From NCBI RefSeq assembly GCF_014851815.1, contig NZ_JACVAJ010000002.1, forward strand, positions 1,178,001 to 1,242,000: DNA of 64,000 bases. The letters are read 5' to 3'. The DNA comes from Pseudoxanthomonas sp. PXM01 (GTDB taxonomy: Bacteria; Pseudomonadota; Gammaproteobacteria; Xanthomonadales; Xanthomonadaceae). Made by a program: the position numbers and the translations under genes. A model generated the notes under the pieces. It saw only the letters and a program-made list of their open reading frames with translations, did no database searches and was not told the DNA's origin. Positions 1 to 64,000 of the stretch are shown piece by piece; position 1 is the first letter of the stretch, and each line of letters opens with the position of its first letter.

Positions 1-1
1 C

Positions 2-682
2 GTCGACAGGCCGGTCAGCGGGGACGTCCACACCGGCGCGGTGGCACCGGTGCCGGATCTCGGTCCCTTGAACCCCGCGCTGGCGGGCGTCAGCGCGGAG
101 TTGCGCATTCGTTCCGGTAGCCATGAGCAGATCTACGGCACCGCCAATTCATGGGGCCTGGAACTGGGCTACGGACTGAGCGACCGGAGCGAAGTGTTCC
201 TCCAGGCGAGGGAGACCAGCGCCGATGATGGTCGCGCGCGAGTCGGTGCCGCGTACGTGCCGGCGCTCGACACCGAGCTCGACGTCTTCGGAAGGTTCTC
301 GGGCTATGACGCGTACGCGTGGGAGGCTGGGTACCGGCACTTCTTCCGCGACGGCAGCCGGGTCAGACCATTCGTCGCGGCGCGACTGGGTGCGACCGAA
401 ACCGATGTCATCAGGGCCATCTTCGAGATTCCCGATGCCGCGATCACGATCCCGAATGCGCCGTTCTACGAGAAGGACTGGGCACTGAGTGGTGGTCTTG
501 AGGCCGGCGCGCAGATCTCGTTTACCGAGCGCTTCAGTATGAAGCTCACCGCAGGGGTGAACTACATCGACGATCTTTCGGACGACGACTCAGCGATCGC
601 CGGGCTCGGCTTGGCTGCCATCAACGACACTGGTAGCCGCATCTCAGTGCCGATTTCCATAATGGGCCGCTGGGACTTCTGA
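2..682 (+). CDS. outer-membrane beta-barrel protein, 5' partial
   Basis: The reading frame is open to the first base of the window, so the true start and any signal peptide lie outside; an internal GTG at 41 is only a convenience start. The visible ~226 residues show alternating hydrophobic and polar residues with aromatic girdle residues (GYGLSDRSEVFLQAR, YAWEAGYRHFF) and end in ...GRWDF, the terminal Phe typical of BAM-assembled outer-membrane barrels. The family is probably a small 8-12 stranded porin-like or OMP_b-brl domain protein; substrate unknown. About 150 bases without a gene separate it from the convergent histidine kinase gene. I am sure of the barrel character, not of a function. 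Confidence 0.7.
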   Translation, partial: VDRPVSGDVHTGAVAPVPDLGPLNPALAGVSAELRIRSGSHEQIYGTANSWGLELGYGLSDRSEVFLQARETSADDGRARVGAAYVPALDTELDVFGRFSGYDAYAWEAGYRHFFRDGSRVRPFVAARLGATETDVIRAIFEIPDAAITIPNAPFYEKDWALSGGLEAGAQISFTERFSMKLTAGVNYIDDLSDDDSAIAGLGLAAINDTGSRISVPISIMGRWDF

Positions 683-829
683 GAACGTTCGACGGCGGGC
701 GCAGCAACGTGCCCGCTGCCAAGGCCTGACGTCAGCAACCAGGACCAGGCTGTCGTCATCGGTGTCCGCTACCGGCCAGAAGCGGACATGCCGCCTGGCG
801 CCTAATACGTTCATTCATTCAGCGATGAT

Positions 830-2080
830 CTATCTCTGAATCAGAGGCTCGAGAGGCATCTGAAATTCGAAGATCGTGCCGCTGTCTTCAGCGGACGTGA
901 CATGTAAGGTGCCGTCGTGCGCGATGGCGATCTGGGATGCGATGTACAAGCCAAGACCCAAACCCTCTTCGGGTCGAGCGGCCCCCTGGCGATCGAATGG
1001 TTCGAATATGCGTCCAATCTTGGTTGGCGGAATCGCCCCGCGATTGGCGACACTGAGACGGAGCACGCCGTCTTCCGTGCTACTGATGACTTGTATGACT
1101 GACTCCGGGCTCCCATGGATCACCGCATTGATAAGCAAGTTGCTCAACAGCTGGGAAATTCGATACTGATCGCACAAGACCCTCTCCGTAATGTCAGTCG
1201 ATGAGGTGAATGTGCGCTCAGGATGTGCCTGCCTGATCTCGTCGATTACCGCATCCAGGCTACGTGCGAGATCTTCGTTCACTTCCTTGCGCACGAGCAT
1301 TCCCCCGCCTAGACGCCCGCGCGCAAAGTCCATGGTGACTTCAATGAGCTCGTGTATGCGCGCCGCACTTTGCTTGACATGACCAACAAGCTTGAGCTGC
1401 TTCTTGTCCAGCTTGCTTGTCCCGATGATCTCGGCCGCCATGGTTATTGACTGCAATGGGTTGCGGAGATCATGAGCCAGGACAGCAATGAACTCTTCGC
1501 GGAGTTTTGCTACCCCGTTGGCAAGCAATAGGCTGTTTTCCGACTCGTCGAGATCTAGTCTTGACTGCGCGAGCGACATCTCGCGTGACGTTGCCTCCGA
1601 ACTCGCGCGTGTCCGATCATCCTCACTGTCGACATGCAAGCTGTACAGGTTGGCAAGCCTCTGCATGGATTCCACCTCTTTCAAAGAGATGAGGCGAGGA
1701 TCCGGATCGAAGGCGCATAGCGTTCCGAATAGCGTGCCATCGCGAGTGACCAAAGGCACGGCCACATAACTCCGAAAGCCCATAGTCGCGGGAATGTAGT
1801 CATGATCCAGACTTGCGCCTTTCTCCGCATCGGAAATGCAGATGGGAGTGCGCGTATCTTTTACCTTCTTGCATAAAGTAAGTCCGGCATCGAGTCGGGT
1901 CCCCTTCCGGATGCCGTAACCGGCTTGATCAATAGCGTCGAGCGCGATCCAGCTTTCGCGTGTGACGCGAGCGGCCACCGCGCACCGCATCCCGGTAATG
2001 ACTGCAACAAGCTCCAGGATGTCGCGACTTCCCGTAGAGGAAGTCACGACAGACCCGTCAACCACTGCCTCGCTATGCAT
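830..2080 (-). CDS. GAF-domain sensor histidine kinase
   Basis: Cytoplasmic two-component sensor kinase of 416 residues. A GAF domain occupies about residues 20-150 (typical core VAVPLVTRDGTLFGTLCAFD). A coiled linker leads to a HisKA dimerization domain with the phospho-accepting His near residue 203 (LAHDLRNPLQSI). The HATPase domain follows with an N box (NLLINAVIHG) near 315 and a GLGLGLYIA G box near 375. There are no membrane segments and no receiver domain, so it should sense a soluble or bound ligand and pass phosphate to an unlinked regulator. No response regulator gene lies next to it; the neighbours are a convergent barrel gene and a hemerythrin-like gene. GAF kinases with this arrangement often sense redox, light or small molecules, but no chromophore cysteine can be assigned. 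Confidence 0.9.
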   Translation of the reverse strand: MHSEAVVDGSVVTSSTGSRDILELVAVITGMRCAVAARVTRESWIALDAIDQAGYGIRKGTRLDAGLTLCKKVKDTRTPICISDAEKGASLDHDYIPATMGFRSYVAVPLVTRDGTLFGTLCAFDPDPRLISLKEVESMQRLANLYSLHVDSEDDRTRASSEATSREMSLAQSRLDLDESENSLLLANGVAKLREEFIAVLAHDLRNPLQSITMAAEIIGTSKLDKKQLKLVGHVKQSAARIHELIEVTMDFARGRLGGGMLVRKEVNEDLARSLDAVIDEIRQAHPERTFTSSTDITERVLCDQYRISQLLSNLLINAVIHGSPESVIQVISSTEDGVLRLSVANRGAIPPTKIGRIFEPFDRQGAARPEEGLGLGLYIASQIAIAHDGTLHVTSAEDSGTIFEFQMPLEPLIQR

Positions 2081-2358
2081 GCTCTTCCCCTTGGACTACG
2101 AGGAAGGTGCGCTACTTAAGGATCACTGTCCAATCACAGGCCAAGCGAAACTGAATCATTGAGCTTTGTGCGCAACAAAGAGGGCGCGTCTGACTCGATC
2201 CGGGCCTTCCAAAAGATCAGAAAGGCGAATCGAAGCCGTGGCCTATTCACTCGGACTTATCGACGCTCGACTGGCGCCGCAGCTTGACAGAGAGAGACAT
2301 ATGAATGGCGAAGACCCTCCTTGCTGCTCTACGTGCATCGGCTTGCAAGCCGGCTCCC

Positions 2359-2862
2359 TCACGCTACAGGTTCGGGGCTCGGCTGTTTCAATGCATTTGC
2401 AAGCGCGGCAGCCGCATCCGGCGAACCCTTCCATTGATCATACTCCTCGTCCATGACGGCCAACTCTTCCTTGGAAAACAGCTTCCTGGCCATCTTGAAC
2501 ATCGTGACTTCCTCTTCCTTGGCATGGTGATCAACAAACTCGCCCAGCACCTTGGCGGACCCCGCGAACTCGACCGAGCCGGTGTCTTTCGTCTTCAGAT
2601 CCGGCAGCACCGCAAGTTCAACCGCACGATGCTCCTGCAATGCTTCCGCGTGCGACTTGAGACCTTCCCTATCTGCTCGCGCTTTGAATGCCGGGTAGAA
2701 CACGAGCTCTTCCCACTTGGCATGTGGGATCAAACCGCTCTCGATCTCGTTAAGAATGTGGCCGCGTGACTTCTTCGCCCGATCAGTGGTCTTTTCCATA
2801 TCAGCGAATAGCTGGCGAAGTTCATCGTGCTCGCTCTTCAACGTTTTGAGGATGTCGCGCAT
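2359..2862 (-). CDS. hemerythrin-like HHE cation-binding protein
   Basis: A 167-residue helical protein with the spaced His/Glu ligands of HHE hemerythrin domains: EHDELR near residue 10, HAKWEELVFYPA near 50, EHRAVEL near 78 and DHHAKEEE near 110. Such domains bind a di-iron centre and handle oxygen, nitric oxide or iron in the cytoplasm. The start was placed at the ATG at 2862 because AGGAAA sits about 8 bases upstream and the HHE domain begins at once; the longer frame to 3039 adds a non-homologous arginine-rich stretch overlapping the next gene. The C-terminus is Pro/Ala rich and probably disordered. No signal peptide is visible. Confidence 0.85.
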   Translation of the reverse strand: MRDILKTLKSEHDELRQLFADMEKTTDRAKKSRGHILNEIESGLIPHAKWEELVFYPAFKARADREGLKSHAEALQEHRAVELAVLPDLKTKDTGSVEFAGSAKVLGEFVDHHAKEEEVTMFKMARKLFSKEELAVMDEEYDQWKGSPDAAAALANALKQPSPEPVA

Positions 2863-2941
2863 CTGGCTAGTTTCCTGTTGATGGGTAAGCAGCATGCGCC
2901 TATCGGGTGAGCGCGGGGTGACGAGTTCGGAGTAGTGAATC

Positions 2942-3163
2942 CTAGAGAGATGTCGAGACGGGAAGAAAGCCGCACGCAACCAGGTAGCGCGTAGCATCCT
3001 CCCGGATCCGCATCTGACGTTCTCGATCACCAGAGGCAAGCAGGGGCTTCATGGCACTTTCCAAGCGTGCACGCAGCGCCTCGTCATGAAGTCCGGCTCC
3101 ATGCATTGCGCGAGCTTCAGTCTTGAATGATTCCCATGCCTCATTGGACCAAAGAGGCGTCAT
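2942..3163 (-). CDS. small hypothetical protein (73 aa)
   Basis: A short, mostly helical, charged protein (starts MTPLWSNEAWESF) with no domain I recognise. Its ATG overlaps the stop of the upstream gene by the 4-base ATGA arrangement, a strong sign that the two are translated together. It lacks a signal peptide or membrane segment. It lies just upstream of the hemerythrin-like gene with about 80 bases between, so all three might be co-transcribed. Function unknown; the reading frame is supported mainly by the coupling. Confidence 0.5.
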   Translation of the reverse strand: MTPLWSNEAWESFKTEARAMHGAGLHDEALRARLESAMKPLLASGDRERQMRIREDATRYLVACGFLPVSTSL

Positions 3164-3528
3164 GTTCTGCGTGGCGTCCAGTCAGCCAGCTCCTCGGCAT
3201 AGGACAAGCGCGGAATTCTGTACGGCAGCAGCGGCACTAGATCGTCTCGTCCGCACGCATGGGCGATGATGTGCTGCCGCTCCATCGTCCAGCCCTCCGC
3301 CTTCGATTTTCCAATCTCGACGGTTCGCACAGCGAACCGAAGCGGCGTAAGACCAGGGGCTTTAAGCAATGATCGGAGCACCCAAACGTCGCGATCAGGG
3401 TCAATTTGTAGGAGAGCGTGTTCGCCCAGATGCAGGATGTGCTGATCTCCCTCCTGCCGCCATTCATACTCCAGCGAGAGCTCACGGATGCTAGGCATGT
3501 GCAGGATATCCACGATGGGACAAACCAC
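3160..3528 (-). CDS. hypothetical protein (up to 122 aa)
   Basis: A 112-122 residue soluble protein of unknown function. The longest version begins at a GTG at 3528; an ATG at 3498 gives MPSIRELSLEYEW, and neither has an outstanding ribosome site. The pattern of alternating strands with a W at DRDVWVL and the tail PYRIPRLSYAEELADW suggests a small alpha/beta fold. It is translationally coupled (ATGA overlap) to the 73-residue protein downstream. I do not recognise the family. Confidence 0.5.
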   Translation of the reverse strand: MVCPIVDILHMPSIRELSLEYEWRQEGDQHILHLGEHALLQIDPDRDVWVLRSLLKAPGLTPLRFAVRTVEIGKSKAEGWTMERQHIIAHACGRDDLVPLLPYRIPRLSYAEELADWTPRRT

Positions 3529-3744
3529 ACTACGCCGTTGCCGTTGCGCTACCGTGAGGATGCCGCGTTGACGACCGACAACATTTCCCGTTGAGGGGCA
3601 ACTCGGGCAACAACTGACGAAAGACTACCGTCCGTCGGTCCGCGAACGAACCGTTGACTGCCGTATAGCCCTAAGGCTGCACACGGTCGTCATGTGATTC
3701 GGCGCATGGTGAGTTACCGACAACCTTGTCGGTGGAGATGCATC

Positions 3745-3900
3745 ATGAGCAGCACCAAGAACAGGCCCGACCAACCACAGCGAAAGACGCCCGCCACAGT
3801 CGCTGGCGAACGACCAGAAAAGACCGTAACGGGTAAAGATATGAAGCCCGCGAACTCGCCAGGGAAGGGCGAGCAGCGCAATCCCAGCAAGCGATCCTGA
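3745..3900 (+). CDS. small basic hydrophilic protein (51 aa)
   Basis: A 51-residue, lysine/arginine/proline-rich protein starting MSSTKNRPDQPQRK, preceded by GGTGGAG about 8 bases before its ATG. It contains almost no hydrophobic residues and is probably disordered. Similar short, highly charged proteins are common in Xanthomonadaceae, some stress-linked, but no role can be assigned. The alternative upstream start at 3694 adds a tract without coding character. Confidence 0.4.
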   Translation: MSSTKNRPDQPQRKTPATVAGERPEKTVTGKDMKPANSPGKGEQRNPSKRS

Positions 3901-4024
3901 GCGGGAAAGCGACTCGAAATCGCATTGGCGCTGGCCGTCGTTCTCGTAAACGTCCAGCGCCGGATTCAGCATTCGGCGAGGCGCGCTCATGACCGTAGAC
4001 CCTGCAAGCGTGGCTGGCGCGCTC

Positions 4025-4261
4025 ATGAAGAAGATCTGCTACCAACTGAGGCCTTCAGCCAGCACCACTATGTCGCCTTGCTCCTGCTGTTCCAGGCCAA
4101 GTCCTGGCGGACAACCTTGCGCCTACTGCTTGACGAGCGAGCTCGGGAAGCTGATAGAGAATCATGGGGCGGCGGTGCGCTGGCTCGAATCTACCAAGCA
4201 AGCCACCCAGGACGAAAAAACGGTCCTTAAATACGCCCGTCAACTTCATGAAGTCGGGTGA
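4025..4261 (+). CDS. small cysteine-containing hypothetical protein
   Basis: About 78 residues (MKKICYQLRPSAS...) with a cluster CSCCSRP and a later CAYC, which together could form a small zinc-binding knuckle, followed by a helical tail. An earlier in-frame ATG at 3989 would add 12 residues. Ribosome-site support is poor. The neighbours are also small unknown genes on the same strand. Function unknown. Confidence 0.35.
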   Translation: MKKICYQLRPSASTTMSPCSCCSRPSPGGQPCAYCLTSELGKLIENHGAAVRWLESTKQATQDEKTVLKYARQLHEVG

Positions 4262-4340
4262 CCATAGCCGCTCCCCAAGGATGGGGAAGTACGCAAAGAT
4301 GCGTCAAATGCGTGCCGGCCGAACCTAGAGTGAGCTGGAT

Positions 4341-4577
4341 ATGAGAACGCCATCGGAGATTCGCTCTCTGTTGCAGGAAAGCTCGGCTCGGCTACGAGAT
4401 GGTCAGGTCGGGAATCCTCGCGAGTTTCTACGGAAGCTACGAAGCCAGCTGCTGTGTGACGTGCCCGCAGACATGGAGCTCAGCATTATTGAGGGTTTGG
4501 CAGTGTTGGACGCTAGGTTTGACGACAAGGCGCCCGAGCTACTCACTTTGGGTGAGCTAGCGCCTCAGCCTGACTGA
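4341..4577 (+). CDS. hypothetical helical protein (78 aa)
   Basis: A 78-residue acidic, helix-rich protein (MRTPSEIRSLLQESSARL...) with no signal peptide. The sequence has normal protein composition and an intact frame, and the tail LLTLGELAPQPD is soluble. No domain recognised. It is convergent with the membrane-protein gene on the other strand, about 95 bases away. Could be a small regulatory or structural protein; there is no evidence for either. Confidence 0.45.
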   Translation: MRTPSEIRSLLQESSARLRDGQVGNPREFLRKLRSQLLCDVPADMELSIIEGLAVLDARFDDKAPELLTLGELAPQPD

Positions 4578-4671
4578 AGCCCTTGTTCGGAGTGCCGCCC
4601 AACCTCAAGTGTCGATGTCCGCTTCGGGTCGAAAGCGGACAAGGCACTTCTGCCGACGGCCTTACTTAAGT

Positions 4672-6018
4672 CTACCGAGCCAAGCCATCGGCATAGACTC
4701 GGATTCTCGCCCGGATGTTCGCCCACAGCGACCATTGCCAAGCGAAAGCCAGAGTCAGCGCCGCCACAAACCCCAGCGCCGATGCGGCCAGCGTGAACGC
4801 GAAAACGCCAAGGGCCGTATCCGTCGCGGCACCCAAGGCCGCTACCATGAGACCCCAGAAGGTGGCCCTGAGCAGGGAGAACCGCGACGCGATGCGTCTT
4901 GCCTGGACTTCATCGACGGCAACCTCTCGCGTATCAATGTTGACCACCGCGACCGCTACGCCCATGCGGGTCCATCTGTCACCGCCATACACCACAGCGA
5001 CGCGATTGCCCGGCCGGACGGAGACCCCAAGATCGACGAAGCTTTCCTGCCATTCGCTCCCGTGATCGCCCTTGATGAAGAGGGTCAGGTGATCCGTGGT
5101 TGTGATGGTGGTGGTTGTCGTCGGCGCTCGCGACTGCCAGCTGTCAGGATGGACGTACGGTGTTTCGGTCGTCGTCGTGACGTGCGTCTTGCTATGACGC
5201 TGAACGTCCACCGCATTGCCGGATCTCGAGAACAGATAGAGGTCATCCGCCGAAATGATCCTGGTCAGCGACGTGGCACGCGCCCGTTGACGCCTTGCGC
5301 GACGCATCAGCAGAGCCAGCGCCGCCATCGGAACCGAAAGCATCGCCAACACCGCTCCCGCGAGCACGCGGCGCCGCATGACCTCATGCCGTGCGTACTT
5401 GCTCTCAAGGTCGGCCTTCCGCTGTCTAGCCTGGCGCTCTTGCGCGATCTTGGATGCGTACTCGTCCAACTCCTGCGCAGGCGAGTGCCGGATGAAGGCG
5501 TCGCGATACTGCGAAGGGAAATATCGCTGGGCCACCAGCAGAACTTCGTCGGGCTGGAAGCGCTGGCTGCTCTGGGCGGCCATGTAGTTCACGCGGGCGC
5601 AGATGCCCTTGGCTTTCTGCTCCTCGACCGTGCGACCCGAACACTCGGGCTGGAGCGCAGGAAACCGGTGCGTACCGCTTTCGGCGCTGGCATCCAGATA
5701 CAGGTCGCGCAGTAGCTTGGCCTTCTCGGGCGCCTGGACATCGAACGATGCCGGCCCGTGTCGCCCCCCCCAGGAACTCTCGAGTACTTCGGCCAGCAGC
5801 AGGTACTGGCCGGAAATGCGCCCGTCGACTTCGCCCGGCCGATCATCACGACGCTCCGCTTCGACATCCTTCCTCACCTGCTCCACCGTCGGGTAATACC
5901 GCAGGCTCCCTTCGTCCGGCCCTGCAGCCTCTACCTGACCGGCCGCCAGAATCGCGACCAGAACGCCCGGTACGTACCTGCGTACGTCGCGGCGGAGAAC
6001 GTTCGCCATTGGGGTCAC
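4672..6018 (-). CDS. membrane-anchored protein of unknown function
   Basis: A protein of about 448 residues. An N-terminal signal-like segment (GVLVAILAAGQVEAAG) is followed by a ~180-residue exported region with two cysteines (ECSGRTVEEQKAKGIC), a membrane segment near residue 220 (VLAGAVLAMLSVPMAALALL), a beta-rich soluble domain with runs of Thr (HVTTTTETP, TTTTTITTTDH), and two hydrophobic segments near the C-terminus. The GTG at 6018 overlaps the TGA of the upstream gene (GTGA), indicating translational coupling; an ATG at 6009 is a close alternative. It is the last gene of an envelope cluster running leftward from about 10.5 kb. No family recognised. Confidence 0.65.
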   Translation of the reverse strand: MTPMANVLRRDVRRYVPGVLVAILAAGQVEAAGPDEGSLRYYPTVEQVRKDVEAERRDDRPGEVDGRISGQYLLLAEVLESSWGGRHGPASFDVQAPEKAKLLRDLYLDASAESGTHRFPALQPECSGRTVEEQKAKGICARVNYMAAQSSQRFQPDEVLLVAQRYFPSQYRDAFIRHSPAQELDEYASKIAQERQARQRKADLESKYARHEVMRRRVLAGAVLAMLSVPMAALALLMRRARRQRARATSLTRIISADDLYLFSRSGNAVDVQRHSKTHVTTTTETPYVHPDSWQSRAPTTTTTITTTDHLTLFIKGDHGSEWQESFVDLGVSVRPGNRVAVVYGGDRWTRMGVAVAVVNIDTREVAVDEVQARRIASRFSLLRATFWGLMVAALGAATDTALGVFAFTLAASALGFVAALTLAFAWQWSLWANIRARIRVYADGLAR

Positions 6019-7139
6019 CGCCTCACATAGCCCACTGCACCGTCGGCATACAGCACGATCTGGTCCCAGACATGCCCGCCGTGCTCGACCACGCCGCTGC
6101 GCCGATAGCGCTCGCCGGGCTTCAATGTTTCCAGCACATGGGCGTCGCTATCAGGGAATTCCCTGACCTGCACCACCGCCGGCGCCTGCCACTGTCCGCC
6201 CTGCGGCCTGACCCGGTAGTCCAGCAAGGCCATGCGCGCCATCAGCGGGTCGTGCACGTAAGCCTTGCGCTTGTCCAAGCCCCACGGGGCCACTTCGATC
6301 CAGCCCGTCGTTCCCACAATGCCACTCACCGGCACCAGGAAATCCTTCGCCAGATCGTCGATGGGGGGTGCCTGCGGCGATGGCACGGCGCGGAAGATCA
6401 TCGGTGTGTCGTTGAGGTGCGCCCATTTGGGCAGGTTGCGACTGCGAAGAAGCGTGGGTGCCTGTGCAGTAAGCGCGATGCCGGCCGGCACCAGGGATGC
6501 CGCGCGCGGCTCGCTCGCCACCTCGGCCGCAAGGGTGGCGAGGTTGCGGGGATTGCCGGCGATGACCTTGACGCTCTTGCCGCTGCGATACACCAGCGTC
6601 GGGAATGCGAACGTCTTCGACCGATCATAGGGCCGCAGCTGGTACGTGATGCTGTCCATCACGCCCTGGTTGTAGGCCACGCCGCGCTGGGCCTTGGCGT
6701 CGGCAGCGCGTGAAACCCGGCCGGCGAACGCATTGCCGACGCTCGTACTATCGCGTCCCGCCACCACGGACGCGGCCGTTGTGCCCGCCACGGGAATCCA
6801 GCGCAACTGCACGTTGCCTGCCAACGCGCGCGTTTCGTCGAACAGGCGCTTGCTCCAGGCGCAGTCGGTGCTGTAGACCACATAGACCGCCTTTGACGCT
6901 GGCTTGCCGTCGGCCGCCCAGATCGCATTCTCCACCGCATCCATCAACCCGGCGGCATCGTCGGGTTTGGTCACCACGACCTGCCTGCCGCGGTCCACCG
7001 CCAGGCCATGCAGAGGTAACATCATCAGCAGCGCCGTTGCCCGAAGGCAGCGTACACGCCAAGTCGTCAGCCTGGTCTTCATCATGCATCGTGCAGGCAG
7101 CAATGATTCATTACTCCGATGAAGCATACGTGTTGCCAT
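6015..7139 (-). CDS. exported thioredoxin-fold protein with CXXS motif
   Basis: A 374-residue protein with an N-terminal signal sequence (LRATALLMMLPLHGLA, cleavage likely near residue 47). It then has a thioredoxin-like beta-alpha-beta start (KAVYVVYSTDCAWSKRLFDET) resembling DsbC/DsbG-type periplasmic proteins, and FAFPTLVYRSGK where the cis-proline strand is expected. The active-site-like motif is CAWS, so the second cysteine is replaced by serine. The last ~120 residues look like a separate beta-rich, SH3-like domain. Start chosen at the ATG at 7139 behind AGGGGGAAC. It is coupled by a 4-base overlap to the membrane protein downstream, so the two probably work together in the envelope. 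Isomerase or monothiol binding is plausible, not shown. Confidence 0.65.
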   Translation of the reverse strand: MATRMLHRSNESLLPARCMMKTRLTTWRVRCLRATALLMMLPLHGLAVDRGRQVVVTKPDDAAGLMDAVENAIWAADGKPASKAVYVVYSTDCAWSKRLFDETRALAGNVQLRWIPVAGTTAASVVAGRDSTSVGNAFAGRVSRAADAKAQRGVAYNQGVMDSITYQLRPYDRSKTFAFPTLVYRSGKSVKVIAGNPRNLATLAAEVASEPRAASLVPAGIALTAQAPTLLRSRNLPKWAHLNDTPMIFRAVPSPQAPPIDDLAKDFLVPVSGIVGTTGWIEVAPWGLDKRKAYVHDPLMARMALLDYRVRPQGGQWQAPAVVQVREFPDSDAHVLETLKPGERYRRSGVVEHGGHVWDQIVLYADGAVGYVRR

Positions 7140-7192
7140 GGCGCGGTTCCCCCTGTGGTTGAAATGGCGGCAGCGGAATCGACGAGCACGTC

Positions 7193-7465
7193 CTACTTGC
7201 GGCGGATCTCCTGGAGCGCTTCATTGATCTTGAACAGAACGATCATGATTTCGCAGTAGATGCGCGCCAGCAGCGCGGAAAGCACGGCCAGGATCGGGGC
7301 GGCCACGATCATGCCGAAGCCCGCAAACCCGGAGTAGCGCATCAGGCCGAAACCCTTGACCATCAGCACCAGGCCAGACACCACGGCACCGGCCAACAGG
7401 ATCCAGTAGATGAAGGTGATGATCTTGGGCGTCACCATCGTGTCGAAGTAGAGCCAGTCCCGCAT
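7193..7465 (-). CDS. DUF4282 membrane protein
   Basis: A 90-residue protein matching the DUF4282 pattern: a short cytosolic start (FDTMVTPKIITFIYW), two strongly hydrophobic membrane segments (about residues 15-37 and 48-72) and a charged tail (INEALQEIRRK). DUF4282 proteins are small inner-membrane proteins of unknown function. It lies inside the leftward envelope cluster, with about 65 bases between it and the lipoprotein gene upstream and about 50 bases to the thioredoxin-fold gene downstream. Confidence 0.85.
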   Translation of the reverse strand: MRDWLYFDTMVTPKIITFIYWILLAGAVVSGLVLMVKGFGLMRYSGFAGFGMIVAAPILAVLSALLARIYCEIMIVLFKINEALQEIRRK

Positions 7466-7530
7466 GTCAGTTCTCCTCTTTGAGATTCATGGTTGTTCGC
7501 GCAGCTCACCGATGAAGATGGGGCTATGCC

Positions 7531-7836
7531 TCACTCGCTCACGCGTCGGTAGGTCACGCCCATCGGTCCAGACAGCGTGTTCTCGTCGACACGGGTGAGC
7601 ACCAAGGCTGCACCTTCCACGTCGGGATGCCGCATGCGTATGCGGTCTCCGTCCATCTCGTAGCGCATCTGCCGCTCGACCCCGGCCAGATCCGATGACT
7701 GCACCACCACCCCGCCACGCTCGAAGCGCAGCTGGGTCAGGCCCATCGAGTCTTCGTAGGTGCCCGCCAATCCGCCGCCACACGCCGATAGCAGCAGTGT
7801 GAGGCCGACCAACGACCCCTTGGCTCGCCATTTCAT
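7531..7836 (-). CDS. small lipoprotein (101 aa)
   Basis: Starts MKWRAKGSLVGLTLLLSACGGG, a clear type II signal peptide with lipobox LSAC and a Gly linker. The mature part is ~80 residues, beta-rich, and resembles a small lipocalin-like or META-like barrel (GTYEDSMGLTQLRFERGG). The ATG at 7836 is preferred over the upstream frame start because GGGGAG lies about 8 bases before it and the signal peptide then begins at residue 1. The stop of the upstream gene is one base away. Residue after Cys is Gly, so outer-membrane sorting is expected. Function unknown. Confidence 0.75.
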   Translation of the reverse strand: MKWRAKGSLVGLTLLLSACGGGLAGTYEDSMGLTQLRFERGGVVVQSSDLAGVERQMRYEMDGDRIRMRHPDVEGAALVLTRVDENTLSGPMGVTYRRVSE

Positions 7837-7837
7837 C

Positions 7838-8656
7838 TCAGCGCTCCCCTTGACCATCGAAGTTGACCTCGCCAAACGTCGCGGGGCGGTTGTAGTGATC
7901 GCTGCCGATCGTGTATCCCAGCAGCCGGGCCTTGATGACCAGACCCTCGCTACGGCGACTTGCGCCGGTGATCATGAACCGGCTGTCCAGCACCACGCTG
8001 CGCAGACCGCTGTTGCGCGTCAGTACGTCCTGTGCCCGAGCAGCATCCAGTTGCCAAAAGTTGAGCTCCTCCGGATTGTCGACCTGAAGAGTGATCCGCT
8101 GTCTCTGGATCTCCGGCGATGGCTGCGCGTCGAAACTGAAGGCGCTGCCCGGCATGAACGCATCCAGGTAGTACCCTCCCCGGCCGGCGTCGTATTCGCC
8201 GAACTGCGCGTTGACGTTGAGTCGCAGGCGGCCAACTTCGGCTGTGCCGTCATAGATGCCCTGTAGGCGCTCCTGCTCCTCTTTCAGCAGGCTCGGACGC
8301 TTGAACTCGTCCGCATACTTCACGCGATACTGCGATGACGCCCATTCGTCGATCGGTGGTGTACGACCCTCCAGCCTGTAGGCAAGCATGAGAATCTGCA
8401 GATCGTCCGGATGATCCAACTGGCGATCGCCGAATCGAACCGCCGGTGGCGTAGCGTCGGCGGCACTACCGGCAGGCGATGCGGGCCGAGTGGTGTCCGC
8501 AGGCGATGATGAATCGGCAGCTTCTTGCTGCGGCATCGTCTTTCCCACATCGCGCGCTGGCGCTTCGCTCTCACAGGCGGAAAGCATCGAGGCACACAGG
8601 AGGGCCAGACACACGATGCGGTAGGCGCACTGTTTAGAGGCGCACGTCGCTGGCAT
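7838..8656 (-). CDS. lipoprotein of unknown function (272 aa)
   Basis: Type II signal peptide (IVCLALLCASMLSACES) with lipobox MLSAC at about residues 24-28, a Ser/Pro/Ala-rich disordered linker to about residue 73, then a ~200-residue soluble domain of mixed alpha/beta character (DDLQILMLAYRLEGRTPPIDEWA ... TLQVDNPEELNFWQL). The start overlaps the end of the upstream lipoprotein gene by about 20 bases and its stop abuts the next start, so the three lipoprotein genes form one transcriptional unit. No domain name can be given with confidence. Confidence 0.75.
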   Translation of the reverse strand: MPATCASKQCAYRIVCLALLCASMLSACESEAPARDVGKTMPQQEAADSSSPADTTRPASPAGSAADATPPAVRFGDRQLDHPDDLQILMLAYRLEGRTPPIDEWASSQYRVKYADEFKRPSLLKEEQERLQGIYDGTAEVGRLRLNVNAQFGEYDAGRGGYYLDAFMPGSAFSFDAQPSPEIQRQRITLQVDNPEELNFWQLDAARAQDVLTRNSGLRSVVLDSRFMITGASRRSEGLVIKARLLGYTIGSDHYNRPATFGEVNFDGQGER

Positions 8657-9587
8657 CGCCGGCCTCCTTTACTTCCGCCTCGCGCCTTGCATTGCCGATG
8701 CGCTGCAGCTCGACCTGCATGCCTTCGATGTAGGCATAGGTAGTGCTTTGCTGGATCATCGCCGTATGCAGTTCCATCACCAGCCCGGGGTTGTTCCCGC
8801 TCAGTACGACCCGTGCACTGATGTTGAGTCCGCATCCGTCCGTCCAGCTGGCCCCTGTGTTCTCACCCCCGGCATAGACGCCATTGCGGCAGCGACCGAA
8901 CAGGGGGTTGGCTTCGGACAATGGATTGCCTGAGCGGTCGTAGACCCACTGTAGGTCGCGCGTACCTGCCGAGTAGCCGCGTGGCGAATCACTGTTCTCA
9001 CGGACCTGCGGCTGTCCGTACTTGGCGGTCAGGGCTTCCAGCGTGGCGTCCACCGAGGGCATCTGGTCGTCACGGAATTTCTGGGTGCGCCAGACAACCA
9101 TCGCGGTCTCCTTGCCCGGCACACCCGGCGTGGCGACCCTCACGATTTCGTCGGTGTGTTCCCACTTGAACTTGCCGCGGCACTCCTGCCACTCGCTGGC
9201 GAAATTGCAGGGCCGGTAGCTGCCCTTCTCGACCGAGAAGAACTGCGTGCCCAGCGCCACGCCGTGCGTGTCCAGGCGATCGAGCCAGCGCTTCTCTTCG
9301 GTGACCACCGCGTCTTCGCCCAGGCTGCAGCGCGTGGTGGCCATCGCCTCCTCCAGCGTCATGCCGAGGCGCAGCCCGATGATGTCGGGACCGGTCAGCG
9401 TCTTGCGCACCTTGGCCGGACAGCGCAGCGGCGCGGGCCCGTCGGGCCCTGCCATGGCGGCTTCCTCCAGTTCGTCCAGCGGCACGCCGGCTTCTTCTTG
9501 GCCGTCGGCCAGCTCGTTACCGCCGCCACAGGCGGACAACAACAGCACTGACAGCGCCAGCATCGCAATCGGGGTCTTCTTCGGCAT
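8634..9587 (-). CDS. lipoprotein of unknown function (317 aa)
   Basis: Starts MPKKTPIAMLALSVLLLSAC, a textbook lipoprotein signal with lipobox LSAC, behind AGAGGAG. The mature protein has an acidic linker and a ~240-residue domain with scattered cysteines (RCSLGED, RPCNFASEWQEC, LFGRCRNGV, DGCGLN) that may form periplasmic disulfides. The motif TGPDIIGLRLGMTLEEA resembles the DIxGlrlGMs segment seen in several exported small-repeat proteins. It follows the OmpA-like gene and precedes two more lipoproteins, pointing to an envelope or cell-wall role; precise function unknown. Confidence 0.75.
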   Translation of the reverse strand: MPKKTPIAMLALSVLLLSACGGGNELADGQEEAGVPLDELEEAAMAGPDGPAPLRCPAKVRKTLTGPDIIGLRLGMTLEEAMATTRCSLGEDAVVTEEKRWLDRLDTHGVALGTQFFSVEKGSYRPCNFASEWQECRGKFKWEHTDEIVRVATPGVPGKETAMVVWRTQKFRDDQMPSVDATLEALTAKYGQPQVRENSDSPRGYSAGTRDLQWVYDRSGNPLSEANPLFGRCRNGVYAGGENTGASWTDGCGLNISARVVLSGNNPGLVMELHTAMIQQSTTYAYIEGMQVELQRIGNARREAEVKEAGDASDVRL

Positions 9588-9642
9588 CGCTCCTCTCCAG
9601 GTGGACCACACCCTGCACCACCGCGGTGCAGGGCACGGCGGT

Positions 9643-10533
9643 TCAGTCCAGCAACACGATCGCGACGCGGCGGTTGGCGTCCGCGTCGGGCGCATCGGGC
9701 CGTTTCAGCCGGCTTTCGCCGAAGCCCTGCACGTCCAGGCGCGAGGCGGCGATGCCGAACGTGCGGCCCAGGTACTCGGCCACGGCAGCCGCGCGCTGCC
9801 GCGACAGGCGCAGGTTGGCGTCGGCCTCGCCGACTGCATCGGTATGCCCGTGGATACCGATGCGGCGCGCGGCAAGCGCGGGGGTCTGCAGTACGCGACC
9901 CAGCTCGTCCAGCTGGGGCAGGCTCTCCGGCTGCAGCGTGGCGCGCGCGAAGTCGAACAGGATGTCGAGGTCGATGCGTCCGTCGGCGCTGAGCGCCTCG
10001 ACGATGCGCCCGGCATCGTGCAGGCCGGCCGGGGCCACGGGCATGGCGGCGGCGCACGCCGGCGGCGGGGTCGCCGGCGGTGCGGTGCGGCCCAGGGCGA
10101 ACCGCTTGCACGAGGGCGCGCCGCTGACCTGGCCGGTGAACGACCGGCCTTCGGCGTCGACATGTCCATCGAAATGCACCACCCGGTAACCGCTCGCCTT
10201 GAGCAGCCACTCCTTGCCTTTGAGCTGCAGTCGGCCGCTGGCGGGGTCGTAGGTGCCGTCCATCGTGAAGCAGCCGGTCGGCACGCGCGGATTGCGCGGG
10301 TCGGCATAGAAGTGGAACAGCGCGCTGGCGCGGGTGGGCGTGGCCTCGGTGATGCTGAGCGTCAGGCCGGTCAGCCCCTGGGCGCAGACATAGGTGCCCA
10401 CCCAGGGGCCCAGCACGCTGCGGGTGGGCGGCGCCGGCTGCGCGGCCGCCGTGGCCGCCAACCCCCACGCCAGCGCCGCCACCAGCATCCGTAAACCCCG
10501 CCTTCCCGCTCGCCCCTTGGCCTTCACGTCCAT
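9643..10533 (-). CDS. OmpA-domain periplasmic protein
   Basis: About 296 residues. A signal peptide (MLVAALAWGLAATAAAQ) is followed by an N-terminal beta-rich domain with three Cys (CAQGLTG, GCFTMDG, SCKRFALG), a Pro/Ala hinge, and a C-terminal OmpA/MotB peptidoglycan-binding domain: ILFDFARATL, IGIHGHTDAVG, LRLSRQRAAAV and DANRRVAIVL, containing the conserved Asp and Arg that hold meso-diaminopimelate. The ATG at 10533 is preferred because the signal peptide then starts properly. It is the first gene of the leftward envelope cluster and is divergent from the kinase/TPR receptor gene with ~150 bases of shared promoter space. Confidence 0.85.
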   Translation of the reverse strand: MDVKAKGRAGRRGLRMLVAALAWGLAATAAAQPAPPTRSVLGPWVGTYVCAQGLTGLTLSITEATPTRASALFHFYADPRNPRVPTGCFTMDGTYDPASGRLQLKGKEWLLKASGYRVVHFDGHVDAEGRSFTGQVSGAPSCKRFALGRTAPPATPPPACAAAMPVAPAGLHDAGRIVEALSADGRIDLDILFDFARATLQPESLPQLDELGRVLQTPALAARRIGIHGHTDAVGEADANLRLSRQRAAAVAEYLGRTFGIAASRLDVQGFGESRLKRPDAPDADANRRVAIVLLD

Positions 10534-10683
10534 CCCCTGTCCCCGGCCGACGCCGGGCATTGGGGGAGACTGGCGGCGCCGCCCGCCGCGCGTCCTCATG
10601 AAGGTTTCAAGGAACCTTCAAGGACGCCAGGCTAGCCCCGTGGACGGCATAAAGACTTTGTAACCGGCGTTATCATCGGCCCC

Positions 10684-13419
10684 ATGTCAGCCTCCCCATT
10701 GTCTGATGCCCGGCTCTACCGGTGGCGCTTTGGCAGCGTCGAGTTCGACGAGGCACGCCATGAACTGCGTGTGGCGGGACTGGCCGTCGACATCGAGCAC
10801 AAGCCGCTGCAGGTGCTCTCTGTGCTGTTGCGCCACGTGGGCGAGGTGGTGACCAAGGAGGAGCTTTTCGACCAGGTCTGGACCGGTCGGATCACCGTGG
10901 ACCACGTGCTGGCCACGGCCGTGGGCAAGTTGCGCAAGGCACTGGATGCCGCTGGCGAGGACCGGATCACCACCGTCCCGCGCGTGGGTTACCGGTTGGA
11001 AGGTCCTGTCGAGCGCGTGGCCCAGGGCCAACGGAGGGAGGCTGCGCTGACCTTCACCCCCGGGCAACCAGTACCCGGCAGGGAACACTTCCTTCTGGAG
11101 CGGCCCTTGGGTCGCACGTTGGGCAGCGAAGTCTGGCTAGCGCGCCAGCCACGCACGCGGGACAGCCGCGTCTTCAAGTTCAGCATGGGCGGCGAGCGGC
11201 TGGGTGCCATCAAGCGCGAAGCCACGCTGATGCGCGTGCTGCGGGACACACTGGGTGATCGGGACGACTTCGTCCGCGTGCTGGACTGGAATTTCGAGAA
11301 CGAGCCGTTCTTCCTGGAGTGCGAGTACGGCGGACAGGCCTTGCCGGAATGGGCCGAGGAGCACGGAGCACTGCTGGGCTGGAGCCGCGGGCGCAAGCTG
11401 GCGTTTTTCTTGCGTATCGCGGCCGCGGTCGATGCCGCACACAGCGTGGGCGTGCTGCACAAGGACATCAAGCCGGCGAACGTACTGGTTCGCACGCGGG
11501 GTGACGATGCCTTCCTGCCGTGCCTGACGGACTTCGGCAACAGCCGCCTGCTCCAGCCCGAGCGCCTGGCCGAGTTGGGCATCACCGGGATGGGCATGAC
11601 GGTCACGACGGCCCATAGCGGCGACAGTTCCGGTACGCCGTTGTACCTGGCGCCGGAACTCATTGCCGGACAATCTGCCACCGTGCGTAGCGACGTATAT
11701 GCACTGGGTGTGCTGTTGTACCAATGGCTGGCCGGCGATCTGCGACGCCCGATGGCGCCAGGCTGGGAGCGCGACATCGCGGATCCGCTTCTGGTGGAGG
11801 ACATCCGCCGCGCCACCGATGGTGACCCTGCGCAGCGCATGGGCAGCGTGGCGGAATTGGTCGAGCGGCTGTCTTCGTTGGAGCAACGCCAAGCGCTGGC
11901 AGAGGACCATGCAGCGGCGGCGGCCGCCGCCGAGCAGGTGCAGCGGGCACTGGAACATACGCGAGCCCGGAGGCCGTGGGTGATCGCCACGATCGCCGTG
12001 TTGAGCATGGGCCTGCTGGCCAGCTCGGCACTCTGGTGGCGAAGCGAGCAGCAACGCCGCACCGCGCAGATGCAGGCCGCGCGCGCGGAAGCCGTGACGC
12101 GCTTTCTGAGCGATGACCTGATCGGCGCCCTTAGCCCGGGCGGATCAGGCTTCGAGCGCGACCCCACGGTACGGCAGATGCTCGAGCAGGCGGGCAAGCC
12201 CTTGGCACAGCGATTCGACCGGGACCCTGCGGTGCGCGGCGGCATCCATGCCGCGCTGGGCGATGCCTGGCGGACGCTGGGAGATCGCGAGCGCGCTGCC
12301 CGCCATCTGCGCCAGGCCGTACAGGACTATGGCCGCGCCTTTGGTGTGGACGACGCGCAGACGCTGATCACGCGTTACGGACTGGTGCGTACGTTGGCCT
12401 ATGCCGGGACACCGGAATCGTTCGCCGAGGCGGAACGCCAGCTGGAGGAAGCAGACAGGCTGGCAGGTGGGCGACGGCTGGAGGGGGAGAACGAGGTAGC
12501 CCTCTATGCGGCCATCGCACGTGGACAGCTTCACTTCCAGCAGTTGCAGATAGAGCCCTCACTGGTGGCGCACCGGCGGGCCGATGTCCTGCAGCGGGCG
12601 CTGCGACCCGACGACGCCTCGATGGCGGCGTTGATCCGCTCCAACATCGCCGATGGCCTGCTCAGGTCCGACAAGGCTGAGGAGGCCATTCCGTTGCTCC
12701 AGAGCCTGCTGGCCGATCCCCTGCTTCGCCCCGAGCGCATTGGCGAGTCCACGGTTGCGGGCTATCGCGTGATGCTGGCACGCGCACTGCGCAATCTGGG
12801 GCGTTACGCCGAGGCCCTGCCCATCGCCGAGGCGGCTGCGACAACGACCGAGCGCATCCTCGGCCCCGACGACTACACCACCTTGGTCCAGATGTCGCTG
12901 GTGGCGAGCATCCATGACTATGCCGGCGATTGCGCCAAGGCGCTGCCGATCGCGCGCACGGTTCGCCAGCGCATGGCCAAGCGGTATGGCGAGGAGCGCC
13001 AGGCCACGCTGATCGAAACGGGCAATCTAGGATTCAAGGAGTACGACTGCGGTGATCGCGACGCAGGCTTGAACTACCTGCACCTGGCCGAAAGCGGGCT
13101 TCGCAAGCACTTCGGCCAAGACAACGTCGCTGCCCACAGCTTCCGATATGCCTTGGCAGGCAACTTGGCCGAACAGGGGCGATATGGCGAGGCGCTGGAG
13201 ATGGTCGAAGGGTTGAGCGTGCCGGCACTGACGGCCGGGGACTCCACGCCAGGTTGGGAGCATCGCCTGCAAGCACTGCGTGGCCAGATCCTCATGCAGT
13301 CCGGACGCGAGGTAGAGGGCCGCCCCCTTCTGACTTCCGCGATCACTTCATTGGCACAGCTAGAAGTCGCCGATGAGAAACAGCTCAAGACATGGCAGGC
13401 GTTGCTTGGATCCCCGTAG
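10684..13419 (+). CDS. winged-helix / Ser-Thr kinase / TPR transmembrane receptor
   Basis: A 911-residue fusion. Residues ~12-105 form an OmpR/CadC-like winged helix. Residues ~137-400 form a Hanks-type kinase with Lys165 as ATP lysine candidate, catalytic loop HKDIKPANVL (259-268, HKD instead of HRD), DFG at 283 and APEL near 323. An Ala-rich stretch leads to one membrane helix (WVIATIAVLSMGLLASSALWW, trimmed ~431-451), and the rest (~460-911) is tetratricopeptide-type helical repeats, presumably periplasmic. This combines DNA binding, phosphorylation and a sensor in one chain. It faces the envelope cluster across a shared promoter region, so regulation of that cluster is a reasonable inference. 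Families of transmembrane kinase-TPR proteins are common in Xanthomonadaceae; the N-terminal DNA-binding domain is the unusual part. Confidence 0.88.
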   Translation: MSASPLSDARLYRWRFGSVEFDEARHELRVAGLAVDIEHKPLQVLSVLLRHVGEVVTKEELFDQVWTGRITVDHVLATAVGKLRKALDAAGEDRITTVPRVGYRLEGPVERVAQGQRREAALTFTPGQPVPGREHFLLERPLGRTLGSEVWLARQPRTRDSRVFKFSMGGERLGAIKREATLMRVLRDTLGDRDDFVRVLDWNFENEPFFLECEYGGQALPEWAEEHGALLGWSRGRKLAFFLRIAAAVDAAHSVGVLHKDIKPANVLVRTRGDDAFLPCLTDFGNSRLLQPERLAELGITGMGMTVTTAHSGDSSGTPLYLAPELIAGQSATVRSDVYALGVLLYQWLAGDLRRPMAPGWERDIADPLLVEDIRRATDGDPAQRMGSVAELVERLSSLEQRQALAEDHAAAAAAAEQVQRALEHTRARRPWVIATIAVLSMGLLASSALWWRSEQQRRTAQMQAARAEAVTRFLSDDLIGALSPGGSGFERDPTVRQMLEQAGKPLAQRFDRDPAVRGGIHAALGDAWRTLGDRERAARHLRQAVQDYGRAFGVDDAQTLITRYGLVRTLAYAGTPESFAEAERQLEEADRLAGGRRLEGENEVALYAAIARGQLHFQQLQIEPSLVAHRRADVLQRALRPDDASMAALIRSNIADGLLRSDKAEEAIPLLQSLLADPLLRPERIGESTVAGYRVMLARALRNLGRYAEALPIAEAAATTTERILGPDDYTTLVQMSLVASIHDYAGDCAKALPIARTVRQRMAKRYGEERQATLIETGNLGFKEYDCGDRDAGLNYLHLAESGLRKHFGQDNVAAHSFRYALAGNLAEQGRYGEALEMVEGLSVPALTAGDSTPGWEHRLQALRGQILMQSGREVEGRPLLTSAITSLAQLEVADEKQLKTWQALLGSP

Positions 13420-13692
13420 ATACCCAGGAACGTCCTATTCAAGAAGCGCACGGCCGCTAGCAGGCATGGAATTCTATGCAGGGGACTTAGGGCGGTTTCA
13501 GACCTAGATGGTGTGTGGGTGGCTAGCTTGGCTAGCTCCTCAGGGCTCGTCCCTGTGCCTTACACTCCTCTGACCGTGCGCCATGCCGCGATCCCGGACG
13601 CTATGCACTTGCTTCGCTCCTTTGATGTATCGCGATTTTGTAGCGTGATGCAACGGTAGAAAGTACGAGTTTTCCTACTATGGAGCAAAACT

Positions 13693-14619
13693 TTGAGCGA
13701 ACGTGGCAAACGGACCCCCGCAAGGCCCTTCTACCTTCCCCTAAAATCCTCGTCCCAGAAGCTGGTGTCGACAACGTACGCGCCCACGCGCTCCCGCGAC
13801 ACTGGAAGATATGACAGCAGCGAACGGCTCCCTGATATCGAAGCGCTGTTTGATAGGACACTCAACCAGATCCAACACATCCACGACACAAGGAAATTCA
13901 GCCCTAAGTTCGATCATTTCTGGAGCAGTGTCTGTGACAATCTCAAGGAGAAGAGAAATGCATCTGCCTACGCGAAATGGCGACAAGACGCGTCTATTCG
14001 AAGGAAAAGGAGATACAAAATAGCTCAGGAGGAGCTAGCAAAAGCATGGGAGAAGATGATCCGCACAGAACACGAAATGCACATTGGGGTCACCGATACC
14101 GAGCGCCGAGTTACGGCCCACGATGCAGTAACTCAAGCGCAAGTTGAGCGCGACAAAACGGTCACTGCAGTGAGCTTACCTCTCAGTATCGCACTTGAAA
14201 TAGCGATCGCTTACTGGATTGAAGGTCAAAATGCTTACCTGAGCAACGACACGTTGCGCGCCTTACATTGCCTAATTGAAGCTCATTTCTTTCTTGGGAT
14301 CGTACATTCACCAAGAACCGAGTCCGAAGCAAAAAGTAAGGCAGGCAGGCAATCTGGGAAGGCGATACGGGACGCGATCGCCGCGGCAGCTTTGGAAGTC
14401 ATGCGAGAAATTAAAGTCGACAGGTCTTTGCAAGGCCCCGACTTCCTGCTAGGCAAAACTGCGCATCTGATCTCGATAAATCCGGCGTACTCCGGACTAC
14501 TAGAAGCGCTCGGCAACCTGAACCCCAATGACACGTCCGCACAATGGAACGCGTCTGATCATTTGGCCCAAAAATTACGTTCTTGGGTTCAAAAAAAACG
14601 CCTCCGTACGAAGAGCTAG
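13693..14619 (+). CDS. hypothetical protein (308 aa)
   Basis: A soluble, Lys/Arg- and Ala-rich helical protein with no recognised domain. Start is a TTG behind TGGAGC; no better start is in frame. Features: basic N-terminus, coiled-coil-like region about residues 85-130 (RKRRYKIAQEELAKAWEKM), then a more hydrophobic helical part (SLPLSIALEIAIAYWIEGQ). It is visibly richer in A/T than the preceding kinase gene, consistent with recent acquisition, and it is the first gene of the mobile island. The ~270 bases before it hold no gene. It may be cargo (defence or toxin function), but nothing in the sequence proves that. Confidence 0.6.
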   Translation: MSERGKRTPARPFYLPLKSSSQKLVSTTYAPTRSRDTGRYDSSERLPDIEALFDRTLNQIQHIHDTRKFSPKFDHFWSSVCDNLKEKRNASAYAKWRQDASIRRKRRYKIAQEELAKAWEKMIRTEHEMHIGVTDTERRVTAHDAVTQAQVERDKTVTAVSLPLSIALEIAIAYWIEGQNAYLSNDTLRALHCLIEAHFFLGIVHSPRTESEAKSKAGRQSGKAIRDAIAAAALEVMREIKVDRSLQGPDFLLGKTAHLISINPAYSGLLEALGNLNPNDTSAQWNASDHLAQKLRSWVQKKRLRTKS

Positions 14620-14781
14620 CGGACGTGTACAACGGCATATGCCGGAAGATGGAAGAGATGTCCGCTAGCAGAAAAAGGCGCTAAAGTAAATCCAGCAGCT
14701 AGCCGCAATTTTGGCAATAGCCTGGACTTGGCAAGACTCCTCCACACCGCGGCGCACTAGCCGCATCAACCGGAGGAATCC

Positions 14782-15171
14782 ATGTCTCGCCAAGCTCCAT
14801 CCAGCACGCAACTCCCCCTTCCCTCGCCTCATCGCAACCGGCTGTCTCTTGCGATAGACAGTTCCCGCCTCGATCCTAGCGCGGGTGATCGCCCCCATCC
14901 GGCCATGCTGGAGCGCCTGGAGGCGATCTATCGCGCCATCCAGCAAGCCCCAAACGTTGACCATGCCATTCGCTTACCCGAACTGCTGTCGATTGTTGGT
15001 GTCAGCAAGAGCACTTGGTACGCTCGGATCAACGCCAACTCCCCTTCGTATGACCCTCGGGCCCCCAAGCCGTTCAAGCTCGGCGCCTCAGAACGCTCTC
15101 CATCGGTGTGGTGGCGGTCGGCCGTGATGGCCTATGTCGCTGCATGCGCTGACGCCCAGGTCAAGCGCTGA
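14782..15171 (+). CDS. AlpA-like DNA-binding regulator
   Basis: About 129 residues. The central part (IRLPELLSIVGVSKSTWYARI) is the helix-turn-helix of AlpA/excisionase-type proteins, which in prophages and integrative elements activate excision or regulate element genes; here the typical preceding residues and the C-terminal W (SPSVWWRSAVMAYV) are present. The N-terminal ~50 residues are Pro/Ser rich and variable. GGAGGA precedes the ATG. It opens a three-gene run with the next two genes, supporting a role in controlling the element. Confidence 0.75.
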   Translation: MSRQAPSSTQLPLPSPHRNRLSLAIDSSRLDPSAGDRPHPAMLERLEAIYRAIQQAPNVDHAIRLPELLSIVGVSKSTWYARINANSPSYDPRAPKPFKLGASERSPSVWWRSAVMAYVAACADAQVKR

Positions 15172-15181
15172 GGAGGGCCAT

Positions 15182-15487
15182 ATGAAGAACAATGACACTG
15201 TCACGCGCGAAGCCAACGAGGACATCGAGGCGCGGGCCCGCCGATACACCGATGCTCTGCTCACCCTCAAGCCTAAGGCCCAGCACCAGAAAACTCAGCT
15301 CTTTACTCTGCTGTACCCCACCATCGTCGAACTGCTGAGCAAGCACGTCAGCCAGAAGGCCATTCTGGACATGCTCCAGACCCAAGGACTGAAGCTGCAT
15401 CCAAGTCGCTTCAAGGCACTGATGGCTGCTCACGCCGCGAGCGCGAACAACGAGGCAAGTGATCCGACTGAGAAGAGCAAGGCATGA
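15182..15487 (+). CDS. small element-encoded protein, possible relaxosome accessory
   Basis: 101 residues, starting MKNNDTVTREANED behind a strong AGGAGGG. Charged N-terminus, then a helical domain (LLSKHVSQKAILDMLQTQG) ending with a motif SRFKALM that resembles a short helix-turn-helix or ribbon protein of plasmid mobilization modules. Its stop overlaps the next ATG (ATGA). No exact family is claimed. The position between AlpA and DUF3987 genes is typical for genes of integrative mobilizable elements. Confidence 0.6.
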   Translation: MKNNDTVTREANEDIEARARRYTDALLTLKPKAQHQKTQLFTLLYPTIVELLSKHVSQKAILDMLQTQGLKLHPSRFKALMAAHAASANNEASDPTEKSKA

Positions 15488-16920
15488 ACATGATGACTTA
15501 CCCTCCTCCCTATCCCGTTGAAGCCATGTATGCCCTCGTACGCGACGCCGCCAAGGAGGTTATCAACCACACTCAAGCGCCCCCCGCTCTCGTAGGCTGC
15601 TCCATGCTGGCTTCGATGGCAGTAGCCAGCCAAGCCAATGCAGACGTTCTGTTGCCCACCGGGCTCATCCGCCCGACGTGCCTGTACATGCTGGTGCTGG
15701 GGGACTCTAGCATCGGCAAAACTACGGTGGATGCGAGGGTCGGAGCTCCGCTCCGCGCGCACGACCAGAAGCGCGCTGAAGATTGCAGGCAAGCACTGGC
15801 TCGCTACGAGGCCGACATGCGCATATGGCGAACTGCCGAAAGATCCTTGGATGCAAAGCTTAAAGAAGCACTGAAAAGCCATGCGAACCCGCAGCAGTAT
15901 CATAGCGAGTTGATGTCAGTCGCGCTAAGCGAGCCTCGCAAGCCAGTACCACAGTACTTGCTACACCAGAGCATTACCGAGAGCGCCCTATTCGAAGCCT
16001 TGGACGGCGATGGAAAGTCGATTGCAATCGTGAGTGACGAGGGTGAGCTCGTTCTCAGAGGTGGCGCAATGGACAAGATGGGAATTCTAAACAAGGCATG
16101 GGATGGTGAAAGCACCATGCCCAGAGCGCGTAAGGACCTTCATCTGCGCCCGACGAATCCCCGGATTACCGTTAGCATTATGGTCCAAGAAGAGGTCTTC
16201 GATCAGTTCTGGAAGAAGCGCGGCGCCGTCGCCGACGGCTCAGGTCATCTCGCCCGCTATCTGGTTGCCTGGCCTACATCCAACGTGGGCTTCAGGCGCA
16301 TGATGACGGAGGACCATATCTGGGCGCATCTTCCAGCGTTCCATCAACGCATCAGCGAGCTTCTCGATGAGGCTGATGCGCGCCAAGCCAATGGTCGCCC
16401 TCGCATCCTCCTCGAGTTCAGCGCTGAGGCCAAAGAACTTTGGCTGAACGTACACAACAAGCTGGAACCACAACTTCGCCCTGGCGGTGAGTTCTTCAGC
16501 ATCCGGAAGTCTGCGGCCAAGATGCTGGAGATCACCGGCCGTGTCGCTGCGATCTTTCATTTCTTCAATTCCCTTGAAGGAAAGATAAGCCAGGAGACAC
16601 TTCAGCGCGCGCTGGACGTGGTTCAATGGCATCTGTGGGAGTTTCGGCGCGTGTTCGGTGAACGGCACGAGGTTCCGCTGCTGGAGCAGGACAAGCAACG
16701 GGTGGGCGAGTTCCTGCATCGTCGGTACTGGTGTCAGGGTCGAGCCACAGCCCCATGGAACGAAGTCCGGAAGTGCAATCCGGTCCGAGATCAGGCCCGC
16801 TTTGAGAGGACTGTATTGGAGCTCCAGAGCGCAGGGGTGATCCATATCGAGCATCTCGCTAGAGGCAAGCGGCTCCTACATCTCAACCCCGCAGCCTTTG
16901 CTCATGACCACATCGTGTGA
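15484..16920 (+). CDS. DUF3987 P-loop protein
   Basis: 478 residues matching the DUF3987 (YfjI-like) family found in prophages and integrative elements. A Walker A motif GDSSIGKTT lies near residue 73, followed by a long charged helical insert and a Walker-B-like strand SIAIVSDEGE near 180. The C-terminal ~100 residues form a winged-helix-like tail. These proteins are usually linked to replication or primase functions of mobile elements. Coupled by overlap to the preceding gene; a rho-independent terminator follows directly. Length is normal for the family. Confidence 0.85.
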   Translation: MNMMTYPPPYPVEAMYALVRDAAKEVINHTQAPPALVGCSMLASMAVASQANADVLLPTGLIRPTCLYMLVLGDSSIGKTTVDARVGAPLRAHDQKRAEDCRQALARYEADMRIWRTAERSLDAKLKEALKSHANPQQYHSELMSVALSEPRKPVPQYLLHQSITESALFEALDGDGKSIAIVSDEGELVLRGGAMDKMGILNKAWDGESTMPRARKDLHLRPTNPRITVSIMVQEEVFDQFWKKRGAVADGSGHLARYLVAWPTSNVGFRRMMTEDHIWAHLPAFHQRISELLDEADARQANGRPRILLEFSAEAKELWLNVHNKLEPQLRPGGEFFSIRKSAAKMLEITGRVAAIFHFFNSLEGKISQETLQRALDVVQWHLWEFRRVFGERHEVPLLEQDKQRVGEFLHRRYWCQGRATAPWNEVRKCNPVRDQARFERTVLELQSAGVIHIEHLARGKRLLHLNPAAFAHDHIV

Positions 16921-16925
16921 CCCCT

Positions 16926-16950
16926 GGCCGCCCTTTGGGCGGCCTTTTTT
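16926..16950 (+). terminator. rho-independent terminator after the DUF3987 gene
   Basis: GGCCGCCC and GGGCGGCC form a perfect 8-bp GC stem with a 3-base TTT loop (stem arms 16926-16933 and 16937-16944), followed by six T residues. It begins six bases after the stop codon and should end the AlpA-DUF3987 transcript. Confidence 0.9.
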
Positions 16951-17025
16951 CGTTGCCAGGATCACGTGCAGGCCTGCACGTTGCTACAAATGAAGCACTG
17001 AGCACGCCATCCTCATCATGCTTAC

Positions 17026-17811
17026 TCATTCTCCCCAGACTTGGCCATCCGGTTCGCGAGAACGAGAATGCCCCTCGCTGGGCGAGTCTACCCGCGGCTT
17101 AGGCCAGCCCGAACCACGGGCAGCTGTGTACTCAGCTCTTTCTGTGCCTGACATCCTACGGACCCGACCCGGCCCCAAGTGACGCTCAGGCGCACGGAGC
17201 GCGCCTTGCTCCCGCAGACTCCTGTGATCGACGCGTACGACATAGCCTTGCCGCGCAAGATGTGCATTCTGGATGTCGGCCGCCAGCTTGCGCATGGCGA
17301 TCAAGTTGTCACGCACCTGCATCCGCGTGCGACCTCCGCTCATCTTCCTGCAACCACCTTGCCATGGGTAGACGGCGTTGAAGCGCGCGAATGTCTGCTC
17401 GGGCGAGCGCTCGTACCCATCCGACATTCGGTCGGAGTACATGAGGTGGATGTGCAGATTCTGCTCGCCCTCCAGAGATGACCGCGGCGAGTGCACCGCG
17501 TACTGATAGGGTCGTGACCCGACAAGCTGGTGGACCAGGTCCGACACCAGTGGAAGCAATGGAGGTCCCGTCAACTCGTTCGGGAGCGCGATGATCAGCT
17601 CACGGTACGTCGCGCCATTGGCGCGCTCATGCTCATCAGCCGCCCGCCAGAACACTTCCGGGTTCCCACCCGTCCAAGCTGGAAGGTTGCCGTGTCCTGA
17701 AAGGACCAAGTCCCCTCTGGCGGCGTGGTATCCCTGCCGCGCCACATATCTGGAGTGGCTCAGCGCACATCCCTTGCCGCCACTCTTAATCTGAAAGCTA
17801 AAGCTCGCCAT
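17026..17811 (-). CDS. MobA/MobL-family relaxase
   Basis: A 261-residue conjugative relaxase of the MobA/MobL (MOB_Q-like) family. The N-terminus MASFSFQIKSGGKGCALSHSRYVAR carries the nucleophile-side motif region (shown trimmed: candidate Tyr in SRYVARQGYHA), and the metal-binding motif HIHLMYSDR holds the His pair near residue 122-124. It would nick and covalently bind the transferred strand at oriT. The protein is short: there is no helicase or primase domain, and the C-terminal ~80 residues are basic and disordered. It is convergent with the DUF3987 gene and reads away from the oriT candidate just upstream, the standard arrangement. Confidence 0.85.
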   Translation of the reverse strand: MASFSFQIKSGGKGCALSHSRYVARQGYHAARGDLVLSGHGNLPAWTGGNPEVFWRAADEHERANGATYRELIIALPNELTGPPLLPLVSDLVHQLVGSRPYQYAVHSPRSSLEGEQNLHIHLMYSDRMSDGYERSPEQTFARFNAVYPWQGGCRKMSGGRTRMQVRDNLIAMRKLAADIQNAHLARQGYVVRVDHRSLREQGALRAPERHLGPGRVRRMSGTERAEYTAARGSGWPKPRVDSPSEGHSRSREPDGQVWGE

Positions 17812-17911
17812 CTGTGCACTACCCTTTCCGGTCCAGACAAAAGAATGCCGACGAGGCTTCTCTCATCGGCGTGTTTGAACAGGATCGTTAAGCGGCAATC
17901 TATGCTGATGC

Positions 17912-17946
17912 GAAGAAACGGTAAGTGCGCGTGGGGCTTTGCCCCC
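17912..17946 (+). other. candidate oriT, IncQ/MOB_Q type
   Basis: The sequence GAAGAAACGGTAAGTGCGC (17912-17930) closely resembles the oriT core of IncQ plasmids (an inverted repeat arm ending GAAACCGG followed by TAAATGCGCCC or TAAGTGCGCCC). It is followed by a small GGGGC-TTT-GCCCC hairpin (17933-17945). It lies ~100 bases upstream of the MobA/MobL gene start, as expected. The rest of the 17812-18183 gap holds no gene I can support. Confidence 0.6.
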
Positions 17947-18183
17947 CCCTACTGATACCCACTACCAGCTTCCGCTTCCTTCAGCTGATCTACCAACACT
18001 CAACATGCCTGTCTCATATAGGTAGGACTGATGACGTAAAGATTTACACGACCGGTCTGGGATCATTCCGCGGCGAGGCTGCAGTAACGACAAGGGCGCC
18101 TGGGCGGAGCATGTACTCGGAGCCGGCGTTGGATGATGCCGATATGCTCTGGAAACAAAAAAAGGGAAATTGGATCGCACATG

Positions 18184-18214
18184 AAGGAAGGGGAGCCAGC
18201 GGCTCCCCTTCCTT
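18184..18214 (-). terminator. strong hairpin ending the lipoprotein operon
   Basis: A perfect 14-bp inverted repeat with a 3-base loop (arms 18184-18197 and 18201-18214; AAGGAAGGGGAGCC) lies about 10 bases past the stop of the leftward lipoprotein gene. On the minus strand a run of T residues follows only ~20 bases later, so termination is likely but not of textbook form. Confidence 0.6.
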
Positions 18215-18224
18215 ACCTAACGAC

Positions 18225-18881
18225 TCAACGGCAGCGGGCCATGCCGTATTGTTCCCAACGACAGTTTGCTTCCCGCCAAGCCTGCATGGCTTGTGACACG
18301 TGCCCGAGCACGTTGCCATCATCGTCCACACACACGATGCCGCAGGTCATACCTCCATGCAGGACATGAAGATTGCGGATCACCGTGGTGTGGGCCTGCA
18401 GGTAGGCCTCGTCTACCACCTCCCCGCTAGCCAGCGCGCACTCGGCATGATCAGGATAGAAACTGCAGTTCGCCGGGTAGACCGGATATCCATTCGCGCT
18501 TACCTGTGTTGGAACGCCCACGAGGCGGCCTTGATTGCCGGTGCGCGCTGCAGCCTGAACCTCCAGCAGATCGGCTTGGTACTCAGGCCCGTCTGGCGGG
18601 AGGTCGGTAGACGCCACGACTACGGGTTCGTCCGCCGCCTCCGGAGGCGCTCCTGACCACTCAGCGATTCCACCCGGCCCTTCCTCCGGAGCGACGGATA
18701 CGTCATTGGCTGATACCGGCTCGCTGATGATGGTCGTTTGGCTGGCAGGTGCACTCTCCTGCTTGCGTTCGACCGGCATCCCCAGACTGGCTCCAAGCTG
18801 GTCACATCCTGTGAGCAAAGCCAGCAGTACTGCGGTGACGCATATCACACCCAGAAAGCTACGAACGCCCTTCCACGTCAT
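18225..18881 (-). CDS. element-encoded lipoprotein (218 aa)
   Basis: Starts MTWKGVRSFLGVICVTAVLL and reaches the lipobox LLTGC near residue 27; GGAG lies 8 bases before the ATG. After an acidic, Pro/Ser/Ala-rich linker (~60 residues) a C-terminal domain carries several cysteines (NCSFYPDHAECA, MTCGIVCVDDDG, ANCRWEQ) likely paired in the periplasm. The start overlaps the stop of the upstream membrane protein gene (ATGA). It is in the mobile element beside oriT and the relaxase, so a surface or entry-exclusion-like role is conceivable; no homology is claimed. Confidence 0.7.
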   Translation of the reverse strand: MTWKGVRSFLGVICVTAVLLALLTGCDQLGASLGMPVERKQESAPASQTTIISEPVSANDVSVAPEEGPGGIAEWSGAPPEAADEPVVVASTDLPPDGPEYQADLLEVQAAARTGNQGRLVGVPTQVSANGYPVYPANCSFYPDHAECALASGEVVDEAYLQAHTTVIRNLHVLHGGMTCGIVCVDDDGNVLGHVSQAMQAWREANCRWEQYGMARCR

Positions 18882-19231
18882 CCCTGATCTCCGCCCGGCA
18901 AGCCGGGAACCACTTTCTCCTGCACTACCGTGACCTGACGGGCCTTGATCTGACCGGACAGCAGGGGGCTGAGCACCATGTACACCAGAACGACTAATGC
19001 CGACAGCCACGCCTCAATGGCGATCGTCCAGAAGAAGAGGAAGACATGCAGCCCCCAGAACAGGATCGGCGACAGCACTCCAATAGCCTTGCGCAGCTTG
19101 ATCCGGTTGACCACCACGTTGTTCTGGAAGTACGGGAGCGGGAAGTGCCCGTTCTTGAGGCTCAGGTAGGCCCGCAGGCTTACGGGGATGATGAAGAAGA
19201 CTAGTGCAAGGGTGTAGATGAAGACGCCCAT
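18878..19231 (-). CDS. small polytopic membrane protein (117 aa)
   Basis: Three predicted membrane segments: residues ~3-22 (FIYTLALVFFIIPVSL), ~50-71 (IGVLSPILFWGLHVFLFFW) and ~73-92 (AIEAWLSALVVLVYMVL), then a basic/Val-rich tail. Unknown family. It is the middle of a three-gene leftward operon with lipoproteins on either side, translationally coupled to the downstream one, suggesting one envelope-associated module within the element. Confidence 0.7.
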   Translation of the reverse strand: MGVFIYTLALVFFIIPVSLRAYLSLKNGHFPLPYFQNNVVVNRIKLRKAIGVLSPILFWGLHVFLFFWTIAIEAWLSALVVLVYMVLSPLLSGQIKARQVTVVQEKVVPGLPGGDQG

Positions 19232-19275
19232 GTAGTTGCTACTCCTTTGAAGTATGAAAGTTGAAGGGGGGCGTG

Positions 19276-19677
19276 TCAGAAGCCCATGGCGTAGCCGAGG
19301 ATTGGGGTGAGCATCTTGTTCTGATACTCAACCAGAACCTCGCCACCGGCCTGATCGGTGTCGACCCGATAAGTGAAGTCCACGGAACGCTCGCGATCGT
19401 GGTAGGTGTAGGTGACGCGGGCATCGCATTGATAGCTGTCGATGGCCTCGTCGTAGTCCAACGTGCGGATGTTGGAGATCTCGTAGGTATCCAGGATCCC
19501 CATGAACTCCTCAGGCGTTCCCCGCTGGGTTTGAGAGGCGTACTTCTCCACTTCTGCCTCGATGGCTTGATCGAGGATGGAAAGCGTGTCCGCGTCACCG
19601 CAGTCTGGCGTGCCCCCTGCACATCCGGCCAAGAGGACGGATATCAGCAACGCGCTGGCGGATGTCTTTTTTTGCAT
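19276..19677 (-). CDS. element-encoded lipoprotein (133 aa)
   Basis: Signal peptide MQKKTSASALLISVLLAGC with lipobox LLAGC, then a ~110-residue domain that starts with Cys-rich PDCGDADTL and continues with beta strands (YQCDARVTYTYHDRERSVDFTYRV). The fold looks like a small NTF2/cystatin-like exported domain. First gene of the leftward operon; divergent from the Xre regulator gene, sharing a 126-base regulatory region with a palindromic site. Function unknown. Confidence 0.7.
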   Translation of the reverse strand: MQKKTSASALLISVLLAGCAGGTPDCGDADTLSILDQAIEAEVEKYASQTQRGTPEEFMGILDTYEISNIRTLDYDEAIDSYQCDARVTYTYHDRERSVDFTYRVDTDQAGGEVLVEYQNKMLTPILGYAMGF

Positions 19678-19761
19678 TTGATTTTCCTGTCTGTTTGGAG
19701 CAGCAACCGGACCGACCTAGGACTGCTTGCGCTGGCATTGGCGCCCGAGTTGTGCTAATCG

Positions 19762-19784
19762 TAGTATGTCGAATACTAGTATTC
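19762..19784. promoter_or_regulatory. candidate operator of the Xre/C-like regulator
   Basis: GAATACTAGTATTC (19771-19784) is a perfect 14-base palindrome. The half-site TAGTAT also occurs at 19762-19767, in the same orientation and 15 bases from its copy at 19777, giving a two-site arrangement as in controller (C) protein operators. It lies 19 bases before the regulator ATG and between two divergent genes, so autoregulation and control of the lipoprotein operon are likely. Confidence 0.55.
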
Positions 19785-19803
19785 AAACCGAGACCATCTC
19801 TCG

Positions 19804-20028
19804 ATGGCTCGGGCAGCTCACGAAACACGATTGGTCACCGTTTTCGCCGGTAATGTCCGGCGATTGAGGAAAGAGCGCGGGCTATCCCAAGAGGAATTGG
19901 CCGAAGCGGCAGGCGTACATAGAACCTACGTTGGCATGATCGAGCGTGGCGAAAAGAACGTGACGATCTACAACATTGAACGCATTGCTTTGGCGCTCAA
20001 GGTTCGTCCCGGATCCCTTCTTGATTGA
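19804..20028 (+). CDS. Xre-family HTH regulator, C-protein-like
   Basis: 74 residues that are almost only a lambda-repressor-type helix-turn-helix: NVRRLRKERGLSQEELAEAA, GVHRTYVGMIERGEKNVTIY, NIERIALALKV. This compact form is that of controller (C) proteins of restriction-modification systems and of small regulators in mobile elements. It would bind as a dimer to the palindrome just upstream. The nearest restriction genes (EcoRII operon) are ~3 kb away and on the other strand, so whether it controls them or only the element is open. Confidence 0.88.
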   Translation: MARAAHETRLVTVFAGNVRRLRKERGLSQEELAEAAGVHRTYVGMIERGEKNVTIYNIERIALALKVRPGSLLD

Positions 20029-20118
20029 GTAGCGCAGCACTTGCGCGGCGTACACGCCACCGGCAGCACCCGGCCCGCTGGCCAGGTGCTGCCCATACTT
20101 GCCACACAGACGAGATCG

Positions 20119-20631
20119 CTAGACCCACCCCCGAGCAGCCATCGAGACCGCTCTATCAGCAGTCACCACGAAGTGGTCCAGCAACCGAACCTCCACCAGC
20201 CCCAAGGCATTCTTGAGTTGGGCTGTGACCGCCCGATCTGCCGCTGAAGGTTCGGCATAACCGCTGGGGTGGTTGTGGGCCACCATGACGGCCGCCGCAT
20301 TCAGCGCCAGCGCGCGCTGGACCACCACGCGCGGATACACCTGTGCCCCGTCCACCGAGCCGGAGAACATGCGCTCCACGGCGATGAGGCGGTGGCGGCT
20401 ATCGAGGAACGCTACCTCGAAGTGCTCCCGCATCTCGCCACCCAGCCGCAACCGGAAGAACGATTCGCACGCGGATACTTCCCCGAACGACTGGCCGGGG
20501 CTGCCAGCCCGTCGTTCGAGAATCCGCAACGCACGCGCTATCGCCTGGTCCTCTCGCCTTCGACTGGCTTCCTCTGACGGGATCATTCCGGAATCGGTGA
20601 GTGAGCTTGTTCCCGCTCTGGCCAACGTCAT
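20119..20631 (-). CDS. radC: RadC-family JAB-domain protein
   Basis: About 170 residues covering the JAB/MPN domain of RadC (DUF2466) without the N-terminal helix-hairpin-helix region of chromosomal RadC. The metal site HNHPSGYAEPSAAD is complete (His-x-His-x10-Asp with the conserved Ser). RadC-like proteins of this short form are standard passengers of integrative elements; the biochemical role is unresolved despite the old DNA-repair name. The ATG at 20631 overlaps the stop of the DUF932 gene (ATGA), so both are co-translated. Confidence 0.85.
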   Translation of the reverse strand: MTLARAGTSSLTDSGMIPSEEASRRREDQAIARALRILERRAGSPGQSFGEVSACESFFRLRLGGEMREHFEVAFLDSRHRLIAVERMFSGSVDGAQVYPRVVVQRALALNAAAVMVAHNHPSGYAEPSAADRAVTAQLKNALGLVEVRLLDHFVVTADRAVSMAARGWV

Positions 20632-21581
20632 GCCGCCCACCTCGTCACCTCCTCCCACGCGCGCTGCTTGATGCGAGCGCCCTCCCCGAACCAGGCCGCG
20701 TCCCGGCGATGATCATCGCTCCGCGCCCGCCGATGATGGTCGACGTACTCGGTGATGCCGTTGAGCAACCCCCACGCCGTACGCCGGCTTGAAGACAGTT
20801 GGGATCCCTGGCCTCCTCCCTCGATCAGCGCGCGCACGTTGGCTACCGCATGCTCGTTGACCACGGGGACGGCATTGGGAACGGCATAGGTCAGGATGCG
20901 ACGAAGCAGGGCCTCGGCCGAATCCGGATCTACAGGCCGTTCGCATAGTGCCTTCATCTGCTCAACGAAGCCGTCCCAGACCGAGACGGTGATCCCGAGC
21001 TGGCGCTTGACCCGCTCCGGATCGAACTGGCTGCGGTGCGGGACCTTGATGGCACCCTCCCCTTGGCCCACGGCAATCGCCAGTGTGTTGTTGCAGACCA
21101 CGCGGACGGAGGTGAACTGGGCGGTGGTGGCCAGCGTTCCGTCGCAGGCGGTGGCCAATAGCAGGTAGCCATTCACCCGGTCCCGGCCACGAAGCGTGAC
21201 GCTCTGCCCGGTCCGGGCCAGTGCCCAGAACTTTCGGCCTTCCCGCAGAACCCCGGCGGTTTCCAGCTCGAAGCCGTTGGTGGCGGTCAGGTCCCGGTAG
21301 AACTCCAGGATCTCGCCCGGCTGTACGACTTGGAACCGCGTGGAGACCACAGCCAGCGGCTTCTTGGTGTCGGAGCGATACAAGACCTTGTTCTGGGGGA
21401 ACGCATTGATGGCCCCGATGTTGTGGCTGCCGGTGACATATCGGACCTCGGCTTCTTCGATCTGCCAGTCCATGCCGGCTTGCTGCTTCCAGACCTCCAT
21501 GGGCTGCTGACGGGGGAGCTTGTTGCCCAGGCCATGCCAGGGCTTGTGGCCGGCGTAGGCCATGGTTTCAACCAAGTGCAT
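20628..21581 (-). CDS. DUF932 phage/plasmid-like protein
   Basis: 317 residues from the ATG at 21581 (MHLVETMAYAGHKPWHGLG, behind AAGGAAAC). It matches DUF932 / the phage-plasmid-related TIGR03299 family: PWHGLG near the start, VVSTRFQVVQPGE, and the central VNGYLLLATACDGTLA with CNNTLA. These proteins are frequent in conjugative elements and prophages next to RadC, as here; function unknown. The frame continues upstream to 21683 but the added residues lack similarity and would cross a strong hairpin. Confidence 0.85.
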   Translation of the reverse strand: MHLVETMAYAGHKPWHGLGNKLPRQQPMEVWKQQAGMDWQIEEAEVRYVTGSHNIGAINAFPQNKVLYRSDTKKPLAVVSTRFQVVQPGEILEFYRDLTATNGFELETAGVLREGRKFWALARTGQSVTLRGRDRVNGYLLLATACDGTLATTAQFTSVRVVCNNTLAIAVGQGEGAIKVPHRSQFDPERVKRQLGITVSVWDGFVEQMKALCERPVDPDSAEALLRRILTYAVPNAVPVVNEHAVANVRALIEGGGQGSQLSSSRRTAWGLLNGITEYVDHHRRARSDDHRRDAAWFGEGARIKQRAWEEVTRWAA

Positions 21582-21613
21582 TGTCGTTTCCTTGTTAGTG
21601 GTCGGCATAAACG

Positions 21614-21642
21614 CACAAGGCCCGGACGAGCCGGGCCTTGTG
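21614..21642 (-). other. strong hairpin in the DUF932 leader
   Basis: CACAAGGCCCGG and CCGGGCCTTGTG form a perfect 12-bp stem with a 5-base loop (arms 21614-21625, 21631-21642). It lies between the small membrane ORF and the DUF932 start. There is no T-run after it on the minus strand, so it may be a processing or partial-termination signal, not a full terminator. Confidence 0.5.
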
Positions 21643-21663
21643 AGATATGCGTTGGAGGACGGA

Positions 21664-21789
21664 TCAGCGATCGAAGAAGTCACCGCAGTTGCCGCAGGTA
21701 GCCGTAGCCGTGCATTTGACGATGCCAGCCAGAACGGCGGTGGCGACCACCATGATGCAGTAGACCAACTCGACCTTGTTTTTCATCAT
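21664..21789 (-). CDS. small single-span membrane protein (~41 aa)
   Basis: A tiny ORF beginning at ATG 21789 or 21786. Residues: MKNKVELVYCIMVVATAVLA as one membrane span, then a short tail with CTATATCGNCGDFFDR, whose CGNC could bind metal or form a disulfide. It precedes the DUF932 gene on the same strand, with a strong hairpin between. The ribosome site is weak (GGGTATGGGT). Plausible as a small element protein; function unknown. Confidence 0.4.
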   Translation of the reverse strand: MMKNKVELVYCIMVVATAVLAGIVKCTATATCGNCGDFFDR

Positions 21790-22127
21790 TACCCATACCC
21801 TGATGGACGCTGCACAGCGGAGCGCCGAACGCAAAACCAGCCGGTACTGGAATCACGGAGGTAGTATAGGTTTGAGAAGTTTTTCACTGCGGTCGAAGCG
21901 GATGCCATCTGCTCCCGGTTCGGCAATGCTTGGTGCGGGCAGAGCCGACGTGAGGCGATCTGAACGAGTTGTTCGGCCGCATCCTGGTGAACCATGCGAG
22001 AAATCTCGCGCATGAACCAGCGAAACTCCGCTTGACACTTCTGAGGAGAGATCCGCGACTGATTTGGCTCCGCCTGTGACAGCAAACTAGGATCTTCGCC
22101 CCAAGCATTACGAATGCGCCGCTCTAC
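21790..22127. other. gap without a supported gene
   Basis: About 340 bases between the small membrane ORF and the left end of the IS remnant. A leftward frame is open here (WFMREISRMVHQD...), but its only start is a TTG inside the IS end, so it could at most be the tail of a gene cut by the insertion. This stretch should also carry the promoter of the DUF932-RadC operon; no convincing boxes were picked. Confidence 0.3.
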
Positions 22128-22732
22128 CGTAAGCTCCCCCGTCAAGCAGACACCGCAAAAGTAGGACTTCCGGCGCGAGTGACTCGGTACTCGGCGGGCG
22201 TAAGGCCACCGAGCGAGTCATGGGGTCTGGCCTCGTTGCAGTCGATCATCCACCTGTGCGCGGCCTCGCGAACGTCTTCAAGGCGTGCGAACAGGTGTTG
22301 GTCCAGCACTTCCTCGCGGAAGGTGCGGTTGAAGCGTTCGATGTAGGCGTTCTGGTTCGGCTTGCCGGGGTGGAGGTACTGGATGGCCACGCCATCAGCT
22401 TTGGTCCATTGCGTGAAAGGCTCGCCCAGGAACTCCGGGCCGTTATCCGAGCGCAGGACCTGTGGCAGTCCGTTATCGCGCTTGAGCTGCTCGAAGATGC
22501 GAACCAGACGCGTCGAGGTGAGTGAGGTGTCCACCTCGATGTGCAGCGCCTCGCGGTTGAAGTCGTCGACCACGTTGAAGGTGCGGAAGCGCCGCCGACC
22601 GCAGGCCAGCGCATCGGACATGAAATCGACCAACCAAACCGTATCAGGCAGACTTGGCACTTAGAGCGCCACGCGCTCGCGCTTGGGTAAACGCCGCTTT
22701 TATCGGGTGTCTATCGGGTGGGGGAGCTTACG
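22128..22732 (-). mobile_element. internally deleted IS3-family element
   Basis: CGTAAGCTCCCCC at 22128-22140 is exactly inverted at 22720-22732, and the similarity continues inward (both ends read ...AGACACC at the same distance), giving ~27-bp imperfect terminal repeats. Between them is only the C-terminal part of an IS3-type OrfB. At ~605 bases it is half the normal IS3 size (~1.2 kb); orfA and the first part of orfB are missing. No target-site duplication is visible. Confidence 0.75.
22142..22660 (-). pseudogene. IS3-family transposase OrfB, C-terminal part
   Basis: The rve/DDE integrase core of an IS3-family OrfB: DTVWLVDFMSDAL (first Asp), VLRSDNGPEFLG (second Asp), and GKPNQNAYIERFNRTFREEV (Glu), then ARPHDSLGGLTPAEY. 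The catalytic triad is present, but the N-terminal helix-turn-helix region and OrfA are deleted. Upstream in the same frame, after RRLPKRERVAL, a TAA replaces a sense codon that intact relatives would be expected to have (CAA likely). The remnant therefore cannot mobilize itself. Confidence 0.85.
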
Positions 22733-23057
22733 CTGGCTAGCCCTTGATGACGATGATTCGGGTTGGCCAACAGCTATGCGGTCGCAGCTCGTGCATTGCG
22801 AGCGAGACTTGCGAGATGCTGGAATGCGTACAAGGTTGGAGGCCGCTCTCGTCGAGCGGCATGGGCTATGACCAGGCTGTTACTGGTAGTACGTGGCGAC
22901 GCGAGATGCCGGCCTAGCGACACAGATCCTTCACCGGACGCCCGGCGTCGACCTGATTGAGGATTGGGCCACCAGCAATGGGCGTTCCCTGTAGGATTTC
23001 AGGGAGGCGACGCTTCAGCTTTAGTACGGTCCACTAGCTTTGCCGGGTTGCAGATAC
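22733..23057. other. gap without a supported gene
   Basis: About 325 bases between the right end of the IS remnant and the stop of the EcoRII gene. Short open frames exist (for example from 22683) but they cross the IS end and lack protein-like composition. No repeat or terminator was picked. Confidence 0.3.
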
Positions 23058-24296
23058 CTAGAAAAGCGAGCTCACTACACGCTTCTGCCGCCTCTTTACC
23101 AGCCCAAGGAAGCCGCTGACGTCCATCAACCAGCTCTTCTGGTCCGCGCTATATGTTTCGTGCAAGCCCCTCGGCAGCACCAGTTGCAGCCGCTTCTGCT
23201 GCATTTCGCGCGTTTGATTTGGGCTGATCGCTGTTTCAAGGGTAAGCAGGTGCTTCTCTTCGATGCGATCGGCCTCTGATAGCACCTGCCTCCACCGGTC
23301 CTTGCAGGTGCTCTTCACCCCCAGCATTGTCAGATCGAGTGGACTGAATGCGGGGTTGTGATACTCGCCTTCTCCTGGGAAGAGGAAATCCGGCTTGGCA
23401 CGGTTCTCTGTAATAGCGGCACGTGCGAAGCGAATTTCATGAGCAACGAAAATCTCTTGCACATGGTGCTCGAACGCTTGACCAACCCGGCTCTTCCTTC
23501 GATTTTGCACAGACAGCGAGAACTGAATAAAGCTGTCGATGTCGTCGCGCTCAAATCCTTCCGCGAGTCGATCGCCAATCAGATGACGTTCGAGCGTCCG
23601 AAACAGGATCTCCTCGCGCTCCATCCATGCAAGAAGCGCCACGTCGGGAGCCTCCCGGCAATCGATGTCATCGAGAGTTCCGCGAGCGAATGCAGAGAAT
23701 TCTGCCGTCTTCGGGAAAACGCGACCGAAGCGCCCAATCATCATGTCGAGGAAGCTGTCGCTTGGTGGAGCAACTTCGATACCGATGCTTTCCAGAATGT
23801 AGGTGGCCGCAAATCCGATCCTGTCCTGCTCATTCTCTAGCTCGGCGCGAACGGAGAATCGCGGGTGATCCTCGCCAGAAAAGCCAAATAGCCATTCAAC
23901 CTGGCTCGCAGCGCTTGAGCCGTTCTCGGCAATGATCACGAGCAAAGAGCCATTTCGCTGCCGGGCAATTACGAGAAGATCGCCTTCGCTTGCCAGCTGC
24001 GACACCGCCGTCGTTGGAAAATAGAACCGATACTCGGCGGTACGATGCGTTTGATTGGCGCGCGCGTTGTAGAGGGTCAGGAAAGCGTCTTCAAGCACGG
24101 GCTCGGGGTCGTCATCACACAGGTAGATGAAACGAGTGTCCAGGCGGGTGCGTTCCGGTGGCTTGCCCATGAAATCCAGCATTGCGCGTATCGCGTTGTA
24201 CTCATGCTGGTTGGAGCGCGTGTCATTGGCTTCGACTGCTGACAGTCGCTTGATTGCCACGCCATCGAAGTATTCGCTGAGATAGCCCCGTTTCAT
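23058..24296 (-). CDS. EcoRII-type restriction endonuclease
   Basis: 412 residues, close to the EcoRII length (404). The C-terminal ~150 residues are the EcoRII catalytic domain with a PD-(D/E)XK core: AKPDFLFPGEGEYHN with its Asp, and LGVKSTCKDRWRQVLSEADR with the conserved Lys and the CKDRWRQ signature. The N-terminal ~200 residues are the effector DNA-binding domain. EcoRII cuts CCWGG as a two-site type IIE enzyme. The ATG at 24296 overlaps the vsr stop (ATGA), giving coupled translation, and the gene is last in the operon so that methylase is made first. Its A/T content is higher than the neighbouring chromosome. Confidence 0.9.
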   Translation of the reverse strand: MKRGYLSEYFDGVAIKRLSAVEANDTRSNQHEYNAIRAMLDFMGKPPERTRLDTRFIYLCDDDPEPVLEDAFLTLYNARANQTHRTAEYRFYFPTTAVSQLASEGDLLVIARQRNGSLLVIIAENGSSAASQVEWLFGFSGEDHPRFSVRAELENEQDRIGFAATYILESIGIEVAPPSDSFLDMMIGRFGRVFPKTAEFSAFARGTLDDIDCREAPDVALLAWMEREEILFRTLERHLIGDRLAEGFERDDIDSFIQFSLSVQNRRKSRVGQAFEHHVQEIFVAHEIRFARAAITENRAKPDFLFPGEGEYHNPAFSPLDLTMLGVKSTCKDRWRQVLSEADRIEEKHLLTLETAISPNQTREMQQKRLQLVLPRGLHETYSADQKSWLMDVSGFLGLVKRRQKRVVSSLF

Positions 24297-24739
24297 CCCC
24301 TGACCTCCATAGCGTCCTGCTGACTGTCCAACCAATCCCCCACGCGAGCGGCGATATGCTCAGGGGCTCCGGGCTTGCCACGCATGGCGCACTCCCAAAC
24401 TGTCGCTACGCGCCAGCCCGCTTCTCGCAAAAGTGCTTCGGCACGGACGTCATTACGTCGGTTCGTCTCAATCTTGGCACGCCAGAATTCGGTCCGCGTG
24501 CCGGGCTCCCGATAAAGAGGGCAGTCATGGCCATGCCAGAAGCATCCATGAACAAACACCACCGCGCGCCATTTCGGAAAGACGAGATCAGGCTTGCCAG
24601 GCAGTTCTTTGCGGTGCAGGCGAAAGCGTAAGCCTCGCGCATGCAGCGCACGGCGAAGGAGCATTTCCGGCTTGGTATTGCGCGCACGAATGCCGGACAT
24701 CATGCGACTGCGGACATCTGGGGAGACGATGTCCGCCAC
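24293..24739 (-). CDS. vsr: very short patch repair endonuclease Vsr
   Basis: 148 residues with all Vsr hallmarks: DIVSPDVRSRMMSGIRARN start, GKPDLVFPKWRAVVFVHGCF core (catalytic Asp in PDLVF), HGCFWHGHDC and YREPGTRTEFW. Vsr nicks 5' of the T in T:G mismatches that arise by deamination of 5-methylcytosine in CCWGG sites, so it is the natural partner of a Dcm-type methylase. It begins 5 bases after the methylase stop. Length matches E. coli Vsr (156). Confidence 0.95.
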   Translation of the reverse strand: MADIVSPDVRSRMMSGIRARNTKPEMLLRRALHARGLRFRLHRKELPGKPDLVFPKWRAVVFVHGCFWHGHDCPLYREPGTRTEFWRAKIETNRRNDVRAEALLREAGWRVATVWECAMRGKPGAPEHIAARVGDWLDSQQDAMEVRG

Positions 24740-24744
24740 GTCGC

Positions 24745-26025
24745 TTAGGCCGCGATCCCCAATCTCGGCTGGATCACGCCACCCGCTTCCCGCTCTTTAA
24801 GCTCCATGATCCGTGGCGCCATGATCTTGGCCACTGCCTCGATCACAGGAACCACAACGGAGTTGCCAAACTGGCGGTAAGCCTGCGTGTCGCTCACAGG
24901 AATCTCAAAATCATCCGGAAAGCCCATGAGCCTTGCGCATTCGCGAGGCGTCAGACGGCGCGGTCGCTTACCCTTGCCCCGATGAATGAGGATTTCGCTC
25001 CCATCCTTGTAATAGCGCGCAGACAGGGTGCGCGTGGAGTGGTCAATGCCTGGCCGAACCAGTCCAAATCCAAAGCCATTCCCGGCAGCTTGGTGCTTGG
25101 CCGCATAAGCTTGCAAATACTCCCAGAGCTTAGGTGTGAGCGTGTATTTCTTACTCACCTGCGCCTTCTCGCCAGTAGTGTAGTGCCGCTCACACTCCTC
25201 ACTGCCATCCTCCGGGTGGAGGATGCTGGCAATGTCAGGACCGACTTCCGGTAGACGCAGATCCTTGAACGTGAAATCAGTGTCCTCGCGGAAGCCCACG
25301 ATGATGATGCGCTCGCGATGCTGTGGCACGAAGCGCTTACCGTCGATGACTTGATGAAAGATCTTGTAGCCGAGTTCAACTTCGAGAACATGCTTGATCA
25401 CGCGGAACGTGTTCCCGCCATCATGGCTCACCAGGTTCTTCACGTTTTCGAGCAAAAAAGCCTTCGGCCTCTTGGCAGCAATGATCTGCTGGATGTCGAA
25501 AAACAGCGTGCCTTGCGTTGTGCACTCAAATCCGTGAGGTCGCCCTAATGCGTTCTTTTTGCTCACTCCGGCAATAGAAAACGGCTGGCAGGGAAACCCG
25601 GCAAGCAGGACATCGTGGTCCGGAACTGAGGCCGGGTCGACCTTGGTGATATCTCCCGTGATGGCATGCTCGTCGCGGAAGTGGTTCTGGTAGGTCTGCT
25701 GGGAGAACTCGTTCCACTCGCTCGTGAACACACATCGCCCGCCGGCCCTTTCGAAACCCAGCCGGATACCGCCAATCCCGGCGAAGAGATCGATGAAGGT
25801 GAAATCTCCGGCCCCAGGATCAGAGACCCTGGGCGCCAGCAGCTCGCGCAAGCGGGCGTCGAGCATGGGCGGGAACGGCGTCTCGCCGCTGCGCCAGCGT
25901 CCGATCTGACGCTCGCTGCGCCCAAGTTGCTGGGAGAGTCCCCGTATCCCAAACCGGCCGATCGCCACTTCAAGCGTGTCGCGGCATTCCATAGTATCGA
26001 GGTCTCTGGGAAGAATTTCGGACAT
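24745..26025 (-). CDS. dcm: Dcm / M.EcoRII-type cytosine-5 DNA methyltransferase
   Basis: 426 residues with the ordered C5-methylase motifs: I FIDLFAGIGGIRLGF, IV with the catalytic Cys in GFPCQPFSIAG, VI LLENVKNL, VIII QHRERIIIVG, IX RRLTPRECARLMGFPDDF and X YRQFGNSVVVPVIEAV. The pairing with Vsr and EcoRII makes CCWGG the expected target. The N-terminal ~75 residues (GIRGLSQQLGRSERQIGRWR) look like a helix-turn-helix, as in M.EcoRII/M.SsoII-type enzymes that repress their own promoter. It is the first gene of the leftward operon and is divergent from the DISARM-like operon. ATG 26025 is preferred as it includes this domain. Confidence 0.93.
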   Translation of the reverse strand: MSEILPRDLDTMECRDTLEVAIGRFGIRGLSQQLGRSERQIGRWRSGETPFPPMLDARLRELLAPRVSDPGAGDFTFIDLFAGIGGIRLGFERAGGRCVFTSEWNEFSQQTYQNHFRDEHAITGDITKVDPASVPDHDVLLAGFPCQPFSIAGVSKKNALGRPHGFECTTQGTLFFDIQQIIAAKRPKAFLLENVKNLVSHDGGNTFRVIKHVLEVELGYKIFHQVIDGKRFVPQHRERIIIVGFREDTDFTFKDLRLPEVGPDIASILHPEDGSEECERHYTTGEKAQVSKKYTLTPKLWEYLQAYAAKHQAAGNGFGFGLVRPGIDHSTRTLSARYYKDGSEILIHRGKGKRPRRLTPRECARLMGFPDDFEIPVSDTQAYRQFGNSVVVPVIEAVAKIMAPRIMELKEREAGGVIQPRLGIAA

Positions 26026-26173
26026 TTTGGCTGACTGGATTCCCGCCGGTCAATTCGGCGTCTCGTGGAGGAGTGCGACCATGACAGCCACTCGTCGCCA
26101 GACTTGAGATTGGGTGCTGGGAGGATCGTCTCCGACCAGCTACGCTCGACTGGCGCGACTAGGGAGGGGATGC
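26026..26173. promoter_or_regulatory. divergent promoter region of both defence operons
   Basis: 148 bases separate the methylase ATG (leftward) from the helicase GTG (rightward), so both promoters must lie here. On the plus strand GGAGGAG precedes ATG 26081, which opens an 8-codon frame ending at 26107; this could be a leader peptide or a chance frame. No sure -35/-10 pair was assigned. The methylase N-terminal HTH is a candidate for binding this region. Confidence 0.45.
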
Positions 26174-28222
26174 GTGTCAGGGGAAGAAGTAGAGGTTCGC
26201 GTTCGCGAGAACGGCAGGGTCATAGCCACCATCCAGCGGCCACTGCGGGAACTCGACGGGAAGCCGGCGATCACCTTCCGCAAGCGGCTCTGGCTGCTGA
26301 ACGGCAACTCCATCGAGATCGGTGGGACCGCTGCAACGCCTGTCCCGCCGCCAGCTCCGCCTCAGCCGCCTGCCGAGGCCGAGGAGGTGTTCGAGCGGGA
26401 GGTTCGGGTGCGCGCCCCGCCCCCGCCCCCGCTGCCACCGGAGACCGAGGACCTTGGCGCGAACGCGCCGACCTGGCAGGATGACCCGGTCGCCGAGCCG
26501 CCGGATGCTCGTCTCATCGTTGACGCCGGCCCTGGCACCGGCAAGACGCATGCGGCCTGCGCGCGCGTAGCGGCGATGGTCGGTAGCGGCATCCCCGCCT
26601 CCCGCATCTGCCTGGTGAGCTTCACCCGCACCGCCGTCGTCGAGATCCGAAACCGCATTGCGCGTGCACTGGAAGAGCCAGGCGACGCCGCGAGCGTTCG
26701 CATCATCACGCTCGACGCATTCGCGTGGGCCGTCCACTCGGGCTTCATGAAAGAAGCGCGCCTCACCGGCAGCTACGAAGACAACATCAACGCCGCATTG
26801 AAACTGCTACGAGAGGATGAGGATGTGCGCGACGATCTGGCGCGCATCGAGCACCTGATCGTTGATGAGGCGCAGGACATCGTCGGTCCCCGCGCCGATC
26901 TCGTCTTGGCGATGGTGGACGGTCTCAACGCCGACAGCGGGATCACGGTCTTCGCCGACCGCGCCCAGGCGATCTACGCTTTTGCCGAAGGCGAAGATGA
27001 CTCCAAGGGCACGAACTTGCTTGACGCGCTGGCGGCGCGTGGCTTTCGCCAGATGCAGTTGACCGAAGTGCATCGCACGGCGGACCCGAACCTCCTCGCT
27101 ATCTTCACTGTGCTGCGCCGCGACCTCCTGTCTGGCCGCAAAGCCAACATCGAAAAGCACGTCAAGAGCGAGATTCGGCGACTGGCCCATGCGGATGCCG
27201 GCGAAGTGGCAAATCTGAAACTCGATACGCTGCCAGATGATGCGCTCGTTCTCATGCGCAACCGTATGGACGTCCTAATCGCGTCGAGCCATGCCGGGCT
27301 TCTGCCGCACCGCCTGCGGCTGTCCGGAATGCCCATCTGCGTGCGGTCTTGGGTCGCACAGATGTTCTGGGACCACACCCAGCGGCGGATCACCCGCGAC
27401 GATTTTGAGAAGCGCTGGCACGAGCGCGACATCCAGGCACCGTTCGACAGTGCTGAGGCGTGGAGCCGCTGCGTGGAAGTGGCCGGAGACTCCGTTCATG
27501 TCGTTGATCTCCATGCGCTGAGAAGAGTGCTGGCGCGCACTAACCCGCCGATGCAGTTCTGCACCCCCGAGTTCGGCACCGCTGGACCGATCCTTGGCAC
27601 CATCCATGCCAGCAAGGGTCGCGAAGCGCCCATTGTCTATCTCTATTTGCAGGAAACCGCGAACGCTGACGAGACGGGCGAAGAGTCGCGCGTTATGTTC
27701 GTTGGTGCTACCCGCCCGCGCGAGCGCTTGGTGGTGGGCACGACAGGCGCGCCAAGCGGAACAAAGGTCAATGGCCGCGTGTGGCGCCGCACTGGCACCT
27801 CGATCCAGGTCGAGGTGGGGCGTCCACACGATATCGAGCCGCCAGGTCTTGTGGGGCGCCCGTTCTTTGCCCGGCAGGAAGACGCCCTCACCGCGCAGGC
27901 GGCATGGGCGAATCAGCCCCGCCGCCCTCGCTTAATGTTGCGCGCGGAGTCGACCGTGGGCTGGCAGTTCACCATCAACGATGGAGAGCAGCGGCTGGGC
28001 GGGCTAAGCGAGCGCTTTCGCGCCGACGTGGGAAAGATTGCCTGGCATCTCAACAAGTCGATCAGTTGGCTCGCCTACGGCCGCTCGATCGGTCTTCGCA
28101 CGATGGTCGTTGCCCCCGACAGCCCTCACCTCGAAACCATGCTCGAACCGTGGAAGTCGAGCGGCTTTCTCTATGCGCCGCTTCTGACCTCGTTCTCTCC
28201 CACCAAACCTAAGTCCCGCTGA
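26174..28222 (+). CDS. UvrD-like superfamily 1 helicase, first gene of DISARM-like operon
   Basis: 682 residues from GTG 26174 (AGGGAGGGG five bases upstream); the frame stays open to 26114. The N-terminal ~70 residues form a small beta-rich domain, then a Pro-rich linker (VPPPAPPQPPAEAEE, APPPPPLPPE). SF1A helicase motifs follow: I DAGPGTGKTHAA (~117), II VDEAQD (~230), III FADRAQAIYAF, V GTIHASKGREAPIVYL and VI VMFVGATRPRERLVVG. The C-terminal ~140 residues are a separate domain. The stop TGA overlaps the next ATG by one base. UvrD-like helicases of this kind are frequent in defence loci; they are not part of the described DISARM core. Confidence 0.85.
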   Translation: MSGEEVEVRVRENGRVIATIQRPLRELDGKPAITFRKRLWLLNGNSIEIGGTAATPVPPPAPPQPPAEAEEVFEREVRVRAPPPPPLPPETEDLGANAPTWQDDPVAEPPDARLIVDAGPGTGKTHAACARVAAMVGSGIPASRICLVSFTRTAVVEIRNRIARALEEPGDAASVRIITLDAFAWAVHSGFMKEARLTGSYEDNINAALKLLREDEDVRDDLARIEHLIVDEAQDIVGPRADLVLAMVDGLNADSGITVFADRAQAIYAFAEGEDDSKGTNLLDALAARGFRQMQLTEVHRTADPNLLAIFTVLRRDLLSGRKANIEKHVKSEIRRLAHADAGEVANLKLDTLPDDALVLMRNRMDVLIASSHAGLLPHRLRLSGMPICVRSWVAQMFWDHTQRRITRDDFEKRWHERDIQAPFDSAEAWSRCVEVAGDSVHVVDLHALRRVLARTNPPMQFCTPEFGTAGPILGTIHASKGREAPIVYLYLQETANADETGEESRVMFVGATRPRERLVVGTTGAPSGTKVNGRVWRRTGTSIQVEVGRPHDIEPPGLVGRPFFARQEDALTAQAAWANQPRRPRLMLRAESTVGWQFTINDGEQRLGGLSERFRADVGKIAWHLNKSISWLAYGRSIGLRTMVVAPDSPHLETMLEPWKSSGFLYAPLLTSFSPTKPKSR

Positions 28223-31200
28223 TGTCCGCCCGCGACGCACTCATTGAACGCCTTGCCATTGACCTGATTGGCCCGTTTACGCCTGACGAAACTGTTGACG
28301 CCAAGCCATCCGACATCTACCTCACCGGCATCCTGTGGCCGCAGAACCTCGTGCTCCCGCCCGAGCAGGACGAGCGCCTTGCGGTGGCAGGCGGGGACGG
28401 CGATAGCAACGAAGAGAGCGACGAGTCATCCCAGCCGCCCGCGGCGCAGATGCGACGCCCTTCAACCGCCGGAATTTCCTTCGCCTGCGCATCCGGCGAC
28501 GACGCCGCGCCGCGCGTGCTCGTGGAGATCGCTTGCGGGCGCTACCAGCCGCATCCGGAAGAGAAAGACAAGTGGAACCGGGTGGACATCGCGCTCCCGC
28601 CGATCGAGATCGAACTCACCCCGGGCAATCACGACATTCTCTTGGCGGAGGTCGACGTCGCAGGCGTTCGCCTGAATGTGCGGGTTCTGCCTTTCGAGGC
28701 CGGCGTGCTGGCCACCATCACGCTGGTCAACGGCTCGACGCCTGATCGCAGCCGCGAGGCGATCGAGACCTCAACGCTCTTCCAGACAAGTCTCGCGATC
28801 CGCGCTACGAGTGGCTCCCGCCTTATCACGCGCCCGAGCCGCAAGGCCGCCATCGACGCCGATGACCGCTCGAACGCGCTCCTCTTCCGACGCTCTCGTG
28901 AATACGCCACCGGCCACACCTGCTCGGCGCAGTGGGACGCGGGCACCGAAGGGCGCGAGATCGACGCCGTGCGGACGGCTTGGATCCCCGAGGCCACTTC
29001 CCCCGCTGTCAGCCCCGATGGCTCGCGCCACTTCGCAGGCCTAGCAAAGTCCGGCTCGCTGGCAGCAGCCACTCTTGCGCAGAGCACGGATGGCGAACTG
29101 GTTGGCCATCTTGGCGCGCTCTGCGACGCCTACGCCACGTGGCTGGACGATCAGCGCGCGACTCTTAAAGACATTCCAGCGCCTCTTGTGGAAACCGCCA
29201 ACGCGCATCTTGATGAGATCGCGCATGTGCTTGGGCGGATGCGCCGCGGCGTCGATCGGCTGTTGTCAGATGGCGCGATGGCGGAAGCGTTTCGGCTTGC
29301 CAACCTCGCGATGGAGACGCAGCGGGTCTGGGGCGGCTCGTCGCTCGTCTGGCGCCCCTTCCAGCTTGGATTCCTGCTCCTTTCGATGGAGTCCACCCTC
29401 GATCCCCAGCACGCCGATCGGAGCGTGATGGATCTCCTTTGGTTCCCAACCGGCGGCGGCAAGACCGAGGCCTATCTGGGCCTCGTGGCCATGGTGGCTT
29501 TCCATCGCCGCCTTGTTGGCGCGCGGCCCGAGGACGGCGATGGCGTCGCCTGCATTATGCGCTACACGCTGCGCCTCCTCACCACGCAGCAGTTCATCCG
29601 CGCCGCGGCCACGATCTGCGCATGCGAGGCGATCCGGAGGGGCACAGTCAACTCTGGACGGAAGCTGGTGCTTGGAAAAGCACCCTTCTCGCTCGGCCTC
29701 TGGGTCGGAGGGGACGCAACACCGAACTCCCGAAAGATCGCGTTTGATAACAAAGGTGATGCATTCAAGCCCCAGGCCCGCCAGCTCACCAAATGCCCGT
29801 GCTGCAACGCCGACCTCGACTATGTCCAGCGGCGCGACACTGACCCGGTCGTCGTCGAATGCCGCACTGCTGCATGCGCGCTATCCAAGGCGCCGCTTCC
29901 GGTGTTCACGGTGGACGAGGACATCTATCAGCAGCGGCCGACGATGCTGCTGGGAACCGTCGACAAGTTCGCGCAGATCGTCCGAAACCCGGCGTCGCGC
30001 GCGCTCTTTGGTATTGGCACGCCCATGCAGCCGCAGCTCATCCTCCAAGACGAGCTCCACCTGATCGCAGGCCCGCTGGGCACGCTCACCGGTCTTTACG
30101 AGACAGCCGTCGACATCATCCTCTCCGACAACGGCAGCCCACCCAAGATCGTGGGCTCGACGGCCACGATCCGCCGCGCGGGCGAGCAGGTGCGCGCCCT
30201 CTTCGATCGCGATACCTGCCAGTTCCCCCCACCAGGCCTAGATGCCCAGGATTCGGGCTTCGCCGTGCAAGACACTGAGCTCGCGGGCAGGCGCTACATC
30301 GGCCTTACCACGGCTGGCCGGTCTGCCAAGTTCACGCTACAAGCCGTCTCTGCCTCGCTCATGCATGGCGCGCTGCACGCACTGAACCCTGAGGAGCGCG
30401 ACCCTTACTGGACGCTCCTCGCCTACTTCAACTCGCTTCGCGAGCTGGGCGGCGCGCTCGTGCTGATGCAAGACGACGTTTCAGACACCATCGCCCTTCT
30501 CGCGACGCGCGCAGGCACGCAGCCGCGCCAGCTGTCGGAGATCGAGGAGCTCACCTCTCGCCGCACGCAGGCAGAGATCCGCGACATGCTCGACAAGCTC
30601 GCCGTGCGCGTGGATCAGCCCGGCGCCGTGGATGTCGTGCTCGCCACCAACATGGTGAGCGTGGGCGTCGACATCCCGCGTCTCGGCCTAATGCTCGTGA
30701 ATGGCCAGCCGAAGACGATGGCTGAATACATCCAGGCCACGAGCCGCGTAGGCCGCGGCAAGGTCGAGGGACTCGTAGTTGCACTCCTCAACAATGCCAA
30801 GCCCCGCGACCGCTCGCATTACGAGACATTTAGCACCTGGCACTCGATGCTGTATCGCTTCGTTGAGGCCACGAGCGCAACGCCCTTTGCCTCGCGTGCG
30901 CGCGACCGGGCGCTCCATGCCGTCCTCGTTGCACTCGTGCGCCACCTGATCCCCGAGATGCTCGAAGAGCCTGCGTGGTCGGACAAAAGCATAGCCCGCG
31001 CCCGCCAGCTGATTGATCTGGTCGTGGCACGCGCGGGCAGGATCGACGCCGACGAAGTGGGCGTGCGCGATGAGCTGCACCGCCGCCTCGACGCATGGAT
31101 CCGCCGGGCGCCCGAGATCTACTGGAAGAAGAAGGGCTCGCGCGCCGCGCCGCTGATGCAGAGCGCCGAAGAGGCGGCGGCGCGCCGGGCCACTGGCCGG

Positions 31201-31305
31201 GTCGTAGGCCAAGCGTGGCCGACCCCGAACTCCATGCGCGGTGTGGAACCCGCTACGCCCTACCGTCTCGTGCCCGGCCTGAGGAACAACGATGTCGCGC
31301 AATAA
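28222..31305 (+). CDS. drmA: DrmA-like DISARM helicase
   Basis: 1027 residues. The family is DrmA, the large superfamily 2 helicase of DISARM. Motifs: Walker A LLWFPTGGGKTEAYLGL (~406-421), QLILQDELHLIAGPLG with DELH at ~610, IVGSTATIRR motif III, VVLATNMVSVGVDIPRLGLM near 805, and AEYIQATSRVGRG (~834-846) as motif VI. Cysteines CPCCNADLDY and VECRTAAC (525-551) may bind zinc. The N-terminal ~400 residues are specific to this family. It overlaps the upstream and downstream genes (1 and 14 bases), so all four are made together. Role: DNA translocation, with DrmB, on incoming DNA. Confidence 0.87.
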   Translation: MSARDALIERLAIDLIGPFTPDETVDAKPSDIYLTGILWPQNLVLPPEQDERLAVAGGDGDSNEESDESSQPPAAQMRRPSTAGISFACASGDDAAPRVLVEIACGRYQPHPEEKDKWNRVDIALPPIEIELTPGNHDILLAEVDVAGVRLNVRVLPFEAGVLATITLVNGSTPDRSREAIETSTLFQTSLAIRATSGSRLITRPSRKAAIDADDRSNALLFRRSREYATGHTCSAQWDAGTEGREIDAVRTAWIPEATSPAVSPDGSRHFAGLAKSGSLAAATLAQSTDGELVGHLGALCDAYATWLDDQRATLKDIPAPLVETANAHLDEIAHVLGRMRRGVDRLLSDGAMAEAFRLANLAMETQRVWGGSSLVWRPFQLGFLLLSMESTLDPQHADRSVMDLLWFPTGGGKTEAYLGLVAMVAFHRRLVGARPEDGDGVACIMRYTLRLLTTQQFIRAAATICACEAIRRGTVNSGRKLVLGKAPFSLGLWVGGDATPNSRKIAFDNKGDAFKPQARQLTKCPCCNADLDYVQRRDTDPVVVECRTAACALSKAPLPVFTVDEDIYQQRPTMLLGTVDKFAQIVRNPASRALFGIGTPMQPQLILQDELHLIAGPLGTLTGLYETAVDIILSDNGSPPKIVGSTATIRRAGEQVRALFDRDTCQFPPPGLDAQDSGFAVQDTELAGRRYIGLTTAGRSAKFTLQAVSASLMHGALHALNPEERDPYWTLLAYFNSLRELGGALVLMQDDVSDTIALLATRAGTQPRQLSEIEELTSRRTQAEIRDMLDKLAVRVDQPGAVDVVLATNMVSVGVDIPRLGLMLVNGQPKTMAEYIQATSRVGRGKVEGLVVALLNNAKPRDRSHYETFSTWHSMLYRFVEATSATPFASRARDRALHAVLVALVRHLIPEMLEEPAWSDKSIARARQLIDLVVARAGRIDADEVGVRDELHRRLDAWIRRAPEIYWKKKGSRAAPLMQSAEEAAARRATGRVVGQAWPTPNSMRGVEPATPYRLVPGLRNNDVAQ

Positions 31306-33121
31306 ACTTGGCGATCTGCGCCGCAGCGCGGCAGCGTCTCTCTTCGGACCCGGCGCCGTGATCGATTTCCGCGCGGGGGATGCGCCGATCTCGGCCGTCG
31401 CGGCTGGCCTTGAAGAGTGGGACCGGAACTTCCCGCCTGCCGGGATGCGAAACGAGCAGACCGTGCTCGAAGCACGGCTCCAAAAGAAGCTCGGTGTGCA
31501 GGGCTTTCGTCTCCCTCCGGTGTCGGCCGAGGAGTTCAATCGGCCCGATAGCAAGGCACTTGTGGCCGTGCGCTTCCCAAACTGGCTGCAATGCCCGCAG
31601 TGCAGCCGCCTTGCCGAGTCGCGCGCGTGGTCGGATGAAGCGGGCCAGCCCGGCCTCTACTGCGCGCAGTGCACGCAGCGTATGCCCGGGCGGCGCAAGG
31701 TGTGGGTGGTGCCGGTTCGCTTCGTGATGGCCTGCGAGGCAGGCCATCTTGATGAATTCCCTTGGCACTCCTGGGTGCGCCACAAGGAAGGCTGCCAGAA
31801 GCGCACCTTCCTAAGTCTCGTTTCCGAGCGTGCCGGGCTTGCCGGCCTGATCCTCAGCTGCCCCAGTTGCCATGCCCGCCGCTCAATGGATCGGGTGTTT
31901 TCCGAGGAGACCTGGGAGACCTTCCCCAACTGCCGTGGTCGAAGGCCCTGGCTCGCGGGCGGGGACGAGACCTGTGATCACAAGGCACGCGCTGTCCAGC
32001 GCGGCGCATCCAATCTTTACTTTCCTGTGGTTGAGTCTGCACTGAGCATCCCGCCATGGTCCGATCAGATTCAGGAAGCAATGGGTGTGATGTGGGACCA
32101 GTTCATGCACGTCGAGGACCCCGACGAGCGCGCCCTGCTGGTGAAGATCCTCGCAAAGAACGAGCTCAAACCGGTGCTGGCGGAGCTCGGGCTGACGCCC
32201 GAGGAATTCGCTGATCTCCTAAATCGCCGTATGGCGTCGCATGAGCAGATTGACGTCGAGAATCTTCGGGGCGAGGAGCACCGCCAGTTCACCAGTGGCG
32301 TTGCGGACCACGGTCCGGATCGTGAGTTTGAGATGCGGCCCCACGCCGTGCCGGCTGCGCTCTCGCATTGGTTTTCCCACCTGGTGCGCGTCGTGCGCCT
32401 TCGTGAAGTGAGCGCCTTGAAGGGTTTCACCCGCATCCACCCGCCGGGCGACCCTGACTCGCCCAACTACGCGCAGCTTTCGGTGCGTGGCCTTGGATGG
32501 CTACCCGCCATCGAAGTGCGCGGTGAAGGCATCTACCTGGAACTCAAAACTGACGCCTTGACGCGCTGGGAAACGCAGGCTGGCGTCGTCGAGCGCATTC
32601 GTTCGCTGGATGAGCGCTATCAGGCAGACTGGAAGCAGCGCTTTGGGGACGAGAAGCCACCTCGCCCGATCACCCCGAGGCGCGTTCTGGTGCATACCCT
32701 CGCCCACGCACTGATGCGCCAGCTCACGCTCGACTGCGGCTATTCATCGACCGCGCTTCGCGAACGGCTCTATGTCGATCACGGCGACGCGCCAATGGCG
32801 GGCCTGCTTATCTATACGGCGACCACCGATGACGACGGCACGCTCGGCGGTTTGCAGCGCGAAGGGACGCCCGAGCGGATGGAGCGCACGATCCAGGCGG
32901 CCATCCATGCCCAAGCGTGGTGCTCGTCCGATCCTCTCTGTATCGAGGATCTTCTCGCTGGCGAGACCGGTATGTCCCTCGCTGCCTGCCATGCCTGTGT
33001 CCTCTCGCCTGAAACCTCGTGCGAGGACTTCAACCAGTTCCTCGACCGCGCGCTTCTGGTCGGCTCCCCTGCCGATCCCTCGCTCGGCTTCTTTCATACG
33101 CTTGTGGAAGGACACCATTAA
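31292..33121 (+). CDS. drmB: DrmB-like DUF1998 protein
   Basis: 609 residues. The N-terminus (LRRSAAASLFGPGAVIDF) is the characteristic DrmB opening. Zinc-binding cysteine pairs: C101/C104 (CPQC), C124/C127 (CAQC) and C190/C193 (CPSC), with more at 148 and 168. The C-terminal DUF1998 region contains LVHTLAHALMRQLTLDCGY and a last Cys group CSSDPLCIED ... SLAACHACVL. DrmA and DrmB form the DNA-loading complex in known DISARM systems. Starts inside the end of drmA and its TAA overlaps the next ATG (TAATG). Confidence 0.87.
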   Translation: MSRNKLGDLRRSAAASLFGPGAVIDFRAGDAPISAVAAGLEEWDRNFPPAGMRNEQTVLEARLQKKLGVQGFRLPPVSAEEFNRPDSKALVAVRFPNWLQCPQCSRLAESRAWSDEAGQPGLYCAQCTQRMPGRRKVWVVPVRFVMACEAGHLDEFPWHSWVRHKEGCQKRTFLSLVSERAGLAGLILSCPSCHARRSMDRVFSEETWETFPNCRGRRPWLAGGDETCDHKARAVQRGASNLYFPVVESALSIPPWSDQIQEAMGVMWDQFMHVEDPDERALLVKILAKNELKPVLAELGLTPEEFADLLNRRMASHEQIDVENLRGEEHRQFTSGVADHGPDREFEMRPHAVPAALSHWFSHLVRVVRLREVSALKGFTRIHPPGDPDSPNYAQLSVRGLGWLPAIEVRGEGIYLELKTDALTRWETQAGVVERIRSLDERYQADWKQRFGDEKPPRPITPRRVLVHTLAHALMRQLTLDCGYSSTALRERLYVDHGDAPMAGLLIYTATTDDDGTLGGLQREGTPERMERTIQAAIHAQAWCSSDPLCIEDLLAGETGMSLAACHACVLSPETSCEDFNQFLDRALLVGSPADPSLGFFHTLVEGHH

Positions 33122-34746
33122 TGGCGACGATGTGGCCACGGCTGCTCCCTGCCGCAATCCGCGCCGAGTCGCGCCGGGCGGCTGAGATCCGCGTGTTCGA
33201 TGCGCTGGCGGCGCAGCTCGGGCTTGGCTGGACGGTGTTCTACTCGCGCCCCTGGCTCGGCGAGACTGCTTCGGGCGCCGAGATCGATGGGGAGTCTGAC
33301 TTCGTCGTCGCACACCCCGATCATGGCGTGCTCTTCATCGAGGTAAAGGGTGGAGCGATCAGCTACGACCCCGCTACGGATCGCTGGACCAGCCGCGATC
33401 GCCACGGCATCAACCACACCATCAAGAACCCTGTCGAGCAGGCGTCGAAAAGCAAGCACGCGCTACTAAGAAAGGCGCAGGCCGAACGCGGGTGGCCACG
33501 CGGCCACTTCCGTTTCCGCCACGGCGTGATCTTTCCGGACGTCCAAGCTGTGCCGCAGCACATGGGCCCCGACAAACCGCGTGAGCTCTTCGCAACCCGC
33601 CCCGAACTCGAACACCTCGCCGACTGGGTCGCCCAGCGCCTATCGGGCGGCAATGATGACGCGCTCGGACCGCACGGCACGCGCGTGCTCGAACAGCTCC
33701 TAGCCCGCCCCATCCAGCTCCATTCGCCCCTCGCCTATTCCAGTGCGGATGATGACGAGGCTATCGAGAACCTCACGCCGCAGCAGTTCCATATCCTCAA
33801 CGCGTTCGAGGACCTGCGGCGCGTCGCCATCTCGGGCGGCGCCGGCACTGGCAAGACCGTGCTCGCCTGCGAGGACGCCCGCCGTCTCGCCGCAGCCGGG
33901 CAACGCACCCTCCTCACCTGCGGCTCAGCGCAGCTCGCCGAGCACATCAGGTTAGTGCTGCGCGATAGCGGCGTCGAGGTATCGACCTTTTCGGAACTGG
34001 CCAGGCACCTTGGCACCGAGGCTAGGATCCTGACGGGCGCGACCACGCCGCGCTCCGAGCAGCTTCCTGAGGTCGTGTTCGATAGCCTTGCCGCGCGGCC
34101 CGATCTCGCCTACGACGCAGTGGTGGTGGACGAGGCGCAGGACTTCACTCCGAGCACCTGGGTGTCCATCGATGCATTGGCGAGCCGGAGCGACGGGGCC
34201 ACCCTGCACGCCTACTTCGATAGCAATCAGCGGCTCTACGGCGAGCTGCGCAGCCACTTCGACGCCTACACACTCCTTCCGATCCGCCTGAGCCGGAACC
34301 TCCGCAACACCCAGAACATTCACGCTGCCACGCAGCGCTTCTATCGCGGCCCGGGGCTGATCGCAGATGGCCCCGTGGGCGCCGAGGTGCAGTGGCTCCC
34401 CTGCGACGACGGACAAATCGAGCGCACTACGCTCAACCAAGTGCGCCGGCTGATCAACGCCGAGGACGTCCTGCCCGGGGACATTGCCGTGCTGAGCCCG
34501 GGAAGTACATCTCTGACGGCGCTCGCTACGCCCCTGCGCGACCAAGTCTATGCCGGCCTCACACTCTCGACCATCGTCAACTTCAAGGGCCTTGAACGCC
34601 GCTTCGTGATCGTGCTCGCCACGCGCGATCTGTCTGACGTGCCTGAGCTGGCGTATGTGGCGCTGTCGCGAGCGCGGGTGCACCTGATGGCTGTGGGACC
34701 TGCCGAGGTTCTGGACTGGCTGAGGACGGACGCGCCGCGCGCGTAG
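33121..34746 (+). CDS. NERD-nuclease / UvrD-like helicase fusion
   Basis: 541 residues. N-terminal NERD (nuclease-related) domain about 10-130, with the nuclease core ESDFVVAHPDHGVLFIEVKGG: Asp60, and Glu74-x-Lys76 as the D...ExK triad. A superfamily 1 helicase domain follows: Walker A SGGAGTGKTVLACE (~238-251), VVVDEAQDF (~335-342), YFDSNQRLYGEL as motif III, STIVNFKGLERRFVIV and ELAYVALSRARVHL as V and VI. It ends the four-gene operon, coupled by a one-base stop/start overlap to DrmB. It could supply the nuclease activity that a DISARM system would otherwise draw from DrmC or elsewhere; this is inference. Confidence 0.87.
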   Translation: MATMWPRLLPAAIRAESRRAAEIRVFDALAAQLGLGWTVFYSRPWLGETASGAEIDGESDFVVAHPDHGVLFIEVKGGAISYDPATDRWTSRDRHGINHTIKNPVEQASKSKHALLRKAQAERGWPRGHFRFRHGVIFPDVQAVPQHMGPDKPRELFATRPELEHLADWVAQRLSGGNDDALGPHGTRVLEQLLARPIQLHSPLAYSSADDDEAIENLTPQQFHILNAFEDLRRVAISGGAGTGKTVLACEDARRLAAAGQRTLLTCGSAQLAEHIRLVLRDSGVEVSTFSELARHLGTEARILTGATTPRSEQLPEVVFDSLAARPDLAYDAVVVDEAQDFTPSTWVSIDALASRSDGATLHAYFDSNQRLYGELRSHFDAYTLLPIRLSRNLRNTQNIHAATQRFYRGPGLIADGPVGAEVQWLPCDDGQIERTTLNQVRRLINAEDVLPGDIAVLSPGSTSLTALATPLRDQVYAGLTLSTIVNFKGLERRFVIVLATRDLSDVPELAYVALSRARVHLMAVGPAEVLDWLRTDAPRA

Positions 34747-34964
34747 CCGCGCCGGATTGCTAGCTCTTTCTTGGATCAGGCTGATGGACAGAGGCATCGA
34801 GAAGCGCCGCATAGCCGGAGAAGCATGGTTTTCACGAGTATGCAGGCCAAGGTTGCCTTACAAGACGACACCATCTTCGCAGCGGCTAGCTCCCTGCGAG
34901 GTCGGCACACAGATCATGTTTTCCGTGAGCTTAAAATTGTCGCAAATAAATCGAAGGACTGGTC

Positions 34965-35846
34965 GTGGCCTTAAGCAAAGTAACTAAGAACCTGAGAGGT
35001 CATTCGGCCAAACACCGGAATCACACAGTTCCAAAAGCCCTTCTGAAACGCTGGATTACTGAATACAACGGCAAGAAGGGGCACTGGGTTCTCGATTGTC
35101 GGACCGGTCATATTGCATTTCATATCGGATCCGAGGCTTCCTTTGCAATAAGCGAGTTCCGCTACGTTCCTGTGCGAAAGACCGTCGGAAAAAAACCTTA
35201 CCGGGATGAGAGTCTTGAAGACTGGTTCTCTCAGGGCGAGAACGCCCTCGCGCGAATCACTGATCGCCTTCTTGAAAAGCAGCTACTTCCAAGTCATGGG
35301 AATGTTGTTGGTGATTTCATCCAGTCGGCAATTCTTCTTGGATTTCGAAGTGCCTACGAATACGAGATCCTTGCGAATGTCCTCACTTCGGCCGATCCAT
35401 CATTGGCGGAAGACGAGATTGGAAGGCTCGTGGTAGATCATTTCAGATCGACTTACGCTCATAAATTGGACCAATTTTCGAACTGGGACTACCAGGTAGT
35501 TCCAGCCCCGTCAGAGTCGCTCCTCGTCTGCGATCGTCCGATGTTCGATATGACAGTTCACCGCCTTGGACAGGAGATGCTGGTAATCCCGTTGGCACCC
35601 TCACTCATGCTGATCGCAACACCGCCTTCCGACCGCCTTCGCAAGGAACTGAGGTTCACTGTCTCAGACAAGACAACTTCTAAGATCGTCACTCTGACCA
35701 ATCACTTTACTGTCGAGCGCGCTCGACAGTTCGTCATTGGGCTCCCCGAGCAACTGGAGGAAGTACAACCTAGATTTGCGACGTCTTCTTTCAATCAAAG
35801 GAAGGCAACTGACCGTCTGGTGGTTGAAGACACTGGCCGTAAGTAG
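34965..35846 (+). CDS. DUF4238-like protein
   Basis: 293 residues; GTG start with AAGGA seven bases upstream. The beginning KHRNHTVPKALLKRWITE resembles the H-x-VPxxxLRxF opening of DUF4238 proteins, and the later LLVCDRPMF with VIPLAPSLMLIATPP resembles their conserved strand pair. Those proteins are common in variable and defence regions and are of unknown function. No signal peptide. Codon use is more A/T rich than in the DrmA operon, and the 218 bases before it hold no gene, so it may be a separate transcription unit. Confidence 0.6.
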   Translation: MALSKVTKNLRGHSAKHRNHTVPKALLKRWITEYNGKKGHWVLDCRTGHIAFHIGSEASFAISEFRYVPVRKTVGKKPYRDESLEDWFSQGENALARITDRLLEKQLLPSHGNVVGDFIQSAILLGFRSAYEYEILANVLTSADPSLAEDEIGRLVVDHFRSTYAHKLDQFSNWDYQVVPAPSESLLVCDRPMFDMTVHRLGQEMLVIPLAPSLMLIATPPSDRLRKELRFTVSDKTTSKIVTLTNHFTVERARQFVIGLPEQLEEVQPRFATSSFNQRKATDRLVVEDTGRK

Positions 35847-36387
35847 GAGATAAGCCACCAACGGGCCAAGAAGAAGCGCCGCCCCAAAGCCGCTCACCAA
35901 GATGGCGCGCGGCAACCAGAGCGGGCTGCGATTGCCGCCCAGCCCGCTGCAACGCGACCAGATCGTACAGGCACTAAACGAGCGTGGCATCGGATTCATC
36001 CGCGACGCCGTCCATTGTGTCCCGGTCCTTCCTGATGATCGGCGCCGGGCAGAGGGCTTCACGAGACGGGACAGCCGCCTGGCCGATAGCGGAACACACG
36101 CCAGCGCCATATCAGGCCCTAGGATCAGCCGGCGGCGGTGACTCGGTCTTCGCCGCCGCCGGCGGCGATGCAGCCGCTTCCCCATCCTGCAACGCTGGTG
36201 GCCGAAGGATGCGAATGGTTTCGTCGGCCAGCGAGAGGTCAACGCTACCGCGAACCATCGGCACGAACCACAGCGCCGCGGCGACCAGCAGCGCTACGGC
36301 AAGACTGGCCACGCCATCGGCGCCATCAAAGTACGGGGTCTTCGGCAGCAGAACGGCGATATCAAAGAGACCCGCAACGCCTACCAA
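35847..36387. other. recombination scar with gene fragments
   Basis: 540 bases with no intact gene. On the minus strand there are two hydrophobic fragments in different frames: one near 35846-35960 (AILVSGFGAALLLGPLVAY) and one from ~36387 to 36112 described separately. The right edge coincides with the start of a truncated DUF3800 gene. The base composition is again GC rich, unlike the DUF4238-like gene before it, so this looks like a block of foreign or chromosomal DNA joined into the island. Confidence 0.5.
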
Positions 36388-36395
36388 GAACGTCT
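36112..36395 (-). pseudogene. membrane-protein fragment, cation-efflux-like
   Basis: A ~91-residue open frame with two membrane-like segments. The text FLVGVAGLFDIAVL, TPYFDGADGVASLAVALLV and FVPMVRGSVDLSLADE follows the pattern of transmembrane helices 5-6 of cation-diffusion-facilitator transporters (small residue, ...yFDgxxSlxxgllL...). A stop codon lies just upstream in frame, at the junction with the DUF3800 fragment, and the rest of such a transporter is absent. A Pro/Ala tail ends the frame. The assignment is tentative. Confidence 0.3.
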
Positions 36396-37219
36396 CTTAC
36401 CTGGCATTCCTAGAGCAGTTGCGCTCGCTGGACGGAACGCTTTACTGCGCCGCGGTCGATATTGGAACCCTGACCGTGGCAGACGTTTCGTATCATCACC
36501 AGCAGCAGGTCGATTGTCTCAATGAGCATATCCCCAGGATAAGACACCCAGATGGTCGGGCGGGACATCAACATGCAGCCGATCGTTTCGCCAGCCTTTC
36601 ACCTCAGCTCTATCTCCAGATCGTATGCCAGTACAACCTGGTGTTTAGCCTGCTAACGCGGTCTTTGCTGTACTACGTACAGCGAGTACCCGCCACGCTG
36701 AGCCGGTTCAGATGGAGAATCGACCAGAAGCATCGGGGAAGCTCCGTGTTCGATGAGTCGTTCCGAGCCCTCGCCCCGTCCTTCATGCAGAGCTATTCCA
36801 TCGACAGCCCGCAACCAATGCTGCGTGGCGCGAACTATCAGCATTTCGAACGCTTCGCTTTCAAAGACGGTCCGCCCACTTACCTGCGGGACGAATATGG
36901 CATCGAAGTCGAGAGCGGATTCGACGTACGTCTTGTTATGAGCGAGGACTTCTCTTTCGTTGACTCGAAGCAGAATCTTGGCGTGCAGATCGCGGACCTT
37001 CTCGCATCCGGCCTCCGCCGTTGCTTGCGCGCTGGATTCTCTAGAAACGAGAAGATTTCACAATTGCTCGGCAGCCTGATGGTGCAAGCAGAGAACAATT
37101 CTCCCCCACTGACCCTGGTCACGATTGCAAACCCAGTGACAGCTCCGCCCGAGGTGTCGAGAGCGGTCCACCAAATGCAACGCGCCTGCCGCCCTATGGT
37201 TCGCCGGAACAGGCGATGA
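36388..37219 (+). pseudogene. DUF3800 protein lacking its N-terminus
   Basis: From about SYLAFLEQLRSLDG (36394) the frame has protein-like sequence to the stop, including the C-terminal DUF3800 signature SFVDSKQNLGVQIADLLASGL. DUF3800 proteins normally begin with a short strand ending in DESG, carrying an acidic catalytic residue; this part, perhaps 60-70 residues, is missing and is replaced by GC-rich sequence of a different gene. The frame is open further upstream (to 35984), but this extension is antisense to the membrane fragment and not family-like. The protein is therefore probably inactive. Confidence 0.65.
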
Positions 37220-37282
37220 TCGGTCCAGGCACACAGATCAGCCGTACCCTGACAACGACTCAAGCCCTTACCCTCCAAGTTT

Positions 37283-38308
37283 ATGACCACGAAACACAGG
37301 ATCCTCACTGCCTACTCTGGCACCACCTACCGGGATGCGCTCCTCTCGATGCGCGGTCATCAGCTGACGATCGTATCGGCCTTCGGAAAGTCTACGGATG
37401 AGATTTTCCTTCTTAGGACACTGGCCGAACAGAACCGCAGGCTTACCTTCATTGTTGGCACGCAAAACTGCTTCACTAGCCCCGAGTTCATCGAGGCTGG
37501 CGCGAAGCTCGCGGCAGAACTCAAGAACTTCGAGTTCGTGGTCGACTTTCGGGTGCCCGACAGCATTCACCACAAGCTGACGTTAATCTCGCCCGGCACC
37601 GTGATCCTGGGAAGCTCCAACTTCACGAAGAGAGGTCTCGGCGGACAGACGGACCTTATGGGGACGTTCGCGGACGCGGACATGTTTGCGTCCGTGACAA
37701 CTGATCTGAAACGAATTAGGAGACAGGTTGGCGTACTGGCCGCGGGTGCGAGTGGCTTCGATGCCGCCTTAAGGCATTACAGGAAGAAAGCCCTGGCCGT
37801 TGGCGCCATCGAGCACCAGAAGCGGATTGCTGGAGCAAACACCAACCCCTTCAAGAGGGGCACCACCAAAAATGTAACTCTCTCGCAATGGCTGATATCG
37901 GACGAAGCGACGCCGCTTTGGGCTTTCGCCTATACGAGGGACCTCGATCCGGAAGAGAAGACTGCCGCAAAGGAGATCCGAGCTGAGAAATCACTCGGCC
38001 GTGGCACAGGGTCACTGACCACCTATAGCCCAGAAGGCAAGGTGTTTGATGGTCTATTCCTGGATGTGAGTTGTATCGTGGCCAAGAGGCCGAGGATCTG
38101 GCCCTCCAAGGTCGTCACATCCGGGGAGTTCCGCGGTACCAGGATTGTTTTCGGGAAGCGACAGCCCGCCAATGCCTTCGGCTTTGTGGCGACTCCGGAG
38201 GAGATCAAGAAGTTGGCCGACCTTGCGCTTAGGTACTCGGAGAGCTGGCTGACCGTCGCGCAGATGCGAAAGGCGCTCGGCATAACCGGCCCTACCCCTC
38301 TCCAGTGA
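37283..38308 (+). CDS. phospholipase-D-like domain protein, DrmC candidate
   Basis: 341 residues. The first ~160 residues form a PLD-like domain: RDALLSMRGHQLTIVSAFG, RRLTFIVGTQNCF, and the half-site IHHKLTLI ... VILGSSNFTKRG (His, Lys and GSxN of one HKD motif; the usual Asp four residues after Lys is replaced). A single half-site implies a dimeric active site. The rest, ~170 residues, is a separate basic domain with no name. In DISARM, DrmC is a PLD-domain protein; this one is longer, separated from DrmB by three genes, and may belong to another pair with the broken DUF3800 gene. ATG at 37283 lacks a good ribosome site. Confidence 0.7.
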   Translation: MTTKHRILTAYSGTTYRDALLSMRGHQLTIVSAFGKSTDEIFLLRTLAEQNRRLTFIVGTQNCFTSPEFIEAGAKLAAELKNFEFVVDFRVPDSIHHKLTLISPGTVILGSSNFTKRGLGGQTDLMGTFADADMFASVTTDLKRIRRQVGVLAAGASGFDAALRHYRKKALAVGAIEHQKRIAGANTNPFKRGTTKNVTLSQWLISDEATPLWAFAYTRDLDPEEKTAAKEIRAEKSLGRGTGSLTTYSPEGKVFDGLFLDVSCIVAKRPRIWPSKVVTSGEFRGTRIVFGKRQPANAFGFVATPEEIKKLADLALRYSESWLTVAQMRKALGITGPTPLQ

Positions 38309-38504
38309 AGCGTGTAGTTGGAGCTCGATCGCCAGCGCTTCAGCGGAAGTTTGGGATGGATTGCTCCCTCACCAGGTCCATTCTCAAGCACCAATTTCCT
38401 GACGGTAACGTGGACGGTAACTAAGAAATTTCAGATCCGCTGAATTCTTACATTTCAGCATCTTGACGGATCTTTGTGGGAGCACCCATACCACCACCGC
38501 GGAA

Positions 38505-38538
38505 CCGCAAAAACCCCATGATTTCCGTGGGGTTTTTT
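38505..38538. terminator. bidirectional terminator at the right edge of the island
   Basis: AAAAACCCCA (38509-38518) pairs with TGGGGTTTTT (38528-38537) around a 9-base loop, with T runs in both directions. It can end transcripts from the PLD-like gene and from the histidine kinase gene facing it. In the rest of the 38309-38651 gap I see no gene; the bases before the hairpin may include the element attachment site. Confidence 0.8.
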
Positions 38539-38651
38539 GTTGCCCGGTATCCTCACGGCCTGCCCATCGGGATGGAGCGGGATCCGCCGCCGGCCCGCCA
38601 CGGCACTGTCTTAAGAAGCCGAACACCCCTGCCCGACATGCAGGTGTCGCA

Positions 38652-41600
38652 TCAGCCGCGCCAGAATCCCTTGAACAGCCCGCGCAGCCGACGCCAACGC
38701 ACGGGGGGCGGTTCGCCGCGATAGGCCATGTCGCCAGGGACGCGCAGCGCCATCTCGGTACCTTCGCCGCTGGCCGAGCGCACATGGAATGTCGCGCCAA
38801 CACGCTCCGCGCGCTCACGCATGCCCGACAGGCCCCAATGCCCGTGGCGCCCGCCTGCCTGCAGCACTTCATTCGGCACGCCGACGCCATCATCCCGCAC
38901 GCGTACCTGCAGATCTTCCGTCGCATAGACCAGTTCGACCTCAACGCGTCCGGCGCGCGCATGCTGGAATGCGTTGAGCACGGCTTCGCGGGCTATGCGG
39001 TAGATCTCGTCGCACACCAGTACGTCCAGATCACGGACGGTCCCTTCCGCGGTCAACCGGAACTCGACCGGGTAGTCCGTTGCCAGCTCTTGCCCCAGTT
39101 CCGCGAGCATGTCCGGCAAGCGCCCCAACGGCTGCGCCCGGCGCAGGTCCAGCACGCGGCTGCGCGCCTCTCCCATCACGTCGTCGGCACGCTGGAGCAC
39201 CCGCTCCATCGCGGCATGCGAAGGCGCTTCCCGGCCAAGCGATTCGGCCACGGCATGGAAGCGCAGGATCAGCCCCTGCACGCTCTGCAGCAGGGTGTCG
39301 TGCAGCTCGCGCGCGATGCGCTCGCGTTCGCGATGCCGTTCCTGCAGGCGCTCGCGGATCTGCGCGGACAGGTGGCGCAGACGCAGCAGGTAGGCGATCC
39401 ACAGCAACGATGCGCCCAGCACGACGCAGAGCACCAGGAACCAGGGCGTCTGGTAGTAGCGCGGCGCGATGGTGATGGACAGCGAGGCGCCGGTGTCGTT
39501 CCACACACCGTCGTTGTTGGCCGCGATCACCCGGAAGGTGTACGTGCCGGGACCGGGGTCGTTGTAGAAGGCGGTGCGCCGGGTGCCCGCGTCCTGCCAG
39601 TCATCGTCGTGCCCGTCGAGCCTGTACCGGAAGCGCACGCGTTCCGGAATGGACAGGCTGAGCCCGGTATAGTCGATCTGCAGGTTTCGCGTGCCAGGCG
39701 GCAGACGCACCGCACCGCCGCGCGCGCGGTGCAACCGATCGTCCGCCATAAGCGAGAGGATTTCCACGGGCGGTGGAAGCGTGTTCCGACGAATCAGTGC
39801 GGGATCGATCGCGACCACGCCGCTGGTCGTCGCGAACCACAGCCGGCCGTCGCGTCCTTCCGCCGCGGTGGGAATCGGCCGGAACTGCGCCGGCACGCCC
39901 GGCATGCCGTCGAGGAAATCGAACTGCTCGTACGTCGGCGCGTCACCCGCCAGCAGGCGCGCCACGTCCTCCGCCACCAGATGGAGGACGCCCTGTGCTC
40001 CGTTCAACCACAGGTTGCCGGCTCGCGACTCGATGATGCCGGTGATGCCACGGAACGGACTTTCTGCCGGCAGCGGGAGCGTGCGCATCCTGCCGTTGGC
40101 GTAGTACGCCAGCCCACGCTCGCCGCCGATCCAGATGCCCGACCGTCCTTCCGTCAACGCGGTGACATTGCCGATGGACAGGCCGTCGGCGTGTCCGATG
40201 GGCTGTATGGCGTCGCCGCGCATCACCGCGATCTGGCTGCGCGCATACCCCAGCCACATCGCGCCGTCGCGTGCCGCCAGCATCACCAGCGGCGACGAAC
40301 CCGCCGGCAGACCCTTCCGTCCGCGCAGCTGCTGCCAGCGGCCGTCCGCCAATCGATGGATGCCGGGCGTGTTCAACGACACCCACAGCACGCCTTTCGC
40401 ATCGTGCGCGATGGCCTGCACACCCGAGTATCCCGACACTGGCAGCGGCGTGACCGGCGTGAGCCTCCGGTCGCGCCATGTCCAGAGCCCACCGGGACCT
40501 CCCAGCCACACGGTGCCGTCGCGATCGCGCTGCGCGGCCGTCAACGGTGGCGGCAGATCGAGGTATTCCACCCGGCTGCCGTCGAGCTCCATCAGCGGGC
40601 GATTGCGACTACCCGCCAGCACGCTGCCGTCGGATGCAGCCACGATGGCGAAATCCTGTGCGCCGTCGGGCAGCAGCGCCGGGATGACGTTGGTGTGGCG
40701 GAAGCGGTCCAGCCCATGACTGCTGCCCACCCAGATCGTGCCCTCGCGGTCCTCCAGCACCGGCAGCAGGTAGTCGGCGCTCAGGCCATCGTCCTGCCGG
40801 AACTGCTCGAACGCATCGCCGCCGGCTCCCGTACGCACGGGCCGCATGGGGTGGGCGAGGCGACGAACGCCCTCGCCCATCGTGGTGGCCCACAACGTCC
40901 CGTCGCGGTCGAACAGCAGGCTCGCCGATGGCGCCGTCAGCGTGTCCGTGGATACCGCCCCGTCGATCGGCAGCTGACGCACGCCGCGCTCGTTCTCGGC
41001 GACCCACAGGCCGCCATCGGGCGCCTGTGCGATCTGGCTGATCCGGCCCGTCGGCAGGTCCAGCGTCTCGAAGGTCCGCGCGCCTTTCCGCAGACGCGCG
41101 ATCGCCGTATCCGTCGCCAGCCACAGCGTGCCGTCCCGGTCGGCGAATACGGTGCGCGCCTGCGAACCGGGGACGCGCCACGTCGGCTCGACGCGATGCC
41201 AGCGGCCGTCGCGGAGGTACACCAGCCCACTGAAGGTGGCCGCCCACAGGCGGCCGTCCGGACCATGCGCGAAACGGAACACCGTGCTCGTGGGCAGGCC
41301 CTGCGCCTCCCCGAAATGCGTCAGGCGGTCATCGCGCAGGAAACTGACCGCGCCGTACCGGAAGCCGATCCACAACCCGCCATCCGCGGTGGCATGGAGG
41401 GTGGAAATGCTGGTAGCCGGGAACGACTGGCCCTCCACCGGCGCGTAACGCTCGAAGTGCACCCCATCGAAGCGGAACAGCCCCACCTGCGTGGCGAGCC
41501 AGAGATAGCCATCCGTGGTCTGGGCCAACGCGGTGATCTGCCCCGGCGCACCTTCCTTGACGGTCCATGCGGTGTGGTGGAACTGGGCGATCCGGCGCTG

Positions 41601-41762
41601 CGGATCGAGCGCCTGCGCGACATGGCAGAGCAGCAGCAGGCACACGCCGGCGAGCCACCTGTGCAGGTGTCCGGTGCTTCCGACCGCCTTCGCGCACGCA
41701 CTCGCCAACCCGCCCCCTTCGGCACACCGTCGACCCGCTGTTGCGCACCGACCCTCCCCCAA
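38652..41762 (-). CDS. beta-propeller sensor histidine kinase
   Basis: 1036 residues. A signal segment (LAGVCLLLLCHVAQA) precedes ~600 residues of two-component-regulator propeller repeats (repeated D-G-xLWxA/G, e.g. TTDGYLWLATQ, DRDGTLWLATD, EGTIWVGSS). A Y_Y_Y domain follows (~665-768, FRYRLDGHDDDWQDAG), then one membrane helix (~773-793) and a HisKA_3/HATPase kinase with phospho-His 821 in ARELHDTLLQSVQGL and a C-terminal GHWGLSGMRERAER. The N-terminal start at TTG 41762 is uncertain; a later start near 41708 is possible. It senses a periplasmic ligand and should phosphorylate a NarL-type regulator; the one at 48.2-48.9 kb is the nearest. Many such kinases in this family monitor glycans, but the ligand is unknown. 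Confidence 0.9.
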   Translation of the reverse strand: MGEGRCATAGRRCAEGGGLASACAKAVGSTGHLHRWLAGVCLLLLCHVAQALDPQRRIAQFHHTAWTVKEGAPGQITALAQTTDGYLWLATQVGLFRFDGVHFERYAPVEGQSFPATSISTLHATADGGLWIGFRYGAVSFLRDDRLTHFGEAQGLPTSTVFRFAHGPDGRLWAATFSGLVYLRDGRWHRVEPTWRVPGSQARTVFADRDGTLWLATDTAIARLRKGARTFETLDLPTGRISQIAQAPDGGLWVAENERGVRQLPIDGAVSTDTLTAPSASLLFDRDGTLWATTMGEGVRRLAHPMRPVRTGAGGDAFEQFRQDDGLSADYLLPVLEDREGTIWVGSSHGLDRFRHTNVIPALLPDGAQDFAIVAASDGSVLAGSRNRPLMELDGSRVEYLDLPPPLTAAQRDRDGTVWLGGPGGLWTWRDRRLTPVTPLPVSGYSGVQAIAHDAKGVLWVSLNTPGIHRLADGRWQQLRGRKGLPAGSSPLVMLAARDGAMWLGYARSQIAVMRGDAIQPIGHADGLSIGNVTALTEGRSGIWIGGERGLAYYANGRMRTLPLPAESPFRGITGIIESRAGNLWLNGAQGVLHLVAEDVARLLAGDAPTYEQFDFLDGMPGVPAQFRPIPTAAEGRDGRLWFATTSGVVAIDPALIRRNTLPPPVEILSLMADDRLHRARGGAVRLPPGTRNLQIDYTGLSLSIPERVRFRYRLDGHDDDWQDAGTRRTAFYNDPGPGTYTFRVIAANNDGVWNDTGASLSITIAPRYYQTPWFLVLCVVLGASLLWIAYLLRLRHLSAQIRERLQERHRERERIARELHDTLLQSVQGLILRFHAVAESLGREAPSHAAMERVLQRADDVMGEARSRVLDLRRAQPLGRLPDMLAELGQELATDYPVEFRLTAEGTVRDLDVLVCDEIYRIAREAVLNAFQHARAGRVEVELVYATEDLQVRVRDDGVGVPNEVLQAGGRHGHWGLSGMRERAERVGATFHVRSASGEGTEMALRVPGDMAYRGEPPPVRWRRLRGLFKGFWRG

Positions 41763-41811
41763 GGCATGCGATGCGTGCGATTACTTTAACCGAGCAGCGC
41801 GCCGGCATGAC

Positions 41812-43269
41812 TCATCTCCGTTCGTCGGCGTGCGGTGACGGCTGGTCCATGGCGCGCGCCACGCCTTCACCGTAAGCCGCATCGGCACGCCAGCAGTGCT
41901 GGATGTGGCGCTGCTTGATGCCATCGGGCACACCCGCCATCGAACGCGCGGTGTTCGCGAACAGCCGTTGCCTTGCCTCGGGCGACAACAGGCGGAACAG
42001 CGCCCCCGGCTGCTCGTAGTGGTCGTCGTCCACGTAATGGTCCCAGTGCCGGACATCGCCTTCGAGCGGCAGCGGCGCCTGCTGCAGTTCCGGATGGTCG
42101 TGCCAGACCCCGACGCTGTTGGGATAGTAGGTCGGCGTGCGCCCCAGATTTCCATCCGTCCGCATCGCGCCGTCGCGGTGGTAACTGGCGAACGGGCACT
42201 TCGGCGCGTTGACCGGAATGTGGTTGAAGTTGACGCCCAGCCGGTACCGCTGCGCATCGCCATAGGAGAACAGCCGCGCCTGCAGCATGCGGTCAGGCGA
42301 GAAGTCGATGCCGGGCACGATGTTGGCCGGCGAGAAGGCGGCCTGCTCGACCTCGGCGAAGAAGTTTTCCGGATTGCGGTCGAGCGTCAGCACGCCGACT
42401 TCCATCAACGGATACTCCGCCTTCGGCCAGACCTTGGTGAGGTCGAAGGGATTGTGGCGATGGGCGCGTGCCTGCGTGTCCGTCATCACCTGGATGCACA
42501 GCGTCCAGCGCGGATGCTCGCCCCGCTCGACCGCATCGAACAGATCGCGCTGGTGCGTCTCGCGGTCGCCGCCCACCGCAGCCGCCGCCTGCGCGTCGTC
42601 CCAGTTCTCGATGCCCTGCTGGCATCGCAGGTGGAACTTCACCCACACCCGCTCACCGACATCGTTGACCAGACTGAAGGTGTGGCTGCCGAAGCCGTGC
42701 ATGTGGCGATAGGTCCGCGGGATGCCGCGATCGCTCATGACGATGGTCACCTGATGCAGCGCCTCCGGCAGCAGCGTCCAGAAATCCCAGTTGCTGGTGG
42801 CGTTGCGCAGGCCCGTGCGCGGATCGCGCTTGACCGCATGATTGAGGTCAGGGAAGCGCAGCGGATCACGGAAGAAGAACACCGGCGTGTTGTTGCCCAC
42901 CAGGTCCCAGTTCCCTTCCTCGGTATAGAACTTGACCGCGAAGCCGCGGATATCGCGCTCGGCATCGGCCGCGCCGCGCTCGCCCGCCACCGTGGAGAAG
43001 CGGACGAACACCGGTGTCGCCTTGCCCACCTGCGAGAACAGCTTCGCGCGGCTGAAGCGACTGATGTCATGGGTGACGACGAACGTGCCGTACGCACCCG
43101 CGCCCTTGGCATGCATGCGACGCTCCGGGATCACTTCGCGGTCGAAGTGCGCCAGCTTCTCCAGCAACCACACGTCCTGCAGCAGCACCGGGCCACGTGG
43201 CCCCGCGGTGAGGCTGTTGATGTTGTCGACGACGGGACAGCCATTGGCATGCGAGATTTCCTTGCTCAT
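41812..43269 (-). CDS. katA: catalase, monofunctional heme type
   Basis: 485 residues, the length of small-subunit clade 3 catalases. Catalytic His in [12 protein letters not shown] region, Asn in [17 protein letters not shown], the proximal heme signature [14 protein letters not shown] with its Tyr, and the NADPH-region [11 protein letters not shown] are all present. It decomposes hydrogen peroxide in the cytoplasm. The ATG at 43269 with GGAGCG upstream gives the usual MSKE... start; the frame open to 43467 adds no homologous residues. It is divergent from a redoxin gene; the regulator (OxyR?) is not in view. Confidence 0.95.
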
Positions 43270-43630
43270 GACGCGCTCCGGATGCGCCGACGAAATGCGG
43301 CGCGGCGATCCAAGCCTGTACCCGCACTGTGGGCCCTTCATCGCCCCGACGAATGACGCCGCGCCCCCCAATTTGGGGGACCGCGTGCCGCGTGCCGTGC
43401 ACGCGGCTGCCCGATGGAGCGACCCGTGCGTTACCCGGACGGGGGACGTGGAGTCCTTGACGAACACGCAACCTGCGAGGGTTGGTCAGGTCGCTCCCGT
43501 TCCGCCACCCGCCGCAGGGTCCTCCCATGAATCCGGTTCGCACACCAACGACCACGACGCTACCCCTCACCGGCGACCCCGGTGTGCCCGGCAGGCCGAC
43601 GCCGTAGCCGCGCCCCCTGTGCGCTCCCCT
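43270..43630. other. divergent promoter region, catalase / redoxin
   Basis: About 360 bases between the catalase ATG and the redoxin start used here. An ATG at 43528 opens a frame of 26 codons ending at 43608; long open frames on both strands continue through this GC-rich stretch but lack protein-like sequence. The promoters of both genes must lie here; none is obvious. The true redoxin start could be anywhere from here to ~43829. Confidence 0.3.
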
Positions 43631-44335
43631 GTGGCAACCCGTCTCTCCCTCCCTGTCGTTGCCGCAGGGGAGCCCAGCCCAGCGCCCGCCGGAACGCCGT
43701 CCTCCCCTACGACAAGGCCATCCGCGCCACCACGCTCCGCGCATCGCCTCGCGCGACGGCCGGTCCGCCACGCACCCGGACCGGGTAGCGCGGCGTTCGA
43801 GGTCGACCAATGGTTCGGCGAACCCGTGCCGTTGCACGAAGCGCATGCGCAGGGCTTCGTCGTCATCGTCCTGTTCTTCCGGATCAATTGCCCGCTGTCG
43901 CTCGCGGTCGGCCTGCCGCAACTGGAACGGCTGCGGCATCGCTATCGCGAGCTGCCGGTGAGGTTCCTCGCCGTCCACTCCAGTTGCACGCGCGAGGAAC
44001 GGCGATCGGCGCGCGACGTGCAGGCCTTCATGGCCGCGCATGCGTTCTCGTTCCCGGTATGCATGGACAGGCCAGGCACGCACTGGCCGATTCCCAAGAC
44101 GATGCACAGCTTCGGCGTCGCCGCGACACCCACGCTGCTAATCCTGGACCAGACCGGGCACGAGCGGTTCCGGCACACAGGCCGGGTGAGTGATTGTTCG
44201 GTGGGCGCGGGTACCTGCAGGCTGATCGCCGACGAACTCGAACGCGTACTGAGGCCTTCCCCACCCCCACCCAACGGAGACATGCATGGACGTGCCATTG
44301 GTACCCGGCAACAGCCTGATCGTCGCGACGCCTGA
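43631..44335 (+). CDS. redoxin-domain protein with CPLS in place of CPGC
   Basis: Thioredoxin/AhpC-TSA fold beginning at FEVDQWFGEPVPLHEAHAQG and continuing FVVIVLFFRINCPLSLAVGLPQLERL. Relatives of this WF-containing family normally have CPGC here; this copy keeps Cys-Pro but has Leu-Ser instead. The remainder (VRFLAVHSSCTREER, HAFSFPVCMDRPG, FGVAATPTLLILDQTGHERFRH) is well conserved, with the cis-Pro in ATPTLL. The start is uncertain: GTG 43631 gives ~60 extra Pro/Ala-rich residues, GTG 43829 would cut into the fold. Its end overlaps the next gene by ~50 bases. Confidence 0.65.
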   Translation: MATRLSLPVVAAGEPSPAPAGTPSSPTTRPSAPPRSAHRLARRPVRHAPGPGSAAFEVDQWFGEPVPLHEAHAQGFVVIVLFFRINCPLSLAVGLPQLERLRHRYRELPVRFLAVHSSCTREERRSARDVQAFMAAHAFSFPVCMDRPGTHWPIPKTMHSFGVAATPTLLILDQTGHERFRHTGRVSDCSVGAGTCRLIADELERVLRPSPPPPNGDMHGRAIGTRQQPDRRDA

Positions 44336-44522
44336 AGAAGGGCGTGCGCTGGCGATCAAGCTGGCCCGGCTGACCGTCAAGGCGACGCAACCGGACGGCG
44401 ACGTCCGCCATCGCCTGCGCGCACAGTACGCCGACGACCCGGCGATGCTGATTGGCATCGCGCCCGTGGTGGCAGTAGAGTTCGCCACCGTTGCGGCCGC
44501 CAACGACTACTGGAAACGCTGA
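44286..44522 (+). CDS. hypothetical protein (78 aa)
   Basis: A 78-residue small alpha/beta protein starting MDVPLVPGNSLIVATPEEGR, with GGAG six bases before the ATG. It contains a hydrophobic strand (VVAVEFATVAAANDYW) and no signal peptide. It overlaps the end of the redoxin gene and its stop is six bases before the MOSC gene start, so all three are one operon. Unknown function. Confidence 0.55.
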   Translation: MDVPLVPGNSLIVATPEEGRALAIKLARLTVKATQPDGDVRHRLRAQYADDPAMLIGIAPVVAVEFATVAAANDYWKR

Positions 44523-44527
44523 GGCCC

Positions 44528-45241
44528 ATGCCGGAGCCCGCAGGAAAGCACGACCCGAGCACGCCCCTGCTGACCCTGCACGTGGGCAAGGTGCGCCCCT
44601 ATACGCGGGCGGGCACGACCAGCGCCATCGCCAAGTCGCCGGTGGGTGGAAGGTTGCGCATCACCACGCTCGGACTCGCTGGCGACGAACAGGCCGACCT
44701 TCGCGTCCATGGCGGCGTCGACAAGGCGATCCACCACTATCCGCTCGACCACTACGCCGCGTGGCGCCAGGAGATCGCGCATCCGCTGCTGGACAGCGCG
44801 GGCGCCTTCGGCGAGAACTTCTCCACGCAGGGATGGACGGAAGCGTCCGTCCATTTCGGCGACATCGTGCAGGCGGGAAGTGCCGTCCTGCAGGTGTCGC
44901 AGGGACGGCAGCCCTGCTGGAAACTCAACGACCGCTTCGGGCAGCCCGACATGGCGCGCAGGCTCCAGTCGACCGGACGCACCGGCTGGTACTACCGCGT
45001 GCTGGAAGAAGGGGCGATCTCGGCGGGCGACCGACTGATCGTCCTCGAACGACCGTATCCCCAGTGGCCGCTCAGCCTGCTCATGGACATGCTGTTCCAG
45101 CGCACACTGGACCTGGCGCTGCTCCGTTCCGCCAGCGCGCTGCCGCTGCCGCCGTCATGGAAGAAGCTCATCGAACACCGGCTGGCACGCAACGAAGTCG
45201 AGTCGTGGCAGAAGCGCCTCGAGGGTCCGGACGGAACTTAG
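44528..45241 (+). CDS. yiiM: MOSC-domain protein, YiiM-like
   Basis: 237 residues: a MOSC domain (VGKVRPYTRAGTTSAI; GLAGDEQADLRVHGGVDKAIHHYP with the conserved HGG) with the Cys of the molybdopterin site in GRQPCWKLNDRFG near residue 131, and a C-terminal three-helix domain (3-alpha, LLMDMLFQ...). This two-domain layout is that of YiiM, which with molybdenum cofactor detoxifies N-hydroxylated compounds such as 6-N-hydroxylaminopurine. Third gene of a small operon with the redoxin. Confidence 0.85.
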   Translation: MPEPAGKHDPSTPLLTLHVGKVRPYTRAGTTSAIAKSPVGGRLRITTLGLAGDEQADLRVHGGVDKAIHHYPLDHYAAWRQEIAHPLLDSAGAFGENFSTQGWTEASVHFGDIVQAGSAVLQVSQGRQPCWKLNDRFGQPDMARRLQSTGRTGWYYRVLEEGAISAGDRLIVLERPYPQWPLSLLMDMLFQRTLDLALLRSASALPLPPSWKKLIEHRLARNEVESWQKRLEGPDGT

Positions 45242-45249
45242 GCAGCGCG

Positions 45250-46167
45250 TCAGCCCGCACCGGGCTGATGCTGCGCCAACCATTCGCGCGGCGAAGCGCC
45301 GTTCCGCCGGCGGAACGCACGCGACAGCGCAGGGGCGTCCGCGAATCCCATGTCCAGCGCCACCTGCTTGACCGATCGGCCCGCGCGCAGCAGCGACGCG
45401 GCGACATTGAGCTTCCAGTCGAGCGAATATGCCGCGGGCGTGGTGCCGGTAGCCGCCTTGAAGGCCGCCGCGAAGGCACTGCGCGACATGCCGGCCTGCG
45501 TGGCCATGCGCTCCAGCGTCCAGTCCGCGTCCGGCGCCTCGTGCACCGCGATCAGCGCCTTGGCCAGGCGCGGATCCGACAGGCCCATCATCATGCCCTG
45601 CGACACGCGCGCCTCGTCGGGATGATCGATGATCCAGCGCAGCACCTGGATCAGCACCACTTCGAACAGACGGTTGGCGAGCAGTCGCGAACCGCAGCGG
45701 ACCTGGTCGGATTCGGCGAACAGCAGGTCGAGTGTTGCGCCCAGACCATCGATCTTCTCGAGCGGCAGCGCAATGACATCCGGCAGCGACTGCACGATGG
45801 GATTGCGCGCACCGCCATCGAAATCCAGCGTGGCGCAAGTGAAGTCCGAGCCATCGACCGGCGGATTGATGAACTCGTGGTGCACGGCGCGCGGGAAAAG
45901 CAGCAGGGTGGGTTCGCAGAGGTGCAGGCGGGCCATTCGCGAACCGTCACGATGCAGCATGTCCATCTCGCCCCGCCGCAGCACATGCAGGAAGCCGCGA
46001 CCGGGTTGCGCATCGAAGACCTGGTGGCCGCACAGCGGACCGGCATGGAACAGCGATGCCTGCACGCGGAAACGCTCCAGCACCGGCGTCAGGCGGTCGA
46101 TCGCCGGAACAGAAGCCTCCGGAACGCCCGCCACAACCTTGGACGAATTGCCATCTATTAGCGACAC
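45250..46167 (-). CDS. AraC-family regulator with cupin domain
   Basis: About 305 residues. N-terminal cupin_6 domain (DRLTPVLERFRVQASLFHAG ... LLLFPRAVHHEF) and two C-terminal helix-turn-helices (LERMATQAGMSRSAFAAAF; VKQVALDMGFADAPALSRAF). The start was set at GTG 46167, with GGTGG upstream, because the long frame to 46236 would reach almost into the divergent gene. It is divergent from the carboxymuconolactone-decarboxylase-like gene, the standard arrangement for local activators of that enzyme type. Confidence 0.88.
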   Translation of the reverse strand: MSLIDGNSSKVVAGVPEASVPAIDRLTPVLERFRVQASLFHAGPLCGHQVFDAQPGRGFLHVLRRGEMDMLHRDGSRMARLHLCEPTLLLFPRAVHHEFINPPVDGSDFTCATLDFDGGARNPIVQSLPDVIALPLEKIDGLGATLDLLFAESDQVRCGSRLLANRLFEVVLIQVLRWIIDHPDEARVSQGMMMGLSDPRLAKALIAVHEAPDADWTLERMATQAGMSRSAFAAAFKAATGTTPAAYSLDWKLNVAASLLRAGRSVKQVALDMGFADAPALSRAFRRRNGASPREWLAQHQPGAG

Positions 46168-46250
46168 ATAGCCACCAAACGTCCCGATCCGATTCCTATT
46201 ATGACCATCAACCGGCCACTCCGGCCGGTCCCTCAACAGGAATCCCGATC

Positions 46251-46787
46251 ATGTCCCGCATCCCTCTCATCAATCCGAAAGACACCACCGGCGAACGCCA
46301 GGCCCTGCTGGGCCAGATCCATTCGGCCTTCGGGGCCACGCCCAACATGTTCCGTGCCGTCGCCAATTCCACGGCGGCACTGAAGAGCATGTGGGGGTCG
46401 TTCGGCGCACTCGGTGGCGGCGTCATTCCCGCCAAACTCGGCGAACAGATCGCCGTCGCCATCGCCAACCGCAACGCCTGCGAGTACTGCCTGTCCGCGC
46501 ACACCGCGCTGGGCCGCAAGGCCGGTGCCAGCAGCCAGGAAATGAGCGCCGCGCAAGGTGGCGAATCCGATGACCCGAAGACGGCGGCCGCCCTGCGCTT
46601 CGCCCTGCGCGTGGTCGAAGGCCGTGGACAGATCGACGACGCCGACGTGGCCCAGCTGCGCACGGCCGGCTTCAACGACGAAGAGATCGTCGAGATCCTC
46701 GCGCACATCGCCCTGAACCTGTTCACCAACTACATCAACGTGGCGTTCGCCGTGCCGGTCGACTTCCCCGGCGTCAAGCTGCGCTGA
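46251..46787 (+). CDS. carboxymuconolactone decarboxylase / AhpD-like protein
   Basis: 178 residues from ATG 46251. The redox motif CEYCLSAHTALG (Cys-x2-Cys-x3-His) is that of AhpD-like alkylhydroperoxidases within the CMD family; the helical context (GQIHSAFGATPNMFRAVANS before, FNDEEIVEILAHIALNLFTNYIN after) agrees. Probable role: peroxide or reactive-electrophile reduction. Controlled presumably by the divergent AraC-type protein. Confidence 0.88.
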   Translation: MSRIPLINPKDTTGERQALLGQIHSAFGATPNMFRAVANSTAALKSMWGSFGALGGGVIPAKLGEQIAVAIANRNACEYCLSAHTALGRKAGASSQEMSAAQGGESDDPKTAAALRFALRVVEGRGQIDDADVAQLRTAGFNDEEIVEILAHIALNLFTNYINVAFAVPVDFPGVKLR

Positions 46788-46866
46788 AGCACGCGTCGTC
46801 GCGCTAGCCGGCCCTGCGCCGGCCGGCACGACGGCATCGCGCGCCCCTCTCCACCGGAGCACCCCG

Positions 46867-47136
46867 ATGTCCACGGTCTACGTCCCGATCAACTGCGAGT
46901 TCCACGACGTGCTGGAAGCGACCGCCGTTCGCCGCCGTCCCGCGATCTTCTCCCTGCGCGATCCCGCCGGGCAGCCGGCGACCGTGCACGCGCGCATCGT
47001 CGACCTCTACGCGCACGACGGCATGGAATACATGCGACTGGATGACGGCCGCGTCGTCCGGCTCGATCACATCATCAGCGTCGATGGCGTGGCGCAGGCA
47101 TCGTTCACCGACGCCTGCGCACTTCCCGCGCACTGA
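46867..47136 (+). CDS. rof: Rof-like Rho-binding antiterminator
   Basis: 89 residues following the Rof (YaeO) pattern: YVPINCEFHDVLEATAV near the N-terminus, a beta-barrel (FSLRDPAGQPATVHARIVDL), EYMRLDDGRVVRLDHIISV at the end. Rof binds Rho and blocks its RNA contact, reducing termination. GGAG lies before the ATG. It stands alone between the CMD-like gene and the convergent hydrolase gene. Confidence 0.7.
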   Translation: MSTVYVPINCEFHDVLEATAVRRRPAIFSLRDPAGQPATVHARIVDLYAHDGMEYMRLDDGRVVRLDHIISVDGVAQASFTDACALPAH

Positions 47137-47156
47137 CTCACCAGGGAACGAAGCGG

Positions 47157-48134
47157 TCAGCCCGAAGCGAACGCCAGCAGGTCGGCGTTGAGCTGTTCGC
47201 GGCTGGTGTCGCCCAGCGAGTGCGAGCCACCCTTGTAGATCTTCAGCTCCGCGCCGGGCACCAGCTTGGCCGACAGTTTCGCCGACGCGTCGATCGGCAC
47301 GATCTGGTCGTCGTCGCCGTGGATGATCAGCGTGGGCACGTCGAACTTCCTCAGGTCCTCGGTGAAGTCGGTTTCCGAGAACGCCTTTATGCAGTCGTAC
47401 GCGTTCTTGAAGCCCGACTGCATGCCCTGCGTCCACCATGCGCGGATGTTGCCCTCCGATACCTTCGCACCCGGCCGGTTGTAACCGAAGAACGGGCCGG
47501 TGGCGACATCGAGGAAAAACTGCGCGCGGTCGGCCAGGTACGCCTGGCGGAAGCCATCGAACACCGACAGAGGCAGGCCACCGGGATTGGCATCGGTCTT
47601 CAGCATGATCGGCGGCACCGCGCCCATCAGCACCGCCTTCTTCACCCGCTGGGTGCCATGGCGGCCGATGTAGCGCGCCACTTCGCCGCCACCGGTCGAG
47701 TGGCCGATCATCACCACGTCCTTGACGCCCAGGTGCTCGAACAGCTGTTCGAGATCGTCGGCATAGGTGTCCATCTCGTTGCCGTTCCACGGCTGGCTGG
47801 AACGGCCATGGCCACGCCGGTCATGGGCGATGCAGCGGAAGCCGTTGCTGGCCAGGTGGAAGATCTGCGGATCCCATGCATCAGCGCTCAATGGCCAGCC
47901 GTGGCTGAAGGAGACTACAGGGCCCTTGCCCCAGTCCTTGTACCAGATCGTCGTGCCGTCTTTGGTGGTGAACGTGGCCATGCGTCGTTCCTCGTGAGGG
48001 AGGGTGGAAGAAGGAGTACGCGCCGCCGACAGCGGCAACGCGGGAAGCGCGGCGAGCGCGGCAGCGGCCGCACCGGCGATGACCACGCGACGTCGTTGCG
48101 GGTCGGCAGGCAGGTGATCGTCTGGAATGCGCAT
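47157..48134 (-). CDS. alpha/beta hydrolase, non-heme chloroperoxidase-like, exported
   Basis: 325 residues. The N-terminus [20 protein letters not shown] is a twin-arginine-like signal. The hydrolase has nucleophile Ser in [14 protein letters not shown], Asp in [13 protein letters not shown], His in GGSHSLGDT, and the lid and oxyanion features of the haloperoxidase-like esterase group ([24 protein letters not shown]). These enzymes hydrolyse esters and can show perhydrolase activity. It lies ~95 bases downstream of the NarL-type regulator. Confidence 0.88.
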
Positions 48135-48228
48135 CGCGATGTTGCGCCTGTGGGCGTGGAGACCACGTCAGCGTGCGCCCGTGCCGGCGCGTCGCGATTG
48201 CACATCCGTGCGCGACGTGGCGCGGCGA

Positions 48229-48885
48229 TCAGAGCTGGATGATGCCGCGCTTGATCGCGATGGTGACGGCGTGCGTGCGGTCGTTGGCACCGAGCTTCGA
48301 CAGGATGCTCTTCATATGTGCTTTGACCGTCTCTTCCGAGATGCCCAGCGTGCGCGCCACGCGCTTGTTCGCGTTGCCCTCGGCGACCTGGCGCAGCACT
48401 TCGACCTCGCGCGCGCTCAACCCGTCGTCGCCCAGGTGTGCGGCCAGGGAATCGGCGATTTCCGGCGGCACCCGACGCCCACCGGCGTGCACCACGCGGA
48501 TCGTGTCCACCAGTTCCCGGCGCAGCATGCTCTTGAGCAGGTAGCCGTGCGCGCCTGCACGGAGCGCGCGCAGTGCCTGCACGTCCCCCTGGTAGGTCGT
48601 CAGCACGACGATCCGTGCCGCAGGGTCGCGCTCGCGGATGGCGCGGATGGCGCTGATGCCATCCATGCCGGGCATCTGCAGGTCCATCAGCACCACGTCC
48701 GGGCGCCACCGGCCATACAGTTCCACCGCCTCGGCACCCTCGGTGGCCTCGGCCTGCACGCGCATGTCCGGCTGGGTGCCGAGCACGGCGGCGATACCCT
48801 CGCGCAGCAAGGGATGATCGTCCACGACAAGCACCCGGATCGTGCCGTCGGCGGGAGACAGGCTGGCAGGCGGCGGCTGCGACAC
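48229..48885 (-). CDS. NarL/FixJ-type response regulator
   Basis: About 218 residues from GTG 48885. Receiver: VLVVDDHPLLREG with acidic pair, phospho-Asp in DVVLMDLQMPG, Thr/Lys in VVLTTYQGD and LLKSML. LuxR-type HTH at the end: LSAREVEVLRQVAEGNANKR, ISEETVKAHMKSILSKL. It fits a HisKA_3 kinase as partner; the propeller kinase ~6.5 kb away is the only such kinase in view. The frame is open far upstream to 50052 but crosses other genes. No good ribosome site was found, so the start is tentative. Confidence 0.88.
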   Translation of the reverse strand: MSQPPPASLSPADGTIRVLVVDDHPLLREGIAAVLGTQPDMRVQAEATEGAEAVELYGRWRPDVVLMDLQMPGMDGISAIRAIRERDPAARIVVLTTYQGDVQALRALRAGAHGYLLKSMLRRELVDTIRVVHAGGRRVPPEIADSLAAHLGDDGLSAREVEVLRQVAEGNANKRVARTLGISEETVKAHMKSILSKLGANDRTHAVTIAIKRGIIQL

Positions 48886-49158
48886 GGGCGAGGGAGGAAG
48901 GCCGGAGTGCGGGCAAAGATAGCGCGTGGCTTCCTTCGGCGCGAGGCATTCCTGAGCCTGTACCGCCCGTCGGAAGGATGTCTGCGTTTCGTTGGCGGGC
49001 GAAGCGGACGAACGGCGCACCGGCCTACCCCAATCGAGTGAGGACACCCCTACGCTGACAGGGGTATCAAGGCACATCGACACCGGTGCACCTTGAGCGG
49101 CAGGGGACCCCACGGCGCACGGGCCACGTTGCGCCTCCATGCCCAACAAGGCACGACC

Positions 49159-49602
49159 ATGCACGCCTGCCACGACACCCATCCTGCCGTCCAACGCAGT
49201 GCGCCGGGCCTCAACGAGCGCGCCTTCCTGCGCGCGGACGCCTTCATCCTGCGCAACCTCGGCAGGAACTTCACGCTCGCGGACGTCGCCTCCGCCGCCT
49301 GCATCAGCCGTTTCCATTTCGCCCGCCAGTTCCGCCAGCGCGTGGGCTGCAGTCCGATGGCCTACGTGATGCGGCTGCGACTGGAGCGCGCGAAGGAAAT
49401 GCTCGCACGCGGCGACCAGCGCATCGCCGACACCGCCGCGGCCCTGGGCTTCTACGACCAGAGCCACTTCACCCGCACGTTCCGGCGCGCCACCGGCGTG
49501 TCGCCGCGGGCGTTCTCGCACCAGTGCCGTCACGCCGGCGCCACGGGCACGATCCGCATACTCCGCCTGCCTGACGCTACGCAGGCGCACACGCATCCCT
49601 GA
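49159..49602 (+). CDS. AraC-type HTH regulator (single domain)
   Basis: 147 residues, mainly the two helix-turn-helices of an AraC C-terminal domain: LADVASAACISRFHFARQFR and IADTAAALGFYDQSHFTRTFR. There is no ligand-binding domain, as in MarA/SoxS-type regulators, which act by their amount alone. The gene ends 12 bases before wrbA and probably forms an operon with it. Confidence 0.85.
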   Translation: MHACHDTHPAVQRSAPGLNERAFLRADAFILRNLGRNFTLADVASAACISRFHFARQFRQRVGCSPMAYVMRLRLERAKEMLARGDQRIADTAAALGFYDQSHFTRTFRRATGVSPRAFSHQCRHAGATGTIRILRLPDATQAHTHP

Positions 49603-49614
49603 GGAGCAACGACG

Positions 49615-50214
49615 ATGGCCAGGATCCTGGTGCTGTACTACTCCGCCTACGGGCACATCGAAACGATGGCGCACGCGATCGCCGAAGGTGCGACCGGCGC
49701 GGGCGCGCAGGTCGACATCAAGCGCGTACCGGAACTGGTGCCGGAGGACGTGGCGCGCGCCTCGCACTACAAGCTGGACCAGGCCGCACCGGTCGCCACC
49801 ATCGCCGAGCTGGCCGATTACGACGCCATCATCGTCGGCACGGGTACGCGCTTCGGCCGCATGAGTTCGCAGATGGCGAACTTCCTGGACCAGGCCGGCG
49901 GCCTGTGGGCGCGCGGCGCCCTGCATGGCAAGGTCGGCGCCGCCTTCACGTCCACCGCCACCCAGCATGGCGGCCAGGAAACCACGCTGTTCTCGATCAT
50001 CACCAACCTGTTGCATTTCGGCATGGTCATCGTCGGCCTGGACTATGGCCACGCAGGACAGATGACGCTGGACGAGATCACCGGCGGCTCGCCGTACGGC
50101 GCGAGCACCATCGCCGGCGGCGACGGTTCACGACAGCCGTCGGAGAACGAACTGAAGGGCGCGCGCTACCAGGGCCGTGTCGTCGCGGAGACCGCCATCA
50201 AGCTGCACGGCTGA
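49615..50214 (+). CDS. wrbA: NAD(P)H:quinone oxidoreductase WrbA
   Basis: 199 residues, standard WrbA length. Flavodoxin-like FMN site [16 protein letters not shown], then [36 protein letters not shown] and [17 protein letters not shown]. It reduces quinones by two electrons, avoiding semiquinone radicals. It follows an AraC-type gene in a probable operon. Confidence 0.95.
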
Positions 50215-50312
50215 GCCGTTCACGACGTCGCGCCTCATCCCGCGCACGACTGGCCGAACACCGCTGGCTGCGCGTGCGCGACGGCGGCGACCGCAGCGGC
50301 TGACTGTTCGGT

Positions 50313-50465
50313 GTGGACCGCCAGATCAGCAACTACTTCAAGGTCGGCGTGGGCTGCAACTTCACCGACTTCAGCGGCGACCTGACCCAGCTCGACTACG
50401 ACTACCAGAGCTGGTTCCTCAACGTCGCCGCGATTGCTGAGTCGCGTCAGCGGTCGCTCGCGTAG
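50313..50465 (+). pseudogene. C-terminal fragment of an outer-membrane barrel protein
   Basis: A ~50-codon frame reads QISNYFKVGVGCNFTDFSGD, then LTQLDYDYQSWFLNVAAIAE. This resembles the last two beta strands of a large autotransporter- or surface-type barrel (VGVGYNFTDF...LDYDxxGWFxN). The frame is cut by a TGA just upstream (50301) and the terminal aromatic residue is lost; the end overlaps the convergent AraC gene. It looks like the remains of a deleted gene. Confidence 0.55.
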
Positions 50466-51343
50466 CGGCTGGGCGGTTGGCCGACGCAGCGGCTGAAGGC
50501 GACACTGAAGGTGCTGGTCGAGCCGTAGCCCACGCGCTCGGCCACTTCCGCCACGGTCATGTCGCCCTGCCGCAACAGGTCCTTGGCGATCTCCATGCGC
50601 CACGCGAGCAGGTATTCCATCGGCGCCACGCCGACCGCGCGGGAGAATCGTTCAAAGAACGTCGAGCGCGACAGCGCGGCAGCCTCTGCCAACGCCGCCA
50701 CCGTCCACGGATGCGCGATATCGGCATGAAGGCGCGTCAGCGCCTTCGCTACCCGTTCGTCGCCGAGCCCGCGCAGCAGGCCGGGCGGCGCGTCGACGAC
50801 ACTGGTCCAGCGCATGGCTTCGACCAGCAGCATTTCGACCAGGCGCGACAGCAGGTAGTCGCTGCCGGGCTGCTGCGCGTCGTACTCCTCGCCGACCATC
50901 TGCACCAGTTGCATCAGCCGTTGCGATCCGCGCACATGCACGACAGCCGGCAACAGCGAAGCCAGCAGACCCGCCTGTTTCGTGTCGAACAGGAACGCGC
51001 CACCGAGCGAGCGCATGTCCGCGGGGCCGTCCTGCTCACCGTGACGCAACTCGCCGCGCCCACCCGGCACGAGGTCGGGATCGATAAAGACCGGCGGCGC
51101 CGGCGCGAACCCGGAGAGCGTGAACGGTGGCGTGGTCGGCAGCAACACGAAGTCGCCTGCGCCGAGGGTGATGGCCGCATGCCCGTCCACCGTCAGCAGC
51201 GCGCTGCCCTCCAGCACGATGCAGAACCCCGGCAGCCCGTAGTCGGCATAGCGCACGGCCCAGGCGCCCTTGCCGCTGATGACGTTGGCGAACACCGAGC
51301 GCGGACGCAGCAGTTGGACGACATCGGAGAGCGGATCACCCAT
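50447..51343 (-). CDS. AraC-family regulator with cupin domain
   Basis: 298 residues. Cupin_6 N-terminus (DPLSDVVQLLRPRSVFANVI, LGAGDFVLLPTTPPFTL) and C-terminal HTH pair (VAALAEAAALSRSTFFERF; VAEVAERVGYGSTSTFSVAF). It is divergent from the SDR gene with ~105 bases between, and probably regulates it. Similar in layout to the AraC/CMD pair at 45-46.8 kb. Confidence 0.9.
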   Translation of the reverse strand: MGDPLSDVVQLLRPRSVFANVISGKGAWAVRYADYGLPGFCIVLEGSALLTVDGHAAITLGAGDFVLLPTTPPFTLSGFAPAPPVFIDPDLVPGGRGELRHGEQDGPADMRSLGGAFLFDTKQAGLLASLLPAVVHVRGSQRLMQLVQMVGEEYDAQQPGSDYLLSRLVEMLLVEAMRWTSVVDAPPGLLRGLGDERVAKALTRLHADIAHPWTVAALAEAAALSRSTFFERFSRAVGVAPMEYLLAWRMEIAKDLLRQGDMTVAEVAERVGYGSTSTFSVAFSRCVGQPPSRYASDR

Positions 51344-51447
51344 TCCGGACGCTCACTAAAAGAATAACGACGATCTGTCATCGATCATCCGGCGAGGCTC
51401 TCGTATCGTGCCTCCCGCGTCAACCCATCCCCGGAGAACGAAACACC

Positions 51448-52191
51448 ATGAAGACCGTCCTGATCACCGGCTGCTCGTCCGGCTACGGCCTGGAAACCGC
51501 CCGCCACTTCCTCGCACAGGGCTGGAACGTGATCGCCACCCAGCGCCAGCCTCGCGAAGACCTGCTGCCCGCCTCACCCCGTCTGCGCCTGCTGGCACTG
51601 GACGTCACCCGTCCCGACAGCATCGCGCAGGCGATGGCCGCCGCCGGCCCCATCGACGTGCTGGTCAACAACGCCGGCATCGGCCTGTTCGGCGCGTTCG
51701 AAGCCACGCCGATGGCGACCGTGCGCGAGGTGTTCGAGACCAACACCTTCGGCACGATGGCGATGTGCCAGGCGGTGATCCCGCAGTTCCGCGAACGCCG
51801 CGCCGGCGTGATCGTCAACGTCACCTCCAGTGCCACGCTAGCGCCGTTCCCGCTGGTCGCCGCGTACACCGCGAGCAAGACGGCGGTCGAGGGTTTCACC
51901 GCTTCGCTGCGCCATGAACTCGATGCCTTCGACGTGCGCGTCGCACTGGTGGAGCCCGGCTACGGTCCGTCCACGCGGTTCACCGCCAATGGCCAGCAGC
52001 GCATGCAGGGCCTCATCCCCGAGCCTTACCAGCCGTTCGCGCACAGCGTCTTCGCCGGGCTCGGCCGCAACACCGCGGTGACGATGGAAACCGATGTCGC
52101 CGAAGGCGTGTGGCGTGCGGTCCACGACAGCGACGGACAGCTGCATTTCCCCTCCGGTGCGGACGCGGTCGCGCTGGCGGCGCGGCGCTAG
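51448..52191 (+). CDS. short-chain dehydrogenase/reductase
   Basis: 247 residues of a classical SDR: cofactor motif TGCSSGYGLETAR, NNAGIG, Ser in VNVTSSATLAPF, and YTASKTAVEGF with catalytic Tyr-x3-Lys. The Arg after the first beta strand (ATQRQPR) suggests NADP(H). Substrate unknown. Context with an AraC regulator and oxidative-stress genes suggests reduction of a reactive carbonyl, but this is inference. Confidence 0.92.
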   Translation: MKTVLITGCSSGYGLETARHFLAQGWNVIATQRQPREDLLPASPRLRLLALDVTRPDSIAQAMAAAGPIDVLVNNAGIGLFGAFEATPMATVREVFETNTFGTMAMCQAVIPQFRERRAGVIVNVTSSATLAPFPLVAAYTASKTAVEGFTASLRHELDAFDVRVALVEPGYGPSTRFTANGQQRMQGLIPEPYQPFAHSVFAGLGRNTAVTMETDVAEGVWRAVHDSDGQLHFPSGADAVALAARR

Positions 52192-52211
52192 CGCGCAGTG
52201 CGAGGGTCGAT

Positions 52212-53210
52212 TTATGCCGGGAAGCGGATCGGTGATGCGTCGCGCCACGCCAGCACCAGCGTACTGCCGAGCGTCGGCGGTGGCGCTACGCCGAGATCCA
52301 CGTCGATGCCGCTGCCATCCGGCAATTGCACGCGGCCTTCGAAATGCGGGCCGCGGAAGCTCACCGCGGTCAGCACGCCGCGCAGTTGCCCGTCCGGATC
52401 CGGACGCAGATCGCCGGGCCGCAGCAGCACCTCACCGTCGCCGGCATCCAGCACGGATGCCGGCACCAGCAGGCCGCGCCCGATGAAGCTGGCGACGTCC
52501 CGGTGAGCAGGCTGCCGATAGAGCTGTTCGGGCCGATCCCATTGCAGTAATCGTCCCTGTGCCATCACGCCGACACGATCGGCCATCGCGAACGCTTCTG
52601 CCTGATCGTGGGTGACGAGCAGCGAGGTCGTGCCGGCGGCCTTGAGCAATCCGCGCAGCTCAGCGGCCAGGCGCCCTCGCGTCTGCACATCGAGGCTGGA
52701 GAACGGCTCATCCAGCAGCAGCAGCGACGGTCGCGGGGCCAAGGCGCGCGCGAGCGCGACGCGCTGCTGCTGCCCGCCGGAGAGTTCATGCGGATACGTG
52801 CGCGCCGCGTCCGGCAGGCCGACCAGCTCCAGCATCTCGCGCACGCGCGCATCGCGCTCGACCGCACCCAGCGCCCGCAGACCGAAGCCGACATTGCCCG
52901 CGACATCCAGATGCGGGAACAGTGCGTAGTCCTGGAACATCATGCCGATCCGCCGCCGTTCGGGCGGCACCGCATCGCCCGGCGATGCCAGCACGCGCCC
53001 ATCGAGCACGATGCGACCCGCCTGCACCGGCTCGAAGCCGGCGACCGCGCGCAACGTGGTGGTCTTGCCGCACCCTGATTCACCGAGCAGCGCGCCGATC
53101 TCGCCGCGCTGCAGGCGCAGCGACAGACCGTGCACCACCGCACGCCATCCGGCCGGGCCGGGATAACCGACCACCAGATCCTCCGCTACGAGCCAGTCGT
53201 TCTGCGTCAT
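52212..53210 (-). CDS. fbpC: ferric iron ABC transporter, ATP-binding protein
   Basis: 332 residues. Walker A LLGESGCGKTTTLR, Q loop MMFQDYALFPHLDV, signature ELSGGQQQRVALARA, Walker B LLLLDEPFSSLD and H loop LLVTHDQAEAFAMAD. The C-terminal ~90 residues form a TOBE-like regulatory domain as in FbpC/AfuC. Its ATG overlaps the stop of the permease gene. It powers uptake of ferric iron from the periplasm. Confidence 0.88.
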   Translation of the reverse strand: MTQNDWLVAEDLVVGYPGPAGWRAVVHGLSLRLQRGEIGALLGESGCGKTTTLRAVAGFEPVQAGRIVLDGRVLASPGDAVPPERRRIGMMFQDYALFPHLDVAGNVGFGLRALGAVERDARVREMLELVGLPDAARTYPHELSGGQQQRVALARALAPRPSLLLLDEPFSSLDVQTRGRLAAELRGLLKAAGTTSLLVTHDQAEAFAMADRVGVMAQGRLLQWDRPEQLYRQPAHRDVASFIGRGLLVPASVLDAGDGEVLLRPGDLRPDPDGQLRGVLTAVSFRGPHFEGRVQLPDGSGIDVDLGVAPPPTLGSTLVLAWRDASPIRFPA

Positions 53211-54868
53211 GCGACGTGATGCCTCCCCATGCGATGGCCAGCGCGCGCCAGCAGGATCACCGGCAGCAGGCCCGCCAGCACGATCAATAGCGCCGCAATC
53301 GCGCCTTCCTCATACGTGCCGCGCGCGGCGTCGGCGTACAGCCACGTCGCCAGCGTATCGAAACCCAGCGGCCGCAGCAGCAGCGTGGCGGGCAGTTCCT
53401 TCATGACGTCGATGAACACCAGCAGCGCCGCGGCGGCCAGCGCAGGCCGCAACAGCGGCAGATGCACCTGGCGCAGCGTGGCCGACGAAGTCCTGCCCAG
53501 GCTGCGTGCGGCATCGTCCATCGACGTGGGAATGCGCTCGAACCCAGCCTCGAGATTGCCGATGGCGATCGTCAGGAAGCGCAGCGTGTATGCGAGGACC
53601 AGGGCCGCCATCGACCCCATCAGCCAGAGTTGCGGCGCGATGCCGAACGTTGACAGCACACGGGAAAGACCGGCGTCGAACATCGCAAACGGCACCAGCA
53701 ACCCGAGCGCCAGCACCGTGCCCGGCACCGCATAGCCGAGGCTGGCCGCACGCACACTGGCGGTCTCCAGCGCGGGCCTGCGCCGTGCACGCGCAAGCCG
53801 CAGCGCCCACACCACGACCAGCGCGGCGATCAGCGCCGCCAGCGTCGCGAGCACCGCCACCGTCAGCGTGTTCCACAGGCTGTCCATCAGCTGCGCCGAC
53901 ACGCCTTCGCGCCGCCAGCGCGCCCATGCGCTGGCGGTCAAGTGACCGAACGGCAGGATGAAGCCCACCAGCACCGGCAGCAGCGTCGCGACGAACGCCG
54001 CCAGTGCCTTCACGCCGTGCAGCCGCTCCGGTCGCATCGGTTGCGGCCGGCGTTGCGCGGCATAACGTTGCCGACGCCGGCCATACCGTTCCAGTGCGAT
54101 CAGCGCCAGCACGATCACCAGCATGCCGAGCGCGATCTGCGCGGCGCCGGCCAGGTCGCTGCGCGAGATCCACGTGGTGTAGATCGACACGGTCAGCGTC
54201 TGCACGCCGAGGAATTCCGACGCCCCGATATCGTTGAGCGCTTCGAGTAGCGCCAGCACCATGCCCACCGCGATCGCCGGCCGTGCCAGCGGCAGTGCCA
54301 CGCGATGGAACAGCGCCGCGGATGGCGTGCCCAACGACCGCGCCGCCTCCAGCAGCGCGCCGGCCTGGGTCATGAACATCGCCCGCGTAGTGAGGTAGAC
54401 GTACGGATACAGCACGGCCCCGAGCAGCACGATGCAGCCCACCAGCGAGCGCGCATCGGGCAGGCGGAGATCGCGCGGATCGTCGATGCCGAGCAGCGCG
54501 CGCAGGGCGCCGTGCAGCGGCCCCAGCGGATGCAGCAGGTCGAGATAGACGTACGCCACGATGTAGGTGGGCACCGCCAGTGGCAGCAGCAGCGCCCACG
54601 CCATGGTACGGCGGCCGGGGAACTCGAAGGCGGTGACCAGCCACGCGGTGCCCGTGCCCACGACGCCGACGATCAGGCCCACGCCCGCCAGCACCAGCAG
54701 CGTGTTGAGGCCCGCGCGCGGCAGCACGTGTTCGGCCAGGTGTGCCCACTGGCCGACACTGCCGCCCGCGGCCTGCCATGCGAGTGCCAACAGGGGCGCG
54801 ACCGCGACCAGCCCGATGCCGGTCGCGGTGATCCGCCATCCCGCGGTCAGACCGGGGACCTGCCGCAT
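53207..54868 (-). CDS. fbpB: ferric iron ABC transporter, permease
   Basis: 553 residues with ~12 membrane segments in two related halves, each carrying the EAA-type cytoplasmic loop (EAARSLGTPSAALFHRVALP; DDAARSLGRTSSATLRQVHLP), as in fused FbpB/SfuB permeases. It starts ~10 bases after the binding-protein stop and overlaps fbpC by 4 bases. Confidence 0.9.
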   Translation of the reverse strand: MRQVPGLTAGWRITATGIGLVAVAPLLALAWQAAGGSVGQWAHLAEHVLPRAGLNTLLVLAGVGLIVGVVGTGTAWLVTAFEFPGRRTMAWALLLPLAVPTYIVAYVYLDLLHPLGPLHGALRALLGIDDPRDLRLPDARSLVGCIVLLGAVLYPYVYLTTRAMFMTQAGALLEAARSLGTPSAALFHRVALPLARPAIAVGMVLALLEALNDIGASEFLGVQTLTVSIYTTWISRSDLAGAAQIALGMLVIVLALIALERYGRRRQRYAAQRRPQPMRPERLHGVKALAAFVATLLPVLVGFILPFGHLTASAWARWRREGVSAQLMDSLWNTLTVAVLATLAALIAALVVVWALRLARARRRPALETASVRAASLGYAVPGTVLALGLLVPFAMFDAGLSRVLSTFGIAPQLWLMGSMAALVLAYTLRFLTIAIGNLEAGFERIPTSMDDAARSLGRTSSATLRQVHLPLLRPALAAAALLVFIDVMKELPATLLLRPLGFDTLATWLYADAARGTYEEGAIAALLIVLAGLLPVILLARAGHRMGRHHVA

Positions 54869-54878
54869 GCGGCGTGCC

Positions 54879-55991
54879 TCAGTTGTCGAAGCCCACGCGA
54901 TCGACCAGTTCGCTGGCCTTCTTGCGCTGCGCGACGACCTGCTGCAGCGGCAGCGGATCGCTGGTCAGTTCACCGAAGCTGGCGACGACCGGATCCAGTT
55001 CCACGCCCGCCTTCACCGGGTACTCGTAGTTGGCCTTCGCATACAGGCTCTGCGCCTCGTCCGAAACCAGGTACTCCAGCAGCTTCACCGCGTTGTCGCG
55101 GTTCGGCGAGAACTTCGCCACCGAGGCGCCACTGATGTTGACGTGGGTGCCGGTCGGATTGGCCGACGCGAACACCGGACGCACCACCTGGATCGCATCG
55201 CCCCACTGGCGCTGCTCGGAGCCTTCGTCGCTGTTCTTCATGCGGCCGACGTAGTACGCATTGGCGATGCCGATGTCGCAGATGCCGCCGAGGATGTCGC
55301 GCGCCACTTCGCGGTCGCCGCCGGCGGCCTTGCGCGCCAGGTTGGCCTTCACGCCGCGCAGCCACTGCTCGGTCGCGGGCTCGCCGTTGTGGGCGATCAT
55401 CGCGGCGATCAGGCTGACGTTGTACGGATGCTGGCCGGAGCGGATGCACACCTTGCCCTTCCATTCCGGCTTGGCGAGGTCTTCGTAGGCGAAGCCGGCC
55501 AGCGACAGGTCCTTGCGCGCGTACAGCACGCGGTCGCGCAGCGACAGCGCGAACCACTGGCCATCGGCTGCGCGCAGGTGCGCCGGAATCGCGGCATTGA
55601 GTGCCTCGGATTCGACCGGCTGCGTGTGGCCGCCGTCGACCAGCTCGATCAGGTTGCCGCTGTCGACCGTCATCAGCACGTCGGCCGGCGAACGCTCGCC
55701 CTCCGCGCGCAGGCGCTCGGGCAGGCCATCCTTCACGAACACCGTGTTGACCTTGGTGCCGGTCTGCGCGGTGAACGCATCGAGCAGCGGTTGTACCAGC
55801 GCCGGCTCGCGCGTGGTGTAGAGATTCAGTTCGCCACCGCCCGCGGCAGGTGCCGGCGCGGCCGCAGTGGGTTCACTGGCAGGGGCCTGTGGCTTGCAGG
55901 CGGCGAGCAGGACAAGCAGGCCGCCGGCGGCAGCGAGCTTGCAGGTACGCGCCATCAAGGACGCAGGGACACGGTGCGCAACAGGACGCAT
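54879..55991 (-). CDS. fbpA: ferric iron ABC transporter, substrate-binding lipoprotein
   Basis: 370 residues, or 358 if it begins at the ATG at 55955. Lipoprotein signal LAAAGGLLVLLAACKPQ, Pro/Ala linker, then a class II periplasmic binding fold: LNLYTTREPALVQPLLDAF start, DVLMTVDSGNLIEL, VCIRSGQHPYNVSLI and the paired tyrosines in DIGIANAYYVGRMK that coordinate Fe(III) in FbpA/FutA. First gene of fbpABC. Regulation by Fur would be expected, but I did not find a clear Fur box in the ~250 bases upstream. Confidence 0.9.
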   Translation of the reverse strand: MRPVAHRVPASLMARTCKLAAAGGLLVLLAACKPQAPASEPTAAAPAPAAGGGELNLYTTREPALVQPLLDAFTAQTGTKVNTVFVKDGLPERLRAEGERSPADVLMTVDSGNLIELVDGGHTQPVESEALNAAIPAHLRAADGQWFALSLRDRVLYARKDLSLAGFAYEDLAKPEWKGKVCIRSGQHPYNVSLIAAMIAHNGEPATEQWLRGVKANLARKAAGGDREVARDILGGICDIGIANAYYVGRMKNSDEGSEQRQWGDAIQVVRPVFASANPTGTHVNISGASVAKFSPNRDNAVKLLEYLVSDEAQSLYAKANYEYPVKAGVELDPVVASFGELTSDPLPLQQVVAQRKKASELVDRVGFDN

Positions 55992-56248
55992 GGGTTCTCC
56001 TAGGTGATTGAGTGGAGCGCTCTGGCGTAGCCGTCTGCGGGCTTGAGCGACGAGGCGATACTACGGGGTGAACAGGCGATGCCGCCACCTTCCTCCCTCG
56101 CTCTTTGGTCCTATGCCGCCGCATCGACGCGCAGAAATCGTGCGTCCAGCGCGAAAAACTGAATGGGAATTCAGGTTGGCAGCATCGCGTCGGAGGGAAG
56201 AATTTCGCGCATGCGATGATCGACCTTCCTCCGCTACCGCATGACTGT

Positions 56249-57784
56249 ATGGAATGGCTCTCCGACCCGACCATCTGGATGGGTCTGGCTACGCTGGTGG
56301 TGCTCGAGATCATCCTCGGCATCGACAACCTCGTCTTCATCGCCATTCTGGCGGACAAGCTCCCTCCCCATCAGCGGGACAAGGCGCGCCTGATCGGTTT
56401 GAGCCTGGCGCTGCTGATGCGGCTGGGCCTGCTGGCGACACTCTCATGGATCATGCGGCTGACAGCGCCGCTGTTCTCCGTTTTCGAACACGCCTTCTCC
56501 GGTCGCGACCTCATCCTGCTGGTCGGCGGCCTGTTCCTGCTGTTCAAGGCCACCATGGAACTGCACGAGCGCCTGGAAGGCCGTGCGCACGAGGCCGGCG
56601 GCAACAAGGTCTACGCGAGCTTCGGCCTGGTGGTCACGCAGATCGTCATCCTCGATGCGGTGTTCTCGCTCGACTCGGTGATCACGGCCGTCGGCATGGT
56701 CGACGAACTCGGCGTGATGTTCGCGGCGGTGATCATCGCGATGGTCGTGATGATGATCGCGAGCAAGCCGTTGACCAGCTTCGTCAACCGCCATCCCACG
56801 GTGGTCGTGCTGTGCCTGGGCTTCCTGCTGATGATCGGTTTCAGCCTCGTGGCCGAAGGCCTGGGCTTCAAGATCCCGAAGGGCTACCTGTACGCGGCCA
56901 TCGTGTTCTCGATCCTGATCGAAGCCTTCAACCAGTGGTCGCGCTTCAACCGCGAGAAGCACGCCAAGCGCCTGCCGTTCCGCCAGCGCACCGCCAATGC
57001 GGTGCTCACGCTGCTCGGCTCGCGTCCGTCGACCGACGCCGGCAGCGAACCGTCTGGCGAGGAGACGAGGGAAGAGCCCGGCCTGGAAGCCGTCGAGCAC
57101 GACATGATCCGCAGCGTGCTGACGCTGGCCGACCGCTCCGTGGCCAGCGTCATGACCGTGCGCACCGACATCCAGTGGATCGACGCGCGCAAGGGCGCTG
57201 AGCATGCGGCCGAACGCCTGGTGCAGTCGCCGCACACGCGCCTGCTGGTCGGCGATGGCGAACTCGACAACCTGCAGGGCGTGGTGCAGAGCCGTGACCT
57301 GCTCGCCGGCCTGCTCGCGGGCCGGCCGATGGTGCTGTCGGAGCATCTGCGCGAACCGCTGACGCTGCCGGAGGGCACGACGGCACTGAAGGCGCTGGAA
57401 CGGATCAAGGAACACGCGATCCCGCTGGCCGTCGTGGTCGACGAATACGGCAGCATCGAAGGCATCGTCACCGCCAACGACCTGCTCGCCGCCATCGCGG
57501 GCGACCTGGCCGATACGCGCGATGCCGACTACGGCGTCGTGCAGGCGGAGGATGGCTGGATCGTCGATGCCTCCATGTCGATGGAGGACATCGAGCGCAC
57601 GACCGGCGTCGCGCTGGAACGGCATCCGTCGTATGTCAGCCTGTCGGGACTGGTGCTGCACGCACTGGAACGCCTGCCGGCGGCCGGCGATACCGTTCGC
57701 ACGGGCGCCTGGACCGTGGAAGTGCTGACGCTGGAGCGTCGCCGGGTAGGCAAGGCGAAGCTGCTGCCGGCGGGGCCCGCCTAG
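56249..57784 (+). CDS. TerC-family membrane protein with CBS and CorC_HlyC domains
   Basis: 511 residues. Seven-helix TerC domain (~1-235: [20 protein letters not shown] with the acidic metal-ligand positions, [19 protein letters not shown]). Then a linker, two CBS motifs (~290-410: [39 protein letters not shown]) and a CorC/HlyC transporter-associated domain. Same layout as E. coli YoaE/YegH. TerC-type proteins are tied to metal (Mn) export and supply to secreted proteins. ATG 56249 places the first helix correctly. Convergent with napC. Confidence 0.9.
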
Positions 57785-57791
57785 CGGAGGC

Positions 57792-58391
57792 TCATCCCTG
57801 CGGCACGCCCGTCATGTCCGGCAGATGATGGGCGACGCCCTTGTGGCAGTCGATGCAGGTCTTCTTGCCGGTGCCGAGCCACAGCTTGTGGACCTGCGCG
57901 GCGCGCGACCCCTGCCGGGTCAGGTCCATCGAATCGTAATCGTGGCAGTTGCGGCACTCCAGCGAATCGTTGGCCTTCAGCCGGTTCCATTCGTGCGTGG
58001 CCAGGATCAGGCGCTCGTCGAGGAACTTCTCGCGCGTGTTGATCGTGCCGAAGATCTTGCCCCACACTTCCTTGGACGCCTGCATCTTGCGCGCGATCTT
58101 GTCGGTCCAGTTGTGGGGCACGTGGCAGTCGGGGCACGTCGCACGCACGCCCGAGCGGTTGCTGTAGTGGATGGTGGTTTTCAGTTCCTCGAACACGTTG
58201 TCCTGCATCTCGTGGCAGCTGGTGCAGAACGCCTCGGTGTTGGTGGCTTCCAATGCCGTGTTGAAGCCGCCCCAGAAGATCACGCCCGCCAGGAACCCCG
58301 CCACCGTCAGGAAACCCAGGCTGTAATGCCGGCTGGGCAATCGCAACGTACGCCAGAACGCCAGCCCTTCCCGCTTCATCCGTGACCACAT
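57792..58391 (-). CDS. napC: tetraheme cytochrome c NapC
   Basis: 199 residues with one N-terminal membrane anchor ([20 protein letters not shown]) and four heme sites: CTSCH, CPDCH, CRNCH and CIDCH. Passes electrons from the quinol pool to NapAB in the periplasm. Last gene of the napEFDABC operon. Confidence 0.95.
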
Positions 58392-58394
58392 GGG

Positions 58395-58952
58395 CTACTC
58401 CTTCGCCGTCGGCGGCGTCGACAGCACGCTGTCGATGTCGCGGAACTGGTTGGCGACCAGCACCGGCGCGTCGGTCTGCACCACGTGGCACTGGTTGCAG
58501 AAGTAGCGGCGCGGCGAGATCGTCGCCAGGAACTGGTCGTCGCGGTCCATGTAGTGCGTCACGCTGACCGGCGGCGCCTGGAACGTCGCCGCGTTCGCGC
58601 GCGCATGGCACAGCATGCACCGGTTGCTGTTCTTGTCGACCTGGTAGCCGTCGATGGCGTGCGGGATGGTCGGCGGCTGCATCGGATAGGCGCGCGCGCG
58701 TTTCAGGTCGGCGTTCTCCACGTGCGCCATCGGTGGCGGATGGCCTTCCTGGTCGATCGGCACGCCGCGGCGTATCGCATCGATCTGACCGGCGCCCGGC
58801 ACGAACACTGCGCGCGCGTCCACCGGCGTGGAAGCCACCGGCACCGGCGTCTCGTGTTTCGCCGGTCGCCCCACCATCCAGCCCGCCACGAACACCAGTG
58901 CCATCAGCGCCACTGTCAGTCCCACCGCGATCCAGAGATGCTTGTTGCGCAT
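58395..58952 (-). CDS. napB: periplasmic nitrate reductase diheme subunit NapB
   Basis: 185 residues from ATG 58952, preceded by AGGAGG. Signal anchor (WIAVGLTVALMALVFVAGW), two heme motifs CMLCH and CNQCH. Its stop is 3 bases before the napC start. Electron-transfer partner of NapA. Confidence 0.95.
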   Translation of the reverse strand: MRNKHLWIAVGLTVALMALVFVAGWMVGRPAKHETPVPVASTPVDARAVFVPGAGQIDAIRRGVPIDQEGHPPPMAHVENADLKRARAYPMQPPTIPHAIDGYQVDKNSNRCMLCHARANAATFQAPPVSVTHYMDRDDQFLATISPRRYFCNQCHVVQTDAPVLVANQFRDIDSVLSTPPTAKE

Positions 58953-58962
58953 GACGAGCCTC

Positions 58963-61455
58963 CTAGGCGGCGACGACCTTGACGGCGCACTTCTTGTAGT
59001 CGGTCTGCTTGGAGATCGGGTCCGTCGCATCCAGCGTGACCTTGTTGATCAACTGTCCCGCGTCGAACCACGGCACGAAGACCACGCCCTTCGGCATGCG
59101 GTTGCGCCCGCGCGTTTCCACGCGCGAGCGCATCTCGCCACGCCGGGACGCGACGATGATCTCGTCGCCGCGCTTGAAGCCGCGCGCCTTCGCATCGTCG
59201 GGATTCATGAACACCACGGCCGCCGGGAACGCCTTGTACAGCTCCGGCACGCGCATCGTCATCGAGCCGGAATGCCAGTGCTCCAGCACGCGTCCGGTCA
59301 CCAGCCACAGGTCGAACTCCTCATCCGGCGATTCGGCCGGCGGCTCATACGGCAGTGCCCAGATCACCGCCCTGCCGTCCTTGTTGCCATAGAACTCGAA
59401 CCCCTTGCCGGCTTTCACGTAGGGATCGGTTCCTTCGCGGTAACGCCAGCGCGTCTCCTTGCCCTCGACGACCGGCCAACGCAGTCCGCGCGCCTTGTGG
59501 TAGTCGTCGAACGGGGCCAGGTCGTGGCCATGGCCGCGGCCGAACGCCGCGTACTCCTCGAACAGGCCCTTCTGCACGTAGAACCCGAACACCGCGGATT
59601 CGTCGTTCGCGTATCCGGCTTCGATCTCCGTGGTCGGAAACCGGTCCACGTTGCCGTTCCGGTACAGCACGTCGAACAGCGTCTTGCCCTTGTACTGCGG
59701 GTTGGCCGCCAGCAGTTCGGCCGGCCAGCATTCGTCGGTGGTGAAGCGCTTGGAGAATTCCATCAGCTGCCACAGGTCCGAGCGCGCCTCGCCCGGCGCC
59801 TTCACCAGCTGGTGCCAGAACTGCGTACGACGCTCGGCATTGCCGTAGGCGCCCTCCTTCTCGACCCACATCGCCGCCGGCAGGATCAAGTCGGCCGCCT
59901 GTGCGGTCACCGTGGGATAGGCGTCGGAAACGACGATGAAGTTGTCGGGATTGCGGTAGCCGGGCCAGGTTTCCTCGCGCAGGTTCGCCGCCGCCTGCAT
60001 GTTGTTGTTGACCATCACCCAGTACGCGTTGAGCTTGCCGTCCTTCAGCGCGCGGTTCTGCTCGACGGCGTGGTAACCGACCTTCGGATTGATGGTGCCG
60101 GGCGGCAGCTTCCAGATCTCTTCGGCGTGCTTCCGATGTTCGGGATTGGTCACCACCATGTCGGCCGGCAGGCGATGGCTGAACGTGCCCACCTCGCGCG
60201 CCGTGCCGCAGGCCGAGGGCTGGCCGGTCAGCGAGAACGGGCTGTTGCCCGGCGTGGCGATCTTCCCGGTCAGCAGGTGGATGTTGTAGACCATATTGTT
60301 GGCCCACGTACCGCGCGTGTGCTGGTTGAAGCCCATGGTCCAGAACGACATCACCTTGACCTTCGGATCGGCGTACAGCGCGGCCAGTTGCTCCAGCCAG
60401 CCGCGTTCCACGCCGGTCATCTCGACGGCCTTCTCCAGCGTGTACGGCGCGACGAACGCGGCGAAGTCCTCGAAGCTGATCGGTTGGCCGCCGTTGGGAT
60501 CCTTCGCGTTCTTCGCCTTGACCTCCAGCGGATGCTCCGGCCGAAGGCCATAGCCGATGTCGTCGTTGCCGCGCTTGAACGTGGTGTGCTTGCCGACGAA
60601 GTCCTGGTTCACCTTGCCGCTGCGGATGATGTGGTTGGCGATGTAGTTGAGGATCACCAGGTCGGTCTGCGGCTTGAACACGATCGGGACATCGGCCAGC
60701 TCGAAGCTGCGGTGCTCGAACGTCGACATCACCACGACCTTGACGTGCGGATGCGACAGCCGGCGGTCGGTCACCCGCGTCCACAGGATCGGATGCATCT
60801 CCGCCATGTTCGAGCCCCACAGCACGAACGCATCGGCGGCCTCGATGTCGTCGTAGCAGCCCATCGGTTCGTCCATGCCGAAGGTGCGCATGAAGCCGGT
60901 CACCGCCGACGCCATGCAATGGCGGGCATTCGGATCGATGTGGTTGCTGCGGAAGCCCGCCTTCATCAGCTTGTTGGCGGCGTAGCCCTCGAAGATCGTC
61001 CACTGGCCGGAGCCGAACATGCCGATGGCATCGCCGCCCTTGTCCTTCAGCACGCGCTTGAACTGCGCGGCCATCACGTCGAAGGCCTCGTCCCACTCCA
61101 CCGTGGTGAAGTCGCCGTCCTTCGCATACACGCCGCTCTTCTTGCGCAGCAACGGTTTCGCCAGCCGGTCGGCGCCGTACAGGATCTTCGACAGGAAGTA
61201 GCCCTTCACGCAGTTGATGCCGCGGTTGACCTCGGCATGCACGTCGCCGTGGGTGGCGACCACGCGCCCGTCCTTGACCGCGACGTTCACGCCGCAGCCG
61301 GTGCCGCAGTAGCGGCACGGTGCCTTGTCCCACTTCAGCGCGGTCAGGTCGCCTTCGGTGACGACGTTGCTGCCGCTGCCGGTCAACGGCAGGCCGGCCG
61401 CCGCAGCCGCCGTGGCCAGCGCGCTGTGGCGGATGAAGTCACGGCGTGTGCTCAT
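58963..61455 (-). CDS. napA: periplasmic nitrate reductase catalytic subunit NapA
   Basis: About 830 residues. Twin-arginine signal [20 protein letters not shown], [4Fe-4S] site [12 protein letters not shown] with the fourth Cys in GINCVKGYF, and Mo-bis-MGD binding segments ([21 protein letters not shown]-type region with the Cys ligand of Mo, [14 protein letters not shown]). Reduces nitrate to nitrite. Start at ATG 61455 has GGAG seven bases upstream and overlaps napD by 17 bases. Confidence 0.96.
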
Positions 61456-61768
61456 GGGCATCTCCGGTCGCCGACACGATGGACAGGGAAGGAAGCGGCT
61501 CGTCGAGCGCATGCGCCGGTTCGGCGTGGTGGTAGACCAGCAGCACGTTCAGCACGCCGGGTACGGCCTGCAGCTGGTCCACGCGCTCCATCACCGCATG
61601 GCGGTCGGCGGACTCGCAGATCACCACGCTGCGCGTTTCACCGCGCAGTGCGAGATCGAGGTCGTCGTGCGCATCGATCATCGCGGCAAGTGCCCGTGCC
61701 GCACTGTCGCGGTGCTGGATGACGAAGCTGGCGATGTGGACATCGGCATCGGGGCGTTGGCGCGTCAT
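61439..61768 (-). CDS. napD: NapA maturation chaperone NapD
   Basis: 109 residues with a ferredoxin-like NapD fold ([35 protein letters not shown]). NapD binds the Tat signal of NapA and delays export until the cofactors are inserted. ATG overlaps the napF stop (ATGA). Confidence 0.9.
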
Positions 61769-62277
61769 GCGATGGCCTCCATGGCCGGCGAGTGATGCAG
61801 GGAAAGGGCGTCGACGGGACAGGGGGCCACGCAGGCGCCGCAGCCCGTGCAGGCATCGACATCGATCACCGCGGCGCCGCGCGCCGCGGGCGGTACGCGG
61901 ATCGCGGAAGCGGGACAGACATCGCGGCAGCTGGCGCAGACCACACCGTGAGCGGAGAGGCAGGTGTCCGCGACCCGGGCGGACAGCGTCCAGGGTGGAT
62001 CGAGGGCCGGCAGGAAGGCGTCGCTGCCGCATGCGGCCGCGCAGTCGCCGCAGAAGGTGCATTCGCCGGCCTGCGCATCGAAGCGCGGAACACCATCGGC
62101 GTCGCGCACGAGGACCTGCGGCGGACAGGCGCGCACGCAGGCATCGCAGCGGGTACAGGCGGCGGAGAAATCGGGGTCAGACCTCGCCCACGGCGGTCGC
62201 AGGACGACGGCGTGCGGGACGGGCGCGGCGTAGCCGAACAGCAGGGCACGACGTGAGAGGGAGCGTGCGCTGTCCAT
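61765..62277 (-). CDS. napF: ferredoxin-type protein NapF
   Basis: 170 residues with four [4Fe-4S]-type cysteine clusters (CTRCDACVRACP, CTFCGDCAAAC, CASCRDVCP, CTGCGACVAPCP). NapF is thought to help load iron-sulfur clusters into NapA in the cytoplasm. The N-terminal Arg pair (SRRALLFGY) is typical. Confidence 0.93.
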   Translation of the reverse strand: MDSARSLSRRALLFGYAAPVPHAVVLRPPWARSDPDFSAACTRCDACVRACPPQVLVRDADGVPRFDAQAGECTFCGDCAAACGSDAFLPALDPPWTLSARVADTCLSAHGVVCASCRDVCPASAIRVPPAARGAAVIDVDACTGCGACVAPCPVDALSLHHSPAMEAIA

Positions 62278-62280
62278 CGC

Positions 62281-62451
62281 TCACGGCCGTGTCGGCGGAC
62301 CGGCGAACAGCAGTTGCCACATCCAGACGAGGAAGCCGTACCCCGCCACGATCAGCACCGCCATTAACGGGAAGATGACGGCCGTCAGCAGCAGGAACGC
62401 GGTGCGCTCCTGCTTCTTGCTCGCAACGACCGTTCCTTCGCTCTGCTCCAT
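62281..62451 (-). CDS. napE: NapE membrane subunit (56 aa)
   Basis: A short gene: MEQSEGTVVASKKQERTAFL, then one membrane helix LLTAVIFPLMAVLIVAGYGF and a tail VWMWQLLFAGPP. The KKxERxxFxxLxxxxFPxxxV pattern is that of NapE. It is the first gene of the operon; only 3 bases lie before the napF ATG. Role not established. Confidence 0.9.
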   Translation of the reverse strand: MEQSEGTVVASKKQERTAFLLLTAVIFPLMAVLIVAGYGFLVWMWQLLFAGPPTRP

Positions 62452-62551
62452 GATGCCTACCTTGCGGGTGGGTACTGGGTGCGACGATGCTGCGACCGCA
62501 GGCTATCACATTCATGCAGCAGGTCATGCCCGGCCATCGGCGGGCGGGGTT

Positions 62552-63100
62552 TCAGGCCAGCGCCTGCAATGCGGCCCAGTCTTCCGGTGTGTTGCAGTTG
62601 CGCAGCGCGCGTTGCCAGGGCGCAGCAGACAGGTGCTCCGCATGCAGCGACTGCTGCAATGCGCGCAACGAGCACTCGCGTCCCGAGCGACCGCCGATAT
62701 CGGCCATCACCGTGCGCACCCGATCGTCGATCCGCAGCACCATCGGCAGCATGTGGTCTTCCACGCAGGCGCAGACGGACCTCGTCGCCAGCAACGCGTC
62801 GATCAGGCCGCATGAAAGCAGCGGCATGTCCACCGGCACGATCAGCCAGGTGCCGTCCTCCAGCCGCGGCCCGAGCTGGGCCAGCGCGCCCATGGGACCG
62901 GCGCCGGGGAACACATCCGGCACGGCATCGATACCGGGCCAGTGCCCGCTGACGATCACGCGGTCCGCCCCCGCTGCGCGCAGCACGTCGTGCATGCGGG
63001 TGAGCAGCGTGCCGTCACCCCACGGCAGCATCGCCTTGTCGGTGCCCATGCGTGAGGAGCGGCCGCCCGCCAGCAAGACCGCACGCCAGTCCCGTGTCAT
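62552..63100 (-). CDS. mobA: molybdenum cofactor guanylyltransferase MobA
   Basis: 182 residues from ATG 63100, overlapping the moeA stop by ATGA. Nucleotide-binding signature LLAGGRSSRMGTDK, then DVFPGAGPMGALAQLG and IVPVDMPLLSCGLI. It attaches GMP to molybdopterin to give the MGD cofactor that NapA needs. The C-terminal part CNTPEDWAALQ is the conserved MobA tail. Confidence 0.92.
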   Translation of the reverse strand: MTRDWRAVLLAGGRSSRMGTDKAMLPWGDGTLLTRMHDVLRAAGADRVIVSGHWPGIDAVPDVFPGAGPMGALAQLGPRLEDGTWLIVPVDMPLLSCGLIDALLATRSVCACVEDHMLPMVLRIDDRVRTVMADIGGRSGRECSLRALQQSLHAEHLSAAPWQRALRNCNTPEDWAALQALA

Positions 63101-64000
63101 GCCGGCATCCATGACGGTGCCCGCAGATGGCCAAGGCCGTGCACCTGCACGAGCGCTCCTGCTTCGACGCGCGCGGTGTCTTCCGGCAACGTGATCCACA
63201 CCGACGACTGCGAGAACGGCAGCAGGCGGAACGACGCCTGCGCGTCGGCGACGCAGGCCTGCAACCGGCCTTCACCCCTGCAGCGCAGCGTGCCGTGGAA
63301 CGCGGCGTACAGTCCGGCACGCTTGTCGCAGGCGGCGGCCAGCGGCAGGCAGCGCACCGGTTCGGGCGGCATGCCGAGCCATGCACGCAGCAGCGATTCG
63401 ACCAGGAAGCGGAAACCCACCGCCGTCGACAGCGGGTTGCCCGGCAACCCGACGAACATCGCGCCTTCGCGCAGGCGCGCTGCCAGCACCGGTTTTCCGG
63501 GTCGCATGGCCACGCCATGGAACAGCCGTTCGGCGCCACGCGCACCGAGCGCATCGGGCACGAAGTCGTAGCAGCCTTTCGACACTGCCCCCGTGCTGAG
63601 CACCAGGTCGATGCCGTAGGACAGCGCCGCGTCGATGGCGGCCTGGAAGCCCACTACGTCGTCACCGACGTGCGTGATCCGGATCATCTCCGCCCCTGCG
63701 GCGGCGACCGCCGCGGCGAGGTACGGCGATGTCGCATCATGGATGCCGCCCGCCGGCAACGGCGTGCCCGCCGCGACGACTTCACGGCCGGTCGCCAGCA
63801 GCGCCACGCGTGGACGCCGCGCGACCTCGACGCGGTCGATGCCGGTGCCCGCGAGCAGCATCAGCTGCGCCGTGTCGATGAATGTCCCGGCTTCCAGCAC
63901 CCGCTGGCCCGGCAGCACGTCCTCGCCGCGTCGCCGGATGTTCGCGCCCGGCAACGCATCGGCCAGCAGGCGCACGCGTGGTGCGTGGTCATGTCCGTGC
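63097..64000 (-). CDS. moeA: molybdopterin molybdenumtransferase MoeA, 5' partial
   Basis: About 300 C-terminal residues of the usual ~400; the frame is open to the window end, so the start is outside. Visible are the end of domain III/MPT domain: ANIRRRGEDVLPGQ, ALLATGREVV, LVLSTGAVSKGCYDFV, and the GLPGNPLSTAVGF motif, then the C-terminal beta domain. It inserts molybdate into molybdopterin. Paired by overlap with mobA and next to nap genes. Confidence 0.93.
   Translation of the reverse strand, partial: HGHDHAPRVRLLADALPGANIRRRGEDVLPGQRVLEAGTFIDTAQLMLLAGTGIDRVEVARRPRVALLATGREVVAAGTPLPAGGIHDATSPYLAAAVAAAGAEMIRITHVGDDVVGFQAAIDAALSYGIDLVLSTGAVSKGCYDFVPDALGARGAERLFHGVAMRPGKPVLAARLREGAMFVGLPGNPLSTAVGFRFLVESLLRAWLGMPPEPVRCLPLAAACDKRAGLYAAFHGTLRCRGEGRLQACVADAQASFRLLPFSQSSVWITLPEDTARVEAGALVQVHGLGHLRAPSWMPA

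Follow-up and report, generated by a model that had tools for sequence, protein, structure and literature searches.

Mobilizable plasmids of the IncQ group carry an origin of transfer (oriT) recognised by a MobA-type relaxase. Here, the question is whether a relaxase gene on the chromosome of Pseudoxanthomonas sp. PXM01 is served by such an origin and, if so, what the DNA between the two does. A first-pass annotation of the 64,000-nucleotide stretch analysed here (the window) had placed an IncQ-like oriT next to the gene. We read the site as the oriT of a chromosomal, probably mobilizable island, a split MOBQ oriT lying within an attenuated leader of the relaxase gene, and give this reading a probability of about 0.68.

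Relaxase and candidate oriT

The following features of the window set the question:
17026–17811, minus strand: MobA/MobL (MOBQ) relaxase of 261 amino acids with little besides the relaxase domain, called from a profile match and active-site residues
17915–17930, plus strand: oriT core, GAAACGGTAAGTGCGC, 0 mismatches; nick position by analogy with RSF1010
17933–17945, plus strand: GC hairpin (GGGGC-TTT-GCCCC) 3′ of the core, of a kind that few relatives have

The relaxase matched PF03389 (MobA_MobL; E value, 2.4e-19; 70.5 bits; cut-off, 26.7), which bears out the annotation of a MobA/MobL gene on a chromosome, and its sequence matched that of the R1162 MobA structure (PDB 2ns6; E value, 2.3e-22). 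Residues Y22, H107, H120, and H122 were invariant in 20 sequences (the window protein and 19 relatives) and are the counterparts of Y25, H112, H120, and H122, the catalytic residues of R1162 MobA as given in the available part of PMC6856555. The motif II glutamate, E71, was kept in at least 90% of these 20 sequences; the second glutamate of that motif (E76 of R1162) is isoleucine in the window relaxase. The score against the NCBIfam MobQ equivalog NF041496 (55.9 bits; cut-off, 200) makes the protein a relation of this narrow family and not a member. Judged by domain and active site, the enzyme is a MOBQ relaxase. It was 92% like the copy in another genome of the set (G284) and matched a relaxase of a 3.1-kb Escherichia coli plasmid typed as MOBQ (44.8% over 99% of the query). 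A search for relatives in viral contigs gave 44 candidate stretches, none of which was confirmed, and a single relaxase match was found in phages (30.5%).

The RSF1010/R1162-type core that had been annotated is present without a mismatch, and the distance to the gene, put at about 100 bases, measured 104 bases from core start to relaxase ATG. In the excerpted text of PMC4814116, nic of RSF1010 is TAAGTGCG/CCCTCCC; by analogy with RSF1010 TAAGTGCG/C, the predicted nick would fall between 17929 and 17930. The bases that follow TGCGC in the window are GTGGGG. A loose scan allowing up to 3 mismatches returned 2 matches in the window against 0.46 expected, the second of them with 3 mismatches; this count is weak proof, since 8 of 100 shuffles gave at least 2. 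DNA of 17800–18100 had no match when compared with plasmids.

Motif survey and relatives of the locus

We searched 297 genomes of the family with a degenerate form of the core, GAAASGKTAAGTGCGC, which gave 12 matches in 12 genomes, and none for the reversed control. Eleven of the 12 sit 94 to 107 bp from MobA/MobL relaxases that had been found independently (22 of the 297 genomes have a relaxase match at an E value of ≤1e-10). The twelfth, in genome G086 (locus L136), lies near a contig end that bears an apparent insertion sequence (IS) end; the contig with the G086 relaxase opens with the inverted counterpart of that end, and the contig ends also bear a transposase-like frame. The G086 leader is thus apparently split by one IS, between oriT core and terminator (see below), and all 12 matches of this clade motif are tied to a relaxase, one of them through the apparent break. 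The two parts of that leader (L010/L041 and L136) terminate two contigs. The longer form of the motif is required, since the shorter GGTAAGTGCGC occurred 4 times in the window's own genome, once at the relaxase, and once in the reversed control.

Relatives of the locus came from two sources, confirmed loci (the best 80 of 94) and whole genomes (7 more), and these 87 were classified as class A (52 loci), class B (29), or without a core (6). The six coreless loci carry only 109 to 211 nt upstream because the contig ends there; all others carry 330 nt. Whether the motif is kept among relatives of the relaxase was the check that the first-pass annotation had named: a recognisable core was present in 81 of the 81 loci with 330 nt upstream, by core and class patterns that were written after the sequences had been seen. 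On these sequence comparisons, the position of the core next to the relaxase is not due to chance.

The two classes are also parted in the relaxase tree, in which a branch with support of 100/99 separates 27 class B proteins (plus 4 unclassified) from 48 of class A (plus 2 unclassified), out of 81 different proteins. Class A proteins have 230 to 265 amino acids and class B proteins 231 to 513. Members of class A, to which the window locus belongs, were found in Xanthomonadales, Burkholderiales, and certain other Proteobacteria, with some loci in single-contig genomes (G083, G105, G150, and G237). Class B would be plasmid-like, since 28 of its 29 loci lie on contigs shorter than 24 kb; four plasmid records (L141 to L144) bear its compact form. 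The class B set was not thinned, and its 29 loci include many near-copies (19 distinct core regions; 27 distinct proteins). From class A, the near-identical leaders L030, L051, L057, L061, L085, and L089 were removed by eye, giving a set of 46 loci; L029 was removed besides for the palindrome-box test (45 leaders) and for the P1 scan, helix, fold, distance, representative, and G-U tests.

The classes differ at the core itself. A hairpin with a stem of at least 6 bp stands directly at the core in 27/29 class B loci versus 2/52 in class A, and the window has none. The label of IncQ-like oriT therefore survives in one half: an oriT-like core, conserved and tied to a MOBQ relaxase, is there, and the adjacent hairpin is not. 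The base after TGCGC is G in 34/46 class A loci and in 0/29 of class B, where C is found in 21/29; the departure from IncQ that had been noticed (GTGGGG in place of CCCT) is real and extends through the clade. The gap from GAAA to TAAG is one base shorter in class A than in class B. The nick region TAAGTGCGC is the most conserved stretch. The GC hairpin after the nick, also annotated earlier, exists at 17933–17945, but in only 7/46 class A loci is there a perfect stem of 4 bp or more 3′ of the core, and it was dropped as a conserved feature. Four consecutive C within 32 bases were commoner (32/46).

Neighbouring genes gave a second distinction. We searched the available flanks, among the best 80 of the 94 loci, for a TraD/MobC-like accessory gene with four queries (three annotated as TraD, two of these confirmed as Pfam TraD, and one unnamed) by tblastn (E value, 1e-3). 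Such relatives were found at 29/29 class B loci versus 0/45 of class A, a zero that a diverged class A gene could escape. The three TraD queries account for 28 of the 29; the other locus, L083, was matched by the small unnamed gene of plasmid L141. Conversely, a DUF3987 relative stands beside 35/45 class A loci and 0/29 of class B (best 80 of 94 loci), and in 31 of those 35 it is convergent with the relaxase, as in the window:
15484–16920, plus strand: DUF3987 protein, convergent with the window relaxase

Leader of the relaxase gene

Three elements between the start codon and the DNA beyond the core, the chief conserved features of the locus, had been missed by the first-pass annotation, namely a terminator, a long-range stem (P1), and a copy of the core in inverted orientation that falls on the ribosome-binding region. 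They are listed here with a palindrome that lies further upstream:
17814–17829, minus strand: GGAAAGGGTAGTGCAC, imperfect inverted copy of the core, overlapping the relaxase ribosome-binding region
17847–17870, minus strand: intrinsic terminator hairpin of 9 pairs with a T-rich tail (17837–17846), between oriT core and relaxase start
17876–17883, minus strand: 3′ strand of P1, 5 bases before the terminator hairpin
18008–18016, minus strand: 5′ strand of P1, at TATGAGACAGG
18036–18047, no strand assigned: GTAAAGATTTAC palindrome, promoter- or operator-like, upstream of P1

A terminator-like hairpin with a T-run was found on the gene strand between core and start codon in 39/46 class A loci and 0/29 class B loci; controls gave 2/46 on the opposite strand of class A and 7/920 in shuffled sequences. 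In an alignment of 36 sequences the stem has 8 pairs, and for 7 of them at least one sequence carries a two-sided change that preserves pairing. G-U combinations exceed A-C in the terminator (26 versus 14), an excess like that expected of an RNA helix. The scan showed no terminator in 7/46 class A loci, of which L067, L069, and L078 seem, by their sequences, truly to have none. About 30 bases (27 to 37 in the 39 loci) separate the end of the stem from the start codon, too few to hold a usual promoter. RNAalifold, run on the alignment of the whole leader, returned only the terminator. The window leader, terminator included, folds with a z-score of −3.87 (1/200 shuffles). Further upstream, a box of the palindrome type followed by a TATG-like anchor was seen in 31/45 class A loci versus 13/900 shuffled sequences, with a pattern drawn up after the sequences had been seen.

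P1 joins a TATG-anchored upstream segment to the bases immediately ahead of the terminator. Its tests left out loci without a called terminator (38 remain) or without a TATG-like anchor (35 remain), and for the arm-swap energy test only L030 was removed among the near-copies. Over 35 loci, the mean duplex energy was −19.4 kcal/mol for a locus's own arms versus −16.4 (standard deviation, 0.5) for swapped arms, and 0/300 swaps matched the own-arm value. Scanned over 38 loci, 30 window pairs gave a peak at P1 (z, −6.7), and the signal runs inward along the antidiagonal (z, −2.9 to −4.1), which would put the core inside the folded region; two off-diagonal cells had z-scores of −2.9 and −2.3. The longest helix averaged 7.8 bp with own arms versus 6.25 bp (standard deviation, 0.21) with swapped arms (0/500) and reached at least 7 bp in 23/35 loci. 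With representatives chosen automatically at 75, 65, and 60% identity (27, 16, and 11 loci), the result was 0/500 each time. This selection superseded a covariation run with 16 representatives that had been picked by hand after helix lengths were seen. As judged from these comparisons, P1 covaries and encloses the core, at a distance from it that varies among loci. G-U did not exceed A-C in P1 (107 versus 136; strict, 21 versus 22), and a reading of P1 as an RNA-only structure was dropped; the stem may thus act in RNA or in single-stranded DNA. P1 abuts the terminator without overlap, so no antiterminator is evident.

The inverted copy of the core was examined as a possible partner of the core. 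Its 12-mer GAAAGGGTAGTG occurs once in the window's own genome, before the relaxase gene, and the reversed control also occurs once. The 11-mer GAAAGGGTAGT was found in 35 loci, some of which overlap one another, always as a single occurrence, and is lacking in 109/144. A GAAAGG-like string stands within 30 nt of the start in 28/46 class A loci. The complementarity between core and ribosome-binding arm scored −12.9 versus −8.2 for shuffled sequences (46 loci). Since 42/200 swaps reached the score of a locus's own arms, this is a match of consensus sequences only, and pairing specific to the locus was rejected. In predicted folds of 38 leaders, core-arm pairs averaged 1.4 with the upstream half of the leader and 6.7 without it; in L023, L043, L060, and L063 such pairing was strong either way. 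A refold of the nick strand as DNA, core with inverted copy, is possible in the window (z, −1.29; 17/200 shuffles as good). The far arms of class B hairpins often read AGAAAC followed by a GTGCG-like sequence, and from these the class A arrangement may be a class B palindrome that was opened by about 100 bases, with the terminator placed inside.

Proposed mechanism

In the reading that we favour, the relaxase would bind GAAACGGTAAGTGCGC and nick between TAAGTGCG and C. The strand would leave through the type IV secretion system (T4SS) of another element, 5′ end first and with the upstream half of the leader, and the relaxase gene would enter last. The oriT of class A would sit within the relaxase leader, the arms of its palindrome standing about 100 bases apart as compared with class B and the terminator between them; one arm would be the core, and the other would overlap the ribosome-binding region of the relaxase. 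Most transcription toward the relaxase would halt at the terminator (attenuation). As transcription from upstream must pass that terminator, relaxase production is proposed to be low. A point against this reading is that a sigma-70 scan of the window gave no promoter in the leader. The core could have two alternative partners, one within the leader and the other at the ribosome-binding region, the latter pairing being a possible second lock. If the leader works as proposed, the oriT would also control its own relaxase in cis, and it would show, if true, a relaxase working without the usual hairpin and accessory protein.

A further step, about which we are doubtful, makes the nick region a switching strand, paired either with the upstream half, a state that may allow expression of the gene, or with the ribosome-binding region, a state in which the gene would be off. 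Such a switch would couple nicking, transfer, and relaxase synthesis in cis through one sequence, and it could replace the missing accessory protein and favour cis action.

Chromosomal island

A kinase gene (10684–13419) precedes the block that holds the relaxase; in genomes G253, G284, and G303 the corresponding site is occupied by related DNA that also carries the relaxase. For G206 and G158, about 19 kb beyond the kinase gene was compared with the window and did not match; G304 resumes matching at window position 50444. No convincing direct repeat was found that joins 13.3–13.9 kb and 38.1–38.7 kb, and the ends of the island are not fixed. The cargo is DISARM-like (DrmA, DrmB, DrmMII, and a weak DrmC), together with Vsr and a type II restriction enzyme. 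VirB4-type and VirD4-type T4SS families had no match in the window; the genome's only matches to them (PF03135 and PF02534) lie about 8 kb apart on contig C4 (1649688–1659772) and could be a helper or belong to an unrelated secretion system.

Whether this copy still moves is a separate matter. It could be a relic, the oriT of the clade working elsewhere and this island being unable to excise, and we give that a real, if minority, chance. None of the genome's 6 matches to the tyrosine recombinase family PF00589 falls in the window, so the copy may no longer excise, and 38328–38490 matches (77%) a stretch of G253 that is directly beside a tyrosine integrase gene there, at the homologue of the right end. 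An integrase relative (one query) was found in the available flanks of 10/45 class A loci. Against this, core, relaxase frame, and leader are intact, the protein is 92% like the G284 copy, and an integrase could act in trans. A relic here would be compatible with the split-oriT reading as the best explanation for the clade.

Several smaller observations concern the island and its site. The end of the kinase/TPR regulator gene is a shared island place in Pseudoxanthomonas (G253, G284, and G303), and L110, L111, L117, L121, L125, L127, and L128 are the relatives' loci for it; G284 seemingly has the kinase/TPR gene at two places, each time as two overlapping or abutting pieces. The defence block of the window spans 23058–38308 (restriction endonuclease, Vsr, Dcm/DrmMII, UvrD-like helicase, DrmA, DrmB, and a phospholipase D [PLD] protein, the weak DrmC). 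An integrase-core frame of IS3 type (22142–22660; 172 amino acids; rve_3) is apparently part of an IS. A pair of RadC and DUF932/TIGR03299 genes (20119–21683) recurs in the neighbourhood of several related relaxase loci, on one flank of the relaxase or the other.

Other readings of the leader

Two further explanations keep the structure of the leader and change its use. The leader could be an independent, trans-acting small RNA (sRNA) that ends at the terminator, like sgm-sRNA of the island SGI1, with the relaxase made by read-through only. The locus does hold a structured, terminator-ended unit around the oriT, and SGI1 offers a precedent in an essential sRNA between oriT and mpsA (PMC9299015, in excerpt). 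We consider this unlikely: the sigma-70 scan gave no promoter in the window leader, Rfam searches yielded no hit above cut-off for the window and nothing but tRNAs for 11 relatives, and the SGI1 oriT lies outside the functional sRNA domain in the text available from PMC9299015, whereas here the core is central. Weak Rfam matches, far below the cut-offs, were to microRNA or sRNA families and were set aside.

The conserved block could instead be an operator or leader that serves control of the relaxase only, with an autoregulatory core that is not, or is no longer, a nick site. Core, inverted copy, and terminator all lie within 160 bases of the start codon, and the compact hairpin of IncQ is absent, both as such a block would have it. 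Yet the most conserved part is the nick region TAAGTGCGC itself, and the relaxase keeps an invariant active site that control without cutting would not need, and we hold this explanation to be quite improbable.

Chance likeness to the IncQ core, an obvious worry for one 16-base match picked by eye in 64 kb, is scarcely credible beside 12 matches, at relaxases, versus 0 for the reversed control in 297 genomes and a core in 81/81 relatives.

Comparison with known systems

The MobA protein of RSF1010 is much longer than the window relaxase, which has only 261 amino acids, and is accompanied by MobB and MobC; R1162 MobA can act at cryptic chromosomal sites. The window shares with IncQ1 plasmids (RSF1010/R1162) a MobA-related relaxase and the TAAGTGCGC core after a GAGAAAC-like sequence, as described in part of PMC4814116. 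It differs from them, with class A, in lacking the adjacent inverted-repeat hairpin immediately 5′ of the core, in having G and not C after TGCGC, and in a GAAA-TAAG gap shorter by one base; where IncQ1 has CCCT after TGCG, the window reads CGTG.

MOBQ4 plasmids (pIGWZ12 and ColE9-J) resemble the locus, and class B, in a related relaxase domain and an oriT directly upstream of the relaxase gene (PMC6856555, partial text). Their oriT lies between divergent mobC and mobA genes, and their relaxases prefer to act in cis, according to the same excerpts (PMC6856555). In class A no divergent mobC was found (0/45 for relatives of the accessory genes, by tblastn), and class A has the terminator leader. 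Class B, with its compact hairpin, is taken here beside MOBQ4 as a further group of relatives. We did not file the window locus under IncQ1, for want of the adjacent hairpin and CCCT, or under MOBQ4, for want of a divergent mobC; the class A oriT probably works like those of IncQ1 and MOBQ4.

The nearest precedent that we met for an RNA in a mobilization module is sgm-sRNA. SGI1 likewise is a mobilizable chromosomal island with an RNA beside its oriT and a terminator-like element thought to limit the transcript, but it uses the tyrosine-recombinase-like MpsA together with MpsB and no relaxase, and its oriT is outside the RNA domain (PMC9299015, in the sections available). Canonical integrative mobilizable elements (IMEs) with a relaxase share with the locus an integrated state, a relaxase with oriT, and no T4SS match (two families searched in the window) (PMC5704250, in part); the window differs from them in that no tyrosine integrase (PF00589) was found in it. 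None with its own relaxase had been described in Proteobacteria according to the available portion of a 2017 review (PMC5704250). A literature search, conducted mostly outside subscription papers, found no description of a terminator leader of this kind.

A canonical IncQ-like site was also met in another genome (locus L024, near position 1224), where CCCTTG follows TGCG and a strong hairpin is adjacent; the site adjoins a MobA/MobL-like match inside an open frame of 1,124 amino acids.
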